In this document: positions 1 through 64,000 of the stretch, piece by piece
Position numbering within the stretch: position 1 is the stretch's first letter
How the letters are laid out: the number at the start of each line of letters is the position of its first letter
NCBI RefSeq assembly: GCF_023507705.1
Contig: NZ_JALBGD010000004.1
Coordinates: 395,588-459,587 of the forward strand
Reading direction: 5' to 3'
DNA from: Stappia sp. WLB 29
GTDB lineage: Bacteria > Pseudomonadota > Alphaproteobacteria > Rhizobiales > Stappiaceae
DNA: 64,000 bases
The notes under the pieces: generated by a model
The model's input: only the letters and a program-made list of their open reading frames with translations
What the model was told of the DNA's origin: nothing
The model's database searches: none
Position numbers and translations under genes: made by a program

Positions 1-1830
1 GCCGCCGCCAAGGCCGGTAACGTCGACATTGCCCGTAGTAATGGTGGCGCCGGTCGTGCCGGAAAGATCGAAGCCGTCGCTGGATGCGCCCGCGCCGAGA
101 CCGTCGATCGTGGTTGTGCCGGTGAAGTTGAACGTGCCGCCGCCGGCGATGACGACGCCGTCGTCGCCGGTGTTGGCGGCCGTCAGGTTCGCGACATTGA
201 TGATCCCGCCATTATTGGCAAAGGACAGGGCATCCCCGGTTACGTTGGAGATGTTGATCGTCGAGAGATTCGTGGTGCCGGTGTTGTTGGCGATCGAGAT
301 GCCGTTGGTGCCGCCGTCGATGGTGATGCCCGACAGCGTTGCGGCTTCGTTGTTCAGGAAGATCGACGTGCCGGTGATGCCGCTGAAGGTGAGATTGCTC
401 AGCGAGGCGTTGGTCGCACCGGTGATGCTGACGCCGTCTGTGGCGTTCTGGATCGACAGGTTCGACAGCGTCACGTTCGAGACGTTGTTGCCGCCGATCA
501 CTGTGGCGCCGCCCTGCAGGGTGAGCCCGCGGATGAGGACGTCGTCGGCCAGGGTCACGGTGGTGACGCCCGGGTCGCCATCGATGGTGCCGGCGGTGCC
601 CGATGTCAGGAAGTTGGTGGTCAGCCCACTGGACAGGCGCACGGCGATGTTCTCGCCGCCGCCGACCAGGACCTGGCCGGACTGCATGGTGACGCCGGTC
701 GTGGTGACCGTGCCGTCGTCGCCCAGCACGACGACGATGCCGTCGGTGCCGGCGCTGGTGATGGCTGCTGAAAGGCTCGTCGGATCGATGAAGCTGCCGC
801 CGCCGCCGCCGGTCCGGTTGGCGTAGTAGATGCCGCCATAGACCCGGCCGGTGGTCGGGTTGACGACCGGAATGTTGGCCAGCGCAGACGAGCGGGCCCG
901 CGTGGCGGAGCGGATGCCCTTGTCGCGGCGAATGCCTTCTGCCATGCGCTCGCGGATCGGCGACAGACGCGAGCGGGTCTCGTCGCCGTCCGCGGTCTGG
1001 CCGGCATAGAGCGGCATGCGGAAGCGCGCGGACGCGATCGCGTCGAGCTCGTCGTCCTTGTCGTAGACGAGTTCGGCTCCCAGCGTCAGGCGCGAGCCGG
1101 ACAGGCCGAGAGCGTCGTTGATCTGGTATTCCAGGCCGAGACGGGCGCCGGTCTCCATCTTGTAGCCGCCGCGGTCGTAGACATAGCCGCCGACATAGGT
1201 GCGCAGTTTCTGGTTGTCGGAGAAGGGGGAATCGAAGAGGGCGCCGAGCTCGCCGGTCAAGCCGTAGAGGAGGCCTTCGGTCCGCTCGATCTGGGCACGC
1301 TGCTCCACCAGCTGGTTGTTGACGACGTTGACGCCGGTGGTCACGGTCCGGCTGTCGAGCACCTTTTTGCCGCCCAGCGGGATATGGGCGTTCAGGCGCA
1401 GATCGAAGATGGAGGTGAAGGCCTCGAGACCGACGGTGGCGCCGAGATGGTATTCATTGTTTTCGGTGCGAACGACATCGACGAAGGCGTTGGCGCCGAT
1501 CACCAGGTTGTCGGACACCAGCTCGCGCGCGCCGAAACCGACCGACATGGAGCCGCGCGCGTTCTCGCCGTAGTCGAGGCGCAGGTCGAGGAAGACCAAG
1601 CTGTCGCCGTCCTGTCCGACGGGCATGAACCCTTCGAGGAAGGCAGCGGCTTCCGTTCCCGCCTGGGCGCCAAGTTCACCCCATGCTCCCCAGTAGCGCT
1701 CGACCTGTGAGGTTGCATCCTGGGCAGCGGCGGAGCCGGTACCTGCGATGAGAGCCGCCACGCAGGACGTGGACAGCAACTCGCGACCGGAAACCGCGCG
1801 GAAGCGGCCATGGGGGAAACGGTATGAAAT
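1..1830 (-). CDS. Inverse autotransporter (intimin/invasin-type) beta-barrel protein with beta-helix passenger, C-terminus off window
   Basis: Reading the minus strand from about 1830 leftwards gives one open frame to base 1. It begins with a signal-peptide-like stretch (hydrophobic core, then GSAAAQDA at about 1740-1720). An inverse-autotransporter beta domain follows, with motifs such as FLEGFMPVGQDG, SVGFGARELVSDNLVIGANAF and LNAHIPLGGKK. From about base 850 a passenger of short repeats rich in N, T, G, I and L (for example NVTLSNLSIQNATDGVSI) looks like a right-handed beta-helix. Barrel-first order is the type Ve secretion layout, so the likely role is surface adhesion (inferred). There is no ATG, and no GTG or TTG at a good distance from a ribosome site. 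GGGAGG at about 1837-1842 sits before an in-frame ATT at 1830; in-frame TTG 1779 and GTG 1761 would shorten the signal peptide. The start used here is provisional. Confidence 0.8.
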   Translation of the reverse strand, partial: MSYRFPHGRFRAVSGRELLSTSCVAALIAGTGSAAAQDATSQVERYWGAWGELGAQAGTEAAAFLEGFMPVGQDGDSLVFLDLRLDYGENARGSMSVGFGARELVSDNLVIGANAFVDVVRTENNEYHLGATVGLEAFTSIFDLRLNAHIPLGGKKVLDSRTVTTGVNVVNNQLVEQRAQIERTEGLLYGLTGELGALFDSPFSDNQKLRTYVGGYVYDRGGYKMETGARLGLEYQINDALGLSGSRLTLGAELVYDKDDELDAIASARFRMPLYAGQTADGDETRSRLSPIRERMAEGIRRDKGIRSATRARSSALANIPVVNPTTGRVYGGIYYANRTGGGGGSFIDPTSLSAAITSAGTDGIVVVLGDDGTVTTTGVTMQSGQVLVGGGENIAVRLSSGLTTNFLTSGTAGTIDGDPGVTTVTLADDVLIRGLTLQGGATVIGGNNVSNVTLSNLSIQNATDGVSITGATNASLSNLTFSGITGTSIFLNNEAATLSGITIDGGTNGISIANNTGTTNLSTINISNVTGDALSFANNGGIINVANLTAANTGDDGVVIAGGGTFNFTGTTTIDGLGAGASSDGFDLSGTTGATITTGNVDVTGLGGG

Positions 1831-2102
1831 GACACCCTCCCAAGGTGTGCATGAAGATATGCAAACAAATTCGGCACGCGCAAAAGTGGTAGCGTGCTGA
1901 CACGTACTTTCACCAAGCTGCTGCCGCTTGCAATCGCCACGTGCATGAAAGAGGCGGTCTTGTAAGGAATCGTTAAGGCCTGTTGCCCCGATGTGACACT
2001 TGCAGTCATCGCCGTTACGGCTGCGTTATCGCCTGGACTTTGCTACCAAGGGTGCGCAGAGCCCAAATCGTCGCGTCTCGCCGAATTTGCCAGGAGAAGA
2101 GC

Positions 2103-2594
2103 TTGAGCCACGTGCTGATGCCTGAACCGCTGACCCGGGAGGCCTTTGCTCCCTTCGGCGATGTGGTCGAAGCCCGCCATGAGGCGAGCCACCTCATCAA
2201 CGAGGGGCGCACCCGCAGGTTCCATGCACTCGCCGAGGCCGACCCCGGCCCCGAGGGCAAGCCGATCCTCTCGATCTTTCGGGGCACGCCGTGGCCCAGC
2301 CCCATCGCGATACGGATGCTGGAGCGCCATCCGCTCGGCAGCCAGGCTTTCGTTCCGATGCAGCAGCATGCGTGGCTGGTGGTTGTCGCAAGCCAGGCGC
2401 GCCCCGGCGATTGCCGCTGCTTTCTCGCGCGCGGCGACCAGGGTGTCCAGATCGCCCGCGGCGTCTGGCATCACCCGCTGCTGGTGCTTCAGCCCATGCA
2501 GGACTTTCTGGTCGTCGACCGCAGCGGGCCGGGCGTCAACCTCGAGGAAGTGTTCTTCCCCGAGGGTGAGAGCGTGGTGATCGCGCCGGTCTGA
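2103..2594 (+). CDS. allA: Ureidoglycolate lyase (AllA)
   Basis: The 163-residue product matches AllA, which splits ureidoglycolate into glyoxylate and urea in purine/allantoin breakdown. Conserved stretches are REAFAPFGDVVE near the N-terminus, ERHPLGSQAFVPM in the middle and GVWHHPLLVL near residue 120, in the order seen in E. coli AllA, at the same length. The TTG at 2103 is chosen as start because AGGAGA lies just upstream and the N-terminus then aligns with the family; a longer open frame extends back to 1983 but adds unrelated sequence. No other allantoin genes are near, so the gene stands alone, head-to-head with the adhesin and tail-to-tail with the TRAP operon. Confidence 0.88.
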   Translation: MSHVLMPEPLTREAFAPFGDVVEARHEASHLINEGRTRRFHALAEADPGPEGKPILSIFRGTPWPSPIAIRMLERHPLGSQAFVPMQQHAWLVVVASQARPGDCRCFLARGDQGVQIARGVWHHPLLVLQPMQDFLVVDRSGPGVNLEEVFFPEGESVVIAPV

Positions 2595-2613
2595 ACCTGC
2601 AAGGGTCTCGCGA

Positions 2614-4164
2614 TCAGAAGATCAGGCCGGGGAGGGTGGTCGCGATCTGCGGCAACAGCCAGACCAGGCCGATGCCGGCGATCTGCAACGCGATGAAGGG
2701 AATGACGCCCTGGTAGATCTGCCCGGTCGTCACTTCCGGAGGAGCCGCACCGCGCAGGTAGAAGAGCGAGAATCCGAAGGGCGGGGTCAGGAACGAGGTC
2801 TGCAGGTTGATCGCGATCAGGATCGACAGCCAGACCGGGTCGTGGCCCATCAGGATCAGCACCGGCGCCACCAGCGGCAGCAGGATCACCGAGATCTCGA
2901 CGAAATCGAGGAAGAAGCCGAGCAGGAAGACCAGCGCCATGACGAAGAGCAGGGCAGCGTCCGGGCCGCCGGGCATGTTGGTCAGGAATTCCTCGATCCG
3001 GTGATCGCCGCCGAGCCCGCGGAAGACGAGAGAGAAGATGCTGGCGGTGATGATGGTGGCGAAGATCATCGTCGTCACGGACAGGGTCGAATTCATCACC
3101 GGCTTCAGCACGTCGGCGCGGAAGGTGCGAGCAAGCGCCTGCAGGATCGCGGCGGCCGAGACGATGACAAGCAGCGTTGCGAGAGCGCCGGCCGCCCAGT
3201 CGAGCGGGCCGACGTCGCTGCGTTGCAGGCGAACGGGATGGACCGAGATCAGCACTGCGAGCAGGGCGAGGCTCGCCGCGCCGGCGACCACCAGCTTGCG
3301 GTTGCCGTTGCCGAAGCGGGCGGAGGCCATCAGCAGCGCACCGATGGCGCCGACGGCCGCGGCCTCGCCCGGCGTCGCGATGCCGCCGAGGATCGAGCCG
3401 AGCACGGCGATGATGAGCAGCACCGGCGGCAGGATGGCCCCGGAAATCTCCCGCGCCGAGGGGCGCTCGCCCTCATGCTGCATGGCCGGGGCGGAGGCCG
3501 GCGACAACCAGGCCTTGACGAGCAGGTAGACGATGTAGATCGCGACCAGCATCAGGCCCGGCAGCAGGGCTGCTGCGAACACCTGGCCGACCGAGATGGT
3601 CTCGATGGTGAACTTGCCCTGCCGGAACTGCGCCTGCTGATAGGCGTTCGACATAACGTCGGAGAGAATGATCAGCAGGGTGGAGGGCGGAATGATCTGG
3701 CCGAGCGTGCCGGAGGTGCAGACGATGCCGGATGCCAGCCGCGCGTCGTAGCCGTTGCGCAGCATGGTCGGCAGCGCAATGAGGCCCATCGCCACGACGG
3801 TGGCGCCGACAATGCCGGTGGAGGCGGCAAGCAAGGCGCCGACCAGCACGACGGAGATGCCGAGGCCGCCGCGCAAAGTGCCGAACAGCCGGCCGGCGGT
3901 CTCCAGCAGGTCCTCGGCGATGCGGCTTTTTTCCAGCACCACGCCCATGAAGACGAAGAGTGGGATGGCGATCAGCACGTCGTTGGTCATCACGCCGAAG
4001 ACGCGTTGGCCGAGCGCGCCGAGCAGGCTCATGTCGAACTGGCCGGTGAAATGGCCGAGAATGGCAAAGAGCGTTGCGATGCCCGCGAGGATGAAGGACA
4101 CCGGATAGCCGATGAGGATCGCAATGATCAGCGCGGCGAACATCAGGAGGTCGAGCGGCAGCAT
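2614..4164 (-). CDS. dctM: TRAP transporter large permease DctM
   Basis: Large membrane subunit of a tripartite ATP-independent periplasmic transporter, which uses an ion gradient to import the solute delivered by the DctP protein. It starts MLPLDLLMFAALIIAIL and shows family motifs such as IAIPLFVFMGVVLEKS, STGIVGATVVAMG and NLQTSFLTPPFGFSLFYLRG. At 516 residues it is clearly longer than the usual roughly 430. The extra length lies about residues 285-350 and adds hydrophobic segments (VVAGAASLALLAVLI and WAAGALATLLVIVSAAAIL). Long DctM versions of this kind usually accompany binding proteins of the 2-oxoacid/mannitol-chloroaromatic class. Its ATG shares one base with the dctQ stop (TGATG), so translation is coupled. 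Confidence 0.92.
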   Translation of the reverse strand: MLPLDLLMFAALIIAILIGYPVSFILAGIATLFAILGHFTGQFDMSLLGALGQRVFGVMTNDVLIAIPLFVFMGVVLEKSRIAEDLLETAGRLFGTLRGGLGISVVLVGALLAASTGIVGATVVAMGLIALPTMLRNGYDARLASGIVCTSGTLGQIIPPSTLLIILSDVMSNAYQQAQFRQGKFTIETISVGQVFAAALLPGLMLVAIYIVYLLVKAWLSPASAPAMQHEGERPSAREISGAILPPVLLIIAVLGSILGGIATPGEAAAVGAIGALLMASARFGNGNRKLVVAGAASLALLAVLISVHPVRLQRSDVGPLDWAAGALATLLVIVSAAAILQALARTFRADVLKPVMNSTLSVTTMIFATIITASIFSLVFRGLGGDHRIEEFLTNMPGGPDAALLFVMALVFLLGFFLDFVEISVILLPLVAPVLILMGHDPVWLSILIAINLQTSFLTPPFGFSLFYLRGAAPPEVTTGQIYQGVIPFIALQIAGIGLVWLLPQIATTLPGLIF

Positions 4165-4703
4165 CAGGCGCGGGTCCCATTGTCGGAAGCGGCGGTGGCA
4201 TCCTGCGGCGCCAGAAGGCGCGAGATGTCACGCAGCAGGCAGGCGATACCTTGAACGGCCAGCAGCACGCAGAAGGCGGGCACCAGCGACTTGAGCAGGA
4301 AGGAGGCCGGAATGCCGCCGACCGAGATGGCGCCTTCCATGACGGACCAGGAATTGCGGACCGACGGCCAGGACCACCACAGGAGGATCGCCAGCGAGGG
4401 CAGCAGGAAGATCACGGCGCCCAGGGCGTCGATGGCTGCGCGGCCGCGCGTCCCGAGTTTCGCGTAGAAGATGTCGACGCGCACGTGGCCGTCGACGAGC
4501 AGCGTGTAGCCCGCGCCGAGCATGAACAGGGCGGCATGCATGTAGAGCACGCCCTCGTTCAGGAAAATGAAGCTGATGCCGTAGACGTAGCGCAGCACCA
4601 CCACGCCGAACTGCAGCAACACCATGAAGAGCGCGAGCCAGCGCACCAGGGCGCCGACGGAGCGGTTGATCAGGTCGAGCCTGTCTGCAAGGCGGGCAAG
4701 CAC
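4164..4703 (-). CDS. dctQ: TRAP transporter small permease DctQ
   Basis: Small membrane subunit of the TRAP transporter, 179 residues with four predicted membrane segments (around LALFMVLLQFGVVVLRYVYG, GVLYMHAALFMLGAGYTLL, LGAVIFLLPSLAILLWWS and FLLKSLVPAFCVLLAVQ). The motif NEGVLYMHAALFMLGAGYTL and the pattern of helices are typical of DctQ. The start is a GTG at 4703 preceded by AGGACAAGG; no ATG is available nearby. It is the middle gene of dctP-dctQ-dctM, 131 bases after the binding protein, with an inverted repeat in that gap. Confidence 0.9.
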   Translation of the reverse strand: MLARLADRLDLINRSVGALVRWLALFMVLLQFGVVVLRYVYGISFIFLNEGVLYMHAALFMLGAGYTLLVDGHVRVDIFYAKLGTRGRAAIDALGAVIFLLPSLAILLWWSWPSVRNSWSVMEGAISVGGIPASFLLKSLVPAFCVLLAVQGIACLLRDISRLLAPQDATAASDNGTRA

Positions 4704-4786
4704 GGGCCTTGTCCTCTCGTGCGGGCGATCAGGGAGGGGATCGCGAGCCGATGACCGGCCCGCGACCTTTGGGACAGCGGGTGCCG

Positions 4787-4811
4787 GGGTCCGGAACCGC
4801 TGCCCGGACCC
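4787..4811 (-). promoter_or_regulatory. Intercistronic stem-loop between dctP and dctQ
   Basis: GGGTCCGG and CCGGACCC form a perfect 8-bp inverted repeat with a 9-base loop, placed just after the dctP stop on the transcribed strand. No T-run follows, so it is not a classical terminator. Stem-loops in this position often stabilise the upstream part of the mRNA and give more binding protein than permease; that role is inference. Confidence 0.5.
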
Positions 4812-4834
4812 TAGCAGGTTTTACCGAGGCCCGC

Positions 4835-5932
4835 TCAGTACTTGTAGTCCATCGCGCGGGCGTTCATCTGCCCGTTGTCGGCGTAGACCATGTAGTCGGC
4901 GACCGAGGCGCGATAGGCGAGGAAGCTCTCGACGATCCGGCGCACCAGCTCGTCGTCGTTCTCGCGCAGCTCGCCGATCACCTCGCCAGCAGCATTGCCC
5001 ATGGCGACGATGACGTCGTCGGGCAGCTTCTTCACCTGCACGCCCTGTTCGGCGACGAGCTGCTGAAGGGCCATCGCATGCTTGGTCGTGTACTCGGTCC
5101 AGACCGGGTTGTAGAGCGACTCGCAAGCCAGCGCGACGGCCTGCTGCAGGTCTTCCGGCAGCGCGTCATAGGCGGCCTTGTTGACCGCGCATTCCTCGGC
5201 CGAGGACGGCTCGCCGACGCCCGGCCAGTAGTAGTTCTTGGCGACCTGCTGGAAGCCGAGGGCGGAATCGGACCAGGGACCGATGAACTCGCCCGCATCG
5301 AGCGCGCCCGACTGCAGCGCCTGGAACATGTCGCGCCCGCCCATCGCCTGCACGGCCATGCCGAGCTTGGCGCACATTTCCGAGGCGAGGCCGGTGGTGC
5401 GGAAGCGCAGGCCCTTGAGGTCGTCAACGGAGTTGATCTCGTTGCGGAACCAGCCGGCCCACTGTGGACCGGAGTTGCCGCACAGGAACGGCTTCAGACC
5501 GAAGCGGCCGTAGATCTCGTCGTAGAGCGCCTGGCCGCCGCCATGGGCGAGCCAGCCGAACTGCTCGTCCGCTCGCAGGCCGAACGGCTGCGAGCCGAAC
5601 AGCAGGATGCCCTTGGACTTGGAACCCCAGTAGGCCGGAACCGCGTGATAAAGCTCGGCGGTGCCTTCCGCTACGGCGTCGAATACGCCATTGCCCGGCA
5701 CCAACTCGCCGGCGGCATAGAGCTGCACCTCGATGCGGCCGCCCGACAGGGCGGTGATGCGGTCGGCGAGCATCTGCGCGGCAACGCCCGGTCCCGGCAG
5801 GTTCTTCGGCCAGGCGGTGACCATCTTCCAGCGCTTCACGTCCTGGGCGATGGCCGGGGCCGCGAGGGCTCCGGTGGCGGCGGTGGCGACGGCGCCGACA
5901 CCGGCGGTCTTGAGGAAATCACGTCTCTTCAT
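4835..5932 (-). CDS. dctP: TRAP transporter solute-binding protein DctP, TakP-like, Tat-exported
   Basis: Periplasmic binding protein of 365 residues that captures the solute for DctQM. It starts MKRRDFLKTAGVGAVATAAT, a twin-arginine signal, cleaved near ALAAPAIAQ; the ATG at 5932 is chosen because of this signal, although the frame is open further upstream. The mature part (KRWKMVTAWPKNLPGPGVAA, YHAVPAYWGSKSKG, GLRFRTTGLASEMCAKLGM, ALQSGALDAGEFIGPW, YWPGVGEPSS) resembles the TakP/mannitol-chloroaromatic type, whose known members bind 2-oxoacids such as pyruvate. The gene follows hutU by 82 bases on the same strand with no clear terminator, so it may be read through from the hut operon. The true substrate is unknown. 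Confidence 0.9.
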   Translation of the reverse strand: MKRRDFLKTAGVGAVATAATGALAAPAIAQDVKRWKMVTAWPKNLPGPGVAAQMLADRITALSGGRIEVQLYAAGELVPGNGVFDAVAEGTAELYHAVPAYWGSKSKGILLFGSQPFGLRADEQFGWLAHGGGQALYDEIYGRFGLKPFLCGNSGPQWAGWFRNEINSVDDLKGLRFRTTGLASEMCAKLGMAVQAMGGRDMFQALQSGALDAGEFIGPWSDSALGFQQVAKNYYWPGVGEPSSAEECAVNKAAYDALPEDLQQAVALACESLYNPVWTEYTTKHAMALQQLVAEQGVQVKKLPDDVIVAMGNAAGEVIGELRENDDELVRRIVESFLAYRASVADYMVYADNGQMNARAMDYKY

Positions 5933-6014
5933 GGCAGCACAGTCCTCTGGTTGGTTTTCCTTCACAGCATCATGAGGCCTTTCCGGCCCTTTGAACGTCC
6001 CGCGGACCCGTTCC

Positions 6015-7684
<1,670 letters not shown>

Positions 7685-7688
<4 letters not shown>

Positions 7689-8503
7689 GTGTTTCCTCCA
7701 GAGACAAGCGACCCGTCGAGCGCGAGGCGTTCCAGACGGGTGAGAAGGGTCTTGAGATGGATGCGAAGGGCGCTCGCCTTCGCCTCGTCATAGGCGAAGG
7801 GTGCGCTTTCGCTTGCCAGATGGGTCGACTGGGCGAGCTCCATCTGGATGGCGTGGACATTGTCCGCAGGCCGGCCGTAGTGGCGGGTGGTCCAGCCGCC
7901 CTTGAAACGGCCGTTGAGGACGCTGGAATAGCCCTGCGCCCCGCCACAGACCTCGACGGCGGCCTGCTCGATCAGGGGGTGGCAGGTTGCACCGCCATTC
8001 GTGCCGATGTTGAAGTCCGGCAGCGTGCCCTCGAACAGGAAGGGGATGTGCGAGCGGATCGAGTGGCAGTCGTAAAGGATGGCGACGCCGTGGATCGCCT
8101 TCACCCGCTGGATCTCGGCCGCAAGCGCTGCGTGATAGGGCGCGTGGAAGGCCTCGCGCCGGGCAGCCAAGTCGGCTTCGGTCGGGGCCTCGCCGTCCTT
8201 CCAGATCGGAACGCCGTCGAAATCCGTCTCCGGCACGAGGCCGGTGGTGTTCTGGCCCGGATAAAGGCTCGCGCCGGCAGGGTCCCGGTTGGCGTCGACC
8301 ACGTATCGATGGAAGGTCGCGCGGACCGTGGTGGCATCGTCCAGCAGGCCGTCATAGAGCAGGTGGATGTGCCAGTCCGTGTCGGCGAGCTCCAGCCCGC
8401 GTGCATTGAGCCTTGCTGAGATCTCCTCCGGCACATGAGTGCCCGTGTGGGGCAGGCCGAGGACGATCGGGCTCGTACCTTTGCGGATCTCGACGGGCGT
8501 CAT
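7685..8503 (-). CDS. hutG: N-formylglutamate amidohydrolase
   Basis: Last step of the five-step histidine route: hydrolysis of N-formylglutamate to glutamate and formate, following HutF. The 272-residue protein shows [32 protein letters not shown] and [11 protein letters not shown], typical of the FGase family with metal-binding His and Asp residues. ATG at 8503 overlaps the hutH stop (ATGA). The same frame is open far upstream through hutH, but that part is a shadow. Presence of hutF opposite supports this formylglutamate branch rather than formimidoylglutamase. Confidence 0.95.
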
Positions 8504-10047
8504 GCGGCCTCTCCCAGCGACAGCAGGGCCGTTTCGCTCGCCGCCGCGACGACCTCGCGGCTGGCGACGAGGTGGGCTGCGACCTGAAGGTCGGGCGCCA
8601 TGTAGCGGTCGGCCTCCAGCGGGGGCACATACTGGCGCAGCCGGGCGACGGCGGCGGCCAGCGGCGCGCTGGTGGCGAGCGGGGCACGGTGCTCGATGCC
8701 TTCGGCCGCGCATAGCATCTCGACGCCGAGGATGACGGCGAGATTGGCGTTCATCCGCTCCAGCCGCCGTGCGCCATGGGCGGCCATCGAGACATGGTCT
8801 TCCTGGTTGGCGCTGGTCGGGGTGGAATCGATGGAGCAGGGATGTGCGAGGTGCTTGTTCTCGCTCATCAAGGCTGCCGTCGTTACCTCGGCGATCATCA
8901 TGCCGGAGTTGAGGCCGGGATCGCGGGCAAGGAAGGGCGGCAGGTCGAAGGACAGCGTCGGATCGACCATCAGCGCCACCCGGCGCTGGGCGATGGCGCC
9001 GAGTTCGGCAATCGCCAGCGCGATCTGGTCGGCGGCGAAGGCGACCGGCTCGGCGTGGAAGTTGCCGCCGGAGACGATGCGCCCCTCGTCGATCAGCACC
9101 AGCGGGTTGTCGGTCGCCGCATTCGCCTCGATCTCCAGCGTGCGGCCGGCCATGCGCAGAAGGTCGACGCAAGCGCCGGCGACCTGCGGCTGGCAGCGGA
9201 TGCAATAGGGGTCCTGCACGCGGCTGTCGCCGGTGCGGTGGCTCTCGCGGATCTGCGAGCCTTCCATCAGGGCGCGCATGGCGCTCGCGACCTCGATCTG
9301 GCCGCGATGGCCGCGAAGCGCGTGGATTTCCGGCAGCAGCGGGGCGGTCGAGCCCATGATCGCGTCGGTGGACAGGCTCGCGGTGAGCAGCGTCGCTTCC
9401 GCCAGCCGCCAGGCTGCGAACAGGCCCGTGAGCGCGCAGGCGGTGGAGAACTGGGTGCCGTTGATGAGGCCGAGACCTTCCTTCGGGCCGAGCACGACCG
9501 GCGTGAGCCCCGCCTTGTCCAGCGCGGCGCGGCCGGGCATGCGCGTGCCCTGATACTCCGCCTCGCCTTCGCCGATCAGCACGGCGGTCATGTGAGCGAG
9601 CGGGGCAAGGTCGCCGGAGGCGCCGACCGACCCTTGCGAGGGAACGCAAGGGGTGATGCCGCCGGCGAGGCAGTCCTCGATGAGCTTCAGCACCTGGAAG
9701 CGCACACCCGAGGCGCCGCGTCCGAGCGACAGCAGCTTCAGCACCATCATCAGCCGTGTGGTCGCGCCGTCCAGCAACTCGCCGACGCCGCAGCAGTGGG
9801 AGAGGATCAGGTTGCGCTGGAGCGTCGCCGTATCGCTGCTCGCGATCTTGACGCTGGCGAGCTTGCCGAAGCCGGTGTTGACGCCGTAGACGGCTTCCTC
9901 GCCCATGGCGGCCGCAGCGACCCGCTCGGCCGCGCGCTCGATGGCAGGCTGCGCGGCACGGTCGATGCGGGCGGCGAGGTCTTCGCGATAGATGCGTTCG
10001 AGCTGGGCGAGCGTGACGCTGCCCGGCGTGAGGGTCATGACGCTCAT
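8500..10047 (-). CDS. hutH: Histidine ammonia-lyase
   Basis: First step of histidine catabolism, giving urocanate and ammonia. The 515-residue protein has the Ala143-Ser144-Gly145 triad inside [15 protein letters not shown], which cyclises to the MIO electrophile. Other signatures are [11 protein letters not shown] near residue 54 and [14 protein letters not shown] and [10 protein letters not shown] further on. The ATG at 10047 is chosen because it overlaps the hutI stop (ATGA) and gives the family length; the frame is open further upstream but without homology. Confidence 0.97.
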
Positions 10048-11279
10048 TGTGCGCCTCCGAAAATGCGTTCGTGCAGCGGGTTGAAGCCGATGCGGTAGGT
10101 CAGCTCGGCCGGCTCCGCGACATCCCAAACGGCAAGGTCGGCACGCTTGCCGGCCTCGACGGTGCCGATCTCGCCAGCAAGGCCGAGCGCCCGTGCCGCC
10201 TCGCGGGTCGTACCGGCAAGGCACTCTTCCGGCGTGAGGCGGAATAGGGTCGCGCCCATGTTCATGGCAAGCAGCAGCGAGGTCAGCGGCGAGGACCCGG
10301 GATTGCAGTCGGTGGCAAGGGCGATCGGCACGCCGGCTGCGCGCAAGGCGGCGACGGGAGGCGCCTGCGTCTCCCGCAGCGTGAAGAAGGCGCCGGGCAG
10401 CAGCACGGCGACGGTGCCGGAGGTCGCCATCGCATCGACGCCGTCCTGCCCGAGATATTCGAGGTGATCAGCCGACAGGGCGCCGTATTGTGCGGCGAGC
10501 TTGGCTCCGCCCAGATCGGACAGCTGTTCGGCATGCAGTTTGATCGGGAGGCCGAGCGCTTTTGCGCGGTCGAAGACCTGCGCCATCTCTGCCGGGGAAA
10601 AGGCGATGCCTTCGCAGAAGCCGTCGACGGCGTCGACAAGACCCGCCGCATGCGCCGCCTTGAGGCCCGGCAGCGCAACCTCGTCGAGATAGGCCTGCGA
10701 GCGGCCCTTGTATTCGGCCGGCACCGCATGGGCGGCGAGCCAGGACGTGACGACGCGCACGCCGCGTTCCCGCCCCAGGCGCCGGGCGGCTGCGAGCATG
10801 CGCATCTCGTCGGCAATCGTCAGGCCGTAGCCCGACTTGATCTCGATGGTGGTGACGCCTTCGCCGATCAGCGTGTCGAGCCGGGGCAGGGCGGAAGCGA
10901 CGAGATCGTTCTCGCTCGCTGCACGCGTCGCCGCGACGGTGGAGACGATGCCGCCGCCGGCGCGGGCGATCTCCTCGTAGCTTGCGCCCTCGAGGCGAAG
11001 CTCGAACTCGCGGGCCCGGTTGCCGCCATGGACGATATGGGTGTGACAGTCGACGAGGCCGGGAGTGACGAGGCGCCCGTCCAAGGACCGGGACGACCAG
11101 GACGCAAATTTTGCGGGCAGATCGGCGGCGCTGCCGCACCAGGCGATGCGGCCGTCGGAACCGATTGCGACAGCGCCGTTCTCGACGAGGCCATAGGGGA
11201 CGGTGCCCGCGACCATGGTCGCAAGACGCAGGGCGGTCAGGACCTCGCCGGCGGCGGATCCGGGCGCAGTTTCTGGCAT
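10044..11279 (-). CDS. hutI: Imidazolonepropionase
   Basis: Opens the imidazolone ring of the HutU product to N-formimidoyl-L-glutamate. The 411-residue amidohydrolase carries [19 protein letters not shown] (metal-binding HxH), [24 protein letters not shown] and [12 protein letters not shown], all standard for HutI. ATG at 11279 is preceded by GGAGGGG. It is the first gene of the minus-strand operon, and its promoter region with a HutC-like palindrome is shared with divergent hutF. Confidence 0.96.
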
Positions 11280-11347
11280 GACCCCTCCCAGGGATGCCGG
11301 TCGAAAGCTCTTCCGGCGGGCCGCAATATGTGTTTGTTTAATTACGA

Positions 11348-11361
11348 TATGTATGTACATA
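11348..11361. promoter_or_regulatory. Probable HutC operator between hutI and hutF
   Basis: TATGTA-TG-TACATA is a perfect inverted repeat of 6-bp arms around TG. Its core TGTATGTACA matches the TGTA-n2-TACA symmetry known for HutC sites in pseudomonads. It lies 69 bases before hutI and 31 bases before hutF, in an AT-rich patch of a GC-rich genome, well placed to control both promoters. Urocanate would be the expected inducer. Confidence 0.75.
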
Positions 11362-11391
11362 ATTGTCAATCGCAAAAATGAGGCGGACGGA

Positions 11392-12765
11392 ATGCGGATC
11401 TTTGCGGAGACGGCCTTGCTGGCCACGGGGTGGACGCGCGACGTGGTGGTGGACATCGCTGCGGACGGGCGGATCGGCGAGGTATTGCAAGGCGTTGGAC
11501 GATCTGAGGCTGCAGCGGAACGCGCGGTCGGAATCCTGCTGCCGGCACCGGCCAACCTGCACAGCCACGCTTTCCAGCGGGCGATGGCGGGCCTGAGCGA
11601 ATTCCGCGGCACCGCCGAGCACGACACGTTCTGGACCTGGCGCGAGATCATGTACCGCTTCCTCGGCGCCTTCACGCCGGAGACGGTGGAGGCCGTGGCC
11701 GCCTTCGTACAGATGGAAATGCTGGAGGCCGGCTATGCCGCCTCCGCCGAGTTCCACTACGTGCACAACCAGGCGGACGGCACGCCCTATGATGACCGGG
11801 CGGAGCTGTCCCGCCGCATCGCGGCCGCCTCGCAGACCTCCGGCATCGGCTTGACGCTGCTGCCGGTCTATTACACGACCGGCGGGCTCGACCGCCGTCC
11901 GCTGGCCGGCGGCCAGCGACGCTTCGGCTCCGATCTCGACGGCTTTGCGCGGATCGTCGAGGGGGTGGAGGATGCGGTGAAGGCGCTTTCCGCCGACGCG
12001 CGGCTCGGCATCGCGCCGCATTCGCTGCGCGCGGTGCCGGCGGAGGACCTTGCGAAGGTCGCAGGTTTGCGCCCCGCCGATCCCCTGCACATGCACATTG
12101 CCGAGCAGACCGGCGAGGTGGAGGAGGTGCTGGCCGCCCTTGGCCGTCGCCCGGTCGAATGGTTGTTCGACACGCACGCGGTCGACGAGCGCTGGTGCCT
12201 GATCCATTGCACCCATCTGACCGATGGCGAGCGCAAGGCGATTGCGACGAGCGGCGCGGTCGCGGGTCTGTGCCCGATCACCGAATCGAGCCTCGGCGAC
12301 GGCATCTTCGACGGCGCGCGCTATCTGGCCGAAGGCGGGACGCTGGGCATCGGCTCGGATTCCAACATCCGCATCGCGCTGTCGGAAGAGTTGCGCACGC
12401 TGGAATATTCCCAGCGCCTGCGCGACCGGCACCGCGCGGTGTTGGCGACGAGCGAGCGCTCTTGCGGTCGCCGGCTCTACGACGAGGCGCTGAAAGGCGG
12501 AGCGCGGGCGCTCGGTCGCGACAGCGGTGCGATCCGCACGGGGGCATGGGCCGATCTTGTCGCCCTCGACGCAGCCTCGCTGCATCTTGAAGGGCTCGCC
12601 GGCGACACGCTGCTCGATGCATGGATTTTCGCCGGCGACGATAGGTTGGTGCGTGACGTGTGGGCAGCCGGGCGCCATATGGTGCGTGACGGCAGCCATG
12701 TCGACCGCGCGCGGATCGAGGCCGGCTACCGCAACGCGATGCAGACCCTGAAGCGGAGCATGTGA
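11392..12765 (+). CDS. hutF: Formimidoylglutamate deiminase
   Basis: Converts N-formimidoyl-L-glutamate to N-formyl-L-glutamate and ammonia, feeding HutG. The 457-residue amidohydrolase starts [18 protein letters not shown] and contains [15 protein letters not shown] (metal ligands), [37 protein letters not shown] and [16 protein letters not shown], the HutF signatures. The ATG at 11392 is preceded by GGCGGACGGA; the frame stays open upstream into the operator region and that extension is rejected. It is transcribed away from hutI and shares its stop region with hutC (TGATG). Confidence 0.95.
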
Positions 12766-13511
12766 TGTCACCACCCGTCGTGCCTGCTAAGGACGGCGAT
12801 CCGGTGCCGGCCGGCATCCGGGTGCCGAATTCCTTTCGGGCGATCAAGGCGGAAATCCTCAAGCGCATCAGCGAGCGGGTCTGGCTGCCCGGCGAGCTGA
12901 TCCCGGGCGAGGAGGATCTGGCGCGCGAATTCGGCTGCGCCCGCGTCACCGTCAACCGGGCGCTTAGGGAGCTTGCCGAGATAGGCTTGGTGGAGCGCAA
13001 GCGCCGCGCCGGCACCCGCATCGCCGAACATCCCTTGCGCGAGGCGCGGCTGGAGATCCCGGTGGTGCGCAGCGAGGTCGAGGCGCGCGGCGCCCAATAT
13101 CGCTTCTCGATCCTCAGCCGCGAGCGGCTGGAGGCGCCGGAGGGAATACGGGCCCGGCTCGACCTGGCCGCCGGCACGCCGATGCTGCATGTGCGCTGCC
13201 TGCATTTCGCCGACAACCGGCCGTGGCAATACGAGGACCGCTGGATCCACATCGCCGCCGTTCCGGAGATCGCCGACGAGCCGTTCGAACGCATGAGCCC
13301 GAACGAGTGGCTGGTGAAGTTCGCTCCTTTTTCGGAAATGGAGATCGGCCTCAGCGCCGCCGCAGCCAGCCGCGAGGAAGCGACGTTACTGGCCATCGAA
13401 CCCGGCGCGCCGGTCTTCTTGTTCGAGCGCACCACCTGGCTGATCGACCAGCCGATCACCCATGTGCGCATGCTGCATCCCCAGTCCTACCGGATGGTCT
13501 CGCGCTTCTGA
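12765..13511 (+). CDS. hutC: Histidine utilization repressor HutC (GntR family)
   Basis: GntR/HutC-type regulator. Residues about 20-90 form the winged helix-turn-helix (NSFRAIKAEILKRISERVWL then EEDLAREFGCARVTVNRALREL and GLVERKRRAGTRIA). Residues about 100-245 form the UTRA ligand domain, ending HVRMLHPQSYRMVSRF. It should bind the palindrome at 11348-11361 and be released by urocanate (known for HutC). The ATG overlaps the hutF stop by one base; an in-frame GTG three bases earlier is equally possible. It is co-transcribed with hutF, which would give autoregulation. Confidence 0.93.
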   Translation: MSPPVVPAKDGDPVPAGIRVPNSFRAIKAEILKRISERVWLPGELIPGEEDLAREFGCARVTVNRALRELAEIGLVERKRRAGTRIAEHPLREARLEIPVVRSEVEARGAQYRFSILSRERLEAPEGIRARLDLAAGTPMLHVRCLHFADNRPWQYEDRWIHIAAVPEIADEPFERMSPNEWLVKFAPFSEMEIGLSAAAASREEATLLAIEPGAPVFLFERTTWLIDQPITHVRMLHPQSYRMVSRF

Positions 13512-13553
13512 GAGGCGTATCGGCGATTGATCGGCGGCCCGTTGACGGGCATA

Positions 13554-13574
13554 ATCGTTTACATAATAAACGAT
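13554..13574. promoter_or_regulatory. 21-bp operator-like palindrome upstream of orphan dctP
   Basis: ATCGTTTA and TAAACGAT form a perfect 8-bp inverted repeat around CATAA, in the 199-base gap between hutC and the binding-protein gene at 13711. The form differs from the HutC-like site at 11348. It looks like a GntR/FCD- or IclR-type operator. The regulator is not identified; the MarR protein at 16080 is the nearest other candidate. Confidence 0.65.
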
Positions 13575-13710
13575 CTGGATGCGGTCCGCCGGGAGGAGCC
13601 GGGGTGGTCGCGTCCGCATGGGCTTGGCCCGGACCGGCGGCAGCCGGCAGGGCAGACGACGGTCGGCGCGATGCGCCGGGGCCGTGCGAGGTAAACTGGG
13701 AGGATACCGA

Positions 13711-14745
13711 ATGCTTCGACTGAAAACGCTCGCCGTTGCCGCGACGGCGCTGGCCTGTGCCGGCATTTCTCCGGCGCTGGCGCAGGACGTGACCCTGCGC
13801 GTGCACCATTTCCTGCCGGCTCCGGCGCCGGTTCCGAAGAATTTCATCACGCCCTGGGCCGAGAAGGTGATGGCCGAGTCCAACGGCCGTATCAAGGTCG
13901 AGGTCTTCCCGGCGATGCAACTCGGTGGCACGCCGCCTTCGCTCTACGATCAGGCGCGCGACGGCGTCGTCGACATCGTCTGGACCCTGCCGGGCTACAC
14001 GCCGGGCCGCTTCCCGGGCACCGAGGCTTTCGAGCTGCCCTTCATGGCCGGCAAGGCCGAGCCGACCAGTCAGGCGTTCTGGGACTTCTACGAGAAGTAT
14101 CTGAAGGACGAATTCAAGGACGTTCATCCGATCGCGGTGCATGTGCACGGCCCCGGCCTGCTGCATGTCAAGGGCGAGGGCGTGACCAAGCTGGAGGACA
14201 TGAACGGTCTCAAGCTGCGCGGTCCGACCCGCCAGACCAACGCGCTGCTCGGCGCGCTCGGCGCGACCCCGGTCGGCATGCCGGTTCCGGCCATGCCCGA
14301 AGCGCTGTCCAAGGGCGTGATCGACGGCACCGTCGTGCCGTGGGAAGTCACCACGCCGCTGAAGGTCGCCGAACTCGTCAACAGCCATACCGATTTCGAG
14401 GGCTCGCGCGGGCTCTACACCGCGACCTTCGTCTTCGCCATGAACAAGGCGAAGTATGACAGCCTGCCGGCGGACCTGAAGGCGATCATCGACGCCAACA
14501 GCGGCCGCGAAGTGTCCAAGTGGGTCGGCCGTGTCATGGACGAGGGCGACCTGCCGGGCATTGCCGCTGCCGAGAAGGCCGGCAACACGATGCGCAAGCT
14601 GCCGCCGGAAGAGGTCGATCGCTGGAAGGCTGCGGCCGAGCCGGTCGTCGCTGCCTGGGTCGAGGAAGTCTCGGGCAAGGGCTATGACGGCGCTGCAATG
14701 GTCGAGGACGCCCGTGCGCTGATCACCCAATACGCTGGCGAGTAA
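13711..14745 (+). CDS. TRAP transporter solute-binding protein, DctP family (orphan)
   Basis: Periplasmic TRAP binding protein of 344 residues with a Sec signal peptide (MLRLKTLAVAATALACAG...PALAQ). The mature part has typical DctP features: VTLRVHHFLPAPAPVPKNF, NGRIKVEVFPAMQLGGTP, GLKLRGPTRQTNALLGALGA (with the conserved substrate Arg) and ALSKGVIDGTVVPWE. The ATG at 13711 follows GGGAGGA; the upstream open frame is rejected. No dctQ or dctM follows; a terminator comes straight after. It must use permeases encoded elsewhere, possibly those at 2614-4703. Its substrate may be linked to the flavin monooxygenase downstream, but that is inference. Confidence 0.9.
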   Translation: MLRLKTLAVAATALACAGISPALAQDVTLRVHHFLPAPAPVPKNFITPWAEKVMAESNGRIKVEVFPAMQLGGTPPSLYDQARDGVVDIVWTLPGYTPGRFPGTEAFELPFMAGKAEPTSQAFWDFYEKYLKDEFKDVHPIAVHVHGPGLLHVKGEGVTKLEDMNGLKLRGPTRQTNALLGALGATPVGMPVPAMPEALSKGVIDGTVVPWEVTTPLKVAELVNSHTDFEGSRGLYTATFVFAMNKAKYDSLPADLKAIIDANSGREVSKWVGRVMDEGDLPGIAAAEKAGNTMRKLPPEEVDRWKAAAEPVVAAWVEEVSGKGYDGAAMVEDARALITQYAGE

Positions 14746-14753
14746 CCGGCTGT

Positions 14754-14789
14754 CCCCGCCGGCCGTTCGCGGCCGGCGGGGCTTTTTTT
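14754..14789 (+). terminator. Rho-independent terminator after orphan dctP
   Basis: CCCCGCCGGCC and GGCCGGCGGGG form a perfect 11-bp stem around GTTCGC, followed by C and a run of seven T. It sits 9 bases after the dctP stop and 20 bases before the monooxygenase start, so the downstream pair must be partly read-through or have its own promoter in a very short space. Confidence 0.93.
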
Positions 14790-14808
14790 CGGCGCAAGGA
14801 TTTCCACC

Positions 14809-16077
14809 ATGACCGTTCTCGTTGCCGGCGCTGGCATCGCCGGCCTGACGCTCGCCCTCAGCCTGCATCGGATCGGCGTGCCCGTCCGTGTCTTCGAGGC
14901 GGTGCGGGAGATCCGCCCGCTCGGCGTCGGCATCAACCTTCAGCCGCATGCGGTGCGCGAACTCGACGAGCTCGGCCTGCTCGACCGGCTCGATGCCATC
15001 GGGCTCAGGACGCAGGAAGTGGCCTATTTTTCCAGCCACGGCCAGCCGATCTGGTCGGAGCCGCGCGGACGTTCCGCCGGCTACGACTGGCCGCAATTTT
15101 CCATCCATCGCGGCCGTCTGCAGATGATGCTGCTCGACGCGGTGCGCGAGCGGCTGGGCCCCGACGCGGTGACCTGCGGCGTTTCCGTTGCCGCATGGCG
15201 CGAGAGCGAGGGCGGTGTCGAGATCGATCTCGTCGACCGGGAGACCGGCGCGCAGGCGGGCAGCGCCAGGGGCGCCGTCTACATCGCTGCCGACGGCATT
15301 CACTCGACAGCCCGTGCGGGGCTTTATCCGGACGAGGGCCTGCCCGTATGGGGCGGCATCGTCATGTGGCGCGGCGTCACCCGCGCCTCGCATTTTCTCA
15401 CCCGTCGCTCGATGGCGATGACCGGCTGCAAACCGCGGAAGTTCGTCTGCTATCCGATCGAGGACATCACGCTCGACGACGGCAGGCCCGGTGCGGTGAT
15501 CAACTGGATCGCCGATCTCAGGATGCCGGCGGATCACATCTGGCGGCGCGAGGACTGGAACCGGCCGGGCAATCCGGACGACTTCCTGCCGCGGTTCGAC
15601 ACCTGGCGGTTCGACTGGCTCGACATCCCCGCGCTCATCCGCAATGCCGAGCACATCTTCGAATATCCGATGGTCGACCGGGACCCGCTGCCGCGCTGGA
15701 CCCATGGGCCGATGACGCTGATGGGCGATGCCGCGCATCCGATGTATCCCATCGGCTCGAACGGGGCGAGCCAGGCGATTCTCGACGCCCGCGTGCTGAC
15801 CCGCGAGATCCTGCGTCATGGCGCGGTGCCTGCAGCGCTTGCCGCCTATGAGGAGGAGCGGCGTCCGGCCACGGCGCGCATCGTGCTCGCCAACCGCGCC
15901 GACGGCCCCGACAAGGTGCTCGATGTGGTCGAGGAGCGAGCCCCGGACGGGTTCGGGCGGATCGAGGACGTGCTTTCGCGCGAAGAGCTGCTGGAAACGG
16001 CGGCCGGTTACAAGCGGATCGCCGGCTTCGACGTGGAGGCCTTGAACCAACGCCCGCCGATCGTCCCGGCTGCGTGA
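14809..16077 (+). CDS. FAD-dependent aromatic-ring-type monooxygenase
   Basis: Single-component flavoprotein monooxygenase of the para-hydroxybenzoate/salicylate hydroxylase class, 422 residues. The N-terminus has the Rossmann motif VLVAGAGIAGLTLA. The DG motif appears as YIAADGIHSTAR near residue 160, and the GD motif as LMGDAAHPMYPIGSNGASQAILDA near residue 305. These bind FAD and NAD(P)H. It resembles flavin-dependent oxidoreductases related to salicylate hydroxylase and PhzS; substrate cannot be told from sequence. Stop overlaps or abuts the following MarR gene, suggesting that MarR controls it in response to the same aromatic compound. Confidence 0.88.
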   Translation: MTVLVAGAGIAGLTLALSLHRIGVPVRVFEAVREIRPLGVGINLQPHAVRELDELGLLDRLDAIGLRTQEVAYFSSHGQPIWSEPRGRSAGYDWPQFSIHRGRLQMMLLDAVRERLGPDAVTCGVSVAAWRESEGGVEIDLVDRETGAQAGSARGAVYIAADGIHSTARAGLYPDEGLPVWGGIVMWRGVTRASHFLTRRSMAMTGCKPRKFVCYPIEDITLDDGRPGAVINWIADLRMPADHIWRREDWNRPGNPDDFLPRFDTWRFDWLDIPALIRNAEHIFEYPMVDRDPLPRWTHGPMTLMGDAAHPMYPIGSNGASQAILDARVLTREILRHGAVPAALAAYEEERRPATARIVLANRADGPDKVLDVVEERAPDGFGRIEDVLSREELLETAAGYKRIAGFDVEALNQRPPIVPAA

Positions 16078-16079
16078 CC

Positions 16080-16556
16080 ATGAGCGCGCGCGCAGGCCCG
16101 GGCGAAGACCCGTCGGTCGCGTCCCTCGACTACGGCCTTCTCAACGAGTTGGTCGGCCACCTCCTGCGCCATGCCTTCCTACGCGGTCATCAGGTCTTCG
16201 GCGATGTCTTTGCCGGCGAAGCCTTGACGCCGCTCCAGTTCATGGTCCTGGAACTGGTCGACCGCAATCCGGGCATCACCCATCGCGATGTCGCGGCCGC
16301 CATGTCCAGCGCACCTTCGGTGCTGACGACGGCACTCAAGCCGCTCGTCACGGCCCGGATGCTGGAACAGGTTCGCGTTGCAGGTGACGGTCGCCGCGTC
16401 GCGTACCGCCTGACCCGCGAAGGGCGGGAGCGGTTCCGCGCGGTACGACCGCGGATCGCCGAGGCGGAGAGGCGTCTGCTTGGCGATCTGGATGACGCCG
16501 AAGCGGAGGCCCTGCGAGGATTTTTGCGCCGGATTACCGGACGGTTTTCCGGGTAA
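16080..16556 (+). CDS. MarR family transcriptional regulator
   Basis: A 158-residue winged-helix regulator. The DNA-binding part runs about residues 45-115 (LTPLQFMVLELVDRNPGITHRDVAAAMSSAPSVLTTALKPLVTARMLEQ then the wing VAGDGRRVAYRLTREGRE). Flanking helices would form the dimer. A GTG at 16074 overlapping the monooxygenase stop (GTGA) is an alternative start six bases earlier. Being coupled to the monooxygenase gene suggests it senses a phenolic or other aromatic ligand (inference). An inverted repeat lies across its stop codon. Confidence 0.88.
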   Translation: MSARAGPGEDPSVASLDYGLLNELVGHLLRHAFLRGHQVFGDVFAGEALTPLQFMVLELVDRNPGITHRDVAAAMSSAPSVLTTALKPLVTARMLEQVRVAGDGRRVAYRLTREGRERFRAVRPRIAEAERRLLGDLDDAEAEALRGFLRRITGRFSG

Positions 16557-16565
16557 GGGAAAACC
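16543..16565. repeat. Inverted repeat over the marR stop codon
   Basis: GGTTTTCC and GGAAAACC are perfect 8-bp arms around a 7-base loop that contains the TAA stop of marR. No T-run follows, so a terminator is unlikely. It could be a regulatory site for the downstream MHYT gene or an mRNA 3' stem. Confidence 0.45.
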
Positions 16566-16709
16566 CGGATAGGGATCCGTTAAGGTCTTTCAAGGATAAT
16601 GCAACTGGTTGCAGGTATGGGCGCCGCAGGGGCCTCGTGTCTGGATCAGTTCCATTGTGCGTGCGATCCGCCGGAGGATGGCCGACACGTCCTTCATGGT
16701 GGGCCGTTC

Positions 16710-18797
16710 GTGCTCGATGTCATCGCCTGCATCACGATAGATCACAATCCGGCGCTGGTCGCGCTGGCGGCTGGCATGTGCGTGGTCGGTGCGTGGATCA
16801 GCTTTCGCCTGTTTCAGCGCGCCCGCGACACCGAAGGCTGGACGCGTGCGGGTTGGCTCTTTCTCAATGGCATGGCCACCGGCTCCTCGATCTGGTGCAC
16901 GCATTTCATCGCGATGCTCGCCTATGAAACGCAGGCGGAGGTCTACTTCAACGCGACGCTGACGATCCTCTCGCTGTTTCTCGCCATTGTCGGTTCGGCG
17001 CTCGGTTTCGCTCTGGCGTGCAGCGGGCTGTTCCGCTTCGCGCCCGAGGCCGGCGGCATCGTCATCGGGGCATCGGTCGCCTCTATGCACTACCTCGGCA
17101 TGGCCGGATACCGGGTCGAAGGCATCATCAACTGGAACCCGGACTATGTGGTCGCCTCGGTGATCGCGAGCCTCGTGTTCGGGGCGTTGGCACTCAACCG
17201 CTTCATGCGCCCGACCACCCGCTGGTGTCGGCATGGCGCCACGACGGCGTTGGTCCTTGGCATCGTGCTCCTGCATTTCACCGGCATGACGGCGATGAGC
17301 GTGACGCCGCTGCGCCCGGTTTTCGCGCCGAACGTCGACCAGTTTTGGGCGCTTGCCCTTGCGGTTGCCGGCGTCGGATCCATGGTGATCGGCATGGGTG
17401 TCGTCACGGCCCTGCTGGACCTGAAGACCCGCACCACGGCCGATGCCGACCTGCAGCGCATTTCCGATTTCGATCCGCTGACCGGTCTGGGCAACAGGTC
17501 GCTGTTCTCCCGCCGCCTCGACGAGGAATGCGTGTGGGCCGACAGCAACGACAGCCGCCTGTGCCTGGTGCTGGTCAATCTCGACGATTTCCGTGCGATC
17601 AACGACCTGCGCGGCCATACGGCCGGCGATGCCCTGTTGGCGGCACTCGGCGCCCGCATCCAGAACGGGCTGAAGGATGGTGAAGTCGCTATGCGCATCG
17701 GCGGTGACGAATTTGCGGTGATGCGCCGTCTGTCTGTGTCCGAAAAGGTCGATGGGTTCCTGGAGCGGTTGGACGCCCTGTTCCGCCGTCCGCTGAAGGC
17801 ATCCGGCATGGTGCTGCCCTGCGCCTCCGGCATGGGCGTTGCGATCTATCCCGACAATGGACTGTCCGCCTCCGATCTGCTGGCCAATGCCGGGCTTGCG
17901 CTCGCGCGCGCCAAGATCGACACCATCGAGCGCACCTGTTTTTGCGACAGCGTTATGGACCAGGCCGAACGTCGCCGCCGCGAGCTCTCGGTGGCCCTGC
18001 GCGGCGCGGTCGAGCGGGGCGAGTTCTCCCTCTTCTTCCAGCCGCAGATGGATCTGGAGACCGGTGCGTTTTCCGGTGCCGAGGCCCTGGTGCGCTGGAC
18101 GCATCCCGAATACGGCTCGGTGTCGCCGGCGGTGTTCATCCCGATCGCTGAGGAAAACGGGCAGATCATCCCGATTGGCGACTGGGTGCTGGAACAGTCC
18201 TGCCGCCAGGCCGTGACCTGGGCCAGGCCGGTGAAGGTGGCGGTCAATCTCTCCGCCATCCAACTGCGCCAACGCGGCCTGCCGGAGCGAATCGGCGAGG
18301 TCCTGCGCGAGACAGGGCTCGATCCGGCCCGGCTGGAGATCGAGGTTACCGAATCCTCGTTCATGGCGGATCTCGATCTCAGCCTGCAGATGCTGCGGGA
18401 GATCCAGGCGCTTGGCGTCTCGGTTGCCCTCGACGATTTCGGCACGGGCTATTCGGCTCTCGCCAGCCTGCGGATCTATCCCTTCAACCGGATCAAGCTG
18501 GACCGCGGTTTCACCTCCGATCTTGCGGTATCCGACGAAGCGCGCGCCATCGTGCATTCGGTGCTCATGCTGGGCCAGTCGCTCGGCACGCCGGTGCTTG
18601 CCGAGGGCGTGGAGACGGACGAGCAGCTTGCGTTCCTGCGTGCTGCCGGCTGCCGCGCGATCCAGGGCTTTCTCTATTCGCGCCCCGTTCCGGCCGGCGA
18701 TCTGCAGCGCCTGATGCTCGCCCCGCCCGCTCCGGGCCTTCTGGGGGCGGCCCGCCGCGTCGCTCCTGCCAGTTTGCCTCGGGTTGCAAACGGCTGA
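16710..18797 (+). CDS. MHYT-GGDEF-EAL cyclic di-GMP signalling protein
   Basis: Inner-membrane c-di-GMP enzyme of 695 residues. The N-terminal part has seven hydrophobic segments with three MHYT motifs (CTHFIAMLAY, SMHYLGMAGY, LLHFTGMTAM), thought to bind copper and sense O2, CO or NO. A GGDEF domain follows (FDPLTGLGNR; signature RIGGDEFAVM intact), then an EAL domain (GAEALVRWTHPEYG; VTESSFM; LDDFGTGYSAL; LAEGVET) with catalytic residues intact. It could therefore both make and break c-di-GMP. The GTG at 16710 is chosen because the protein then begins LDVIACITIDHNPALVALAAG like other MHYT proteins; an in-frame ATG at 16599 with AAGGA upstream would add 37 unrelated residues. The PilZ protein at 57561 is a possible but unproven effector. 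Confidence 0.9.
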   Translation: MLDVIACITIDHNPALVALAAGMCVVGAWISFRLFQRARDTEGWTRAGWLFLNGMATGSSIWCTHFIAMLAYETQAEVYFNATLTILSLFLAIVGSALGFALACSGLFRFAPEAGGIVIGASVASMHYLGMAGYRVEGIINWNPDYVVASVIASLVFGALALNRFMRPTTRWCRHGATTALVLGIVLLHFTGMTAMSVTPLRPVFAPNVDQFWALALAVAGVGSMVIGMGVVTALLDLKTRTTADADLQRISDFDPLTGLGNRSLFSRRLDEECVWADSNDSRLCLVLVNLDDFRAINDLRGHTAGDALLAALGARIQNGLKDGEVAMRIGGDEFAVMRRLSVSEKVDGFLERLDALFRRPLKASGMVLPCASGMGVAIYPDNGLSASDLLANAGLALARAKIDTIERTCFCDSVMDQAERRRRELSVALRGAVERGEFSLFFQPQMDLETGAFSGAEALVRWTHPEYGSVSPAVFIPIAEENGQIIPIGDWVLEQSCRQAVTWARPVKVAVNLSAIQLRQRGLPERIGEVLRETGLDPARLEIEVTESSFMADLDLSLQMLREIQALGVSVALDDFGTGYSALASLRIYPFNRIKLDRGFTSDLAVSDEARAIVHSVLMLGQSLGTPVLAEGVETDEQLAFLRAAGCRAIQGFLYSRPVPAGDLQRLMLAPPAPGLLGAARRVAPASLPRVANG

Positions 18798-18883
18798 GTA
18801 CGCGCGCTCTTCTGCGGGACGAACATTCCTGTTTTACAAGCAAGAATCCGCTCAGGCCCTCGCTAGACTGCGGCTCGATTTAG

Positions 18884-18900
18884 TTTAGAACTCTTCTAAT
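18884..18900. promoter_or_regulatory. Irr-box (iron control element) upstream of the iron operon
   Basis: TTTAGAA-CTC-TTCTAAT matches the iron control element consensus TTTAGAA-N3-TTCTAAA except for the last base. Irr is the haem-responsive Fur-family regulator of Hyphomicrobiales. The site lies in an AT-rich stretch 122 bases before the first gene of an operon whose products are classic iron-regulated proteins, which supports a real regulatory function. Confidence 0.82.
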
Positions 18901-19021
18901 ATATTGATTTTATTGGAATATTATCTTGACTGCAAAACTCATAATAGCGTTAGTTCAGCCGTGCCCGGCCAGCCAGGCCCTTTGATGTCGGGGCCTTTAC
19001 CCCCGGTGATTGGAGGCTGAC

Positions 19022-19534
19022 GTGACTGGAGGATTGCAAGACCATCGTTCGCCCGCTTCTGCGCCCGGCGACGAGGTCGAGACGCTTGTTGTCGAGGGGC
19101 TGCGGCGCTGGCTCGCCGGATATCGGACAGGCAGCATCGAATGTTGGGAAATGGCCTGGACGCTCTATGCGGGGCGGCTGGGCATCAACCGGGCGCGCCA
19201 TGCGGTCACCGGATTGTCCTGTTTCGCCCGGGCGCTCAACGGCTGGGCCAAGTGCGGCCTGTCCCTTCTCCCTTACGACTGCCCGCATCGCTGCGCCCAC
19301 GAATGCCTTGCAGTCGCGTTGGTGGCGTCCTGGCAGCGCGGCGACCGGGAGGCAGCTGCGAACATCGCCGAGGAGCTGGTGATCTCCGGCGGATTGCCTT
19401 TCACCCTGGAGGCGGCAGCGAATTTTGCCGACACGCTCCGCCGCCTAGATCTGGTCCTGCCGGATCCCGCCTGCCTTGCCTGCCGCGGGCCCGTGCCGTT
19501 GGCAACGCACGGGGCAACCGAGACGCGGCACTGA
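19022..19534 (+). CDS. Cysteine-rich protein of unknown function, first gene of the iron operon
   Basis: A 170-residue soluble protein without a signal peptide that I do not recognise. It has eight Cys: 41, 67, 78, then C87-x3-C91-x3-C95 within YDCPHRCAHECLAV, and C151-x2-C154 near the end. His89 and His93 are interspersed, so metal or Fe-S binding is plausible. The helical middle (EECLAVALVASWQRGDREAAANIAEEL-like) suggests a compact helical fold. The GTG start at 19022 is preceded by GGAGG at good spacing; a TTG at 19010 is less likely. It lies between the Irr-box and imelysin and should be iron-regulated with them. Confidence 0.8.
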   Translation: MTGGLQDHRSPASAPGDEVETLVVEGLRRWLAGYRTGSIECWEMAWTLYAGRLGINRARHAVTGLSCFARALNGWAKCGLSLLPYDCPHRCAHECLAVALVASWQRGDREAAANIAEELVISGGLPFTLEAAANFADTLRRLDLVLPDPACLACRGPVPLATHGATETRH

Positions 19535-19585
19535 CCTCTGCCGCATGTCGGCTCGCAAATAACTCGAATGGAAGGATCGCCTAAG

Positions 19586-20857
19586 ATGAAGAAAACCCTG
19601 TGGCTGGCGACGATGCTTGCAGGCATTGCCCTGCTGCCGGCTGGCCTGGCACGGGCGGCGGACGCCGCCGCCGTACTCGACACCTATGGTGACATTGCTG
19701 AGGCCGCCTATGCCGAATCCGTGGCAACTGCCGAGGACCTGTCCGCAGCCGTCGATGCGCTGATCGCCAAGCCGTCCGACGAGACGCTGGCCGCCGCCCG
19801 CAAGGCGTGGCTTGCCGCTCGCCGGCCTTACCAGCAGACCGAGGTCTATCGTTTCGGCAATGCGATCGTCGACGACTGGGAAGGCAAGGTGAACGCCTGG
19901 CCGCTGGACGAGGGTCTCATCGACTATGTCGACGCCGGTTACGGCAGCGACAATCCGGAGAACGCCTTCTACACCGCCAATGTCATCGCCAACCCGAAGA
20001 TCACCGCGGGCGGCCGCGAGATCGACGCGACCGAGATCACTCCGGCGCTTCTGTCGGAAGAGCTGCAGGAAGCCGGCGAGATCGAGGCCAATGTGGCGAC
20101 CGGCTACCATGCGGTCGAGTTTTTGCTCTGGGGACAGGACCTGAACGGCACGGACAAGGGCGCGGGCAACCGTCCGGCGACCGACTTCGACACGGCCAAC
20201 TGCACCGGCGGCAATTGCGAGCGTCGCGCCGCCTATCTGAAGGCTGCGACCGAACTGCTGCTGTCCGATCTCAAGGAAATGGCCGATGCCTGGAAAGACG
20301 GCGGGGCCGCCCGCGCCGAGCTCGCGGAGAAGGGCGAGGCCGGTGGTCTTGCCACGATCCTGACCGGCATGGGCTCGTTGTCCTACGGCGAGCTGGCAGG
20401 CGAGCGCATGAAGCTCGGCCTCATGCTGCACGATCCGGAGGAAGAGCACGACTGCTTCTCCGACAACACTCACATGTCGCACTACGACGACGTGATGGGC
20501 ATCCGCAACGTGTGGTTCGGCCGCTATGAGGGCTTTGCCGGCAAGTCGGTCGAAGGCGCCTCGCTGCGCGATCTGGTCGCTGCCAAGGATGCGGCCGTTG
20601 CCGAGGAAGTCACGGCCAAGGTCGACGCGACGCTGGCGGCCTTCGAGGCGCTGCGCAAGCGTGCCGAGACGGTCGAGGCCTACGATCAGATGATCGGCGA
20701 GGGCAACGAGGAGGGCAATGCGGTGGTGCAGGCCGCCGTGGATTCGCTCATCGATCAGACCCGGTCCATCGAGCGCGCCGTCGCGACGCTCGGCCTCGAC
20801 GAGATTGCCTTCGAGGGCTCCGACAGCCTCGACAATCCGGGCGCAGTCTTCCAGTAA
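19586..20857 (+). CDS. irpA: Imelysin family iron-regulated protein (IrpA-type)
   Basis: Periplasmic or surface-exposed imelysin (peptidase M75/ICMP family) of 423 residues with a Sec signal peptide (MKKTLWLATMLAGIALLPAG...ARA). The conserved GxHxxE motif is seen as G173-Y-H-A-V-E178 in GYHAVEFLLWGQD; this motif is thought to bind iron. DNTHMSHYDDVMGI near residue 295 is also typical of IrpA. ATG 19586 follows GGAAGGA. Members are induced under iron limitation or controlled by Irr, and are proposed to help iron uptake; no peptidase activity is expected. It is followed by the di-heme protein. Confidence 0.93.
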   Translation: MKKTLWLATMLAGIALLPAGLARAADAAAVLDTYGDIAEAAYAESVATAEDLSAAVDALIAKPSDETLAAARKAWLAARRPYQQTEVYRFGNAIVDDWEGKVNAWPLDEGLIDYVDAGYGSDNPENAFYTANVIANPKITAGGREIDATEITPALLSEELQEAGEIEANVATGYHAVEFLLWGQDLNGTDKGAGNRPATDFDTANCTGGNCERRAAYLKAATELLLSDLKEMADAWKDGGAARAELAEKGEAGGLATILTGMGSLSYGELAGERMKLGLMLHDPEEEHDCFSDNTHMSHYDDVMGIRNVWFGRYEGFAGKSVEGASLRDLVAAKDAAVAEEVTAKVDATLAAFEALRKRAETVEAYDQMIGEGNEEGNAVVQAAVDSLIDQTRSIERAVATLGLDEIAFEGSDSLDNPGAVFQ

Positions 20858-20963
20858 GCGCGAGGCAGAAGAACCAGCCGCGGCGGGGGACACGGGTCCG
20901 CCGCGGCTTCCACCCATGTGCCGGCGGCCGGGGCGCCGGGCACTCAGGCAATGCGAATGTTCC

Positions 20964-22466
20964 ATGCCGTCAGCCTATCTGAATGCCGCCGCCAGCCTGT
21001 GTGTGGCTGCGAGCCTTTCCTTGCCCGCCGCTGCTGGCGAAGCTGCACTTCCTCATCGGGACGACCTCAGCCCGCGCGACCGCGCAAGAGTCGCAAGGGT
21101 CATCGCCGACCCGGCCGATTTCTCTGCTGCCGAGGCCTTCGAGGCGATGCCCGGCGGAGCTGCGACCTACATCAAGCGCATCAACGTCAACGCGTTCTCT
21201 TTCCCCTCCGCCAACATCTCATTCGAGGACCAGCAGCGCTTCGCGCTCGGCAACGGCCTGTTCCGCAAGCTGTGGGTGTCCTCACCATCCTCCACCAATG
21301 CGTCCGACGGGCTCGGTCCCCTGTTCAATGCCCGCTCCTGCCAGGGCTGCCATCTGAAGGACGGGCGCGGCCACCCGCCGCGCGAAGGCGAGGAGCCGGT
21401 CGCCTTGTTCCTGCGCCTTTCGGTGCCTGGCGAACCTGAAGCCGGCAAGATACTGCGCCCGGAGCCAACCTACGGCACCCAGTTCCAGACCTATGCGGTG
21501 CCTGGTCTGAAATCCGAGGGCCGACTGGAGGTTCGCTACAGCGAGACCCCTGTGACGCTGGGCGACGGCACGGTCGTCAGCCTGCGGGTGCCGGACTATC
21601 GGATGACCGATCTCGGTTACGGCCCCATGTCTCCGGATGTGCTCGCCTCCCCGCGCGTCGCTCCGCAGATGATCGGCCTTGGCCTTTTGGAGGCGATCCA
21701 TCCGGGCGATATCCTTGCAGGCGCCGACCCGGACGACAGCGACGGGGACGGTATTTCCGGCCGTCCGAGCTGGTTGCCGGACCCTGCGACCGGCGGCAAG
21801 GTGCTGGGCCGTTTCGGCTGGAAGGGCGAGGCGCCGACGGTGCGCGCGCAGTCGGCCGGCGCATTCGCCGGCGACATCGGCATCTCGACGCCGGACGAGC
21901 CGCATCCCCATGGCGACTGCATGCCGGCACAGACCGAATGCCTCGCCATGCCGACCGGCGAACAGGACAATCTGGGGCCGACCGAAGGGCCGGATCCGGT
22001 ACTGGAACTGGTCGACTTCTACTCGCGCAACCTCGCAGTGCCGCGCCGCCGCGATGTCGACGATCCACAGGTTCTTGCCGGCAAGGCGCAGTTTCATGCG
22101 CTGGGTTGTGCCAGCTGCCATCGCCCGAAATATGTCACCTCGCGCAAGGCGGAGCTGGAGGCGCATCGCTTTCAGCTGATCTGGCCCTACTCCGACATGT
22201 TGCTGCACGACATGGGAGAAGGGCTTGCAGACAATCGGCCGCTGGCGAATGCCTCCGGACGGGAATGGCGCACCGCCCCGCTATGGGGTATCGGACTGAC
22301 TGAGCTCGTGTCGGGGCAGGAAAGCTACCTGCATGACGGGCGCGCCCGCACGCTGGAGGAAGCGATCCTCTGGCACGGCGGCGAAGGTCAGGCGGCGCGT
22401 GACGGTTATGCGGCCCTCGACCGCGCGGACCGCGAGGCGCTGCTGCGTTTCCTCAAGTCGCTCTGA
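20964..22466 (+). CDS. Di-heme oxidoreductase-family c-type cytochrome
   Basis: Periplasmic c-type cytochrome of 500 residues, with an N-terminal signal (MPSAYLNAAASLCVAASLSLPAAAGEA). Two haem-binding motifs are present: C126-Q-G-C-H130 (NARSCQGCHLKDGRGHPP) and C382-A-S-C-H386 (LGCASCHRPKYVT). Between them lies a beta-rich region with DPDDSDGDGISGRPSW, a likely calcium-binding loop. The family is related to MauG-like and peroxidase-like di-haem proteins, often annotated thiol oxidoreductase. In this operon context it may change the redox state of iron for the imelysin proteins (inference). ATG 20964 has only a weak ribosome site. Confidence 0.9.
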   Translation: MPSAYLNAAASLCVAASLSLPAAAGEAALPHRDDLSPRDRARVARVIADPADFSAAEAFEAMPGGAATYIKRINVNAFSFPSANISFEDQQRFALGNGLFRKLWVSSPSSTNASDGLGPLFNARSCQGCHLKDGRGHPPREGEEPVALFLRLSVPGEPEAGKILRPEPTYGTQFQTYAVPGLKSEGRLEVRYSETPVTLGDGTVVSLRVPDYRMTDLGYGPMSPDVLASPRVAPQMIGLGLLEAIHPGDILAGADPDDSDGDGISGRPSWLPDPATGGKVLGRFGWKGEAPTVRAQSAGAFAGDIGISTPDEPHPHGDCMPAQTECLAMPTGEQDNLGPTEGPDPVLELVDFYSRNLAVPRRRDVDDPQVLAGKAQFHALGCASCHRPKYVTSRKAELEAHRFQLIWPYSDMLLHDMGEGLADNRPLANASGREWRTAPLWGIGLTELVSGQESYLHDGRARTLEEAILWHGGEGQAARDGYAALDRADREALLRFLKSL

Positions 22467-22506
22467 CGAACGGCAAAGCGAAAAGACCGAGAACGGGAGC
22501 ACGACC

Positions 22507-23658
22507 ATGACGGATGCACAACGCGAAGCGCGGCAGGGGAGCGACGCACGTGCGCCAGCCGGCCGGCTGGCGCACTTTGCCGCATCGATGGCGCTGACCG
22601 GTCTCATCGTTGCGGCAGGAAGTGTGGCGATATCGAAGCCGGCGGCTGCCGAGGTGGACTATTCCCGTTTTTGGCCGGCCATCGTCTCCGGGTTTGCGTT
22701 GCCAGCCAGCGATGCGCTCGTGGAGGTGGTCCCGGCGCTTGACTCGGGCATCGAGACGGCCTGCACCGGCGGATCGGACGAGCCGTTCTCGGCCGCCTTT
22801 TCCGACGCCGTCGAGGCGGTCGCGCGCCTTTCCGTGTTGCGCGCCGGCGCGCTTGCCGACGAGAACCGGCTGGAGCGCGTCGCCTTCATTCCGGACGGGC
22901 GCGGCGTGGTTCGCCGGCAGGTGACACGCCTGATCGCCGACCGCGACGAGACGGCGCTGGATGCGGCCCGGCTGCGCGACAAGAGCGTTGCCTTGCAGGG
23001 ACTGACGGCGCTCGAATGGGCGGCTTTCGACAAGGACGGCAAGGTCCTGCTCGCGGACGCCGGCGAGGAGGGCGCCTATCGCTGCGCCTATGCGGCGGCC
23101 CTGGCCTCCCGTCTCGGCGAGACCGCCACGGAGATCCGGGACGCCTTTGCCGCGCCGACCGGCCAGACCGAGCTGCTGTTGGCTCCCGGACCGGAGAACG
23201 GTCTTGCCAGGACCCACAAGGAAGCGGCGGGCTTCGTGTTCAACGCGCTGATGACCTCGCTCGAACTGATCCGCGACCAGATGCTGGTGCCGCTGGTCGG
23301 CGAAGGGCCGGCGGCCTCCCGGGCCGCGCGTGTGCCCTTCTCCCGCTCGCACAACGGTACCGGCTATCTGGCCGGCGCGATCGACGGGCTGTCGCAGGCC
23401 TTTCTGGCGGCCGGTTTTGCCCAGGGCTCCGAAGATGGAGCATGGATCGGCGATACGCTGGCCTTCGAACGCGGCAACGCGCTGAGGGCGCTGGGGGCGG
23501 TTCCCGCCGATCTGCAGGCCGCGCTCGCCGACCAGCAGGCAAGCGGCCGGCTAGGCTATGTTCTCACGGTGCTCACGGGACTGCGCATGACGCTGGGCGG
23601 AGAGCTTGCCGGTTATCTCGATTTCCGCGGAGGCTTCAATGCTCTGGACGGCGATTGA
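22507..23658 (+). CDS. Second imelysin-family protein
   Basis: 383-residue imelysin/peptidase M75-like protein. An N-terminal extension precedes a hydrophobic signal (HFAASMALTGLIVAAGSVAISKPAAAEV). The mature part includes RDKSVALQGLTALEWAAFD, where QGLTALEW takes the place of the GxHxxE region and lacks the His, and YLAGAIDGLSQAFLAAGF later. The pattern matches the second, shorter imelysin usually found with irpA and the di-haem protein. ATG 22507 is preceded by GGGAGC. Its end overlaps the DUF1513 gene by 20 bases. Divergence at the motif suggests a different ligand mode from the first imelysin. Confidence 0.88.
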   Translation: MTDAQREARQGSDARAPAGRLAHFAASMALTGLIVAAGSVAISKPAAAEVDYSRFWPAIVSGFALPASDALVEVVPALDSGIETACTGGSDEPFSAAFSDAVEAVARLSVLRAGALADENRLERVAFIPDGRGVVRRQVTRLIADRDETALDAARLRDKSVALQGLTALEWAAFDKDGKVLLADAGEEGAYRCAYAAALASRLGETATEIRDAFAAPTGQTELLLAPGPENGLARTHKEAAGFVFNALMTSLELIRDQMLVPLVGEGPAASRAARVPFSRSHNGTGYLAGAIDGLSQAFLAAGFAQGSEDGAWIGDTLAFERGNALRALGAVPADLQAALADQQASGRLGYVLTVLTGLRMTLGGELAGYLDFRGGFNALDGD

Positions 23659-24781
23659 CCGGCGATCTCTGCTTGTCGGAGGCGGCGCTGCCCTGGCGGC
23701 GCTGGCACTCGCCCTGGACGGGATGCGGGCGAGCGCAGCCAGCCTGTCAGACGATCCGCTCTTTGCCGCCGCCCGGCGTGAGCCGGACGGCAGCCACAGC
23801 ATCGTGGTGACCGGGCTCGATGGCATCGACCGTCAGGTGATCCCGCTCCCCGGCCGTGGCCACGACGTTGCGGTCTGTCCTCTCAGCGGGCGTTGTCTCG
23901 CCTTCGCCCGTCGCCCCGGCACCTTTGCCGTCAGCTTCGATACAGCCGGCGCCCGTCCTCCGGTCGTATTCGAGGCAGTGCCCGGTCGGCACTTCTACGG
24001 GCACGGCGCCTTCTCGCCCGATGGTCGGCTCGCCTATGCGACGGAGAACGACTACGTCGCCAACCGCGGGGTGATCGGCGTCTATGATCTCAGCGGCGAG
24101 CGGCCGCAGCGTGTCGGCGAGTTCTGGTCCGGCGGCATCGGCCCGCACGACATCCTGCCGCTGCCCGACGGGCGCAGCATCGTTGTTGCCAATGGCGGCA
24201 TCGAGACGCATCCGGACAAGGGGCGCGAGAAGCTCAACATCGACACGATGCAGCCGAACGTGACCGTGATCGACCGCGACACCGGCACGGTGCGCGGCGT
24301 CGCGGACCTGCCTCCCGGCCTGCACAAGCTGTCGCTCCGCCACATGGCGGTCACCGGCGGCGGAAAGGTGTGGATCGGCGGCCAGTACGAGGGCAGCCTT
24401 GAGGAGACGCCGCCGCTGATGGCATCGCTGGATACCGTCGATGGGCGCCTGCGCCTGCACGATGTACCGGACGAGCTGCGCGGGCGGCTGGCCAACTATG
24501 TCGGGTCCGTCACCACGAGCCGCGACGGCGAGGTGGTCGCTGCGTCCTGCCCGCGCGCCGGCCGCATCCTCTATTTTTCTGCCCTGGATGGGACTTTCCT
24601 GTCCAGCCAGCAGCGGGCCGACGCCTGCGGCGTCGCACCGCTCGACGAGAGCGGTTTCTTGATCTCGGACGGGCAGGGCTCCCTCAGCGAAAGCGGCGAC
24701 CGGAGGGGGGCGCCGATGTTGCTGGCATCCGGCGCCGGCATTTCCTGGGACAATCACATGGTGGCGATCGACCCCGCCTGA
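23639..24781 (+). CDS. DUF1513 family periplasmic beta-propeller-like protein
   Basis: 380-residue protein with a twin-arginine-type signal (AIDRRSLLVGGGAALAALALAL). The rest is beta-rich with repeated blades, for example HDVAVCPLSGRCLAFARR, HGAFSPDGRLAYATENDY, PHDILPLPDGRSIVVANGG and LRHMAVTGGGKVWIGGQ, like DUF1513 proteins that close imelysin operons. ATG 23639 follows GCGGAGG and lies inside the end of the preceding gene. Exact role is unknown; Tat export implies it folds before export, perhaps with a metal. Confidence 0.9.
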   Translation: MLWTAIDRRSLLVGGGAALAALALALDGMRASAASLSDDPLFAAARREPDGSHSIVVTGLDGIDRQVIPLPGRGHDVAVCPLSGRCLAFARRPGTFAVSFDTAGARPPVVFEAVPGRHFYGHGAFSPDGRLAYATENDYVANRGVIGVYDLSGERPQRVGEFWSGGIGPHDILPLPDGRSIVVANGGIETHPDKGREKLNIDTMQPNVTVIDRDTGTVRGVADLPPGLHKLSLRHMAVTGGGKVWIGGQYEGSLEETPPLMASLDTVDGRLRLHDVPDELRGRLANYVGSVTTSRDGEVVAASCPRAGRILYFSALDGTFLSSQQRADACGVAPLDESGFLISDGQGSLSESGDRRGAPMLLASGAGISWDNHMVAIDPA

Positions 24782-24797
24782 GCGATGCGCGGTCTAT

Positions 24798-25328
24798 TCA
24801 GACCGTGTCGCTGAAGTCGATCTCGGCCATCAGGTCGCCGGCCAGGGTCTCGAGTGAGGTCGAAAGATCGCCGGCGGAAAGGTCCACCGGCAGGACGACG
24901 TCCACTTGCGCGCGGAACATCCGTTCGCCGCTCATCGAGCCGGCGGAAACCTCCGTCTCCAGTTCGGTGATGCTGACGCCCTTGGCCGCCAGCACGGCGG
25001 CCACAGCATGCACGATTCCCGGGTGGTCCTGGCAGATCACGGTCATGCGGGCGGCTTGCCCGTGGGTCTCGTGGCTCGTCTCGCTGCGCTTCAGCGTGGT
25101 GGCGATGCCGTCGGCCGACAGCCGCGACAGCGCGGCCTCCAGCGCTTCGACACGCTCCTGCGGCACCTCGACCCGGACGAGACCGGCAAAGGTGCCGGCA
25201 AGCCGCGACATGGAGCTTTCGATCCAGTTGCCCTCGTGGGCGGCGATCACGTCGGACAGCCGCTCGACGAGGCCCGGGCGATCGTCGGCGATTGCCGTCA
25301 GGACCAGCGAAATCATGGACATGGACAT
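24798..25328 (-). CDS. Tandem ACT-domain protein, GcvR-like
   Basis: 176-residue protein with two ACT domains: residues about 6-75 (ISLVLTAIADDRPGLVERLSDVIAAHEGNWIESSMSRLAGTFAGLVRVEVP) and about 92-165 (ARMTVICQDHPGIVHAVAAVLAAKGVSITELETEVS). The architecture is that of the glycine cleavage system transcriptional repressor GcvR, which acts by binding another protein rather than DNA. ATG 25328 is preceded by GGGAGG. It is a single gene, convergent with the iron operon. No gcv genes are in the window, so function is only suggested. Confidence 0.82.
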   Translation of the reverse strand: MSMSMISLVLTAIADDRPGLVERLSDVIAAHEGNWIESSMSRLAGTFAGLVRVEVPQERVEALEAALSRLSADGIATTLKRSETSHETHGQAARMTVICQDHPGIVHAVAAVLAAKGVSITELETEVSAGSMSGERMFRAQVDVVLPVDLSAGDLSTSLETLAGDLMAEIDFSDTV

Positions 25329-25409
25329 GAGCCTCCCGGATATTTTCCGGCAGGCTAGACCATAGCACAGGCCATGGAAACCGGAACGAGTCCTCGCGTT
25401 CGTCTGCGC

Positions 25410-25934
25410 TCAGGAGGCGCGGCGTCGTTTCTCCGGGGGAACGCCGAAGGCGGCCGTGTAGAGCCGGGCCTTGATTCGCGACAGGCGGGCATAGATCCGC
25501 AGCGGCAGGCGCGCCAGCGGCGGCACGACGTCGTGGCAGAACGCCACTTTGCGCACATAACCGTGGACCTGCCACTCGAACCAGGTGAAGGCCGGGAAAT
25601 AGGCGGTGTCGCCGGCCGTGAGCTTGCGCACCTCGCCGTCCGGCCCGATGACCGTGACCGACCCTTCTAGGATGTAGACCGCCTCATCGCAGCCGAAATA
25701 CCAGTTGAAGCGACCGTCCGTGCAGTCCCAGACCGACATGTTGGCATTGCGGTCCTGCCCGCTGGCCAGCTGCACCGCGCGTGCCTGTGGATCTCCCTCC
25801 AGAACCCAGTCCGGATTGATCGGCGCGGGCAGGAGTTCGAGCCCCTCAAGACGCGCGAGCGTCAGGCCGGCCGGCGTGCGGTCGGCCACGGCCATGGCAG
25901 CTCCAAGCGCGCTGGCGGACGCGGTGTCGGTCAT
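25410..25934 (-). CDS. Cupin domain-containing protein
   Basis: 174-residue protein with one cupin domain about residues 65-140 (VWDCTDGRFNWYFGCDEAVYILEGSVTVIGPDGEVRKLTAGDTAYFPAFTWFEWQVHGYVRKVAF). It resembles the Cupin_3/EutQ-like group with few metal ligands visible, so catalysis is doubtful. A basic C-terminal tail follows (RLPLRIYARLSRIKARLYTAAFGVPPEKRRR). Divergent from the cobalamin cluster, sharing the 444-base region between them. Specific function unknown. Confidence 0.8.
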   Translation of the reverse strand: MTDTASASALGAAMAVADRTPAGLTLARLEGLELLPAPINPDWVLEGDPQARAVQLASGQDRNANMSVWDCTDGRFNWYFGCDEAVYILEGSVTVIGPDGEVRKLTAGDTAYFPAFTWFEWQVHGYVRKVAFCHDVVPPLARLPLRIYARLSRIKARLYTAAFGVPPEKRRRAS

Positions 25935-26310
25935 GCTCGGTCATCTCCCTTCTTGTGTTTGCTCTGCTTTACCACCAAGCGGTGAAGAACCGGTTTCCGG
26001 AACAGGCGCGTTTTGCCCGCCGCGTTGCCGACAGCAACTGCCGCAATTGGCCCTTGCGGGGGGCGCAAGGCTCCACTAGCGTGCCCGGCCAATGACGGCG
26101 TCCCTGCAGGGACTGAAAGCGAGTCCGGTGGCGACCGACCCAAATCGGGGGTCCAGTCCGGAGCTGTCCGAGCGGTATTCGGTCCGGTGCGACGGCTGGT
26201 CGTGCGGGGACCCTGTCCTGTATCCGGCCGCTTTCATTCCCTCCCGGCGGCGCTGCGTCGGACCCGTCCGGCTTCTCACGCGGGCGCGTGGCCAAGAGGG
26301 AGTTTTTGAG
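25935..26310 (+). other. Structured GC-rich leader region upstream of the cobalamin operon
   Basis: No gene is evident here apart from a short frame starting at 26311. The stretch holds several inverted repeats: CCTTGCG-GGGGG-CGCAAGG (26052-26070), the perfect palindrome GTCCCTGCAGGGAC (26100-26113), and CCGA-GCGGTAT-TCGG (about 26168-26182). A segment TCCGGTG...TCCGGAGCTG (about 26123-26167) vaguely recalls the first half of a cobalamin riboswitch, but neither the GCCACTG nor the CCAGGAGACCTGCC element can be found. A regulatory RNA is plausible from position and folding, not proven. Confidence 0.4.
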
Positions 26311-26382
26311 ATGAAACCAGAATTTGTCTTCGCCGCCGTTTTGGCCGAGCGTCCCGTCCGGCGCGACCGGGGAGGGGCATGA
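26311..26382 (+). CDS. Possible 23-residue leader peptide before cbiX
   Basis: A short frame begins with ATG 26311 after GAGGGAG, encodes MKPEFVFAAVLAERPVRRDR and three more residues, and stops in the overlap ATGA with the cbiX start at 26379. Good ribosome site, ATGA junction and position suggest translation coupled to cbiX. No similarity is recognised. It may be a true leader peptide or only a coupling device. Confidence 0.4.
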   Translation: MKPEFVFAAVLAERPVRRDRGGA

Positions 26383-27527
26383 TGGCCGACGTTATGACTG
26401 AGACGGGCGAAAAGCTGGGCCTGATGATCTGCGGCCACGGCAGCCGCAACCGCGGAGCGGTGCGCGAGTTCGCGCAGCTTGCCGACCGGCTGAAGACCCG
26501 CTTTCCCGGCTGGCCGGTGGAATACGGCTATCTCGAGTTCGCCAATCCGGTGATCAAGGATGGTCTCGACCGACTGCGTGAGCAGGGCTGCACCCGCATC
26601 CTCGCCGTGCCGGGCATGCTGTTTGCGGCCGGCCATGCCAAGAACGACATTCCCTCCGTGCTCAATACCTATCAGGCACAGCACGAGGGCCTGACGATCA
26701 CCTATGGGCGCGAGCTTGCCGTCGACACCAGGATGATCCGGGCTGCCGGCGAGCGCATCCGCGAGGCGCTGGAAAAGGCCGGCAGCGACGTGCCGCTGCA
26801 CGAGACCCTGCTGATGGTCGTGGGGCGCGGTGCGTCCGATCCCGACGCAAATTCCAATGTTGCCAAGATCACTCGCATGCTGTGGGAAGGCTTCGGCTTC
26901 GGCTGGGCCGAAACGTGCTATTCCGGCGTCACCTTCCCGCTGGTCGAGCCTGGTCTCGAACACGCGGCCAGGCTCGGCTATCGCCGCATCGTCGTCTTCC
27001 CGTATTTCCTGTTCTCCGGCGTCCTCGTCAGCCGCATCTACAACAACACGGACGAGGTTGCGGAGCGCCATCCGGACATCGAGTTCGTCAAGGCCGGTTA
27101 TCTCAACGACCATCCCCAGGTGATCGACACTATGGCGGACCGGGTCACCGAGATCCTGCAGGGCGCCAACCTGATGAACTGCCAGATGTGCAAGTACCGG
27201 GAGCAGGTGCTGGGCTTCGAGGCGGATGTCGGGCGGCCGCAAGAAAGCCACCACCACCATGTCGAGGGGCTGGGCGCGGACGCCGAGTGCAAGCTCTGCG
27301 AGGATGTGTGCACCGGAGCCTGCGAGGAACAGGCGTCGGGGCACCATCACCACCACGACCATGGCCACTCGCACGGTCACCATCATCATGCTCATGACCA
27401 CGATCATGGCCACGGGCACCATCACCACGGCCACAGCCATGATCATGGGCACGATCATCACCATCCGCCCTATCCCCATGCCGACCACCCGCTGGGGCCG
27501 AAGTCGATGAAGAAACGGTCCACATGA
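26379..27527 (+). CDS. cbiX: Sirohydrochlorin cobaltochelatase CbiX, long form with Cys and His-rich tail
   Basis: Inserts Co2+ into sirohydrochlorin, the early-cobalt entry to the corrin ring. The 382-residue protein has two chelatase halves; active-site His appears in MICGHGSRNRGAVREFA (residue 20) and MLFAAGHAKNDIP (about residue 87). After the catalytic part come Cys motifs (MNCQMCKYREQV and CKLCEDVCTGAC), matching the Fe-S-binding segment of long CbiX proteins. A long His/Asp/Gly tail (bases 27340-27470) probably binds or stores cobalt. ATG 26379 or 26382 may start it. It heads the operon cbiX-cobH-cobL-cobI-cobJ-cobM. Confidence 0.93.
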   Translation: MMADVMTETGEKLGLMICGHGSRNRGAVREFAQLADRLKTRFPGWPVEYGYLEFANPVIKDGLDRLREQGCTRILAVPGMLFAAGHAKNDIPSVLNTYQAQHEGLTITYGRELAVDTRMIRAAGERIREALEKAGSDVPLHETLLMVVGRGASDPDANSNVAKITRMLWEGFGFGWAETCYSGVTFPLVEPGLEHAARLGYRRIVVFPYFLFSGVLVSRIYNNTDEVAERHPDIEFVKAGYLNDHPQVIDTMADRVTEILQGANLMNCQMCKYREQVLGFEADVGRPQESHHHHVEGLGADAECKLCEDVCTGACEEQASGHHHHHDHGHSHGHHHHAHDHDHGHGHHHHGHSHDHGHDHHHPPYPHADHPLGPKSMKKRST

Positions 27528-27537
27528 GGTGTGGAAC

Positions 27538-28191
27538 GTGAACGGCGGGCGCTACGATTACGAGCGCGATCCCGCGCAGATCTATCGCCGCTCCTTTGCC
27601 ATCGTGCGCGAGGAGGCGGATCTTTCCGCCCTGCCCGAGGCGCTGCATCCGGTGGCGATCCGCATCGTTCATGCCTGCGGCATGCCCGAGGTGCTGGCGG
27701 ACCTGGCCTGGCGCGGCGATGTCGCGGCGGCGGTCGGCAGCGCCCTTGCCGCCGGTGCGCCGGTCTTCGCCGATGTGCGCATGGTCTGCGAAGGCGTCAT
27801 CCGCAGCCGTCTGCCGGCCTGCAACGACCTCGTCTGCACGCTGAACGAGCCGCCGGTGCCCGGCCTTGCCCGCCGCCTCGGCACCACCCGTTCGGCCGCG
27901 GCCGTCGATCTGTGGCGCGACCGGTTGGAAGGTGCCGTCGTCGTCGTCGGCAATGCCCCGACCGCGCTGTTTCATCTGCTGGAGCGGATCGGCGAGGGCT
28001 TTCCGCGCCCGGCCGCGATCCTCGGCTTTCCGGTCGGTTTCGTCGGCGCGGCGGAATCGAAGGAGGCGCTGCTGGAGAGCCCGCTGGATATCCCCTGTCT
28101 GGTGCTGCGCGGCCGGCGCGGCGGCTCGGCCATCGCTGCCGCCGCGATCAACGCGCTGGCCGCTGGAGTGCCGGAAGAGGACCCGGCATGA
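27538..28191 (+). CDS. cobH: Precorrin-8X methylmutase CobH/CbiC
   Basis: Moves the methyl group from C11 to C12 to make hydrogenobyrinate or its cobalt form. The 217-residue product begins VNGGRYDYERDPAQIYRRSFAIVREEADL and contains VRIVHACGMPEV-type and GAPVFADVRMVCEGVIRSRLP, with the catalytic His in IVHACGM. PTALFHLLERIGEG and GFPVGFVGAAESKEAL are also family signatures. GTG 27538 is favoured because GAGG lies 8 bases upstream; GTG 27529 is possible. Its end overlaps cobL (ATGA). Confidence 0.94.
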   Translation: MNGGRYDYERDPAQIYRRSFAIVREEADLSALPEALHPVAIRIVHACGMPEVLADLAWRGDVAAAVGSALAAGAPVFADVRMVCEGVIRSRLPACNDLVCTLNEPPVPGLARRLGTTRSAAAVDLWRDRLEGAVVVVGNAPTALFHLLERIGEGFPRPAAILGFPVGFVGAAESKEALLESPLDIPCLVLRGRRGGSAIAAAAINALAAGVPEEDPA

Positions 28192-29414
28192 GCCCTGACG
28201 ACAAGACACGACCCGCCCCCTGGCTCACCGTGATCGGCATCGGCGAGGATGGCGTCGACGGGCTGTCCCCGATTGCCCGGCAGGCGCTGGCCGATGCAAG
28301 GCGCGTCTTCGGCGGCGCCCGTCACGGCGACCTCGTCGCCCCGCTCGGGATCAAGGTCGAGACCTGGCCGAGCCCGTTCCACAAGGGGTTGGAAGCGCTG
28401 CTTGCCGCGCGCGGCGAACCCGTCGCGGTGCTGGCGAGCGGAGATCCCATGTGGTTCGGCATCGGCTCCACGCTCGCGCGCTCCGTGCCGCACGACGAAA
28501 TGCTTGTCCTGCCGGCTCCTTCGTCCCTGTCGCTCGCCGCCGCACGGCTCGGCTGGCCGCTGCAGGAGGTGGAGACCCTGTCGCTGCATGGCCGCCCGCT
28601 CGATCTGTTGCGCGCCGTTCTTCATCCCGGCGCCAGGGTTCTCTGCCTCACGTCCGGTGCCCGTGCGGCGGAAGAGATCGCCGACCTTCTGGTCGACGAG
28701 GGCTATGGCGCAAGCCGGCTGACCGTGCTGGAGCATCTCGGCGGCCCGGCCGAGCGGATCCTGTCGGGCAGCGCCGAAGGCTGGCGCGGCGAGGTTGCCG
28801 CTCTCAACGTCGTGGCTGTCGAGGCGGTCGCGGTGCGCGACACGCCACTGCGTCCGCGCCTTCCCGGCCTGCCGGACGATGCCTTCCGCCATGACGGCAA
28901 GATCACCAAGCGCGAGGTGCGCTCGGTCACGCTCGCGCGTCTGATGCCCATGCCCGGTGCCCTATTGTGGGATATCGGAGCGGGCTCGGGCGCTGTCGCC
29001 ATCGAGTGGCTGCGCGCCGCGCCCCGCAGCCGCGCCATCGCGCTGGAGCCGGACGACACCCGCCGCGCCACGGCGCGGGCGAACGCGGCGGCCCTCGGCG
29101 TGCCGCATCTCGACCTTCGCCCCGACGCGGCGCCAGATGGCCTTGAAGGCTTGCCACCGCCCGACGCGATCTTTCTCGGCGGCGGCCTGACCGCACCCGG
29201 CACGCTGGAGACGGCGCTCGCCGCGCTGCGGCCCGGCGGTCGGCTGGTCGCCAATGCGGTGACGCTGGAAAGCGAGGCGATCCTTCTTGCCGCCCATGCC
29301 CGCCATGGCGGCGAGCTGGTGCGCATCGCGGTATCGCGGGCCGGTGCCGTCGGTGGCATGACCGGGTGGCGTCCGCTGATGCCGGTGACCCAGTGGAGCC
29401 TGATCGCCCCATGA
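28188..29414 (+). CDS. cobL: Precorrin-6Y C5,15-methyltransferase (decarboxylating), CbiE-CbiT fusion CobL
   Basis: Bifunctional enzyme of 408 residues. The N-terminal half (WLTVIGIGEDGVDGLSPIARQAL; AVLASGDPMWFGIGSTL) is the CbiE tetrapyrrole methylase that methylates C5. The C-terminal half (HDGKITKREVRSVTLARLMPMPGALLWDIGAGSGAVAIEWLRA) is the CbiT Rossmann-type methyltransferase that methylates C15 and decarboxylates C12. ATG overlaps the cobH stop, and its own stop overlaps cobI, so all are in one transcript. Confidence 0.95.
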   Translation: MSPDDKTRPAPWLTVIGIGEDGVDGLSPIARQALADARRVFGGARHGDLVAPLGIKVETWPSPFHKGLEALLAARGEPVAVLASGDPMWFGIGSTLARSVPHDEMLVLPAPSSLSLAAARLGWPLQEVETLSLHGRPLDLLRAVLHPGARVLCLTSGARAAEEIADLLVDEGYGASRLTVLEHLGGPAERILSGSAEGWRGEVAALNVVAVEAVAVRDTPLRPRLPGLPDDAFRHDGKITKREVRSVTLARLMPMPGALLWDIGAGSGAVAIEWLRAAPRSRAIALEPDDTRRATARANAAALGVPHLDLRPDAAPDGLEGLPPPDAIFLGGGLTAPGTLETALAALRPGGRLVANAVTLESEAILLAAHARHGGELVRIAVSRAGAVGGMTGWRPLMPVTQWSLIAP

Positions 29415-30139
29415 CTGCTGGAACCCTTTACGGCGTCGGCCTCGGCCCCGGCGACCCGGACCTGATGACGGTGAAGGCGCACCGGCTGATCTCGGGCGCG
29501 CAGGTCGTCGCCTATCCGGCGCCCGACGACGGCGAGAGCTTTGCCCGCTCCATCGCGGCGGCGATCATTCCGCCGTCCGCCCGAGAAATCCCGATTGTCG
29601 TGCCGATGCGCGTCGAGCGCTTCCCGGCGCAAGCCGTCTATACGCGCGCGGCCGAGGAGATCGGCGCAGTCCTTGCGTCCGGCACGGATGTGGTCACCCT
29701 TTGCGAGGGCGACCCGTTCTTCTACGGCTCCTTCATGTATCTGTTCGAGCGGCTGTCGGGGCGCTTTCCCTGCGAGATCGTGCCGGGCGTGACCTCGCTC
29801 ACCGCCTGCGCCGCTCGCCTTGCCCGGCCGCTGACCGCGCGCAACGATGTCCTGACCGTCATTCCCGGTCCTTTGCCGGATGCGGAAATCGCCGCGCGGA
29901 TCGAGGCGGCGGGCGCCATCGCCATCATGAAGGTCGGGCGCCACCTGCCGCGCCTGCGCCGATTGATCGAGGGGCTGGGCCTTATCGATCATGCAGGCTA
30001 TGTGGAGCGGGCGACGCTTCGGGCAGAAAAGGCAATGCCTCTCGTCGATGTGACGGAAGCCGCCGCCCCCTATTTCTCGATGATCCTGATCTACAAGGGA
30101 GACGAAGCGTGGATGCTACCGCCGCAATCCTCGTCCTGA
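29411..30139 (+). CDS. cobI: Precorrin-2 C20-methyltransferase CobI/CbiL
   Basis: SAM-dependent tetrapyrrole methylase of 242 residues. It begins MTAGTLYGVGLGPGDPDLMTVKA, has the typical YPAPDDGESFARSIA and VVTLCEGDPFFYGSFMYLF motifs, and IVPGVTSLTACAARL. It adds the C20 methyl group that is later lost on ring contraction. ATG overlaps the cobL stop (ATGA); its last 31 bases overlap the following cobJ fusion gene. Confidence 0.95.
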   Translation: MTAGTLYGVGLGPGDPDLMTVKAHRLISGAQVVAYPAPDDGESFARSIAAAIIPPSAREIPIVVPMRVERFPAQAVYTRAAEEIGAVLASGTDVVTLCEGDPFFYGSFMYLFERLSGRFPCEIVPGVTSLTACAARLARPLTARNDVLTVIPGPLPDAEIAARIEAAGAIAIMKVGRHLPRLRRLIEGLGLIDHAGYVERATLRAEKAMPLVDVTEAAAPYFSMILIYKGDEAWMLPPQSSS

Positions 30140-31929
30140 CGCCGGCGGCGGAGCCTGTCGCGCGCCGCATCGCGGCCGCCTTGCCGGGTGCCACGCTGCA
30201 CGGGCTCGCCCACCGGGTGCCCGGCCTCGACGTGTCCTTCGCCGAGACGCTGAACCATATCCGCGCGCTCTATCAGGCCGGCACGCCCATCGTCGGCGTC
30301 TGCGCCTCCGGTATCCTGATCCGCGCGCTCGCGGCCGTGATTGAGGACAAGCGGTCGGAGCCGCCGGTTCTCGCCGTTTCGGAGGACGGGGCCAGCGTCG
30401 TGCCGCTGCTCGGCGGCCATCGCGGGGCCAATTCGCTCGCCCGCCAGGTGGCGGATGCGCTGAACGGTCATGCCGCGGTGACGACGCAGGGCGACACGGC
30501 GCTGGGCGTTGCGCTCGATTCGCCGCCCAAGGGCTGGTGGCTCGCCAATCCGCAGGACGCCAAGGGCATCATGGCGCGCCTCCTGGCCGGAGAGCCCGCC
30601 AGCCTCAAGGGCGATGCCCCCTGGATCAGCCGCTCGCGCCTGCCGCTCGCAGACAAGGCGAAGATGGAAATCGTCGCCAGCGTCGAGGCCGTCGCGCCAG
30701 GCGCCGACCGGCTCGTCTATCACCCGCGCCGCCTCGTCGTCGGCGTCGGCTGCGCGCGCGGCTGCCCGGCGGAGGAGCTCTCGGCACTGGTGCGCGAGAC
30801 GCTTGCCGGCGCCGGCCTTGCCGAAGGAGCGGTTGCGCTTGTCGCGACCCTTGATCTCAAGGCGGATGAGGCCGCGGTCAACGCGCTCGCCGGCCAGCTC
30901 GGCGTGCCGCTGCGCGTCTTTCCCGCCGCCCGGCTGGAGCAGGAGACGCCGCGCCTTGCCAATCCCTCGGACGTCGTCTTCGCCGAGGTCGGTTGCCACG
31001 GCGTTTCCGAGGGTGCGGCGCTCGCCGCCACCGGGGCGAACGGCTCGCTGCTGGTCGAAAAGCGCAAGACCGCCAATGCCACCGTCGCCGTCGCCCTTGC
31101 GCCCGCACCGGTCGACCCGGCCGAAGGGGGGCGCCCGCGCGGCCGTCTCTCGGTGATCGGCATCGGCCCGGGCCGCGACGACTGGCGCACGCCGGAAGCC
31201 TCGCGCCTGCTTGCCGATGCGGACGAGGCCGTCGGCTATTCGCTCTATCTCGACATCGTCGCACCGCTGATCCAGGGCAAGCAGCGCCACGCCTTCCCGC
31301 TCGGCGCGGAGGAGGAGCGCGTCCGCTTCGCGCTGGAGCGCGCCGGCGAGGGGCGTTCGGTGGCGCTGGTCTCCTCCGGCGATGCCGGCATCTACGCCAT
31401 GGGCGCGCTGGTCTACGAGCTTCTGCACCGTGACACCGCCGCAGGCGGCGTTTCGGATGCGGCAAAGCGTGTCGAGGTGGTCAACGCTCCCGGCATCTCG
31501 GCATTGCAAGCGGCATCCGCACGCATCGGCGCGGTGCTCGGCCACGATTTCTGCACGATCTCCCTGTCGGACCTTCTGACCCCGTGGGAGGCGATCGAGC
31601 AGCGGCTCAGGGCCGCCGCCGCCGGCGATTTCGTCGTCGCCTTCTACAATCCCGTGTCGAAGCGCCGCCGCACCCAGCTGGCGGCCGCCCGCGAGATCCT
31701 GCTTGAGGGCCGGCCGGCCGATACACCGGTGGTGCTCGGCTACAATCTCGGCCGCGAGGGCGAGACGCTGACCGTGACGACGCTCGGTGAGCTCCGCGTC
31801 GACGATGTCGACATGCTGACCACCGTGCTGGTCGGCTCGTCCGCGTCGCGTGCCGTCATGACCGGCTCGGGCCGGCCCTTCGTCTACACCCCCCGCGGCT
31901 ACGCCAAGCGCATCGAGGAAAAGCTGTGA
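30109..31929 (+). CDS. cobJ: CbiG-CobJ fusion: precorrin-5A hydrolase / precorrin-3B C17-methyltransferase
   Basis: 606-residue fusion. Residues 1 to about 340 are CbiG-like: an N-terminal domain (LVLTPAAEPVARRIAAALPG; PPVLAVSEDGASVVPLLGGHRGANSLARQVADAL) and the CbiG-C/CobE domain (VVGVGCARGCPAEELSALVRETL). From about 343 to the end is CobJ (RLSVIGIGPGRDDWRTPEASRLLADADEAVGYSLYLD; LVSSGDAGIYAMGALVYEL; VNAPGISALQAASARIGA), which methylates C17 with ring contraction. GTG 30109 after AAGGGAGA gives a complete CbiG N-terminus. CbiG opens the lactone and releases C2 as acetaldehyde, a step of the early-cobalt route. Confidence 0.94.
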   Translation: MDATAAILVLTPAAEPVARRIAAALPGATLHGLAHRVPGLDVSFAETLNHIRALYQAGTPIVGVCASGILIRALAAVIEDKRSEPPVLAVSEDGASVVPLLGGHRGANSLARQVADALNGHAAVTTQGDTALGVALDSPPKGWWLANPQDAKGIMARLLAGEPASLKGDAPWISRSRLPLADKAKMEIVASVEAVAPGADRLVYHPRRLVVGVGCARGCPAEELSALVRETLAGAGLAEGAVALVATLDLKADEAAVNALAGQLGVPLRVFPAARLEQETPRLANPSDVVFAEVGCHGVSEGAALAATGANGSLLVEKRKTANATVAVALAPAPVDPAEGGRPRGRLSVIGIGPGRDDWRTPEASRLLADADEAVGYSLYLDIVAPLIQGKQRHAFPLGAEEERVRFALERAGEGRSVALVSSGDAGIYAMGALVYELLHRDTAAGGVSDAAKRVEVVNAPGISALQAASARIGAVLGHDFCTISLSDLLTPWEAIEQRLRAAAAGDFVVAFYNPVSKRRRTQLAAAREILLEGRPADTPVVLGYNLGREGETLTVTTLGELRVDDVDMLTTVLVGSSASRAVMTGSGRPFVYTPRGYAKRIEEKL

Positions 31930-32711
31930 CCGTCCATTTCATCGGCGCCGGGCCCGGCGATCCCGACCTCATCACCGTCCGCGGGCTGAAGCTGATCGAG
32001 GCTTGTCCCGTCTGTCTTTACGCCGGCTCGCTGGTGCCCGAGGCGATTGTCGCCGCCGCGCCCGACGGCGCGCGCGTCATCGACACCGCGCCGATGACCC
32101 TCGACGAGATCATGGCCGAGATCGAGGCGGCGCATGCGCGCGGCGAGGATGTGGCGCGCGTCCATTCCGGCGATCCTTCCCTCTACGGCGCGATTGCCGA
32201 GCAGATCCGCCGGCTGAAGGAGAAGGACATTCCCTTCGACGTGACGCCCGGCGTGCCGGCCTTTGCCGCTGCAGCCGCCGCCCTCGGCCAGGAGCTGACC
32301 GTGCCGGAGATCGCCCAGACGGTGATTCTCACCCGCACGACGATGAAGTCCTCCGACATGCCGAAGGGCGAGGACCTGGAGACGCTCGGCAGGAGCGGCG
32401 CGACGCTGGCGATCCACCTCTCCATCCGGAACCTGCGCGAGATCGAGCGCCAGCTCGTCCCGCTCTACGGCGCCGACTGCCCGGTCGTCGTCGCCTACCG
32501 GGTCGGCTGGCCGGACCAGAGCTTCATCCACGGCACGCTGACCGACATTCGCGAGAAGGTGCGCGAGGCCAAGATCACCCGCACGGCGCTCATCTTCGTC
32601 GGCCGGGCGCTGCAGCCGCAGCAGGATTTCCGCGACAGCGCGCTCTACCATGCCGACCATGTCCATGTGCTGCGGCCGAAAAAGAAGAAAGCCGCCAAAA
32701 CCGGGGTCTGA
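31926..32711 (+). CDS. cobM: Precorrin-4 C11-methyltransferase CobM/CbiF
   Basis: 261-residue tetrapyrrole methylase. Signatures are TVHFIGAGPGDPDLITVRGLKLI, LYAGSLVPEAIV, ARVHSGDPSLYGAIAEQI and GVPAFAAAAAALGQELTVPEI. It methylates C11. The GTG start overlaps the cobJ stop (GTGA). It ends the first cobalamin operon; an unrelated methyltransferase follows after 84 bases with its own strong ribosome site. Confidence 0.95.
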   Translation: MTVHFIGAGPGDPDLITVRGLKLIEACPVCLYAGSLVPEAIVAAAPDGARVIDTAPMTLDEIMAEIEAAHARGEDVARVHSGDPSLYGAIAEQIRRLKEKDIPFDVTPGVPAFAAAAAALGQELTVPEIAQTVILTRTTMKSSDMPKGEDLETLGRSGATLAIHLSIRNLREIERQLVPLYGADCPVVVAYRVGWPDQSFIHGTLTDIREKVREAKITRTALIFVGRALQPQQDFRDSALYHADHVHVLRPKKKKAAKTGV

Positions 32712-32795
32712 AGCAGCACACCGGGCCGTCATTTGCATCTCGCGGCGCCTCTCCTTAGGCTTGGGCCATCCCAACAGCCAAAGGAGAGACCCGCC

Positions 32796-33422
32796 ATGGA
32801 GACGGACAACCCGCTCTTGCAACGTGCCTACGCCCTGGATGGCGACAGGGAGCGTATCCGCGATCTCTATGCCGACTGGGCGCAAAGCTACGACGACGAC
32901 ACGGTCGGCGGCATGGGCTATGTCGCCCCGGCGCTCGCCGCCGAGGCGCTGGCGCGCGAGATCGGGGACAGCGCCGGAGCCGTGCTCGATGCCGGGTGCG
33001 GCACAGGCCTTGTCGGCCTGGAACTGAGCCGGCGTACGAAGGCTGAGATCGACGGCGTCGATCTCAGCCCCGGCATGCTGGAGCAGGCTTCGGAGAAGGG
33101 CGTCTACCGCCGGCTTGCCGAGGCGGACCTGACCCGTCCGCTGGATCTGCCCGACAATTCCTATGACGGCATCGTCAGCGTCGGCGTCTTCACCAGCGGC
33201 CATGTTGGCCCGCAGGCCATCGACGAGCTCGCGCGTGTGGCGCGTCCCGGCGCGCCGCTTGTCGTGACCGTGCACGAGAAGGTCTGGGAAAGCGACGGCT
33301 ATCCGGCGCATCTCAAGACGATGGAGGACAGGGGCATCGCCCGCATCCGCGCCATCCGCGACACGGCTTATCACGAAAAGGAAGGCTATCGCTGCAAGCT
33401 CTGCCTGCTCGAGGCCGCCTGA
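32796..33422 (+). CDS. Class I SAM-dependent methyltransferase of unknown substrate
   Basis: 208-residue Rossmann-fold methyltransferase. Motif I is AVLDAGCGTGLVGLELSRR (about residues 68-86), then IDGVDLSPGMLEQASEKGVY and YDGIVSVGVFTSGHVGP. The N-terminal YADWAQSYDDD resembles the family often called TPR- or UbiE-like small-molecule methyltransferases. ATG 32796 follows AAGGAGAG. It sits inside the cobalamin region between cobM and cobB but is not a known corrin enzyme. Confidence 0.82.
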   Translation: METDNPLLQRAYALDGDRERIRDLYADWAQSYDDDTVGGMGYVAPALAAEALAREIGDSAGAVLDAGCGTGLVGLELSRRTKAEIDGVDLSPGMLEQASEKGVYRRLAEADLTRPLDLPDNSYDGIVSVGVFTSGHVGPQAIDELARVARPGAPLVVTVHEKVWESDGYPAHLKTMEDRGIARIRAIRDTAYHEKEGYRCKLCLLEAA

Positions 33423-33443
33423 TCCTTGCCTGGTCGGCCGGGG

Positions 33444-34757
33444 TCACACCCGGTCGATCAGGTGGATAAATGAGCCCGACACGCGGCCGACGCGCAGTCC
33501 GACCTCGCCTGCCGGCGTTCCGAGCGCGTCTTCCGCCTGGAACAATCGCTCCGCCTGCCCCTCGCGCATAATGGTCGCGTAGTGGAATTCGTGGCCCGTC
33601 AGCTCGCCCTGCCACGGCGCACCGGGAAGGGCCTTGAGCCGTCGGTAGCCGAGATGTCGCCTGCGGGTCGCAAAGCTCGTTTCCAGCGGCAGCAGCCCGA
33701 GCATCGCGTGCCGCGTGCCCTCGCCGTCCGTCAGATGCTCGCCGAGCACCATGTAGCCGCCGCATTCGCCGTAGATCAGCGCGCCGCGCGTCGCCGCCGC
33801 CTGCATACCCTGCCGGAACCGGCCTGCCGCCGCGATTCGCCCGGCATGCAGCTCCGGATAGCCGCCGGGCAGGTAGATCGCATCGCTCTCCGCATCCGGC
33901 GCCTCGTCGGCGAGAGGCGAGAAGAACGACAGCTCGGCCCCCTGCGCCTGCCAGCCCGACAGCAGATGCGGATAGGCAAAGGCGAAGGCGGTATCGCGGG
34001 CGATGGCGACGCGCTGGCCGGGCGGCGGCAGCGTCGCGGTCGCGGTCGATCCACTGGGCGCCAGCGGAGATGCCAGTGCGCGGAGTGCATCCAGGTCGCA
34101 GCTCCCGGCGGCGCGCGCGGCCGCATGCTCCAGGAAACCTGCGAGATCGCCGTGTTCGCCTGCCTGCACCAGTCCGAGATGGCGCTCGGGCAGGTCGAGC
34201 CCGGCATCGCGCGGCACCGCACCCAGCACAGGCATGCCGATGCCGGCAAGCGCAGCGCGCAGCATCTCCTCATGGCGCGGACTGCCGACCCGGTTGAGGA
34301 TCACGCCGGCGACATTCACATCCGCGCGGTGGTCGCGAAAGCCTTGCACCAGCGCGGCAACCGACTGCGACTGCTTTCCCGCATCCACCACCAGAACGAC
34401 CGGCAGCCCCAGCCGTGCGGCGAGGTCTGCGGTCGAGCCGCTGCCGTCGGCGGCACCGTCGAAAAGGCCCATGACGCCTTCGACCAGCAGCAGATCGGCG
34501 CCCTCAGCCTGAGCCGAGGCCAGCCTGTCGATAACCGCGCCGCGCATGGCGAAGGGATCGAGATTGACGCAATCCGTGCCGCTTGCTGCCGTATGGAAGG
34601 CCGGATCGATGTAGTCCGGCCCGGTCTTGGCGCTGGCGACGCGGGTCCCTGACTTGCGGAAGGCGGCAAGCAGGGCGAGCGTCAGGGTGGTCTTGCCGCT
34701 GCCCGACGCTGGTGCGGCAATGACGAGGCCGCTCGCTGCCCCGGATTTGGCGTTCAT
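33444..34757 (-). CDS. cobB: Cobyrinate/hydrogenobyrinate a,c-diamide synthase CobB/CbiA
   Basis: Glutamine- and ATP-dependent amidation of the a and c carboxylates. 437 residues: N-terminal P-loop domain (GLVIAAPASGSGKTTLTLALLAAF; KTGPDYIDPAFHTAASG; VEGVMGLFDGAADGSGSTADLA) and C-terminal class I glutamine amidotransferase domain with catalytic Cys in IYGECGGYMVLGEHL. It is translated just after cobA on the minus strand with a one-base gap, forming a two-gene operon. Confidence 0.95.
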   Translation of the reverse strand: MNAKSGAASGLVIAAPASGSGKTTLTLALLAAFRKSGTRVASAKTGPDYIDPAFHTAASGTDCVNLDPFAMRGAVIDRLASAQAEGADLLLVEGVMGLFDGAADGSGSTADLAARLGLPVVLVVDAGKQSQSVAALVQGFRDHRADVNVAGVILNRVGSPRHEEMLRAALAGIGMPVLGAVPRDAGLDLPERHLGLVQAGEHGDLAGFLEHAAARAAGSCDLDALRALASPLAPSGSTATATLPPPGQRVAIARDTAFAFAYPHLLSGWQAQGAELSFFSPLADEAPDAESDAIYLPGGYPELHAGRIAAAGRFRQGMQAAATRGALIYGECGGYMVLGEHLTDGEGTRHAMLGLLPLETSFATRRRHLGYRRLKALPGAPWQGELTGHEFHYATIMREGQAERLFQAEDALGTPAGEVGLRVGRVSGSFIHLIDRV

Positions 34758-34758
34758 G

Positions 34759-35697
34759 TCAGCCGCCGTTCGCCGGCTGTGCGGTGGTCGCCTTGCGCAG
34801 GTCCAGCGGATCCGGGTCGAGCTCCCGCCCGGCTAGTGCGCCGAGCCAGTCGAGCCCGGCGCGCAGCCGCACCACTTCGCCCACGACGACGATGGCCGGC
34901 GGTTCCAGCCCGGCGGCCTCCGCATCTGCGGAAGCGCGCGCCAGCGTCGTCTCCAGCACCTTCTGGTCGGGCAGGGAGGCATTGCAAACGATGGCGACGG
35001 GCTCCTCGCTCCGGCGTCCGCCGGCCAGCAGCTTGGAGACGATCAGGTCGAGATGCTTCATCGCCATATACATGACGATGACGGGAGAGCCGCGCGCCAC
35101 CGCGTTCCAGTCGATGGCCGACGGCGTCAGACCGGTCTGGTCGTGGCCGGTCAGGAAGGTGACGGCCTGGTTGGTGTCGCGGTGGGTCGCGGGAATGCCG
35201 GCATAGGCAAGGCCGCCGATACCGGCCGTCACGCCGGGAATGATGCGGAACGGCACGCCGTGCGAGACCAGTGTCAGCGCTTCCTCGCCGCCGCGACCGA
35301 AGACGAACGGGTCGCCGCCCTTCAGCCGCAGCACCCGCTTGCCGTCCCTTGCATAGTCCACCAGCTTCAGCGAGATGTCGCGCTGCTTCGGGCTGGGCTT
35401 GCCGCCGCGCTTGCCGGCATAGTCGATGATCGCGTCCGGCCGCGCGAGGCCGAGGATCGAGGCATCGACCAGAGCGTCATGCACGATGACGTCGGCCTGT
35501 GCGAGGCCGTTGAGGACGTGCAGTGTCAGAAGACCCGGGTCGCCCGGTCCCGCGCCGGCCAGCCATACCCAGCCGGGTGAGAAGTCCGGCAGCGGAAAGC
35601 CGCGCTGGGCCAGCCCGTCGAGCGCCTCGCCGACGGTCGCGCAGGAACCGGAGGCCGCCGGTGCGGCTGGCTGATCTGGGTGTTTCGTGTTTGACAT
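34759..35697 (-). CDS. cobA: Uroporphyrinogen-III C-methyltransferase (SUMT)
   Basis: Makes precorrin-2 by methylating C2 and C7 of uroporphyrinogen III. The protein has 312 residues, with a roughly 40-residue N-terminal extension before the family start VWLAGAGPGDPGLLTLHVLNGLAQADVIVHDALV. It then shows RVLRLKGGDPFVFGRGGEEAL and VPFRIIPGVTAGIGGLAYAGIP. ATG 35697 is chosen because it has AGGAT upstream and lies between the divergent promoters; the open frame upstream crosses cbiD and is rejected. Product feeds CbiX for cobalt insertion or sirohaem synthesis. Confidence 0.95.
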   Translation of the reverse strand: MSNTKHPDQPAAPAASGSCATVGEALDGLAQRGFPLPDFSPGWVWLAGAGPGDPGLLTLHVLNGLAQADVIVHDALVDASILGLARPDAIIDYAGKRGGKPSPKQRDISLKLVDYARDGKRVLRLKGGDPFVFGRGGEEALTLVSHGVPFRIIPGVTAGIGGLAYAGIPATHRDTNQAVTFLTGHDQTGLTPSAIDWNAVARGSPVIVMYMAMKHLDLIVSKLLAGGRRSEEPVAIVCNASLPDQKVLETTLARASADAEAAGLEPPAIVVVGEVVRLRAGLDWLGALAGRELDPDPLDLRKATTAQPANGG

Positions 35698-35762
35698 CCT
35701 GATAGTTTCTACGCCGCTCCGTCCGCCGCGCCAAGGTCGGTTGGCGTCGGCTTCCATAGCAA

Positions 35763-35792
35763 TTGCGACCTTGCCGTGCCCGCCCCTATAGT
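35763..35792 (+). promoter_or_regulatory. Probable promoter of cbiD, leaderless
   Basis: TTGCGA (35763-35768), an 18-base spacer and TATAGT (35787-35792) make a good sigma-70-type promoter. The cbiD ATG is only 7 bases after the -10 box and no ribosome site is visible, so the mRNA may begin at the start codon itself. Confidence 0.6.
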
Positions 35793-35799
35793 CCGGCGC

Positions 35800-36906
35800 A
35801 TGAACCGCAAGGAAACATCCGCGCTTCGCCGGGGCTGGACCACCGGCACCTGTGCGACCGCCGCAGCCAAGGCGGCCTATCAGGCCTTGCTGACGGGCAC
35901 GTTTCCCGATCCGGTCGAGGTGACCCTGCCGAAGGGCGAGCGGCCCGCCTTCGCGCTCGCGCTGGAGGAACTGGGCGAGGGCTTCGCCCGCGCCGGGATC
36001 GTCAAGGATGCGGGCGACGACCCCGACGTGACCCATGGCGCGACGGTGATCGCCAGCGTGCGCCTCGCGCCGGCCGGGTCCGGGGTTCTGTTCCGCGCCG
36101 GCGAGGGCGTCGGCACTGTGACGCGCGCAGGCCTGCCGATCCCGCCGGGCGAACCGGCGATCAACCCGGTGCCGCGCGAGATGATCCGCGGCGCCATTGC
36201 CGAGGTGGCGGCGCGCTTCGGCGCGAGCGGCGATGTCGAGGTGGAGATTTCGATCCCCGGCGGCGAAGCGCTGGCGCAGCGCACCATGAACCCGCGTCTC
36301 GGCATCCTCGGCGGATTGTCGGTGCTCGGCACCACGGGCATCGTCCGCCCGTTTTCCTGCGCGGCGTGGATCGCCTCGATCCATCGCGGCGTCGATGTGG
36401 CGCGCGCCGCCGGTCTGCCGCATGTGGTCGGCGCCACCGGCTCGACCTCGGAGGATGCGGTGAAGCTGCGTCACGATCTTCCCGATATGGCGTATCTCGA
36501 CATGGGCGATTTCGCCGGCGGCCTGCTCAAGTATCTGCGTGCGCATCCGGTGCCGAAGCTGACGCTGGCCGGCGGCTTTGCCAAGTTCGTCAAGTTGGCG
36601 CAGGGCGCGCTCGACCTGCATTCGGCGCGCAGCCAGGTGGATTTCGCAGCGCTTGCCCTGCTGCTGGAGCGCTCCGGCGCCCCGACGGAGATCGTCGAGG
36701 CGGCGAGGGGCGCCAACACCGCCAAGGAGGTGCTCGACCGCGCCGAAGCCGCCGGCATCGATGTCGCCGCCGAGGTGGCGCGCGGCGCCCATGCCGCCGC
36801 CCGCGCCGTGCTGCGCGATGCGCCGGTCGATGTCGAGGTGCTGGTGGTCGACCGGGCCGGCGCCGTCGTTGCGCACCGTCCGTTCGATTCGGAAAGCCCC
36901 GCGTGA
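35800..36906 (+). CDS. cbiD: Cobalt-precorrin-5B C1-methyltransferase CbiD
   Basis: 368-residue CbiD, which methylates C1 in the early-cobalt pathway (the late-cobalt pathway uses CobF, not seen here). Signatures are LRRGWTTGTCATAAAKAAYQALL at the N-terminus, GVGTVTRAGLPIPPGEPAINPVPREMI, and PFSCAAWIASIHRGVDVARAAG and ATGSTSEDAV. ATG 35800 follows a promoter-like sequence directly and lacks a ribosome site. Stop overlaps cobK (GTGA). Confidence 0.95.
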   Translation: MNRKETSALRRGWTTGTCATAAAKAAYQALLTGTFPDPVEVTLPKGERPAFALALEELGEGFARAGIVKDAGDDPDVTHGATVIASVRLAPAGSGVLFRAGEGVGTVTRAGLPIPPGEPAINPVPREMIRGAIAEVAARFGASGDVEVEISIPGGEALAQRTMNPRLGILGGLSVLGTTGIVRPFSCAAWIASIHRGVDVARAAGLPHVVGATGSTSEDAVKLRHDLPDMAYLDMGDFAGGLLKYLRAHPVPKLTLAGGFAKFVKLAQGALDLHSARSQVDFAALALLLERSGAPTEIVEAARGANTAKEVLDRAEAAGIDVAAEVARGAHAAARAVLRDAPVDVEVLVVDRAGAVVAHRPFDSESPA

Positions 36907-37649
36907 GCGCGCCGTTCCCCGTCCTGCTGCTCGCCGGCACCGGCGAGGCGCGTGCCCTTGCCGGCCGGCTCGCGGGCGATCCGCGCTTCCACGTCACCGC
37001 ATCGCTTGCCGGCGCCGTCGAACGTCCCGAGGTCTATCCGGTTCGCGTGCGCATCGGCGGCTTTGGCGGGTCGCAAGGGCTGGACACGTGGCTGCGGGGC
37101 GAAGGCATCGCCGCCCTGGTCGATGCCACCCATCCCTTCGCCGCGCGCATTTCCGCCAATGCCGTCGTCGCCTCGCGGGCTGCCGGCATTCCCCTGGTGC
37201 GGTTGGAGCGTCCGGCCTGGCAGGCCGCACCGGGCGATGACTGGCAGGAGGTCGCGGATCTCGATGAGGCGGCCGCCGGGCTGCCGCAGGGCGCACGTCC
37301 TTTCCTCGCGGTCGGACGCAAGGAAATCTCCCGCTTTTCGCATCGCCGCGATCTCGACTGTTTGACGCGGATGATCGACCCGCCGGAGCCGGGGACCCTG
37401 CTGCCGCCCGGCCGCCTGGTGCTCGCGCGGCCCTCCAGGGACGTCGATGCGGAAGCGGCCTTGCTGGAGCAGCACGGCGCCACCCATGTGGTCACGAAGA
37501 ACAGCGGCGGTCCTTGGGGTGAGGCGAAGCTGCTCGCCGCCCGCCGTCTCGGTCTGCCGGTCATCATGGTGCGCCGGCCGGAGCTTATCGGCGGCGAGGT
37601 GGTTGCGGACGTCCCGGCTGCGCTCGCCTGGCTGGAAGCGCGGCTTTGA
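36903..37649 (+). CDS. cobK: Precorrin-6A (cobalt-precorrin-6A) reductase CobK/CbiJ
   Basis: NADPH-dependent reductase of 248 residues. It starts VLLLAGTGEARALAGRLAG and shows ALVDATHPFAARISANAVVASRAAGIPLVRLERPAW, FLAVGRKEISRF and VTKNSGGPWGEAKLLAARRLGLPVIMVRRP, the family hallmarks. GTG 36903 overlaps the cbiD stop (GTGA). It ends the cobalamin region, with four bases to the convergent WecG-type gene. Confidence 0.94.
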   Translation: MSAPFPVLLLAGTGEARALAGRLAGDPRFHVTASLAGAVERPEVYPVRVRIGGFGGSQGLDTWLRGEGIAALVDATHPFAARISANAVVASRAAGIPLVRLERPAWQAAPGDDWQEVADLDEAAAGLPQGARPFLAVGRKEISRFSHRRDLDCLTRMIDPPEPGTLLPPGRLVLARPSRDVDAEAALLEQHGATHVVTKNSGGPWGEAKLLAARRLGLPVIMVRRPELIGGEVVADVPAALAWLEARL

Positions 37650-37653
37650 CCGC

Positions 37654-38427
37654 TCAGGCGCGGGCGGACTTTCCCGACAGCTTCAGGTACAGGATCTTCC
37701 ACAGATAGCGGAGGATGCCGGTCGTATAGCGCTGGCCGAGCCGCTTGGGCTCCTGTCCCAGCCGGTAGACCCATTCCAGCCCGTTGCGCCGAAAGAAGGA
37801 AGGCGCCCGCGTCACCTCGCCGGCGGTGAAGTCGAACAGTGCGCCGACGCCGAGGGCCAGCGGCACGTCGAGATCGGCCCAAAGCCGATCGATGAGGAGT
37901 TCCTGCCGCGGGTTGCCCATCGCCACGAGCAGGATGTCGGGGCGGGCGGCGTTGATGTCGGCAACGATCTGCGGGAGTTCAGCCTCGTCGAAATAGCCGC
38001 TGCGCCAGCCGCAGACGGCGATTGCGGGATGGCGGGCCGCGAACATGCCGGCGGCTCTCTCCGCCACTTCGGGCCTGGCACCGAAAAGATAGACGCGCGT
38101 GCCCACAGGCGCGGCGTCCAGCAGCGCAGGCACGAAGTCGGTACCGTTGAGATTGTCCTCAAAGCCCGTGCCGGAGAGCAGCCGCGCGCCGATCTCCGCG
38201 CCGATCCCGTCGTTCAGCACGAGGAAGCGGGAGAGCGCCTGTGCGAAGGCCGGGTCGTCCATCGCCAGCAGCAGGCCGTGGGCATTGGCGAAGGCGACGG
38301 CAAGGCGGTTGCCGGACCCCGGCACGGCGAGCAGACGGCGGATGGCCGCCTCGCGGCCGAGGCGCGCGATGGCGACCGGGCCGATCTGCACGCTCTCCTG
38401 GTCTGTCGTGGCGATCTTGCGCGTCAT
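37654..38427 (-). CDS. WecG/TagA/CpsF family glycosyltransferase
   Basis: GT26-type enzyme of 257 residues. Motifs are AVAFANAHGLLLAMDDPAFAQAL, LVLNDGIGAEIGARLL, GTDFVPALLDAA, VYLFGARPEVAERAA and LLVAMGNPRQELLIDRLW. Members add ManNAcA, ManNAc or glucuronic acid to lipid-linked sugar intermediates at the membrane. ATG 38427 follows GGACGGAAGCGG; a GTG 36 bases upstream is possible. It is the leftmost gene of the exopolysaccharide locus, divergent from the co-polymerase. Confidence 0.9.
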   Translation of the reverse strand: MTRKIATTDQESVQIGPVAIARLGREAAIRRLLAVPGSGNRLAVAFANAHGLLLAMDDPAFAQALSRFLVLNDGIGAEIGARLLSGTGFEDNLNGTDFVPALLDAAPVGTRVYLFGARPEVAERAAGMFAARHPAIAVCGWRSGYFDEAELPQIVADINAARPDILLVAMGNPRQELLIDRLWADLDVPLALGVGALFDFTAGEVTRAPSFFRRNGLEWVYRLGQEPKRLGQRYTTGILRYLWKILYLKLSGKSARA

Positions 38428-38679
38428 CCGCTTCCGTCCGTTGCCTGTGCCGGGCACTGTCACAGGTTTGGGGTGTACCGATCAACAGCAGCCTAACGAT
38501 ACTCCGCAAGTTTCCGGCGAGCATGAACACCCGGTTAACCGCAAGGTCGGGTTCGCCGTTTGCAGCGGCCCTTTGGGGAAATGTTAACCATGACGGAAGA
38601 GACTGGCGAGTGTGCCGGCCCTATGGCGTGGCGGTGAGCCGGGCTCCCGGCGCGTGAGAACAGCGATGGCTTCCCGAGC

Positions 38680-40692
38680 ATGATCGACATCTACCAGATC
38701 CCCGGCATTCTGAAGAAGCGCATGATCTGGCTGATCATCCTGCCTTTGCTCTTCATGGCCCTCGCTCTCGTCTATCTGACCGTGCGCACCCCGAACTACC
38801 GCGCAGTAGTCGAAATGCTGATCGAGCCGCAGGCTCTCCAGATCGTCGGCAACGAAATCGTGTCGCGCCAAGGCGGCGACAGCGTCCAGCGCCTCGCCAT
38901 CGACAGCCAGACCTATGTGATTCTCTCCAATTCGGCGCTCAACGAGGTCGTCGACAAGCTCGATCTGGAGAACGATCCGGCGATCCTGCCGAAATCCGGC
39001 GGGCTGCTGTCGAAGCTGCTGGGCGGCGGCAAGGAGCCGTCGGCACAGGACCGGCGCGCCGCGGCGATCAGCAACCTGCGCGAACGCCTGCAGGTGATGC
39101 GGATCGAGAACTCCTTCGTCTTCAACATCTTCATGCAGCACCCGGACCGCTTCCGGGCGGCCGAGATCGCCAACGAGGCCGCCCGCATCTATCTCGACGA
39201 ACAGCGCACGCGGCGCACCGAGTCCACCTTGCGCGCCTCCGTCGAGCTGCAGGCCCAGGCGGACGGCATGCGCAAGCGCGTCGAGGAGGCCGAGGCGAAG
39301 GTCGAGGCCTTCCGTGCCGAGAACGGTCTGATCCGCACCAGCGAACGCGGGCTTGTCGTGGGCCAGCGGCTGCAGGAGCTGAACTCCCAGCTGACCCAGG
39401 CGCGGGTCGAGCTGGAGGGCGCGCGCGCCAACGCCGATCTGCTCGCAGGCCTCACCGCCGATGCCATCGAGAGCGGGTCCCTGCCCGTCAGGCTGCAGAC
39501 AACGACCCTCGGTTCCCTGCGCGTCCAGTACGCCCGCATCGCCGAGCGGGAAGCACAGGCGGCGACGACGCTCGGCACCAATCATCCGCAGCTGCGCGAG
39601 CTGCGCTCCCAGCTGACCAACACCCGCCAGATGATCGACGACGAGCTCAGCCGCGTGCGTCGCTCCGCCAATGCCGACCTGCAGCGCGCGGAGGCCAATG
39701 TCGCTGCGCTGGAAACCCAGCTGCAGGGCGTGACCTCCACCAGCGTCGACCAGAGCCGGGCAGAGATCCAGCTGCGCCAACTCGAAAGCGAGGCGGATTC
39801 GCTCGCTTCCGTCTACCGGACCTTCCTGAGCCGGGCAAAGGAACTCGACGAGCAGAGCAGCATCGACACCAGCAATTCCCGCATCATTTCGCCGGCGGTG
39901 GCGCCGCTTCGCTCGATGGGCCCCTCCGGCCTGATCGTCCTGCTGGCGGCCGGCGTCTTCGGCACCATCATGGCGGCAGGATCCGCTGTCGGCTGGGAGA
40001 TCCTCAACGGCAAGCTGGGCTCCGAGCGCGAGCTGGTGGACATTACCGGCGTGCCCCTCATCGCCAGCTTGACGGTGCCCGGTAGCCGTCGCGGCCTGCG
40101 CAAACGCTCCGACGACAGCGCGGCCGAACGCCAGCTTGCGGTCACCCGCATCGCCTTCGCGCTGCGCCATGCGTTCGAAAACGAGCGCCCCGCCCACGTG
40201 CTCGTGCTCGCAACGGGCAGCGGGACCGATATCGCGCCGCTGTCCCGTGCGATCGCGGCCAGCCTCTACGACATGGGCGAGGACGTGCTGCTTGCCCGCC
40301 CCGGCGACGGAACGGCGCGCCTGGCAGCCCCGGCCAGCGGGACCGCCGTTGCCGAGGCGGGAGGGCGCTCGCGCCTGTCCGACCGTCGCCGCCAGGCCGA
40401 GACCGCGGCATCGGCGTCGACGCCGGCCGCGCGTTTCACCGTCGAACGGCTGGACGGGCGTGCCAGCCGGGCGGGCGTCGATGCGTTCGACACGACGGGG
40501 GACGAGTTCCTGATCATCGACGGCGGGTCGGCGCTGTCCAACCCCCATCTCCCGATGCTTCTCGACTATAGCGATGCGATCCTGCTGGTCACCCGGGTCG
40601 GCGACACGGCCCGGTCCGATCTCGACCGCACGCTCGCCCTGCTCAAGCCCTGGGAAGAGCGGATGATCGGCAATGTCGCGCTGGCGGCCTGA
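38680..40692 (+). CDS. Wzz/GNVR polysaccharide co-polymerase with degenerate kinase-like domain
   Basis: Chain-length/export protein of 670 residues. The N-terminal Wzz part has a first membrane helix (IWLIILPLLFMALALVYLTV). A long coiled coil follows at about 190-400 (repeated heptads such as ELQAQADGMRKRVEEAEAKVEAF), then a second helix (LIVLLAAGVFGTIMAAGSAV) near 425-445. The C-terminal domain resembles a BY-kinase, but at the P-loop position it reads ATGSGTDIAPL (residues 511-521) without the GK(S/T), and no Tyr-rich tail is present. It is therefore probably a catalytically dead partner. Overlaps the next gene by 20 bases. Confidence 0.88.
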   Translation: MIDIYQIPGILKKRMIWLIILPLLFMALALVYLTVRTPNYRAVVEMLIEPQALQIVGNEIVSRQGGDSVQRLAIDSQTYVILSNSALNEVVDKLDLENDPAILPKSGGLLSKLLGGGKEPSAQDRRAAAISNLRERLQVMRIENSFVFNIFMQHPDRFRAAEIANEAARIYLDEQRTRRTESTLRASVELQAQADGMRKRVEEAEAKVEAFRAENGLIRTSERGLVVGQRLQELNSQLTQARVELEGARANADLLAGLTADAIESGSLPVRLQTTTLGSLRVQYARIAEREAQAATTLGTNHPQLRELRSQLTNTRQMIDDELSRVRRSANADLQRAEANVAALETQLQGVTSTSVDQSRAEIQLRQLESEADSLASVYRTFLSRAKELDEQSSIDTSNSRIISPAVAPLRSMGPSGLIVLLAAGVFGTIMAAGSAVGWEILNGKLGSERELVDITGVPLIASLTVPGSRRGLRKRSDDSAAERQLAVTRIAFALRHAFENERPAHVLVLATGSGTDIAPLSRAIAASLYDMGEDVLLARPGDGTARLAAPASGTAVAEAGGRSRLSDRRRQAETAASASTPAARFTVERLDGRASRAGVDAFDTTGDEFLIIDGGSALSNPHLPMLLDYSDAILLVTRVGDTARSDLDRTLALLKPWEERMIGNVALAA

Positions 40693-41962
40693 AACGTCGG
40701 GCGCGCCCGTCTGGAGCAGGCTGCCTGCTGCGCGTCCGACCGCCGTCCGCCGGCCGGACACCTACGACCTGTGGATCCGGGCCGCCGGACTGCTGGTCAT
40801 CGGCACCATCGTCTTCAACTTCTTCCTGGCGTTCCTGAACACCCGCGTGATGGGTGTCTCGCAGAATATCGTGATGCTGGCGGAGCTCGTGCTGATCGCC
40901 GGTGCCATGATCCTGGCTGCCGACCGGCGCGCCGGGCTCTATGCGCTGCTGGCCGTTTATCTCGCCTATATGGCGCTGATCCTGGCGCTGCGGCCCGAGC
41001 TCGACCTGAAGGCGATCCGCGACGGACTGATCCCCATCGCGTTCTATTTCCTCGGACGGCGGGTCCGGGATATCGAGAGCGTCGATCGCATTGTGGTGCT
41101 GTCGGCAGGCATCGTCGTCGCGATCGGCTTCTTCGAATACTTCCTGCTCGACCTGTTCGTCGCGAACGTCAACGTGCTGAAATACTACATCTCCCGCGGC
41201 ACGCTGGAGGTCGGCGACAACCTCGTCGAGGATTCCTCGCTGTTCATCAGCGGCACCCGCATGCAGGGCCGCAACCTGCTGCCGTTCCTCGGCACCCACC
41301 GGGTGTCGTCGGTCTTTCTCGAGCCGGTGGCGATGGGCAATTACGGCGCCTTCCTGGTGCTGTGGGCGGTCTTCCGAAAGGACATGACCCATCGCTGGCT
41401 GCTTCTGGCGGCGGCCTGCGTCGTCATTGTCCTCGGCGATGCGCGTTTCGGCATGATGGTCTGCTTTGCCCTGATCGCCGTGATCCTGGTCTACCGCCTC
41501 GTGCCTCGGCTGATCTGGGTGCTGGTGCCGGCCTTCATCACGCTGGCCATGGCCGTCTACGGCATGTCGACCGATGCGCTGCGCTGGGAGGACGATCTGG
41601 GGGGGCGCTGGCTGCACGCGTCCTGGCTGCTGCTCAAGCTCGACATCCAGGGTGTGTTCGGCATTTCCAGCTATGGCGGCTTCCTGGAGGACAACGGCTA
41701 TGCCTATTCGCTCCACCAGCTCGGTCTCATCGGCATTGCCGGCCTGTGGTCGCTCTACATCTTCGCGCCGGTGCGCTCGCCCGATGCCTGGCGCTTCCGC
41801 GCCCCGCTCGTGACCTATATCTGCCTGCTGATGGTGGTCTCGGCCTCGTTCTATTCGATCAAGACCGCCGGGCTTCTGTGGTTCTGCGCCGGTGCCGTCG
41901 ACGTGTGGCGCGGCTTTGCAGCTGGCCGTCAGCGCGGCGAAGGCCCGAGCGCCTCGCGGTAG
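40673..41962 (+). CDS. O-antigen/exopolysaccharide polymerase-like membrane protein
   Basis: 429-residue integral membrane protein with about ten hydrophobic segments and a large loop after ISRGTLEVGDNLVEDSSLFISGTRMQGRNLLPFLGTHRVSSVFLEPVAMGN. FLEPVAMGN and RFGMM motifs are like those of Wzy-type polymerases that join repeat units on the periplasmic side. It starts inside the co-polymerase gene and runs 34 bases past the stop of the convergent glycosyltransferase, so the two genes overlap tail-to-tail. Confidence 0.82.
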   Translation: MSRWRPETSGAPVWSRLPAARPTAVRRPDTYDLWIRAAGLLVIGTIVFNFFLAFLNTRVMGVSQNIVMLAELVLIAGAMILAADRRAGLYALLAVYLAYMALILALRPELDLKAIRDGLIPIAFYFLGRRVRDIESVDRIVVLSAGIVVAIGFFEYFLLDLFVANVNVLKYYISRGTLEVGDNLVEDSSLFISGTRMQGRNLLPFLGTHRVSSVFLEPVAMGNYGAFLVLWAVFRKDMTHRWLLLAAACVVIVLGDARFGMMVCFALIAVILVYRLVPRLIWVLVPAFITLAMAVYGMSTDALRWEDDLGGRWLHASWLLLKLDIQGVFGISSYGGFLEDNGYAYSLHQLGLIGIAGLWSLYIFAPVRSPDAWRFRAPLVTYICLLMVVSASFYSIKTAGLLWFCAGAVDVWRGFAAGRQRGEGPSASR

Positions 41963-43074
41963 AATTCCGCGTAGCGCTCGACCGTACTCTCCCAGGAATA
42001 GCTCTGCGCCACCGCAATCGCCGCCGCGCGCGCGCCTTGCGGATCGAGCGCCAGGCGATCGTGGGCACGGGCCAGCGCGTCGGCAGCCTGCTCCGCTTCG
42101 CCGAAGTCCGCCAGCGCGATCTCGCTGTGCTTGCGCGCAAAGGCGGAAAAGGCGGCATTCGGCTCCACGACCGGCACGAGACCTGCGCTCATCGCCTCGA
42201 TCAGGGCGATGCCGAACCCCTCATAGACGGAGGCGCTGGCAAACAGGCTGGCGCGACCGACGATCTCGCGCATCGCTGCATCGTCCAGGCCGACATGCAG
42301 CCGCGCCCGGCCAGCGAGCCCGCGTTCGCCGATCATCGCCTCCACGTCCTTGCCGCTCCAGTCGAACGGCGTGCCGACGATGTCGAGCGTCCAGTCCGAA
42401 TCGCGCCGGGCGAGGACCGCGAAGGCGTCGAGCACCCGGTCGATGCGCTTGTTGTGCGACAGCCGGCCGATGCTGACAATGCCCTTCGCCGGATTTTTCG
42501 CGCCTGCATCGCCGAGCTTGGAGAGATCGACGCCGTTCTCGATCAAGCGCACCTTGCTGGGGGCGATGGCGGCGAAGCGCTCGTAGTCGCTCTGGCTGCA
42601 GCAGGCGATGCCGCGATAGGCGGTCGCCGAAAGCCGCGTCAGGGTGTTGAACCAGACGGTCTTCAGCCCGCCTGCCGTGCCGGAGTGGAAGAATCCGCCA
42701 TGGGTGGTGGCAACGAGCGGCCTGCGGTGAAACGGGGCGGCAAGCGCGAGCGCGTCGAAGAAGAAGTCGATGGCATGGACATGCACGAGCCCTGCGCCGG
42801 CAATCGCCTTGAAGACCCCCGGTGTGACGGGATAGCGCGTCGAGCCGTGCCAGGGCAGGCGGATCACCTCGATGCCGTCGATGATCTCCCGCGCGGGCAG
42901 GCGCCCGCCCGTGCCGCCGCGAAAGACGCGGTCGCAGGTGACGATCTTGACGCTGGCGAAGCGGTCTTTCTGCCGGGCGGCGAGACTTGCGACGAAGTCC
43001 TCAAGCCCGCCGACGCTCGGCCTGTATTGGCGCACCACATGCACCAGGTGCAATTGGCCATCCTGCGGGATCAT
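41929..43074 (-). CDS. Glycosyltransferase family 4
   Basis: GT-B retaining glycosyltransferase of 381 residues. The acceptor half starts LHLVHVVRQYRPSVGGLEDFVASLA; the donor half has VSIGRLSHNKRIDRVLDAFAVL and the nucleotide-sugar motif ASVYEGFGIALIEAMSAGLVPVVEP. It likely builds the lipid-linked repeat unit in the cytoplasm. ATG 43074 overlaps the deacetylase stop (ATGA). The same frame is open further upstream, which is shadow. Its 3' end overlaps the polymerase gene on the other strand. Confidence 0.92.
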   Translation of the reverse strand: MIPQDGQLHLVHVVRQYRPSVGGLEDFVASLAARQKDRFASVKIVTCDRVFRGGTGGRLPAREIIDGIEVIRLPWHGSTRYPVTPGVFKAIAGAGLVHVHAIDFFFDALALAAPFHRRPLVATTHGGFFHSGTAGGLKTVWFNTLTRLSATAYRGIACCSQSDYERFAAIAPSKVRLIENGVDLSKLGDAGAKNPAKGIVSIGRLSHNKRIDRVLDAFAVLARRDSDWTLDIVGTPFDWSGKDVEAMIGERGLAGRARLHVGLDDAAMREIVGRASLFASASVYEGFGIALIEAMSAGLVPVVEPNAAFSAFARKHSEIALADFGEAEQAADALARAHDRLALDPQGARAAAIAVAQSYSWESTVERYAEFYREALGPSPR

Positions 43075-44180
43075 GCGGCGGGGGCCGTCACCCCGGCCAG
43101 CGGATTGCCGCCGCGGGTGGCAAGCGCCCGGAACAGTCCGTCGATGCCGCATTCGGTGTAGGAGGCGGAATCCGCCGTGAACTCGGCATTCTGCCGCGGC
43201 AGGGTGAACATGTGGTCGGCATGGGCCGGGAACAGGCAGCCCGGCGTGGTGGTCACCGCGGTGCGGAAACCCGCCTCGCGCACGACCCTCGGCTCGCGCT
43301 CGCCCGACAGCGAGGGCGGCCCGTAAGGGTAGGCGAAATGCGGCACCTCGCGGCCCAGCAATGCTTCCAGATAGGCCTTGTTGTCGGCGATGTCGGCACG
43401 CAGCTGGTCTTCGTCCAGCAGGGCGAGGGCGCGGTGCGTCGTGGTATGGGCGCCGATCTCGATCAGGGGGTGCCGGTCGGCGGCTTTCACGCCGGCATCG
43501 TCCAGCGTGTAGCGAGCCACGATGTCGGCAACGCAGATGCCGTGCGCCGTGAATGTCGGCGAGAGCATCTCGGCCCGGTGGAAGTCCTCCCAGACCCAGG
43601 CGACGGCCCGCCGCAGTCCGGCGATCTTGCTGTCGGTATCCGGGCAGGTGAAGCGCTGTCCCATCGGCTCGATCTCGATCCGCTCGCGCGAACGGAAGAG
43701 TTCGGTCAGGCCCAGCCACCAGGCATTGATGGTGCGGGTCATCATCTCGGTCGGGACGTAGATCGTTGCCGGCGCGGCGTATTTCTCAAGGAGCGGCAGG
43801 GCGAGGTCGATATTGGAGCGATAGCCGTCGTCGAAGGTCAGCACGGCGAAGGGGCGCGGATCGTTCTGGGCGATGCGGCGCGTTGCCTCGTCGAGCGTCA
43901 CCACCTGCCGGCCGCGCTGCTTCAGTCCGGCCAGGATGCGGCCGAAATCGTCGATCAGGCATCCCTGGTCGAGATGCGCGCGGGTGTTCCGGGTGAAGTG
44001 GTGGAACATCAGGATGATGCCGGAGCCGCCGTAACGATAGCCGATCAGGCGGGTGAGGCGGCTCTTCGCCAACATCCGCAGCCCGAACGTCTTGATCCGC
44101 CGGCGCGTGCGCTCGCCGGTCGTCAGCTGCGGCGTAACGGTCGGTACGGCTTGCAGCAGGCTGTGGGTTCTTGCCGTCAT
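43071..44180 (-). CDS. Polysaccharide deacetylase family protein (NodB-like)
   Basis: 369-residue carbohydrate esterase family 4-like protein. The metal-binding and catalytic Asp pair is in AVLTFDDGYRSN, and the His pair in IEIGAHTTTHRALA. YVPTEMMTRTINAWW and HFAYPYGPPS are further family blocks. It has no signal peptide; a basic N-terminus suggests cytoplasmic action on lipid-linked sugars or membrane association. First gene of the two-gene minus-strand operon with the GT4 gene. Confidence 0.9.
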   Translation of the reverse strand: MTARTHSLLQAVPTVTPQLTTGERTRRRIKTFGLRMLAKSRLTRLIGYRYGGSGIILMFHHFTRNTRAHLDQGCLIDDFGRILAGLKQRGRQVVTLDEATRRIAQNDPRPFAVLTFDDGYRSNIDLALPLLEKYAAPATIYVPTEMMTRTINAWWLGLTELFRSRERIEIEPMGQRFTCPDTDSKIAGLRRAVAWVWEDFHRAEMLSPTFTAHGICVADIVARYTLDDAGVKAADRHPLIEIGAHTTTHRALALLDEDQLRADIADNKAYLEALLGREVPHFAYPYGPPSLSGEREPRVVREAGFRTAVTTTPGCLFPAHADHMFTLPRQNAEFTADSASYTECGIDGLFRALATRGGNPLAGVTAPAA

Positions 44181-44494
44181 CTTATGGCCATCCTGTCATG
44201 CAGGAAGTCTTCCGTTTTCGTGTCCCGTCTGCTCGAAGCTAGCGGCAGACCGTGAACGCCGGGTTGCAGGCGGTCGGCCTGTGCCGCGTTTCGATTGCCA
44301 TGGTAAAGCAAAATTGAAGACCGGCGCCGATCCAGGCCTTTCCTATTGCGGCAAGCTCCGGTTAACGCCATTGACCGGAAGCTTCTCCCAGATGCGCCGG
44401 AAATCGCTGCGAACACGGCCGATTAACATGTTTCGGCTAGTCAGGTGGTGAGTTGGAACCCGCAGGCACCAGACCCACGGAAACGCCCAGGCCG
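44181..44494. other. Divergent intergenic region of the exopolysaccharide locus
   Basis: About 310 bases between the deacetylase and the forward glycosyltransferase. It must hold both promoters. I see no strong operator, hairpin or small gene here. A TTG at 44453 after AGGTGGTGAG could extend the downstream gene. Confidence 0.4.
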
Positions 44495-45727
44495 ATGCGA
44501 ATCTTGATGGCTTGCGCCGCCTTTCCTCCCTTCATGGACGGCGGGGGGCCCATTTCAGCCCTGATGCTGGCCCGCATGCTTGCGGGCGAGGGACATGTGC
44601 TGCGCGTCGTCAATGTCGCGGACGAGGAAGCCCTGGAGCAGGCCGACGGGTTCGAAGTCCGGCGCATTCGCTCGCCCAGCGTCTACTGGAACTACCGCCG
44701 GCCGCGCCCGACCTGGAAGAAGATCGCCTGGCATCTGCTGGAAAACGGCAATCCGCGTGCCTTCGCGGCGATGCGCCGCGAGGTCGCCGACTTCCGTCCC
44801 GACGTCCTGCTGACCGACAGCATCGAGAACATCAACGTGGCGTCCTGGGCGGCCGCCCGTTCGCTGGGGGTGCCGGTCGCCCACACGCTGCGCAGCGCCT
44901 TCCTGCTGTGCTGGCGCGGCGTCATGCAGAAGGCCGACGGGAGCAATTGCGATGGCCAGTGCGCCGGCTGCTGGCTCACCTCGCTCGGCAAGCGGCATTT
45001 CACCCGCTATGTCGACGCGGTCTGCGGCGAAAGCCGGGAGGTCGTCGCGCGGCATCTGTCGGCCGGCTATTTCCCCAATGCGGCGACCCGGCGCATTCCC
45101 GGTGCGATCGATCCGGTGCCCGGTGCGACTGCGCGGCGCTTTCCGCAAGACAGGCCGCTGCGCGTCGGCTTCCTCAGCGTCCATACCCCTTTCAAGGGGT
45201 TGCAGGTTCTGGCGCAGGCGGCCGCCTTGGCTGTCGCCTCTCGTCCCGTGGACTATGTTGTCGCCGGCACTTCGCCAGACGGCAGCGATGCTGCGGCACT
45301 GACGAAAGGTTTCCCGGCGGACAGGACCCGCTTCGTCGGTTGGGCCGATCCGGCAACCTTCTTCCCGCAGATCGACCTCTTGGTCTTTCCCTCCATCGGC
45401 CGCGAGGCGTTCGGCCGCGTGGCCATTGAGGCCTTCGCCCATGGCGTGCCGGTGCTCGGTTCCGATCTCGGCGGCATTGCCGAAACCGTCATTCCGGACC
45501 ATAACGGCTTCCTGTTCCCGGCCGGCGATGCGGCATCGCTTGCCGCGCTGATCGAGCGGATCGCCGGCGACGGTGCGCTTTTCGAACGTTTGTCGCAGGC
45601 GGCGCTCGCCTCGGCGGAGCCCTATTACCGGCCGCGTGTGGCGGCCGCCTATACCCAGTTTCTGGAGACAGCAGTGGAACACGCGGCAGCGCGCGCCGGC
45701 GATGTGCGGGAGCAGGTGGCCTCATGA
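44495..45727 (+). CDS. Glycosyltransferase family 4 (group 1)
   Basis: 410-residue GT-B enzyme. It begins MRILMACAAFPPFMDGGGPI and has the Rossmann donor half with VGFLSVHTPFKGLQVLAQAAAL, RFVGWADPATFFPQIDLLVFPSIGREAFGRVAIEAFAHGVPVLGSDLGG. A Cys-containing stretch, KADGSNCDGQCAGCWLTS (about residues 148-165), looks like the small zinc-knuckle insert found in some GT4 proteins. ATG 44495 is chosen by homology; TTG 44453 adds 14 residues. Ends with an ATGA overlap with the flippase. Confidence 0.9.
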   Translation: MRILMACAAFPPFMDGGGPISALMLARMLAGEGHVLRVVNVADEEALEQADGFEVRRIRSPSVYWNYRRPRPTWKKIAWHLLENGNPRAFAAMRREVADFRPDVLLTDSIENINVASWAAARSLGVPVAHTLRSAFLLCWRGVMQKADGSNCDGQCAGCWLTSLGKRHFTRYVDAVCGESREVVARHLSAGYFPNAATRRIPGAIDPVPGATARRFPQDRPLRVGFLSVHTPFKGLQVLAQAAALAVASRPVDYVVAGTSPDGSDAAALTKGFPADRTRFVGWADPATFFPQIDLLVFPSIGREAFGRVAIEAFAHGVPVLGSDLGGIAETVIPDHNGFLFPAGDAASLAALIERIAGDGALFERLSQAALASAEPYYRPRVAAAYTQFLETAVEHAAARAGDVREQVAS

Positions 45728-47112
45728 TCGAGCGGATCCGCGCGATCGCCGCCGGCAAGGGCTTTCGGAAGATCTTCTGGTCCCTCGTCAGCCGAGGCAG
45801 CAGCACGGTGCTGAGCTTCGCCCTGCTGTTCGTGGCGAGCCATGTGCTCGATACGGACGAGTACGGCCTCTACATCTTCCTCTTCTCGGTCGGTTCTTCG
45901 CTCGGGTTGATTGCGGTCTTCGGCCAGCAGGTGCTGCTGATGAAGCACTTTCGATTGGCCAGCCACGCGCGCGGGGAAACCAACCAGTCGCTCCTCTACT
46001 ACAATGCGCTGTGGCTCGGCATCGGCTGCGGCGGCCAGCTGCTGGCCGCTTTCGTCATCTGGCTGTTTTCCGACCGGCTTCCCTACCCGTACGACCACTT
46101 GCCCATCGCCTTGCTGTTCGGCGCGATCTTCACGCTCAGCGAGTACATGCAGAGCTATTTCATCGTCCATGCGCGCATCGTGCTGGCTCTTGTGCCGCGC
46201 GAAAATCTCTGGCGCCTGCTGTCTTGCCTGGCTCTGGCCGGCCTTGCCTGGGCGGGCCTGCTGCATACGGGCTCGGCTGCCATCGAGATCGTCACAGGCC
46301 TGCTCGCGCTGATGGTCGGCTACCAGTTCGTCCGTTTCGTCGCCCATGAGGGGCTCGGCTTCCTGCGCGCATCCGGCGCCCGGGCCGAGGTTCCCTCGCG
46401 CGAATGGCGGCGCGAGACGCTGACCTTCTCGGCCAACGGCTTTTTTTCCTCCGCCGCGCTCTATTTCGAGACGATCCTGATCGGCATTGCCATCGGTCTC
46501 GATGTGGCGGCCTTCTATTTCGTCGCCACCCGCATCGCCTCCCTGCTGATTCTGCCCGTGCTGGCGATTGACACGGTCGGCGTGCCGCTGATCTCGGCCC
46601 GCTTCCAGGAACGGGACCATGCCGGCGCGCAGAAGCTGGTCTCGATGCTGTCGGCCGGCAGTTTCGTCCTGGCCGCCATCGGCGGCGTCGTGCTGTTCGT
46701 GGTCGGCCCCTTCGTGCTGCATCTCTTCAATCCGGCCTTCGTGGAGCATTTCCCGGTCCTGGTTCTGCTGTCCATCGGGGCGATAGCCCATGCCTTCTTC
46801 GGACCCGGCACCTGGCTGATGATGATCGGCGGCGGCGAGGCCTATCTGCTCAAGGCGCGTAGCGTGGTCTTTGCGGTCTATCTCGGCATGCTCTTCGTGC
46901 TGGCCAGCCAGTTCGGACCGGAGGGCGTTGCCATGGCCGGGGTGCTCGAGCTGGTGACCCTGCACCTGATCTCGCGGCGCTGGGTCCTGCGCCACTGGCA
47001 GGTCGACAATGCGGCCACATCCTTCCTGATGCTGAGGTGGCGCGAGAGGCAGGCCGCGGCCGGAAAGGTCCGGAACCGGGCACTGGAGGCAGGCGACAAT
47101 GGTCGTCCGTAG
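45724..47112 (+). CDS. Wzx-like polysaccharide flippase
   Basis: 462-residue MATE/MVF-type membrane protein with 12 or more hydrophobic segments, beginning FRKIFWSLVSRGSSTVLSFALLFVASHVLDTDEYGLYIFLFS. The pattern matches oligosaccharide flippases that move lipid-linked repeat units across the inner membrane. ATG shares ATGA with the glycosyltransferase stop. The GH5 gene starts inside its 3' end. Confidence 0.88.
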   Translation: MIERIRAIAAGKGFRKIFWSLVSRGSSTVLSFALLFVASHVLDTDEYGLYIFLFSVGSSLGLIAVFGQQVLLMKHFRLASHARGETNQSLLYYNALWLGIGCGGQLLAAFVIWLFSDRLPYPYDHLPIALLFGAIFTLSEYMQSYFIVHARIVLALVPRENLWRLLSCLALAGLAWAGLLHTGSAAIEIVTGLLALMVGYQFVRFVAHEGLGFLRASGARAEVPSREWRRETLTFSANGFFSSAALYFETILIGIAIGLDVAAFYFVATRIASLLILPVLAIDTVGVPLISARFQERDHAGAQKLVSMLSAGSFVLAAIGGVVLFVVGPFVLHLFNPAFVEHFPVLVLLSIGAIAHAFFGPGTWLMMIGGGEAYLLKARSVVFAVYLGMLFVLASQFGPEGVAMAGVLELVTLHLISRRWVLRHWQVDNAATSFLMLRWRERQAAAGKVRNRALEAGDNGRP

Positions 47113-48151
47113 AACCATTGCCGGCAGCGTTCTCGTCTCGCTGCTGCTTGGCTCGCTTCCTGCGGCCGCCGCCGAGTGCCTGCGCGGAGCAAATGCGGCC
47201 GGAGCCGAGTTCGGCGAGGTCCTGCCCGGCGAGTTCGGGCGCCACTACATCTATCCCTCGGCCGAGACCCTGCGCTATCTGCACTCCAAGGGCATGAACG
47301 TCATCCGCCTGCCGTTCCGCTGGGAGCGCCTGCAGAAAAAGCAGTTCGCCGAGTTCGACGAGGTCGAGCTGAAGCGCTTGCAGGAGACGGTCGCCACCGC
47401 CACCGGCCTCGGCATGACGGTGGTGCTCGATCCCAGCAATTTCGCCATGTACTACCAGAAGAACATCGGCAGCGAGGATGTGCCCGTCGAGGCCTTCGCC
47501 GACTTCTGGCGCCGGCTCGCGCCGCTCTTTGCCGGCCGCGACGACATCATCTACCTGATCATGAACGAGCCGGCCTTCGTCACGGCGCAGCAATGGCTGC
47601 CGGCGGCGAACGCGGCCATCGCCGAGGTGCGCAAGGCCGGGGCGGACAATTTCATCCTCGTGCCCGGGACGATCTGGACCGCCGCCGTCCACTGGTACGC
47701 GGATCAGGAGGGCGGCTCGAACGCTGAGGTGATGCGCGGCGTCATCGACCCGATGAACCACTACGGCTTCGACATCCACCAGTATCTCGACGACGACTAT
47801 TCCGGCACCAAGGCCGCCTGCAACAAGGTGGACGAGGCGATTGCCGGGCTGGAGCGCGTCACCGCCTGGATGGAGGAAACCGGCAACCGCGCCTTCCTCG
47901 GCGAGTTCGGCGGCCATGCCCGCCCGGATTGCTACCGCGGCCTTGCCCGTGTCGTCAGCCTGCTGAACTCGCGCCCCGACATCTGGACCGGCTGGACCAT
48001 CTGGGCCGCCGGCGACTGGTGGGGCGACTACCCGCTTTCGGTCCAGCCGCTGGAAGACGGTCTCGACCGGCCGCAGATGGTGGCGATCGAGCCGTTCATC
48101 GCGCGCAAGACACCGGAGGAGCGCTCGTGCGAGTCGCTGCGCCGCCGATGA
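47099..48151 (+). CDS. Secreted glycoside hydrolase family 5 (cellulase-like)
   Basis: 350-residue GH5 enzyme with a Sec signal peptide (MVVRRTIAGSVLVSLLLGSLPAAAAE). Conserved residues are in RLPFRWERLQ, the acid/base Glu157 in LIMNEPAF, HYGFDIHQYLD and the nucleophile Glu269 in FLGEFGGH, so it should be active on beta-1,4- or similar linkages. Within a polysaccharide export operon it probably trims or releases the exported polymer in the periplasm, as glycanases of cellulose and EPS systems do. Confidence 0.92.
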   Translation: MVVRRTIAGSVLVSLLLGSLPAAAAECLRGANAAGAEFGEVLPGEFGRHYIYPSAETLRYLHSKGMNVIRLPFRWERLQKKQFAEFDEVELKRLQETVATATGLGMTVVLDPSNFAMYYQKNIGSEDVPVEAFADFWRRLAPLFAGRDDIIYLIMNEPAFVTAQQWLPAANAAIAEVRKAGADNFILVPGTIWTAAVHWYADQEGGSNAEVMRGVIDPMNHYGFDIHQYLDDDYSGTKAACNKVDEAIAGLERVTAWMEETGNRAFLGEFGGHARPDCYRGLARVVSLLNSRPDIWTGWTIWAAGDWWGDYPLSVQPLEDGLDRPQMVAIEPFIARKTPEERSCESLRRR

Positions 48152-49932
48152 CAGGTCTTGCCCTCGCCCCGCGCATTCCGGTGGCCTTCGCCGGGACGAC
48201 CGGCCTGCTGGACATGGCCGGCGGCGATGTCGGCGTGGTGATCTGCGAACCCTGGGGCTACGAGGCGCAATGCGCCCGCCGCGCCCTGCGGGTCCTGTCC
48301 GACCGCCTGTCGGCGCTGGGTTGCCCGGTTCTGCGCTACGACCAGCCGGGTTCCGGCGATGCGCTCGCCGCCGGTGCCGATATCGGTGGGCTCGCCCCGT
48401 TCGACGCCGCGCTCGCCGCTGCCTGTGAGACGCTGCTGAGCGGCACCCGCGCCACCCGTCTCGTGCTGGTCGGTCTCGGCCTTGGCGCTGCCCTGTGCCT
48501 GCGCCATGCCGTCTCCCATCCGCAAACCGTGGCCGGCCTCGTTCTTCTGGCGCCCCCGGCCAAGGGTCGCGTGTGGCTGCGCGAGTTGCAGGCCCGCGCG
48601 GTGATGATCGGCGAGGTCACCGGTTCGGCTCCCGCGCCCGGCCCCGGCGAGGCGCTGCGCATCGCCGGCCTGCCCATGTCGCAGGCGTTGGCGGACGAGC
48701 TGCGCGCGCTCGACCTGACCGCGCCAGACGACATGCCCGCCTGCCCGGTCCTGGCGCTGGCGCGCGAGGGCCGCGCCGCGGAAGGGGCCCTGTGCGAGAT
48801 GCTTGCCGCGGAAACCGGCAGCGAGGCCGGCATCATGTCCGGCTACGACGAACTGATGACCGATCCGACCGGCTCGCTCGTGCCGGAGGCGGATTTCGCC
48901 CGTGTCCTGTCCTGGGTGCAGCGCCTGCTGCCGCAGGCCGATGCCGCTCCCGCCGGCAATGGCGCGGCAACGCCGCCTGCCGCCAGGCTTGCCGGCCCGT
49001 CCTTCACGGAGACGTTGTGCCTCTTCGGCCCGCAGGAGGCGATGGTCGGCGTCTGGTGCGCGCCCGCCCGGTCCGATCCGCAGGCCCTGCCGGTGATGCT
49101 GCTCAATGCCGGCGGCAACCCGCGTGCCGGCTGGGCGCGCGGCGGGGTGGAGCTCGCCCGTTCGCTCGCGGCGTCCGGCATCGCCTCCTTCCGTTTCGAC
49201 ATCGCCGATATCGGCGACAGCCGCCCGCTCCCCGACGGGCCGGCGGTGGTCCACTATCACGCAGGCCTGCCGGCGCAGCTGTCGGCGGCCATCGATCTGT
49301 GCGAGGCGATGGGCGGCGGCGACCGCGTCGTGGTAGCTGGCAATTGCGGCGGCGCCTATCTGGCGCTCAACGGCGCCTTGACGGACACGCGCATCGCTCA
49401 TGTCGTCGCGGTCAATCTCCAGCGCTTCCTGTGGGATCCGCGCGACGATGTCGCCGAGGTGCTCCGCTTCGGCCACAGCTCGGCGAGCGAGTACGGCCGC
49501 AAGCTGTTCAGCGCCGAGAAGTGGAAGCGGGTGCTGGCTGGAAAGTCCGACCCGCTCGGCATCCTGCGCAGCCTTGCGGTGCGGGCCTGGCGGCAGGGCG
49601 AGCGGCGCCTGGCGCCCTGGTTGTTCGGCCTTGCGCCCTTCTCGCGGCTCTATCGTCAGGTGCATGCCAATCTGGCGGCGCTGGCGCTGCGCGGCGTTGC
49701 CATCGTCCTCGTCTTCAGCGAGGGCGATCCGGGGCTTGCGCAGCTCGACACGTTCTTCGGCGAAGGCTGGAAGCGCCTAGCCGCCTATCCGAATATCGAA
49801 GTCGCGATGATCCCGGATGCGGACCACAATCTCACGCCGGACGCGGCGCGTCTGGCGCTGCGCGAGCAGGTGATCGGCGCGGCCCTGGCCGAGGCCACGA
49901 GCGAAGCCGCGGGCGCTCAGCCCGCCGCGTAG
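48148..49932 (+). CDS. Tandem alpha/beta-hydrolase-fold protein with altered nucleophile sites
   Basis: 594-residue protein with two alpha/beta-hydrolase domains. Domain 1 (about 15-265) has the elbow sequence G109-L-G-L-G113 with no nucleophile. Domain 2 (about 285-575) has G398-N-C-G-G402 with Cys400 in place of Ser, followed by SEGDPG and DADHNLT as likely Asp and His partners. No signal peptide. It may be an acyl- or aminoacyl-transferring enzyme rather than an esterase. ATG 48148 overlaps the GH5 stop (ATGA), so it belongs to the exopolysaccharide operon. Its last 16 bases overlap the convergent GH2 gene. Confidence 0.82.
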   Translation: MTGLALAPRIPVAFAGTTGLLDMAGGDVGVVICEPWGYEAQCARRALRVLSDRLSALGCPVLRYDQPGSGDALAAGADIGGLAPFDAALAAACETLLSGTRATRLVLVGLGLGAALCLRHAVSHPQTVAGLVLLAPPAKGRVWLRELQARAVMIGEVTGSAPAPGPGEALRIAGLPMSQALADELRALDLTAPDDMPACPVLALAREGRAAEGALCEMLAAETGSEAGIMSGYDELMTDPTGSLVPEADFARVLSWVQRLLPQADAAPAGNGAATPPAARLAGPSFTETLCLFGPQEAMVGVWCAPARSDPQALPVMLLNAGGNPRAGWARGGVELARSLAASGIASFRFDIADIGDSRPLPDGPAVVHYHAGLPAQLSAAIDLCEAMGGGDRVVVAGNCGGAYLALNGALTDTRIAHVVAVNLQRFLWDPRDDVAEVLRFGHSSASEYGRKLFSAEKWKRVLAGKSDPLGILRSLAVRAWRQGERRLAPWLFGLAPFSRLYRQVHANLAALALRGVAIVLVFSEGDPGLAQLDTFFGEGWKRLAAYPNIEVAMIPDADHNLTPDAARLALREQVIGAALAEATSEAAGAQPAA

Positions 49933-52397
49933 GGCACCGGCTGGCCGCCGAGCGGCAGAACCTGCCCCTGCGGCCTTGCATCGCCCGGCGTACCCGGTCG
50001 CCGGCGCAGCGCCACCATCTTCACATGCCCCGGCGCCAGGTGGAACCAGTTGTCGAGCGCCAGGAACGCCTCGTCGCGGATCGACACGCTCTGCGCGATC
50101 CTGTCGCTCGAAAGCCTCAGGCACCAGCCGCCATCCGCTGTCGCGAACGCCTCGGCGGAGATCTTCGCCCCGCGCGCCGACGCCTTGCGCCCGAGCGGGA
50201 AGTGGAAGGCCTCGTCCAGCACCGCTTCGGTGTCGGGATCGAGCACCTGCACATGCACGCAGTCGTGCGAGGGCGGGCCGAAGCGGAAGGCGAAAGTCGT
50301 GTCGAAGAAGGCGCCGATCAGCCGGGTCGCCGGCAGGGTGAGGCTGCCATGCGCAGGCATCTCCACCACCTCCGAGCCGCTTGCCACCGGCATATGCCCC
50401 TCGCGCAGGCATGCGATCTCGATCCGCATCGCCCGCGCGACGGGTGTGTCGTTCTGCAGGTGGATGTCGAGCCCGTTGGTGCCCTCGTCGGTCACGGTGA
50501 GCCGCAGCGGCGCAAACGCCCGGCGCAACCCGTGCCAGGCGGATTTCGGCGTGCCGTCATGGGCGACGACGCCCCAGCCGGCCCCCGGCATCAGGTCCTG
50601 GAAGGTCCACACCAGCGCGCCGCCGCAGCCCGATCCCTTGCGCCGCCATTCGGCGAAACTCGTCTCCATCACCTCGGCGACGGCCGCCCGGCCGTGGTCC
50701 AGATAGGAAGCCGGATCGCCGTAGCGCAGGTCGAGCAGATCGATGCCGTAGAGCTCGCGCACATAGTGATCGCGCACGTCCTCGAAGTCCCAGCCGACAT
50801 CCCGGTCGCGCGGCACGCCGCGCTTCCAGTCCGGATGGTGGCAGGGCGCGAGCTCCGAGACGGCCCCCGGCTCCGGCACGTTGGAAAAGGCGAGGCATTC
50901 GCCGGCAAAGCGCACATGCGCCCGCCTGGCATCTTCCAGCGGCCGGCGATAGGCGCCGACGCCGTAGTAATGGGCAATCCCTGCATTGGGCGAGAACGGC
51001 ATGGCGCCGCCGCTCGGCGAGTTCGGCACATAGGGCACGTCGGGCCGTGCGCTTGCCGCTGCGCCGGGCAGGATCTCCTCGGTCAGCGCCCCGCGCCAGC
51101 GCTCCTCGGGCAGGCCCATCATCGCGCCCTGCTGGTGCATCTCGCTGCCGCCGCACACGACGGCCAGCGACGGGGAGGCACTTGTCCTGCCGAGCAGGTC
51201 CGATGTTTCGCGGGCGACTTTCGCCGCGAATTCCGGATCGCTCGCCGGATAGTCGAAATTGGCGAAGGGCAGGTCCTGCCACACGAGAATGCCGAGCGCG
51301 TCGCACAGCTCGAAGAAGGCGGGGCTTTCCGGCGCCATCGTTCCGCCGATGCGCAGCATGTTCATATGCGCATCGCGCGCCAGTTCCAGCCAGGGACGAT
51401 AGGCGTCGCGGGTGCCGGGCAGGGCGGAGATATCGGCGCTGGTCCACACCGCACCGCGGCAGAACACCGGCACGCCGTTGACGAGGAGGCCAAAACCGTT
51501 GCCGTCCGGCCCCCGGTCCACCTCGATCCGACGGAAGCCGGTGCGTGCCAGCAGCAGCTCGCGCCCTTCGCCGACGAGCCGGACCTCATGCAGGCGCGGC
51601 GTTCCGTGCGTGTGCGGCCACCAGGATTCGATATCGGGGAGGTCGAGCGTGGCGGCAAGCTTGCCGTCCGCTTGCTGTTCCAGCGGCGCCTCCACGCCGG
51701 CACAGGCAATGCGCGCGGGGCCCGCAAACCCGTCGCCGGGCCGCAGCGAAACGGCGAGCTGCCCGGTGCCGTCCTCGCGCAAGGCGGAGCGGATCGACAC
51801 ATCGTGCAGCAGCACATCGGAGCACGCGGCGAGCGTCATCCCTCGCCAGGGGCCGACCGCATGCACGCTCGGGCACCAGCCCGGTATGTGGCCGAGCAGG
51901 GTACTGCGCACCATGCGAAGTCCCGGCTCGTCGACAAGGCGTGTGCGCCAGCGTGCGCGCGGACCCTTGCGGGCGAAATGCGGCGTGAGCGCGCGAAAAC
52001 AGAACATCAGCTCTGCGGGGCCCTCGAGATCGCACTCGACCTGAAGCGGCTGATACATGCTGTCGGAGGACAGCAGCGGCGCGCCGTCGATCCAGGCCTC
52101 GCAGACCGTCGCCAGTCCGTCGCAGCGCAAGACATGCGTCCCGGGCTTGGTCGGAGCGACGCTGCAACGATACCAGACGTCCTTGTCGTGCAGCGGCATC
52201 GGCGTCTCGCGCGAAAACCGACCTGCCGCCTCCAGCGCGGCCGCAGCCGTTCCCGGCACCGTGGCCGGAACCCACTCGGCGGCGCCCGCGTCCATCTCGG
52301 CGGGCGTCGTCCAGGCACCCTCCGGCGTCACGCAGAGCTGCCAGTCGGCGTTGGCGAGACGGTTCCCGGCCTCGGGCAGGGTGGCAAGGTCGATCAT
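49917..52397 (-). CDS. Glycoside hydrolase family 2 (beta-mannosidase-like)
   Basis: 826-residue GH2 enzyme without signal peptide. Order is sugar-binding jelly roll (WVPATVPGTAAAALEAAG; WYRCSVAPTKPG), immunoglobulin-like domain, TIM barrel (VNGVPVFCRGAVWTSADISALPG; MNMLRIGGTMAPESPAFFELCDALGILVWQDLPFANFDYP), then C-terminal beta domains. The acid/base Glu is probably in VVCGGSEMHQQ and the nucleophile Glu in RFAGECLAFSN. Both are present, though the motifs differ from textbook beta-mannosidases. It is the last gene of the minus-strand aminoacyl-carrier operon, 40 bases after DUF1839. Confidence 0.85.
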   Translation of the reverse strand: MIDLATLPEAGNRLANADWQLCVTPEGAWTTPAEMDAGAAEWVPATVPGTAAAALEAAGRFSRETPMPLHDKDVWYRCSVAPTKPGTHVLRCDGLATVCEAWIDGAPLLSSDSMYQPLQVECDLEGPAELMFCFRALTPHFARKGPRARWRTRLVDEPGLRMVRSTLLGHIPGWCPSVHAVGPWRGMTLAACSDVLLHDVSIRSALREDGTGQLAVSLRPGDGFAGPARIACAGVEAPLEQQADGKLAATLDLPDIESWWPHTHGTPRLHEVRLVGEGRELLLARTGFRRIEVDRGPDGNGFGLLVNGVPVFCRGAVWTSADISALPGTRDAYRPWLELARDAHMNMLRIGGTMAPESPAFFELCDALGILVWQDLPFANFDYPASDPEFAAKVARETSDLLGRTSASPSLAVVCGGSEMHQQGAMMGLPEERWRGALTEEILPGAAASARPDVPYVPNSPSGGAMPFSPNAGIAHYYGVGAYRRPLEDARRAHVRFAGECLAFSNVPEPGAVSELAPCHHPDWKRGVPRDRDVGWDFEDVRDHYVRELYGIDLLDLRYGDPASYLDHGRAAVAEVMETSFAEWRRKGSGCGGALVWTFQDLMPGAGWGVVAHDGTPKSAWHGLRRAFAPLRLTVTDEGTNGLDIHLQNDTPVARAMRIEIACLREGHMPVASGSEVVEMPAHGSLTLPATRLIGAFFDTTFAFRFGPPSHDCVHVQVLDPDTEAVLDEAFHFPLGRKASARGAKISAEAFATADGGWCLRLSSDRIAQSVSIRDEAFLALDNWFHLAPGHVKMVALRRRPGTPGDARPQGQVLPLGGQPVPYAAG

Positions 52398-52437
52398 CTG
52401 GCTCCCCGGTACTGGGCAGTCCCGCGCGGCCGCAGCG

Positions 52438-53433
52438 TCACGCGGCGAGCGTGCGCAGGCGGGAGGGAAGTTTCTCTTCCAGCCCCGTCATCAGCGTGTC
52501 CCAGGCCGCTGCCGCCGGGGTCAAGGCCTCGTCGAGCCCGGAAAAGCGTTTTCGCGCCAGCGCCCTTGCCAGCTGGAACTGCAGCGTCTTGCAGCATTCG
52601 GAGATGGCTCGTGCCGCGCCGGCCTCCGCCGCAAGGCTGCCGTCCTCGGCAAGCCAGTCGAGATGGCTCGCCGCCAGCTCGAAATTGGCGCCCGCCTGGC
52701 GCAGCGTGTTGAACGCGTATTTGTGGAAGGCCTCGAAGGGACGCTCCGACAGGGCCTCGATCTCGGCCGCGAAGCCCGATGCATAGACGGCAAAGGGATT
52801 GTCCTTCGGCCGCCGGGCCAGATGCCCGGCAAGCAGCTTCCAGGCGGTCTCGCGCGGATCGCCGGCCGGTGCAGCCTCGGGGAATTTCGCGAATTCGGTA
52901 TAGGGCAGGAAGGGGAGGGGCTGGGCGTGTTCGCCGCGCTGGAACACGCCGTCGAAGTCCTCGCCTTCCAGTTCGAAGAAGCCGGCATTGTGGAAGTAGC
53001 GCAGACGCTTGGCGCCTTCGTCCAGCGCGGTGATCGCCACCGTCGTCTTGCCGTGCTCGATGCGGTAGCTGACGCCCTGCGTGTCGGGCAGGAAATAGCT
53101 GTCCACCTCGACGAGGCAGAGCCGGCCGCGGGCGATCTGCGTCGCCACATGCCGCTCGACCGGCTCGTAGACGGCCAGTTCCGTCGCACGGATGCCGTAG
53201 AGTGCCTCGAGATCCTCCAGCGGCACCTTGAAGAAGGTGAACTGGTCGCCCTCGAAATCCTGCGTCACGGTGAAGCCGAGCATCGCCTCCACCGGCAGGC
53301 CGAGCGCATGCAGCACCTCGATCCACAGATCGACATAGCAGTTGGTCTCCGGCCACATCCGCCCCGCGTCATGCAGGGGATGCGGCCGGTAGCCGTCGGC
53401 CCGAAGGGCGGCGAGCCTGTCGAATGCGGGCAT
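52438..53433 (-). CDS. DUF1839 family protein
   Basis: 331-residue protein matching DUF1839. It starts FDRLAALRADGYRPHPLHDAGRMWPETNCYVDLWIEVLHALGLPVEAML and continues with FEGDQFTFFKVPLEDLEALYGI and VEVDSYFLPDTQGVSYRIEHGKTTVAI. The N-terminal NCYVDLWIE and later Asp/His residues recall a Cys-protease- or peptide-synthase-like pocket (inference only). Homologues are typically found beside amino acid:carrier-protein ligases, as here, so it may receive or transfer the aminoacyl group. ATG 53433 lies two bases after the ligase stop. Confidence 0.85.
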   Translation of the reverse strand: MPAFDRLAALRADGYRPHPLHDAGRMWPETNCYVDLWIEVLHALGLPVEAMLGFTVTQDFEGDQFTFFKVPLEDLEALYGIRATELAVYEPVERHVATQIARGRLCLVEVDSYFLPDTQGVSYRIEHGKTTVAITALDEGAKRLRYFHNAGFFELEGEDFDGVFQRGEHAQPLPFLPYTEFAKFPEAAPAGDPRETAWKLLAGHLARRPKDNPFAVYASGFAAEIEALSERPFEAFHKYAFNTLRQAGANFELAASHLDWLAEDGSLAAEAGAARAISECCKTLQFQLARALARKRFSGLDEALTPAAAAWDTLMTGLEEKLPSRLRTLAA

Positions 53434-53435
53434 GG

Positions 53436-54347
53436 TCAGCCCCACAGCGCCTTGCGCACGTCCGCCGGCCAGTCGGCCGTCTCCAGCCCATGGCGGGCGA
53501 AGAGCGCAAGCGTGATCCGCTCCAGGCCGAAGCCGACGCAGGCCGTGTGCGCGGTCGCGCCGTCGGCGGTCGTGAGGCCCCAGGTCGTGCCGAAATGGTC
53601 CTGGTGGTAGTTGAAGCTGAGGCAGGCGGTCTTGTTGGCCGACGAGGTCACCGGGATCAGCAACTCGAACTTCAGCTTCTGCTCGCGCTGGCTGTTGCCC
53701 ATCATCTTGCCGGCGCGGCCGAAGAACGGATCGTTCGCCGTGTCCAGCTCGACATCGAGGCCGACGGCGGAGATCAGCTTCTGCCCGCGCTCCATCCAGT
53801 CCTCGCGGAATTCCATCACCTGGTCCGGCGTGCCCATGCGCACGAACTCGCGCATGCGGAACAGCTGCATGCGGGCCGGGTCCTTCGAGGGCTCGTGGCG
53901 GAAGCAGTAGGACTGCAGGTCGAACAGCCCGCCGCCGGCCGGCAACGGTCCGCGCTTGGCCACCACCGGATAGAGCGGGTAGCAGGCGGCCGGCGTCAGC
54001 ACCACGTCGGTGGCCTTCTGTCCTTCCGTCCAGTCGCCGCCCTCGGCGATGCACTGCAACAGGTTCATGTGGTCGAGCTCGCAGCCGCAGAAGCTGTGCA
54101 CCGTGCCGGCCAGCTGCGGGAAGCTCTTCATGTAGCCGGAGCCTTCGAAATGCTTGCGGTTCATGCCCGGCGGGAAGCGGATCACCTCCGGGCGCGCGTC
54201 TGCCGGCGCATGGGCGTCGATCAGCTTCTCGAAGCGCGCGATCACGTCCTCGAAGGCGCCGCTGCGGCCATAGAGGCCGTCGATGCCGGTATCGATCAGC
54301 AGGCCGGCGTCGAGCAGCCGGTCGAGCAGCGAGCTCTGCATGTCCAT
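53436..54347 (-). CDS. Amino acid:[carrier protein] ligase (seryl-tRNA-synthetase-like)
   Basis: 303-residue class II synthetase-like catalytic domain without tRNA-binding arm, like Bradyrhizobium Bll0957. Such enzymes activate Gly or Ala with ATP and load it onto a phosphopantetheine carrier protein. The zinc ligands of the family are intact: Cys122 ([11 protein letters not shown]), Glu167 ([10 protein letters not shown]) and Cys270 ([11 protein letters not shown]), each nine positions before the Bll0957 numbering (131, 176, 279). Motif 2 is [21 protein letters not shown]; motif 3 is [16 protein letters not shown]. Its partner carrier protein is encoded at 55542-55799. Confidence 0.93.
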
Positions 54348-54360
54348 GGGTCCCTCCCGA

Positions 54361-55542
54361 TCAGCCGTAAAGGCTGGTGTCCTGCTTGTGCACGAGCAGC
54401 ATGGTCGACGTGTTGCCGAGAATGCGGTCGTTGGAGATCATCAGCTGGGCCGAATGCGCATCGCGCAGGTGCCGGCCGAGGCTGTAGGGCGTGCCGTTCT
54501 TGTAGGCGAGGATGCCGCAGATCAGCATGCAGTGATTGATGATCGACAGGATCGTCTGCGAACTGGCGATCTTCAGGTTGTTCATTGCCACGGCAAAGCT
54601 CATGGCCGAGAGCTTGTCCTCGTCGAGCCGCGCCGCGTCGTATTTCTCGATGGCCGCCACGATGCTGGCCTTGACGCCCTGCAGCAGGGCCGAGGCCTCG
54701 GCGACGCGCAGCGCGCCGGGCGGCGCCTGGTCGGGGCTGCGGCGGGCGGCGGCGCGCACGAAGGCCTGCGCCTTGGCGAAGGCATCGGCGGCGATGCCGT
54801 ACCACACCGCGCTCCACAGGATGTGCGAATGGGCGAGCATCGATTGCGCGGCGATCTCGGCGAAGGGTCGGGGCAGGATCTGCTTCGCCGGCGCCTCGCC
54901 CTTGAACAGGAAGCCGTCGGAGCAGGTGCCGCGCATGCCCAGCGTGTCCCACACATGGGTGCGCTCGAGCGTGTACTGGTCCTTCAGGAAGACGGTCATC
55001 ACCTGGTCGCTGGAGGCGGCTTGCGGGTGCGCGCGCGAGGTGATCAGAATGGCGTCGGCCTCGGTGCCGTAGGAGATGACGGTGGCGTCCTTCTGCAGCC
55101 GGCAGGTGTCGCCGTCCACCTCGATCGCGCAGATCGAGTTGCGCAGGTTGCCGCCGATGCCCCCTTCCGTCGTTGCCGAGGCGAGCAGCAGCTGTTCGGC
55201 CGCGACGCGGACCATGAAGCCGCGGTGCCAGTCGTCCTCCTCGCCGTGGCTGACCAGGCTCGAGACCTTGATCTGGTGCATGGCGAAGACCATCGCGGCC
55301 GCGGCGCAGGCCTGCCCGAGAATGGCGCAAAGCTCGGAAATCTCCGCGACCGACGCGCCGTCGCCGCCCAGCTCCACCGGGATCTGGCATCCCAGCAGCC
55401 GTTCGTGCCGCATCGCATCGACCGCCTCGCGCGGGAAGCGCGCCGCGGTGTCGACCGCATCCGCATGGGTGGCGGCGATCGCTGCCACCCGCCGCATGCG
55501 CTCGCACAGCGTCATGGCCTTTGCGGAGCCGAGCACGGTCAT
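54361..55542 (-). CDS. Acyl-CoA dehydrogenase-fold protein
   Basis: 393-residue flavoprotein of the acyl-CoA dehydrogenase family. It has the N-terminal helical domain ([54 protein letters not shown]), middle beta domain ([31 protein letters not shown]) and C-terminal helices. In this operon it could oxidise an aminoacyl group held on the carrier protein, for example glycyl to an imine, rather than fatty acyl-CoA (inference). ATG 55542 shares one base with the carrier-protein stop (TGATG). Confidence 0.87.
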
Positions 55543-55799
55543 CACGCCACCTGCTCGTCCGGTGCGAGTTCGGCCACCGCCGAGGAGATCGCGCCGATAC
55601 TGGAGAAGGTCTTGCGGTTGAGCATGGTCTCGGGGAACTCGATGTCGAACCGCTCTTCCAGCGCCAGCATCAGCTGCACGGATGCGAAGGACGACAGGCC
55701 CGCGGCATAAAGATCCGCGTCGTCGGCCAGCGTGGCGACATCCACCGGAAGCTTGCCGTGGCTGGCGATGATCTGTCGCACGTCTTCGATGATCGGCAT
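55542..55799 (-). CDS. Acyl/aminoacyl carrier protein
   Basis: 85-residue four-helix carrier protein. The phosphopantetheine attachment Ser37 is in DLYAAGLSSFASVQLMLALEERFDIEFPE, with Ser replacing the usual Asp before it. This deviation is shared by dedicated carriers of amino acid ligases. ATG 55799 is chosen because AGGAG lies 7 bases upstream; ATG 55805 would be too close. First gene of the five-gene operon carrier-dehydrogenase-ligase-DUF1839-GH2. Confidence 0.9.
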   Translation of the reverse strand: MPIIEDVRQIIASHGKLPVDVATLADDADLYAAGLSSFASVQLMLALEERFDIEFPETMLNRKTFSSIGAISSAVAELAPDEQVA

Positions 55800-56184
55800 T
55801 GTCATGCTCCTGTAGATTTCGCGCAAGATGAAATGTTTTGTCCGGAGTTCCGGCGTTGCCCGTGTTGTCGCACGTCCTCATTGAAAATATCTAAATGTGA
55901 ATACAGACGAGTTCCCTAAATTTCTTAAGGTTAATGCGGAATTTTTACCCGGAAGGATCGTATTCGGGCTGCCGGAATGGACGCTGGCCGGCGCACGCAG
56001 CCGCGTGTCCGGCCCGGCTCCGGGGCGATCGTGTCTGCGCAGGGCTCTCGTCCTGCATCTGCTGTTTTAATTGACCGTCCGGTCGATCAATTATTATATG
56101 CCGACGAGGGGCGTTGACGCCCGCCTGCGGGGCGGGGAAAAAGACGCCGGCAATAACGGTCCGGGCGGACCAGGGAGGTCTTTG
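55800..56184. other. Divergent intergenic region between carrier-protein operon and thiolase
   Basis: 385 bases. The part at 55870-55960 is AT-rich and should hold the minus-strand operon promoter; the part at 56069-56099 holds the thiolase promoter and operator. No additional gene is seen. Confidence 0.55.
56069..56092 (+). promoter_or_regulatory. TetR-type operator over the thiolase promoter
   Basis: AATTGACCGTCC followed by GGTCGATCAATT forms a near-perfect palindrome with 10 of 12 positions paired per arm. The spacing and CCG/CGG core resemble TetR-family sites of fatty-acid and aromatic-acid catabolism. It overlaps TTGACC (56071-56076), a 17-base spacer and TTATAT (56094-56099), a good -35/-10 pair, so binding should repress. 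The regulator is not in the window. Confidence 0.7.
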
Positions 56185-57390
56185 ATGCGCAATGCCTATA
56201 TCGTCGACTATGTCCGCACGCCGATCGGCCGCTTCGGCGGCGCGTTGTCTTCGGTGCGGGCGGACGATCTCGGTGCCGTGCCGATCCGCGCCCTGGTCGA
56301 GCGCAATGGCGGCGTCGACTGGGCGCGCGTCGACGATGTCGTCTACGGCTGCGCCAACCAGGCGGGCGAGGACAACCGCAATGTCGCGCGCATGGCAGCG
56401 CTTCTTGCCGGCCTGCCGGTCGAGGTGCCCGGCACCACGGTCAACCGCCTGTGCGGCTCGGGCATGGATGCGGTGATCATGGCCGCCCGTGCCATCCGCA
56501 CCGGCGAGGCGGATCTGATGATCGCCGGCGGCGTCGAGAGCATGTCCCGTGCGCCCTTCGTCCTGCCCAAGGCCGACAGCGCCTTTTCCCGCCATGCGGA
56601 AATCCACGACACCACCATCGGCTGGCGCTTCGTCAATCCCGTGATGAAGGCGCAATACGGCATCGATTCCATGCCGGAGACGGCGGAAAACGTCGCCGAG
56701 GACTACAGCATCGCGCGTGCCGACCAGGATGCCTTCGCCGCCCGCTCGCAGGACCGCGCCGTTGCGGCCCAGGAAAACGGCCGTCTCGCCCGCGAAATCG
56801 TCCCGGTCACCATCCCGCAGCGCAAGGGCGATCCCGTCGTCGTCGAGCGCGACGAGCACCCGCGTGCCGGCACCACGGCCGAAAAGCTCGCCAAGCTGCC
56901 GACGCCGTTCCGCCAGGGCGGATCGGTGACCGCCGGCAACGCGTCGGGCGTCAATGACGGCGCCGCCGCGCTGCTGATCGCCTCCGAAGAGGCGGTGAAG
57001 GCCTACGGCCTGACGCCGATCGCCCGCATCCTCGGCGGTGCGACGGCGGGCGTGCCGCCGCGCGTCATGGGCATCGGCCCGGTGCCGGCGACGCGCAAGC
57101 TGATGGCGCTGCTCGGCCTGTCCATTGCGGATTTCGACGTCGTCGAGTTGAACGAGGCCTTCGCGGCCCAGGGGCTGGCGGTGATGCGCGAGCTGGGACT
57201 GGCGGACGATGCTGCCCACGTCAATCCGAATGGCGGGGCCATCGCGCTCGGACATCCGCTCGGCATGTCGGGCGCGCGCATCGTCGGCACGGCCGCATTG
57301 GAGCTGGCCGAGCGCGGCAAGGCCCGCGCGCTTGCCACCATGTGCATCGGCGTCGGCCAGGGCATCGCCTGCGCCATCGAGCGCGCCTGA
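56185..57390 (+). CDS. pcaF: 3-oxoadipyl-CoA/acetyl-CoA C-acyltransferase (PcaF-like thiolase)
   Basis: 401-residue thiolase. Nucleophile Cys90 is in [12 protein letters not shown]; His and second Cys are in [16 protein letters not shown] and MCIGVGQG. The sequence ([58 protein letters not shown]) matches 3-oxoadipyl-CoA thiolases of protocatechuate and phenylacetate breakdown (PcaF/PaaJ). No other pca or paa genes are near. ATG 56185 follows CAGGGAGG. Control by a TetR repressor is suggested by the upstream palindrome. Confidence 0.88.
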
Positions 57391-57560
57391 CGCCGCCTCG
57401 CCGCTCCGTGCAGGGGCGCAATGTCAGAAGCGGAATGGCAGGGGAAAAATTTCCTGCGATCTCTTGACGTTCGGTGGTCCGGGGGCCGACAACCGAAGCG
57501 TGGTTCCGGAACTGGGGCAGACTGCGGCTCTCTTGCCGCAACCGGAATGTGGAGATCGAT

Positions 57561-57851
57561 ATGGCAGAGGGCGAGGACGAGGCCCGGCGCAGCAGCCGGG
57601 TCAGGACTCTCAAGCAGGGGCGGCTCGTTCTGGCGGGCAAGGGCGGTTTCGGCATCGACTGCCGGATCGTCAATCTTTCCGCCCATGGCGCCCGGCTGAA
57701 GCTGGAAACGCCGCTGACCCGCAGCGAGGCTGTCGACCTCGTCTTCCTTCCCGAGAACATCCGCACCCCGGTCAAGGTTATCTGGCAGGAAGACAACCTC
57801 ATGGGGGTGGAGTTTTCCGAGCCCCTGACCTGGCTGAAGAACCTGACCTGA
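57561..57851 (+). CDS. PilZ domain protein
   Basis: 96-residue single-domain PilZ protein. The c-di-GMP binding signature is recognisable as [14 protein letters not shown] (RxxxR at residues 9-13) and [17 protein letters not shown] (NxSxxG). ATG 57561 follows GGAG. Such small proteins act as c-di-GMP-responsive adaptors. A possible upstream enzyme is the MHYT-GGDEF-EAL protein at 16710. It is convergent with the methyltransferase, only two bases apart. Confidence 0.88.
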
Positions 57852-57853
57852 TC

Positions 57854-58672
57854 CTAGGTCGAGGGCAGGGCGGCAAGGTCGAAATGGCCGACCCGGGTCA
57901 CCAGCTCGCCTGAGCGGATCTGCTCCAGCCGCAGCGAAAGCCACGCCTCCACGTCCGCCGCATCCGCGCCGGTTTCGCGTGCCGCCTGCGCCCAGCCCTC
58001 CACCAGCATCGTCTGGAACGCGCTCTCGCCGGGCAGGGCTTCCCAGTCGGCTGCCCCCTCCTCGACATGCAGGCCCGCCTTGCGGAAGGCCGCTGCCGCA
58101 TGGGCATGCGCCTTCGGCCCCAGCGCCGGGCCGAAGCCCTTGTCGCTGCCCTGATGCGCCAGCATCCCCGCGCGCACCGTCTCGTCGAACGGATGCGCAG
58201 GCTCCAGCGACTGCCGCCCGTCATAGGTGAGCATGGCAAGGAACGGCAGGCCCCGTCCGGCCAGCGTCTCAGCCAACCCGTCGATCCATTGCGCCGAGAC
58301 GAGGTCGAGGAAGGCGGAGGTCGTCACCGCATCGATCCCGGACAGCAGCTCGGCCGGAAGCCCCGGCGCAAGATCCGCCGCGACGATCTCGGCCGCCAGT
58401 CCGTCGCGTTCGGCCATCTCGCCGGCCAGCGCCATCAGCACCGGATCGTGCTCGGCGAGCCGCCAGCTGGTGGGAAAGCGCAGATGCGGGTGCAGCGCGC
58501 GCATGGTCGCGCCGGTTCCCGCGCCCAGGTCGAGGATCACCAGCGGCGCGTCGCCCTTCTTGCGGGCGCATGCCTCGAGGTGATCGAGAAAGGCCTCGCG
58601 CACGGCCGCGTTGCGCGCCCGCAGGTCGGCCGGCTCGCGCGCCGAAAGCCAGTCGCCGGAAAAGCCGCTCAT
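57854..58672 (-). CDS. SAM-dependent methyltransferase in the pterin-like cluster
   Basis: 272-residue class I methyltransferase. Motif I is [20 protein letters not shown] (about residues 44-63), followed by [40 protein letters not shown] and [15 protein letters not shown]. Substrate is unknown. ATG 58672 overlaps the glycosyltransferase stop (ATGA). Last gene of the minus-strand set dehydrogenase, PTPS-like, glycosyltransferase, methyltransferase, suggesting O- or N-methylation of a glycosylated small molecule. Confidence 0.85.
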
Positions 58673-59739
58673 CGTCCAATCTCCGCAATCAGGGCGGCGA
58701 GCCGCCGGGCCTGGTCCTGCCAGCCCGGCAGGCCCTGCGCATGGGCGCGTGCCGCCTGTGCCATGGTTTCGGTGCGCCGCGGATCGTCTGCCAGCTGTCG
58801 GATCGCCGAACCGACGGCAGCCGCATCGCCGGCCTCGCACAGGAGGCCCGCCGCGGTCGGCACGGTATCGCGCACTGCGCCCGCGCCGGTCGCGATGACG
58901 GGAAGTGCGTGCGCCATCGCCTCGACGAAGGCCATGCCGTAGCCTTCGTAGAGCGTCGTCAGCGCGAAGGCATCCGCCTCGGCGTAAAGCGCGTCGAGCG
59001 CTGCCTTCGGCAGCGCCCCGTGCAGGCGCACCTGCTGCGACAGCCCGAGCCGGTCGATCTCCGCGCGCACCCGGCTCGCGTGGGCCGGGTCGAGATCGGC
59101 GCTGCCGGCGATGTCCAGCGTGATCCGCGTGTCGCGCAGGTCGGCAAGGGCCGCCAGCAGCGTCGGGTGATCCTTGCGCGGCACCAGCGAGCCGACCGAC
59201 AGCAGCCGGAACGGATCGCCCGGTTGCCGGGCGCGCCGCGTGCGCGGCGGGGGCAGGACGAGGCCCGGCTCCAGCACGCTCACGCGCTCGCGGGCCACCC
59301 CGAATTCGGCCGCGACGGCGGCCGCTGTGGTCGGGCTTGTCGTCACCACATGGCGTGCCAGCGCCAGCGCCCGGCGCTCGCTGGCATGCAGCTCCGCCGC
59401 CCGCATCGGCGGCACCCCGCTCTCATGGGCCAGCGGGTGGTGGACGAGGGCGATCAGGCGCAGCCTCCGTGCATGCGGGGCGGCGATGGCATCCATCACG
59501 CCGAAGGCCAGCCCGTCGATCATCACGACCTCGCCGTCGGCTAGCCCGGCGAGCAGACGCTCGCCGGCTGCCAGCGTGGCCGGCGAGGGCGCGGGATAGC
59601 CCTCGCCCAGCGTCAGCGCCGTCACCTTTGTGCCTCCGGCCTCAAGCGCGGCAAGCAGCTCGCGGTCGTAGACATAGCCGCCGGTCGGCGTCTCCAGCCG
59701 GCCCGGATAGAGAAAAGTGAGCCGGGCTGCCGCCGTCAT
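58669..59739 (-). CDS. Glycosyltransferase family 4 in the pterin-like cluster
   Basis: 356-residue GT-B enzyme. It begins RLTFLYPGRLETPTGGYVYDRELLAALEAGG and has VGSLVPRKDHPTLLAALADLRD and TTLYEGYGMAFVEAMAHALPVIATGAGAVRDTV, the donor motif of GT4. ATG 59739 shares one base with the stop of the PTPS-like gene (TGATG), so the two are translated together. This points to a small-molecule acceptor made by that enzyme rather than exopolysaccharide. Confidence 0.9.
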   Translation of the reverse strand: MTAAARLTFLYPGRLETPTGGYVYDRELLAALEAGGTKVTALTLGEGYPAPSPATLAAGERLLAGLADGEVVMIDGLAFGVMDAIAAPHARRLRLIALVHHPLAHESGVPPMRAAELHASERRALALARHVVTTSPTTAAAVAAEFGVARERVSVLEPGLVLPPPRTRRARQPGDPFRLLSVGSLVPRKDHPTLLAALADLRDTRITLDIAGSADLDPAHASRVRAEIDRLGLSQQVRLHGALPKAALDALYAEADAFALTTLYEGYGMAFVEAMAHALPVIATGAGAVRDTVPTAAGLLCEAGDAAAVGSAIRQLADDPRRTETMAQAARAHAQGLPGWQDQARRLAALIAEIGR

Positions 59740-60137
59740 CAGATCTTGCCTTCGTACCAGGCCCGTGCGGCATGGGATTCGTGCAGCGTCACGCGGATCG
59801 AGGTCAGCTCGTTGCCGGGACGTCCGAGCCGGTTCTCGCGCGCGGCCCGCGCCAGCGCGTCGAAGATGTGGCGGCTCAGGAACTCGGTGGTGGTGTTCTT
59901 GCCCTTGAACTCCGGCACGTCGTCGAGATTGCGGTAGTTCAGCGGCGTCAGCGTCTCCTTGAGCACCTCATGGGCGCGGCCGATGTCGATGACGATGCCG
60001 TTTGCGTCGAGTTCTTGCGAAAAGAACGCGGCATCGACGACGAAGGTCGCACCGTGCAGCTGCTGCGCGGGGCCGAAGACGTCGCCCTTGAAGGAATGGG
60101 CGATCATGATGTGGTCGCGGACTTCGACGGCGTGCAT
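59739..60137 (-). CDS. 6-pyruvoyl-tetrahydropterin synthase/QueD-family protein, degenerate active site
   Basis: 132-residue T-fold protein. Family blocks are HIMIAHSFKGDVFGPAQQLHGATFVVDAAFF, GIVIDIGRAHEVLKETLTPLNYRNLDDVPEFKGKNTTTEFLSRHIFDAL and the C-terminal VTLHESHAARAWYEG. The usual CxxxHGH motif reads A24-Q-Q-L-H28-G-A30, so the catalytic Cys and one of the three zinc His are missing. The reaction must differ from QueD or PTPS, or the protein may only bind pterin. ATG 60137 is chosen by homology; a longer frame upstream is not conserved-looking. Confidence 0.87.
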   Translation of the reverse strand: MHAVEVRDHIMIAHSFKGDVFGPAQQLHGATFVVDAAFFSQELDANGIVIDIGRAHEVLKETLTPLNYRNLDDVPEFKGKNTTTEFLSRHIFDALARAARENRLGRPGNELTSIRVTLHESHAARAWYEGKI

Positions 60138-60249
60138 GTGTCGGGATCTCCTGTTGGAACCGGGCGGAGGCGGGAGGGCTGGTGACGTTACGCAAGACGG
60201 CCGCGTCCGGGTCGGTGCGGCGCGCATGTGACGTCGAATTGCGCCGACA

Positions 60250-61296
60250 TCAGGGCGCGGCGGACGTCTCGCCGTTGTTTTTCACGTCGTTTTCCGCCCC
60301 GTGGCGGATCGGCTGCGCCAACACCTGAACCCGGCCGGCAAAGATCTCCGGCAGCCGGACGGGCGCCTCCTCGATGGAAATCGGCGCCGAGATCAGCACG
60401 TCGAGCGCCGGGTCACGCAGAAGTGACAGGGCCGTCTCCATGCGCCGGCGATAGGTCCAGCGCGCCTGTCGGTCGGGCGGCAGGCTGCCGACCTGGCTGG
60501 AGCGCAGCGTCAGCCGCCGGCTGTGGAAGCCGCCGCCCAGATGCGCGGTAACGGGCTTGGCGCCGTACCAGCTCATCTCCACCACCTTCGCCTCGCGTCC
60601 GGCCAGGGAAAGTGCGGTGTCGAGGCCGGAGGGGTGGCCGCTGGTGTGGAAGACGAGATCCTGCTCGGGCGGCGCTTCGCCCGGCAGCGCAAACCCTGCG
60701 CCGAGCGCGCGGGCGCAGGGTTCCTTCGCCGGATCCGTGTCGACGACCGTCACCCGTGTGCCGGGCAGGCGGGTGGCCAGATAGGCGACCAGCAGCCCGA
60801 CGACCCCGCCTCCGACCACGGCAACGTGATCTCCCGGTGAGGCGCCGCCGTCCCATAACCCGTTGAGCGCGGTCTCCATGTTGGCCGCCAGGATCGCCCG
60901 CACCGCGGGCACGCCGCCTGGAACCGGCACGGCGGCGGAACCGGAAACGGCGAAATGGGTTTGGTGGGGATGGAGAACGAAAACGGTTTCGCCGGTTCGG
61001 GCCGGATCGCCCTCGACGATTTCGCCGACACAGGCGTAGCCATACTTGACCGGGAAGGGGAAATCCCCCTCCTGGAACGGCGCGCGCATGCGCTGCCATT
61101 CGCTTTCCGGCACCGCTCCGGTGAACACAAGCCGCTCGGTTCCAAGGCTCACGCCGCTCCACAAAGTGCGAACCAGCACTTCGTCCCCAGCCGGCCTCCG
61201 CACATCCTGCGGGCGCAATTCCAGCGTTTCCGGACCCGTGGTCCAGAGCGCTTGTGCGTTGCAAGAAAATTTATTCGGCATGCTGCGCTGCGTCAC
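60250..61296 (-). CDS. Zinc-less medium-chain dehydrogenase (BchC-like)
   Basis: 348-residue MDR-superfamily protein. N-terminal GroES-like domain: VLVRTLWSGVSLGTERLVFTGAVPESEWQRM and FPVKYGYACVGEIVEG. Rossmann domain: HVAVVGGGVVGLLVAYLATRLPGTRVTVVD. The catalytic zinc Cys of alcohol dehydrogenases is replaced by SGVSLGTE, as in the BchC-like group, so it is probably an NAD(P)H oxidoreductase without catalytic zinc. GTG 61296 has GGAGG upstream. First gene of the four-gene cluster, divergent from opgH, with a 112-base gap before the PTPS-like gene. Confidence 0.86.
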   Translation of the reverse strand: MTQRSMPNKFSCNAQALWTTGPETLELRPQDVRRPAGDEVLVRTLWSGVSLGTERLVFTGAVPESEWQRMRAPFQEGDFPFPVKYGYACVGEIVEGDPARTGETVFVLHPHQTHFAVSGSAAVPVPGGVPAVRAILAANMETALNGLWDGGASPGDHVAVVGGGVVGLLVAYLATRLPGTRVTVVDTDPAKEPCARALGAGFALPGEAPPEQDLVFHTSGHPSGLDTALSLAGREAKVVEMSWYGAKPVTAHLGGGFHSRRLTLRSSQVGSLPPDRQARWTYRRRMETALSLLRDPALDVLISAPISIEEAPVRLPEIFAGRVQVLAQPIRHGAENDVKNNGETSAAP

Positions 61297-61386
61297 AAAT
61301 CCTCCTTAGTCCGGGGCAACGTATAGCGCAACAGACGGAGCTGGGCATCCGCTATCGCCGACCATCTGTTTACGAGGTTGTGTTTC

Positions 61387-63279
61387 ATGTTCCAGAGCAG
61401 GTTGCCGACTTACCTCACACCGGATTCCTCCGGCAACGGCGTCATTGCGCCGTCCCCGGACCTTCACCAGGCTGCGCCCGCCGATGCCGCAAGGCTCGCG
61501 CGCCGGCGCGCCGTGTTCGCCACCCTCGTGCTCGCCACCATCGCCGGTTTGACCGCGCTGCTGGGCCTCGCCTTTTCCGGCGACGGCGGCATCACCTGGG
61601 CCGAGTGGCTGATGATCGGCTGCTTCCTGCTGACCTTGCCCTGGACGGCAATCGGCTTCTGGAATGCGGTGATCGGCCTGTCGGTCATGCGCCTGTCGCG
61701 CGACCCGCTCGCCGCCGTCTCGACCCTGCGTCCGGGCGATGCCGCCCGCGACAGCACCGCCTCGACCGCCATTCTGTCCTGCATCCGAAACGAGGATGTG
61801 GAGGACGTCGCCGCCTCGCTGGACGCGATGGCGGCGGACCTGGTGCGCTCGGGCCGCTCCGCCGGCTTCACGCTCTATGTCCTCAGCGACACCAATGTCG
61901 AGGAGATCGCCGACCGCGAGGAGCGCGCCTTTGCCGAACTGGCCGCGCGCTGGGAGGGCCGCCTTCCGGTGCTCTACCGCCGCCGGTCGGAGAATCCAGG
62001 CTTCAAGGCCGGCAACATCCGCGACTTCCTCGACCGCTGGGGCGCCGCGCACGACTATGCCATCGTGCTCGATGCCGACAGCTTCATGTCGGCCAATACG
62101 ATGCTCGACATGGTCGCGCGCATGGACGCAAACCCGCGCGTCGGCATCCTGCAGACGCTGGTCGTCGGCATGCCGACCACCAGCGCCTTCGCCCGCATCT
62201 TCCAGTTCGGCATGCGCCTCGGCATGCGCTCCTACACGCTGGGCAGTGCCTGGTGGCAGGGCGATTGCGGTCCCTATTGGGGCCACAACGCGATCCTGCG
62301 GGTGGCGCCTTTCGCCGAGCACTGCCATCTGCCGAAGCTGCCGGGCAAGGGCCCGCTCTCCGGCTGGGTGCTGAGTCACGACCAGGTCGAGGCGGTCCTG
62401 ATGCGCCGCGCCGGTTACGAGGTGCGCGTGCTTCCCGTCGAGGGCGAGAGCTTCGAGGAGAACCCGCCCAACATGCTGGAGTTCATCCGCCGCGAGCTGC
62501 GCTGGTGCCAGGGCAATCTCCAGTACATCAAGCTGCTCGGCCTGCCGGATCTCAAGCCGGTCAGCCGCGTCCAGCTGTTCCTGGCGATCCTGATGTTCGT
62601 CTCCGCTCCGGCCTGGCTGACCTTCATGGCGACCGGCGCGGTGCTGGTGGCCTTCGGCAGCGGCGAACTGATCCGGTTCGATATGACGGCGGGCTTCGCG
62701 CTCTTCGTCATCGTCGTGACGATGATCTTCGCGCCGAAGATCTCCACCTTCCTCGACATCCTGGCCGACAGGAAGCTGCGAACCGCCTTTGGCGGCGGCC
62801 TGCGCGTTACGGCAAGCTGGGTGACCGAGCTGGTCTTCTCCATGCTGATGGCGCCGATCATCGCGGTTGCCGTCACGCTCTTCGTCGCTGGCCTGCCCTT
62901 CGGCAAGGCCATCGGCTGGGGTGCGCAGATCCGCGACAACCGCACCCTGCCGCTCGGCCTGTGCGCCTCCAAGCTGTGGCCGCAGACCCTGTTCGGCCTG
63001 GCCGGCTTCGTGTGGGCCTTCGCCTTCACCCCGGATCTGGTCTGGCCGCTGCTGCCGGTCATTCTCGGCCCGGCTTTCGCCGTGCCGCTGGCCCGCCTGA
63101 CCTCCGGCGACACCGCCGGCCGTCTGGCGCTTGCCTCGCATCTGTGGCGTTTGCCGGAGGAGGTCACGCCGGCCGACTGCCTGCTGCCGCTGCGGCTTCC
63201 CGCCCATGCCTCGCTCGGCGTCTCCTTCGGCGGAGCGCACGGCGGCATGGCGCCGGATCTCGCCCGCGCCGACGGCTGA
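61387..63279 (+). CDS. opgH: Glucans biosynthesis glucosyltransferase OpgH/MdoH
   Basis: 630-residue inner-membrane GT2 enzyme that elongates osmoregulated periplasmic glucan. Two N-terminal helices (AVFATLVLATIAGLTALLGL; WLMIGCFLLTLPWTAIGFW), a GT-A domain with LSDTN, VLDADSFMS, HNAILRV, SHDQVEAVLMRRAGYEVRVLP and RRELRWCQGNLQY, then several membrane helices. It is shorter than the E. coli enzyme, lacking much of its N-terminal part, as in other alphaproteobacteria. ATG 61387 follows GAGG. opgG is not adjacent in this window. Confidence 0.93.
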   Translation: MFQSRLPTYLTPDSSGNGVIAPSPDLHQAAPADAARLARRRAVFATLVLATIAGLTALLGLAFSGDGGITWAEWLMIGCFLLTLPWTAIGFWNAVIGLSVMRLSRDPLAAVSTLRPGDAARDSTASTAILSCIRNEDVEDVAASLDAMAADLVRSGRSAGFTLYVLSDTNVEEIADREERAFAELAARWEGRLPVLYRRRSENPGFKAGNIRDFLDRWGAAHDYAIVLDADSFMSANTMLDMVARMDANPRVGILQTLVVGMPTTSAFARIFQFGMRLGMRSYTLGSAWWQGDCGPYWGHNAILRVAPFAEHCHLPKLPGKGPLSGWVLSHDQVEAVLMRRAGYEVRVLPVEGESFEENPPNMLEFIRRELRWCQGNLQYIKLLGLPDLKPVSRVQLFLAILMFVSAPAWLTFMATGAVLVAFGSGELIRFDMTAGFALFVIVVTMIFAPKISTFLDILADRKLRTAFGGGLRVTASWVTELVFSMLMAPIIAVAVTLFVAGLPFGKAIGWGAQIRDNRTLPLGLCASKLWPQTLFGLAGFVWAFAFTPDLVWPLLPVILGPAFAVPLARLTSGDTAGRLALASHLWRLPEEVTPADCLLPLRLPAHASLGVSFGGAHGGMAPDLARADG

Positions 63280-63296
63280 ACCTGCGACCGCGTCCC

Positions 63297-63333
63297 GGCG
63301 GATCACTCCGGCCTCGCGCTGCGGTGATCCGCC
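63297..63333 (+). repeat. Stem-loop after opgH
   Basis: GGCGGATCAC and GTGATCCGCC form a perfect 10-bp stem around a 17-base loop, 17 bases after the opgH stop. No T-run follows, so Rho-independent termination is uncertain; it may mark or protect the 3' end. Confidence 0.6.
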
Positions 63334-63435
63334 GTGCCCGTCCTGTCGCGGGCCGTTGATTTGAGCGGATCGGGCCTTTGCGGCACGTTGGTCCTCGCCG
63401 CCGGGCGCATCGTCCGGCCACGGGAGACAGATGCC

Positions 63436-63930
63436 ATGCAATCTCATGCCGCTCCGGCCAACGCCGCCGCCCGCTTCTTTCCGCCGCTCACCCTGGCGAC
63501 CTTTGTCACCGCCCTCATCGCCGGCGCGCTCGCCGACGCCACTTGGGAGGTCTGGGCCAGGGTCGTCACGCCGCTCTGGGTCGGCGGTCCGCTGCAGCCG
63601 GCGGCGCTCGTCCAGTCGGTCTTCGGCTTCAACAGCTTCGCCCTTGCCGAGGTGATCCACCTCGTCGTCGGCGTGGTGTTCTATCCGCTCGGCTATCTCT
63701 TCATCGCAAAACCCATCGCCGACCGGTTCCTGCCGTTCCTGCCCTGGCCCGTCGTGGCGCTGGGCTATGGCGTCGGCCTGTGGATCTTCGCGCTCTACAT
63801 CATGGCGCACCTCTTCGCCGGCCTGCCGCCCTTCCTGAACTTCATCACCTTGACCTGGGCCTCGCTCATCGGTCACCTGCTGTTCGGGCTGGTCGTCGGC
63901 ATCGTGGTGCGCTGGCGGATGCCGGCGTGA
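63436..63930 (+). CDS. Small integral membrane protein of unknown function
   Basis: 164 residues with four clear membrane segments: LATFVTALIAGALADATWEVW, LAEVIHLVVGVVFYPLGYLFI, WPVVALGYGVGLWIFALYIMAHLFAG and FLNFITLTWASLIGHLLFGLVVGIVV. Charged residues and His occur within helices (TWEVWAR, AEVIHL, IMAHLF), which suggests a buried ligand or metal. ATG 63436 follows GGGAGA. No family is recognised with confidence. Confidence 0.75.
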   Translation: MQSHAAPANAAARFFPPLTLATFVTALIAGALADATWEVWARVVTPLWVGGPLQPAALVQSVFGFNSFALAEVIHLVVGVVFYPLGYLFIAKPIADRFLPFLPWPVVALGYGVGLWIFALYIMAHLFAGLPPFLNFITLTWASLIGHLLFGLVVGIVVRWRMPA

Positions 63931-63973
63931 GCCGCCGCCGCTCCGCTCACCCGCCATTCTGTCACGAGGTGAA

Positions 63974-64000
63974 ATGACGTCCTCCGATACCTCTTCTCCT
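63974..64000 (+). CDS. Start of a gene cut by the window edge
   Basis: ATG 63974 is preceded by GAGGTGA at good spacing and reads MTSSDTSSP to the last base. Only nine codons are visible, so no function can be given. Confidence 0.4.

Follow-up and report, generated by a model that had tools for sequence, protein, structure and literature searches.

An aminoacyl-carrier operon tied to exopolysaccharide gene clusters, with a papain-like candidate for the transfer step

What becomes of an amino acid that a tRNA-synthetase-like ligase has placed on a small carrier protein? A 2022 review still describes its biological role as unknown (PMC9437257). A locus of Stappia sp. WLB 29 allows the question to be put again, as genes for such a ligase and its carrier stand there beside genes for exopolysaccharide synthesis, within a stretch of 64,000 nucleotides which, taken at its full length, we call the window. 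The genes concerned are the following.

37654..38427, minus strand: WecG/TagA/CpsF-family glycosyltransferase (TIGR00696, 112 bits, cut-off 69)
38680..40692, plus strand: chain-length determinant of the Wzz/GNVR type (PF02706, PF13807; TIGR01005 below cut-off)
40673..41962, plus strand: membrane protein with 8 TM-like segments, possible polymerase (Pfam match not found)
41929..43074, minus strand: GT4 glycosyltransferase (PF00534)
43071..44180, minus strand: polysaccharide deacetylase (PF01522, E 2.4e-19)
44495..45727, plus strand: GT4 glycosyltransferase (PF13692, PF00534)
45724..47112, plus strand: Wzx-like flippase with 10 TM-like segments (PF01943)
47099..48151, plus strand: GH5 protein (cellulase family) with a signal-peptide-like start by hydropathy (PF00150, E 2e-44)
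48148..49932, plus strand: fused double alpha/beta-hydrolase, 594 aa, TIGR03101-like then TIGR03100-like, both below cut-off; convergent with the GH2 gene
49917..52397, minus strand: GH2 glycosidase, beta-mannosidase-like, 826 aa, without a signal-peptide-like start by hydropathy (PF22666)
52438..53433, minus strand: papain-like DUF1839 protein, 331 aa, a proposed aminoacyl transferase working from the carrier (PF08893)
53436..54347, minus strand: amino acid:[carrier protein] ligase, class II aaRS-like, 303 aa (NF005479)
54361..55542, minus strand: flavoenzyme of the acyl-CoA dehydrogenase fold, 393 aa (PF02771)
55542..55799, minus strand: aminoacyl carrier protein, 85 aa, with its ATG at 55799 (PF00550, NF005480)

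The preliminary description had read five minus-strand genes between 49917 and 55799, and they are indeed those of a carrier protein, a flavoenzyme, a ligase, a DUF1839 protein and a GH2 glycosidase; the exopolysaccharide locus that it placed beside them is there as well, with Wzz/GNVR, two GT4 enzymes, deacetylase, Wzx-like flippase, GH5 and the fused hydrolase. The order carrier, flavoenzyme, ligase, DUF1839, GH2 is kept on a single strand, with zero genes intervening and median intergenic gaps of -1, 5, 0 and 16 nt, in 115 of 119 DUF1839-bearing stretches, a set that includes twice-fetched genomes and holds 114 distinct DUF1839 sequences. This is conservation far beyond chance, and the GH2 gene, whose neighbourhood had been proposed as a check, lies within the operon in 115/119. 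The exceptions are a solitary second DUF1839 (L046), a contig that begins within the flavoenzyme gene (L143), a stretch where GH2 was not found (L145) and another where the carrier was not found (L164). A scan found no promoter-like site, and terminators no commoner than chance level.

The carrier exceeds the cut-off of NF005480 (117.8 bits; cut-off 72) and has its phosphopantetheine serine within AGLSSFAS, kept in 133/133 rows (here, as for the ligase, DUF1839 and the hydrolase, the rows contain re-fetched copies of the same loci). It scores 92 bits against both the Agrobacterium carrier Atu2571 (2jq4) and 4h2w_C, and 22.5 against 4h2s_C. The ligase passes the curated cut-off of NF005479 (512.7 bits vs 357), with 4h2w as its best PDB match (E 4.9e-99), and its zinc triad is intact, as had been said of it: C122, E167 and C270 are invariant in 139/139 rows. 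In Bll0957 these positions hold the zinc ligands, and the PDB alignment puts the same letters there. For the ligase tree, the rows were thinned from 130 to 57. With its triad kept and a carrier gene upstream in the same operon, the enzyme can be placed among the amino acid:carrier ligases. Homologous ligases load Gly or Ala onto carriers (PMC5370406, in its available text); amino acid loading being known from homologues only, we infer it by analogy in this operon.

The model of the flavoenzyme (pLDDT 90.2) has TdsC, KijD3 and short-chain acyl-CoA dehydrogenases as its closest folds, so that its neighbours are FMN monooxygenases, the N-oxygenase KijD3 and dehydrogenases, with scores alike. In canonical acyl-CoA dehydrogenases the catalytic base is a Glu. 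Here the column aligned with that base holds Ile in 22/22, whereas 7p98, the best match by profile, shows a Thr. Were the substrate glycine, alpha,beta-desaturation would be impossible, and one would expect an imine to be formed or oxygen to be inserted.

It is in DUF1839 that we see the candidate for the transfer of the amino acid. The protein belongs to PF08893 (428 bits; curated cut-off 22.5), and within a sample of 398 genomes the family is restricted to those that bear the ligase. Its structure model (pLDDT 92.9) matched AziU3 (E 1.7e-8), CtaG (8.4e-7) and CcbD (1.9e-5) in Foldseek, with TM scores mostly of 0.55-0.63 across nearly the whole chain; the 19 best rows (E 1.7e-8 to 1.5e-4) consist exclusively of these three, and the structure of BtrH is absent among the matches listed. 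Against a role in transfer, a sequence search found no similarity of DUF1839 to CcbD, CtaG or AziU3, and AziU3, the best match, serves ring formation and is not known to make amides. CtaG does make one, with a carrier thioester as donor. CcbD is reported to load carrier-bound proline onto its Cys and then to acylate the amine of a thiooctose with it (PMC12945683). The catalytic Cys of DUF1839, Cys32, is found in 122/124 rows and His148 in 124/124. In both genomes whose operon copy is Cys-less, a second, Cys-bearing copy lies near the hydrolase and a Wzz/Wzc-type protein; in L187, ManC lies between. A triad in the usual order, Cys-His-Asp/Glu, could not be fitted, Thr130/Thr131 and His148 being mapped instead; a published account of the family gives it a triad in swapped order, C(T/S)H (PMC10318531). 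Fold and conserved residues together lead us to infer that DUF1839 would carry out the transfer step.

The GH2 enzyme (best PDB match 5n6u, E 8.9e-39) behaves in alignment as a retaining glycosidase: E419 and E500, the acid/base and the nucleophile located via the 5n6u alignment and motif, are present in 38/38 sequences, drawn from the first 60 stretches and the window, prior to the named loci. In 37/38 of them Ser replaces the Asn that precedes the acid/base, a change that a GH2 study ties to space for 2-amino sugars (PMC12243196).

The 'Cys-type hydrolase' of the preliminary description fits the second domain of the fused double hydrolase, where C400 and H560 are kept in 89/89 rows and D527 in 88/89, counted in matching proteins of 500-1300 aa only. 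The elbow of the first domain has Gly in the window and in most patterns shown; since at least 6/89 rows have Ser there, this domain is not always nucleophile-free. A scan with TIGR03100 was too unspecific (283/398 genomes) and was therefore replaced by a profile of the fused protein. With E up to 1e-20 this profile found 29/398 genomes; in 17 the match spanned both domains, and the remaining 12 had partial coverage or unfused genes. The full-length hydrolase is present in 16/16 genomes with DUF1839 vs 1/382 without (Fisher 1.2e-27), and among relatives in the window's family the fused protein is present in 32/32 vs 0/29, both comparisons counting genomes and not independent events. Among these 29, the sole trace at E up to 1e-20 is a broken remnant of the hydrolase in G027, which looks like a joint loss of operon and hydrolase. 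The sole DUF1839-free genome of the 398 with a full-length hydrolase, G379, has it preceded by a carrier of the same family and an NRPS-type adenylating enzyme. There are also operon stretches with GH2 and no adjacent hydrolase (40/117); 30 of these 40 were checked at the level of the genome, and the hydrolase lies elsewhere in 30/30. The fused hydrolase is thus a sixth partner, found in every DUF1839 genome tested. In Rhizobium it can form one protein with a Wzx-like flippase and come after GH2 and a GT4 in the same direction.

This sixth partner carries the link to exopolysaccharides. Where copies of the hydrolase lie away from the operon, at least two of Wzz, Wzx and GT4 accompany them in 22/31 stretches, eight of the 22 being one group of close Rhizobium relatives, vs 0/15 controls hand-picked at round coordinates. 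The 31 include two stretches each from G249 and G046, and some (L180, L181, L188, L236) whose distance to the operon is a mere 12-20 kb or so; nine fall short of two marker families, and four have zero markers. Without the four stretches that also fed the marker profiles (L177, L178, L181, L187), 18/27 are positive. The tie spans several families of the order as well as family f87, by similarity Burkholderiaceae, and holds also across different contigs. Operons without sugar neighbours, which the preliminary description would have counted against itself, do exist in part: besides the 40/117 hydrolase-free stretches, those on Azospirillum, Mycetohabitans and Caballeronia plasmids adjoin no annotated exopolysaccharide genes, an absence to be read as annotated because the PLSDB plasmid gene tables are incomplete. 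Against this stand the GH2 gene within nearly all operons and the hydrolase elsewhere in all genomes so checked. The deacetylase of the window belongs to a sequence family seen only in Stappia-family stretches, this family alone having been sought.

Our preferred reading, to which we give about even chances, is that the products of the six genes work together in the cytoplasm to attach an amino acid to a sugar within an exopolysaccharide precursor. The ligase would activate the amino acid, Gly or Ala in its characterised relatives, and charge the carrier's phosphopantetheine arm with it, where the flavoenzyme would presumably modify it. The Cys of DUF1839 would then accept the aminoacyl group and hand it over, in the manner of CcbD, to a sugar amine or, less likely, a hydroxyl. 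The acceptor, placed among exopolysaccharides because of the hydrolase link, may be a building block or a lipid-linked unit of a Wzx-dependent polymer. Before the decorated glycan is flipped, GH2 and the fused Cys-hydrolase might trim it, check it for errors or complete it; alternatively, they might at this stage release misloaded carrier. The idea that aminoacyl groups are transferred to a sugar was part of the preliminary description, and with DUF1839 as transferase it gains strong support from the fold, from the co-occurrence and co-loss of the hydrolase and from the exopolysaccharide clusters. Taken as a whole it is partly supported, the exopolysaccharide acceptor and the identity of the amino acid as Gly or Ala being presumptive.

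Other readings of the same facts have to be weighed. A small soluble aminoacyl-sugar, be it a secreted signal, a storage or a protective compound, with sugar neighbours that reflect supply only, would suit the place of CtaG and AziU3 in small-molecule pathways. It would also agree with the antibiotic pathway to which CcbD belongs (PMC12945683), with the Azospirillum and Mycetohabitans operons, accompanied by an annotated alpha/beta-hydrolase and no annotated exopolysaccharide genes, and with the operon proteins, for which a hydropathy scan gave no signal-peptide-like starts. We nevertheless consider such a product unlikely: the hydrolase is present in every DUF1839 genome of both samples, mostly beside Wzx, Wzz/Wzc and GT4, and its fusion with a Wzx-like flippase, as it occurs in Rhizobium, speaks for an exopolysaccharide. 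Could this link be a by-product of shared descent and shared genome regions, with no functional tie? Many loci come from related genera and the genomes are not independent, but the tie holds across several families, in f87, in the window's own family and on different contigs, and it includes the apparent joint loss in G027, all of which makes a mere by-product very improbable.

If the Cys domain of the hydrolase were the true transferase, DUF1839 could be a carrier-protein thioesterase clearing misloaded carrier. G379, where a loader, a carrier and the fused hydrolase occur but DUF1839 does not, would then fall into place, as would the exosortase-A-type stretches L172, L183 and L184, made of a TIGR03098 ligase, a carrier and two hydrolases, DUF1839 not being found in the stretch; the near-complete conservation of Cys, His and Asp in that domain also agrees with it. 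Yet a general thioesterase might not be restricted, as DUF1839 is among the 398 genomes, to company with the ligase, and CcbD, among its closest solved folds, makes an amide from a carrier thioester (PMC12945683), so that we find this exchange of roles quite improbable. Scarcely credible, finally, is a link with translation, by which the amino acid, oxidised or not, would modify a protein such as EF-P. Some 50 stretches do contain genes of the EpmA, EpmB-like and EF-P families, for the most part directly upstream of the operon in Rhizobiaceae. In Stappia, Mesorhizobium, Azospirillum, Mycetohabitans and Caballeronia we saw none of them next to it, and in L032 and L159 a gap of 262-263 nt lies between these genes and the carrier gene. 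The EF-P genes were rejected as partners, since they are neighbours in many Rhizobiaceae and not in other groups.

Returning to the aminoacylation of an exopolysaccharide precursor, its core idea is not new, having been printed in 2010: a note added in proof predicted for the same operon that a sugar derivative of the cell surface would receive an amino acid on its amino group, that Atu2574 would make the amide and that the aminoacyl group would be oxidised (PMC2922099). The note itself mentions neither the fused hydrolase nor a fold of the transferase nor co-occurrence figures; in PMC11941606, Atu2573 appears once, in a list. As far as our searches show, the fold match of the transferase, the sixth partner and the parallel with exosortase loci are new, most subscription journals lying outside the searched literature. 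A likely transferase, with structural precedent, can now be named for ligases known since 2010, and rhizobia, Stappia and Burkholderiaceae-like genomes all tie the system to exopolysaccharide clusters. If true, this would be a kind of exopolysaccharide decoration, occurring among others in plant symbionts, that we have not found described in the searched literature; it would give these relatives of tRNA synthetases a reason to exist, and offer a starting point for understanding the genes for carrier, ligase and hydrolases in exosortase loci. More tentatively, and with somewhat less than even expectation, one may imagine a class of Gram-negative exopolysaccharides bearing aminoacyl amides, possibly oxidised, made by a cytoplasmic pathway derived from tRNA synthetases, a Dlt-like function built from unrelated parts. 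The pair of hydrolase domains would then be a finishing unit shared across bacteria and served by different loaders, aaRS-like here, NRPS-type in G379 and TIGR03098 in exosortase loci.

Comparison with known systems places the operon among several relatives. In the XrtA loci (TIGR03098, TIGR03099, TIGR03100, TIGR03101) a carrier likewise lies near a loader and the same two kinds of hydrolase, but an AMP-forming ligase serves as loader, and each hydrolase has a gene of its own, the first scoring above cut-off. The XrtA system was rejected as parent, TIGR03109 having 0 matches in the window's genome; the 31 matches to TIGR03098 there, 0 over cut-off, are uninformative, this being a loose AMP-ligase family. 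In the Dlt system, too, which D-alanylates teichoic acids, an amino acid carried by a small protein ends on an envelope polymer, but the loader and the proposed transferase here come from families unrelated to those of Dlt, which was rejected as parent with 0 matches to the DltB-type MBOAT (PF03062) in the window's genome. The amino acid:carrier ligases of Bradyrhizobium and Agrobacterium are closer, as ligase and carrier families are the same as here. Bll0957, the solved Bradyrhizobium ligase, represents a type with carrier, flavoenzyme and ligase, without DUF1839 and GH2 in the stretch (the ligase of L051 scores 718 bits against it), whereas Atu2571 of Agrobacterium is of the type found here. 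There remain the lincosamides, where the loader is an NRPS-type enzyme. CcbD makes an antibiotic, has a Cys-His-Glu triad where DUF1839 has Cys-(Thr)-His by mapping, and shares no detected sequence similarity with it; the predicted fold of DUF1839 nevertheless resembles that of CcbD/LmbD over nearly the whole chain (7yn1, 7yn2, 9dkr), and both would use a carrier-bound amino acid as donor and a catalytic Cys, the acceptor of CcbD being a sugar amine (PMC12945683).

The five genes that the preliminary description had read as a single operon are present in the window, in the order in which they are transcribed:

49917-55799, minus strand: carrier protein, acyl-CoA-dehydrogenase-like flavoenzyme, amino acid:carrier ligase, DUF1839 protein and GH2 glycosidase (five genes)

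Gene ends overlap or almost touch and, as about 300 nt separate the ATG of the carrier gene from a divergent upstream gene, the operon can be taken to start there. The next gene downstream, on the opposite strand and overlapping the GH2 gene by 16 nt, codes for a fused double alpha/beta-hydrolase related to hydrolases 2 and 1 of exosortase A loci, with scores under both families' cut-offs. Past it lie genes for a GH5 enzyme, a Wzx-like flippase, GT4 enzymes, a polysaccharide deacetylase, a membrane protein and a Wzz-type chain-length determinant. DUF1839 is present in one copy in this genome. Two further genes were observed in the region, one for a 6-pyruvoyl tetrahydropterin synthase family protein (PF01242, 59742-60137), the other for an MdoH-like glucan glucosyltransferase (61387-63279, NF003958 above cut-off), a second glycan system near the operon.

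Sixty stretches, mostly of about 20 kb, were gathered around the ligase or DUF1839, together with 80 named loci. The same five genes, in the same order on one strand and with no intervening gene, were found in 115 of 119 DUF1839 stretches, the window counted; GH2 is thus a conserved member of the set. In several lineages the operon has no adjacent exopolysaccharide genes. In a phylum-wide sample of 398 genomes, the ligase is above cut-off in 28 (44 at E <=0.001) and DUF1839 is present in 16, every one of which has the ligase, with the two genes adjoining. The other 12 ligase genomes carry a shorter set, usually a divergent carrier, the flavoenzyme and the ligase, with neither DUF1839 nor GH2. 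When 57 ligase rows were placed in a tree, those that go with DUF1839 made up one side of a single branch (SH-aLRT 82). DUF1839 is also found in 59 plasmid records, with hosts that include Rhizobium, Azospirillum, Mycetohabitans, Caballeronia, Cupriavidus, Burkholderia, Shinella, Methylobacterium and Phyllobacterium. Remote relatives of the ligase, some 350-414 residues long and under the family cut-off, were seen in other families of the phylum (L049, L050, L063, L065, L068 and L070), with neighbours that differ from those of the present system. In many Rhizobiaceae stretches, genes for EpmA (genX), an EpmB/lysine-2,3-aminomutase-like protein and EF-P stand upstream of the carrier gene (for example L032:12652-15480; gene families of 50-53 members among the stretches).

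To the five genes of the operon, the fused hydrolase adds a sixth partner. Its profile matches 29 of the 398 genomes, 17 at full length across both domains: all 16 DUF1839 genomes and a single one (G379) of the 382 others (Fisher 1.2e-27). Among 61 relatives, a sample that has a few genomes in common with the former, it is found at full length in 32/32 genomes with DUF1839 and 0/29 without. Forty operon stretches do not contain it, and in all 30 of these tested it is encoded elsewhere in the genome. In G027, a genome without DUF1839, the gene is reduced to three pieces, two with stops, which suggests joint loss; this remnant lies in a stretch (L231) with Wzz and GT4 genes. Another genome, G249, has two full-length copies on two contigs, both apart from its DUF1839 operon (L034; L178, L179). 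In domain 2, the Cys-Asp-His residues are kept in 89 sequences almost throughout (Cys400 in 89, Asp527 in 88, His560 in 89); at the domain 1 elbow, glycine or another non-nucleophilic residue stands in most patterns listed, that of the window included, and at least 6 of 89 rows have serine.

This partner also bears on the tie to exopolysaccharide synthesis. In Rhizobium it can be joined to a Wzx-like flippase in one protein (L032, 1103 residues) and stand co-directionally behind GH2 and a GT4. Of 31 stretches around copies that are not immediately next to the operon, 22 hold two or more of Wzz, Wzx and GT4, eight of the 22 being from a single group of close Rhizobium relatives, against 0/15 control stretches from the same genomes; for any exopolysaccharide marker, the counts are 27/31 and 2/15. 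Four of the 31 had also supplied marker profiles, and 18 of 27 remain when they are set aside; in these four, Wzz, Wzx, GT4, Wzc or ManC were found independently by Pfam. Against the tie count the four of the 31 stretches in which no marker was found, the plasmids pAB510e of Azospirillum and pBRH01 of Mycetohabitans, where, according to the annotation, the five genes are followed by an alpha/beta-hydrolase of the fused length and have no exopolysaccharide genes next to them, and a Caballeronia plasmid with the five operon genes alone.

By its fold, DUF1839 looks like enzymes acting on carrier-bound amino acids. The AlphaFold2 model, built from 24 aligned sequences (mean pLDDT 92.9), gave 19 Foldseek matches in the PDB at E <=1.5e-4, all to AziU3, CtaG or CcbD, including CcbD structures with a carrier domain and with methylthiolincosamide, and TM-scores were mostly 0.55-0.63 along almost the entire chain. 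CtaG, like CcbD, is amide-forming; since the best match, AziU3, serves ring formation, the reaction cannot be read from the fold alone. Sequence searches found no similarity to these three proteins, and the likeness is therefore one of fold, not of membership. In CcbD, according to a review, a cysteine accepts carrier-bound proline and hands it on to a thiooctose amino group, several arginines gripping the carrier (PMC12945683). A 2023 classification counts DUF1839 as papain-like, the triad being swapped to Cys-(Thr/Ser)-His, and proposes acyl-CoA-dependent glycan processing at the cell wall (PMC10318531). The candidate nucleophile is present in 122/124 rows, and His127 and His148 (counted from the ATG) in all 124. 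The two exceptions, from which the Thr pair has gone as well, are the copies inside the operons of G313 and G385:

L035:9935-10918: Cys-less in-operon DUF1839
L044:7401-8378: Cys-less in-operon DUF1839

In each of these genomes another DUF1839, with its Cys intact, is encoded close to the fused hydrolase and to a Wzz/Wzc-type protein (a ManC-like gene adjoins it in G313), so that, judging from residues, each could possibly be a pseudoenzyme pair.

As for the flavoenzyme, its model (pLDDT 90.2) is nearest, with similar scores, to TdsC, KijD3 and short-chain acyl-CoA dehydrogenases; as isoleucine replaces glutamate in the aligned catalytic column (22/22), neither sequence nor fold points to one reaction. 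GH2 keeps both catalytic glutamates (38/38), preceded at the acid/base by serine for the usual asparagine (37/38), which would fit an aminated or substituted sugar. In a 2025 study, this serine is explained in glucosaminidases by space for the 2-amino group, and Ser-Glu also occurs in GH2_14, a subfamily with measured galactosidase activity (PMC12243196); the serine is therefore no proof of such a substrate.

The proposal that an amino acid is placed on a sugar or polysaccharide is old, as it was already printed in a 2010 note added in proof (PMC2922099), which predicted attachment to the amino group of a cell-surface sugar derivative, oxidation of the aminoacyl group, and Atu2574 as amide-forming enzyme; to judge from the numbering after Atu2571 (carrier) and Atu2573, Atu2574 is presumably DUF1839. 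A 2022 review still gives the role of the loaded amino acid as unknown (PMC9437257). The proposal is now better supported, by the gene content, conservation, co-occurrence and fold likeness observed here. The ligase would load the carrier, as is known for homologues; an oxidation step may belong to the pathway, the amino acid would be transferred to a sugar, with exopolysaccharide as putative destination, and GH2 and the fused hydrolase would have their own roles in the process.

Compared with known systems, the carrier of the window is near Agrobacterium Atu2571 (92 bits) and distant from that solved with the Bradyrhizobium ligase Bll0957 (4h2s_C, 22.5 bits). Bll0957 itself is of the shorter-set type: the ligase of a Bradyrhizobium-type locus with that set (L051:3871-8615) matches it at 718 bits. 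Two GGDEF-EAL proteins are encoded near that locus, hinting at c-di-GMP control of the shorter system. In G379, the fused hydrolase is preceded by a carrier that belongs to the same family as the window's (NF005480, 109.9 bits, cut-off 72) and by an NRPS-type amino acid adenylating enzyme. A hydrolase 2/hydrolase 1 pair was also seen adjoining a 2106-residue NRPS, another carrier-protein partner (G392, L174:8792-16976). The carriers that accompany the pair have loaders from two superfamilies with no relation to each other: class II aaRS-like enzymes, and AMP-binding enzymes of two kinds. This points to a role of the pair on the acyl group while it is bound to the carrier, or at a later step. 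The exosortase-A-type loci (L172, L183 and L184) combine a TIGR03098 ligase, a small carrier and both kinds of hydrolase within a few kb, the two hydrolases being separate genes there, whereas they are fused in the present system.
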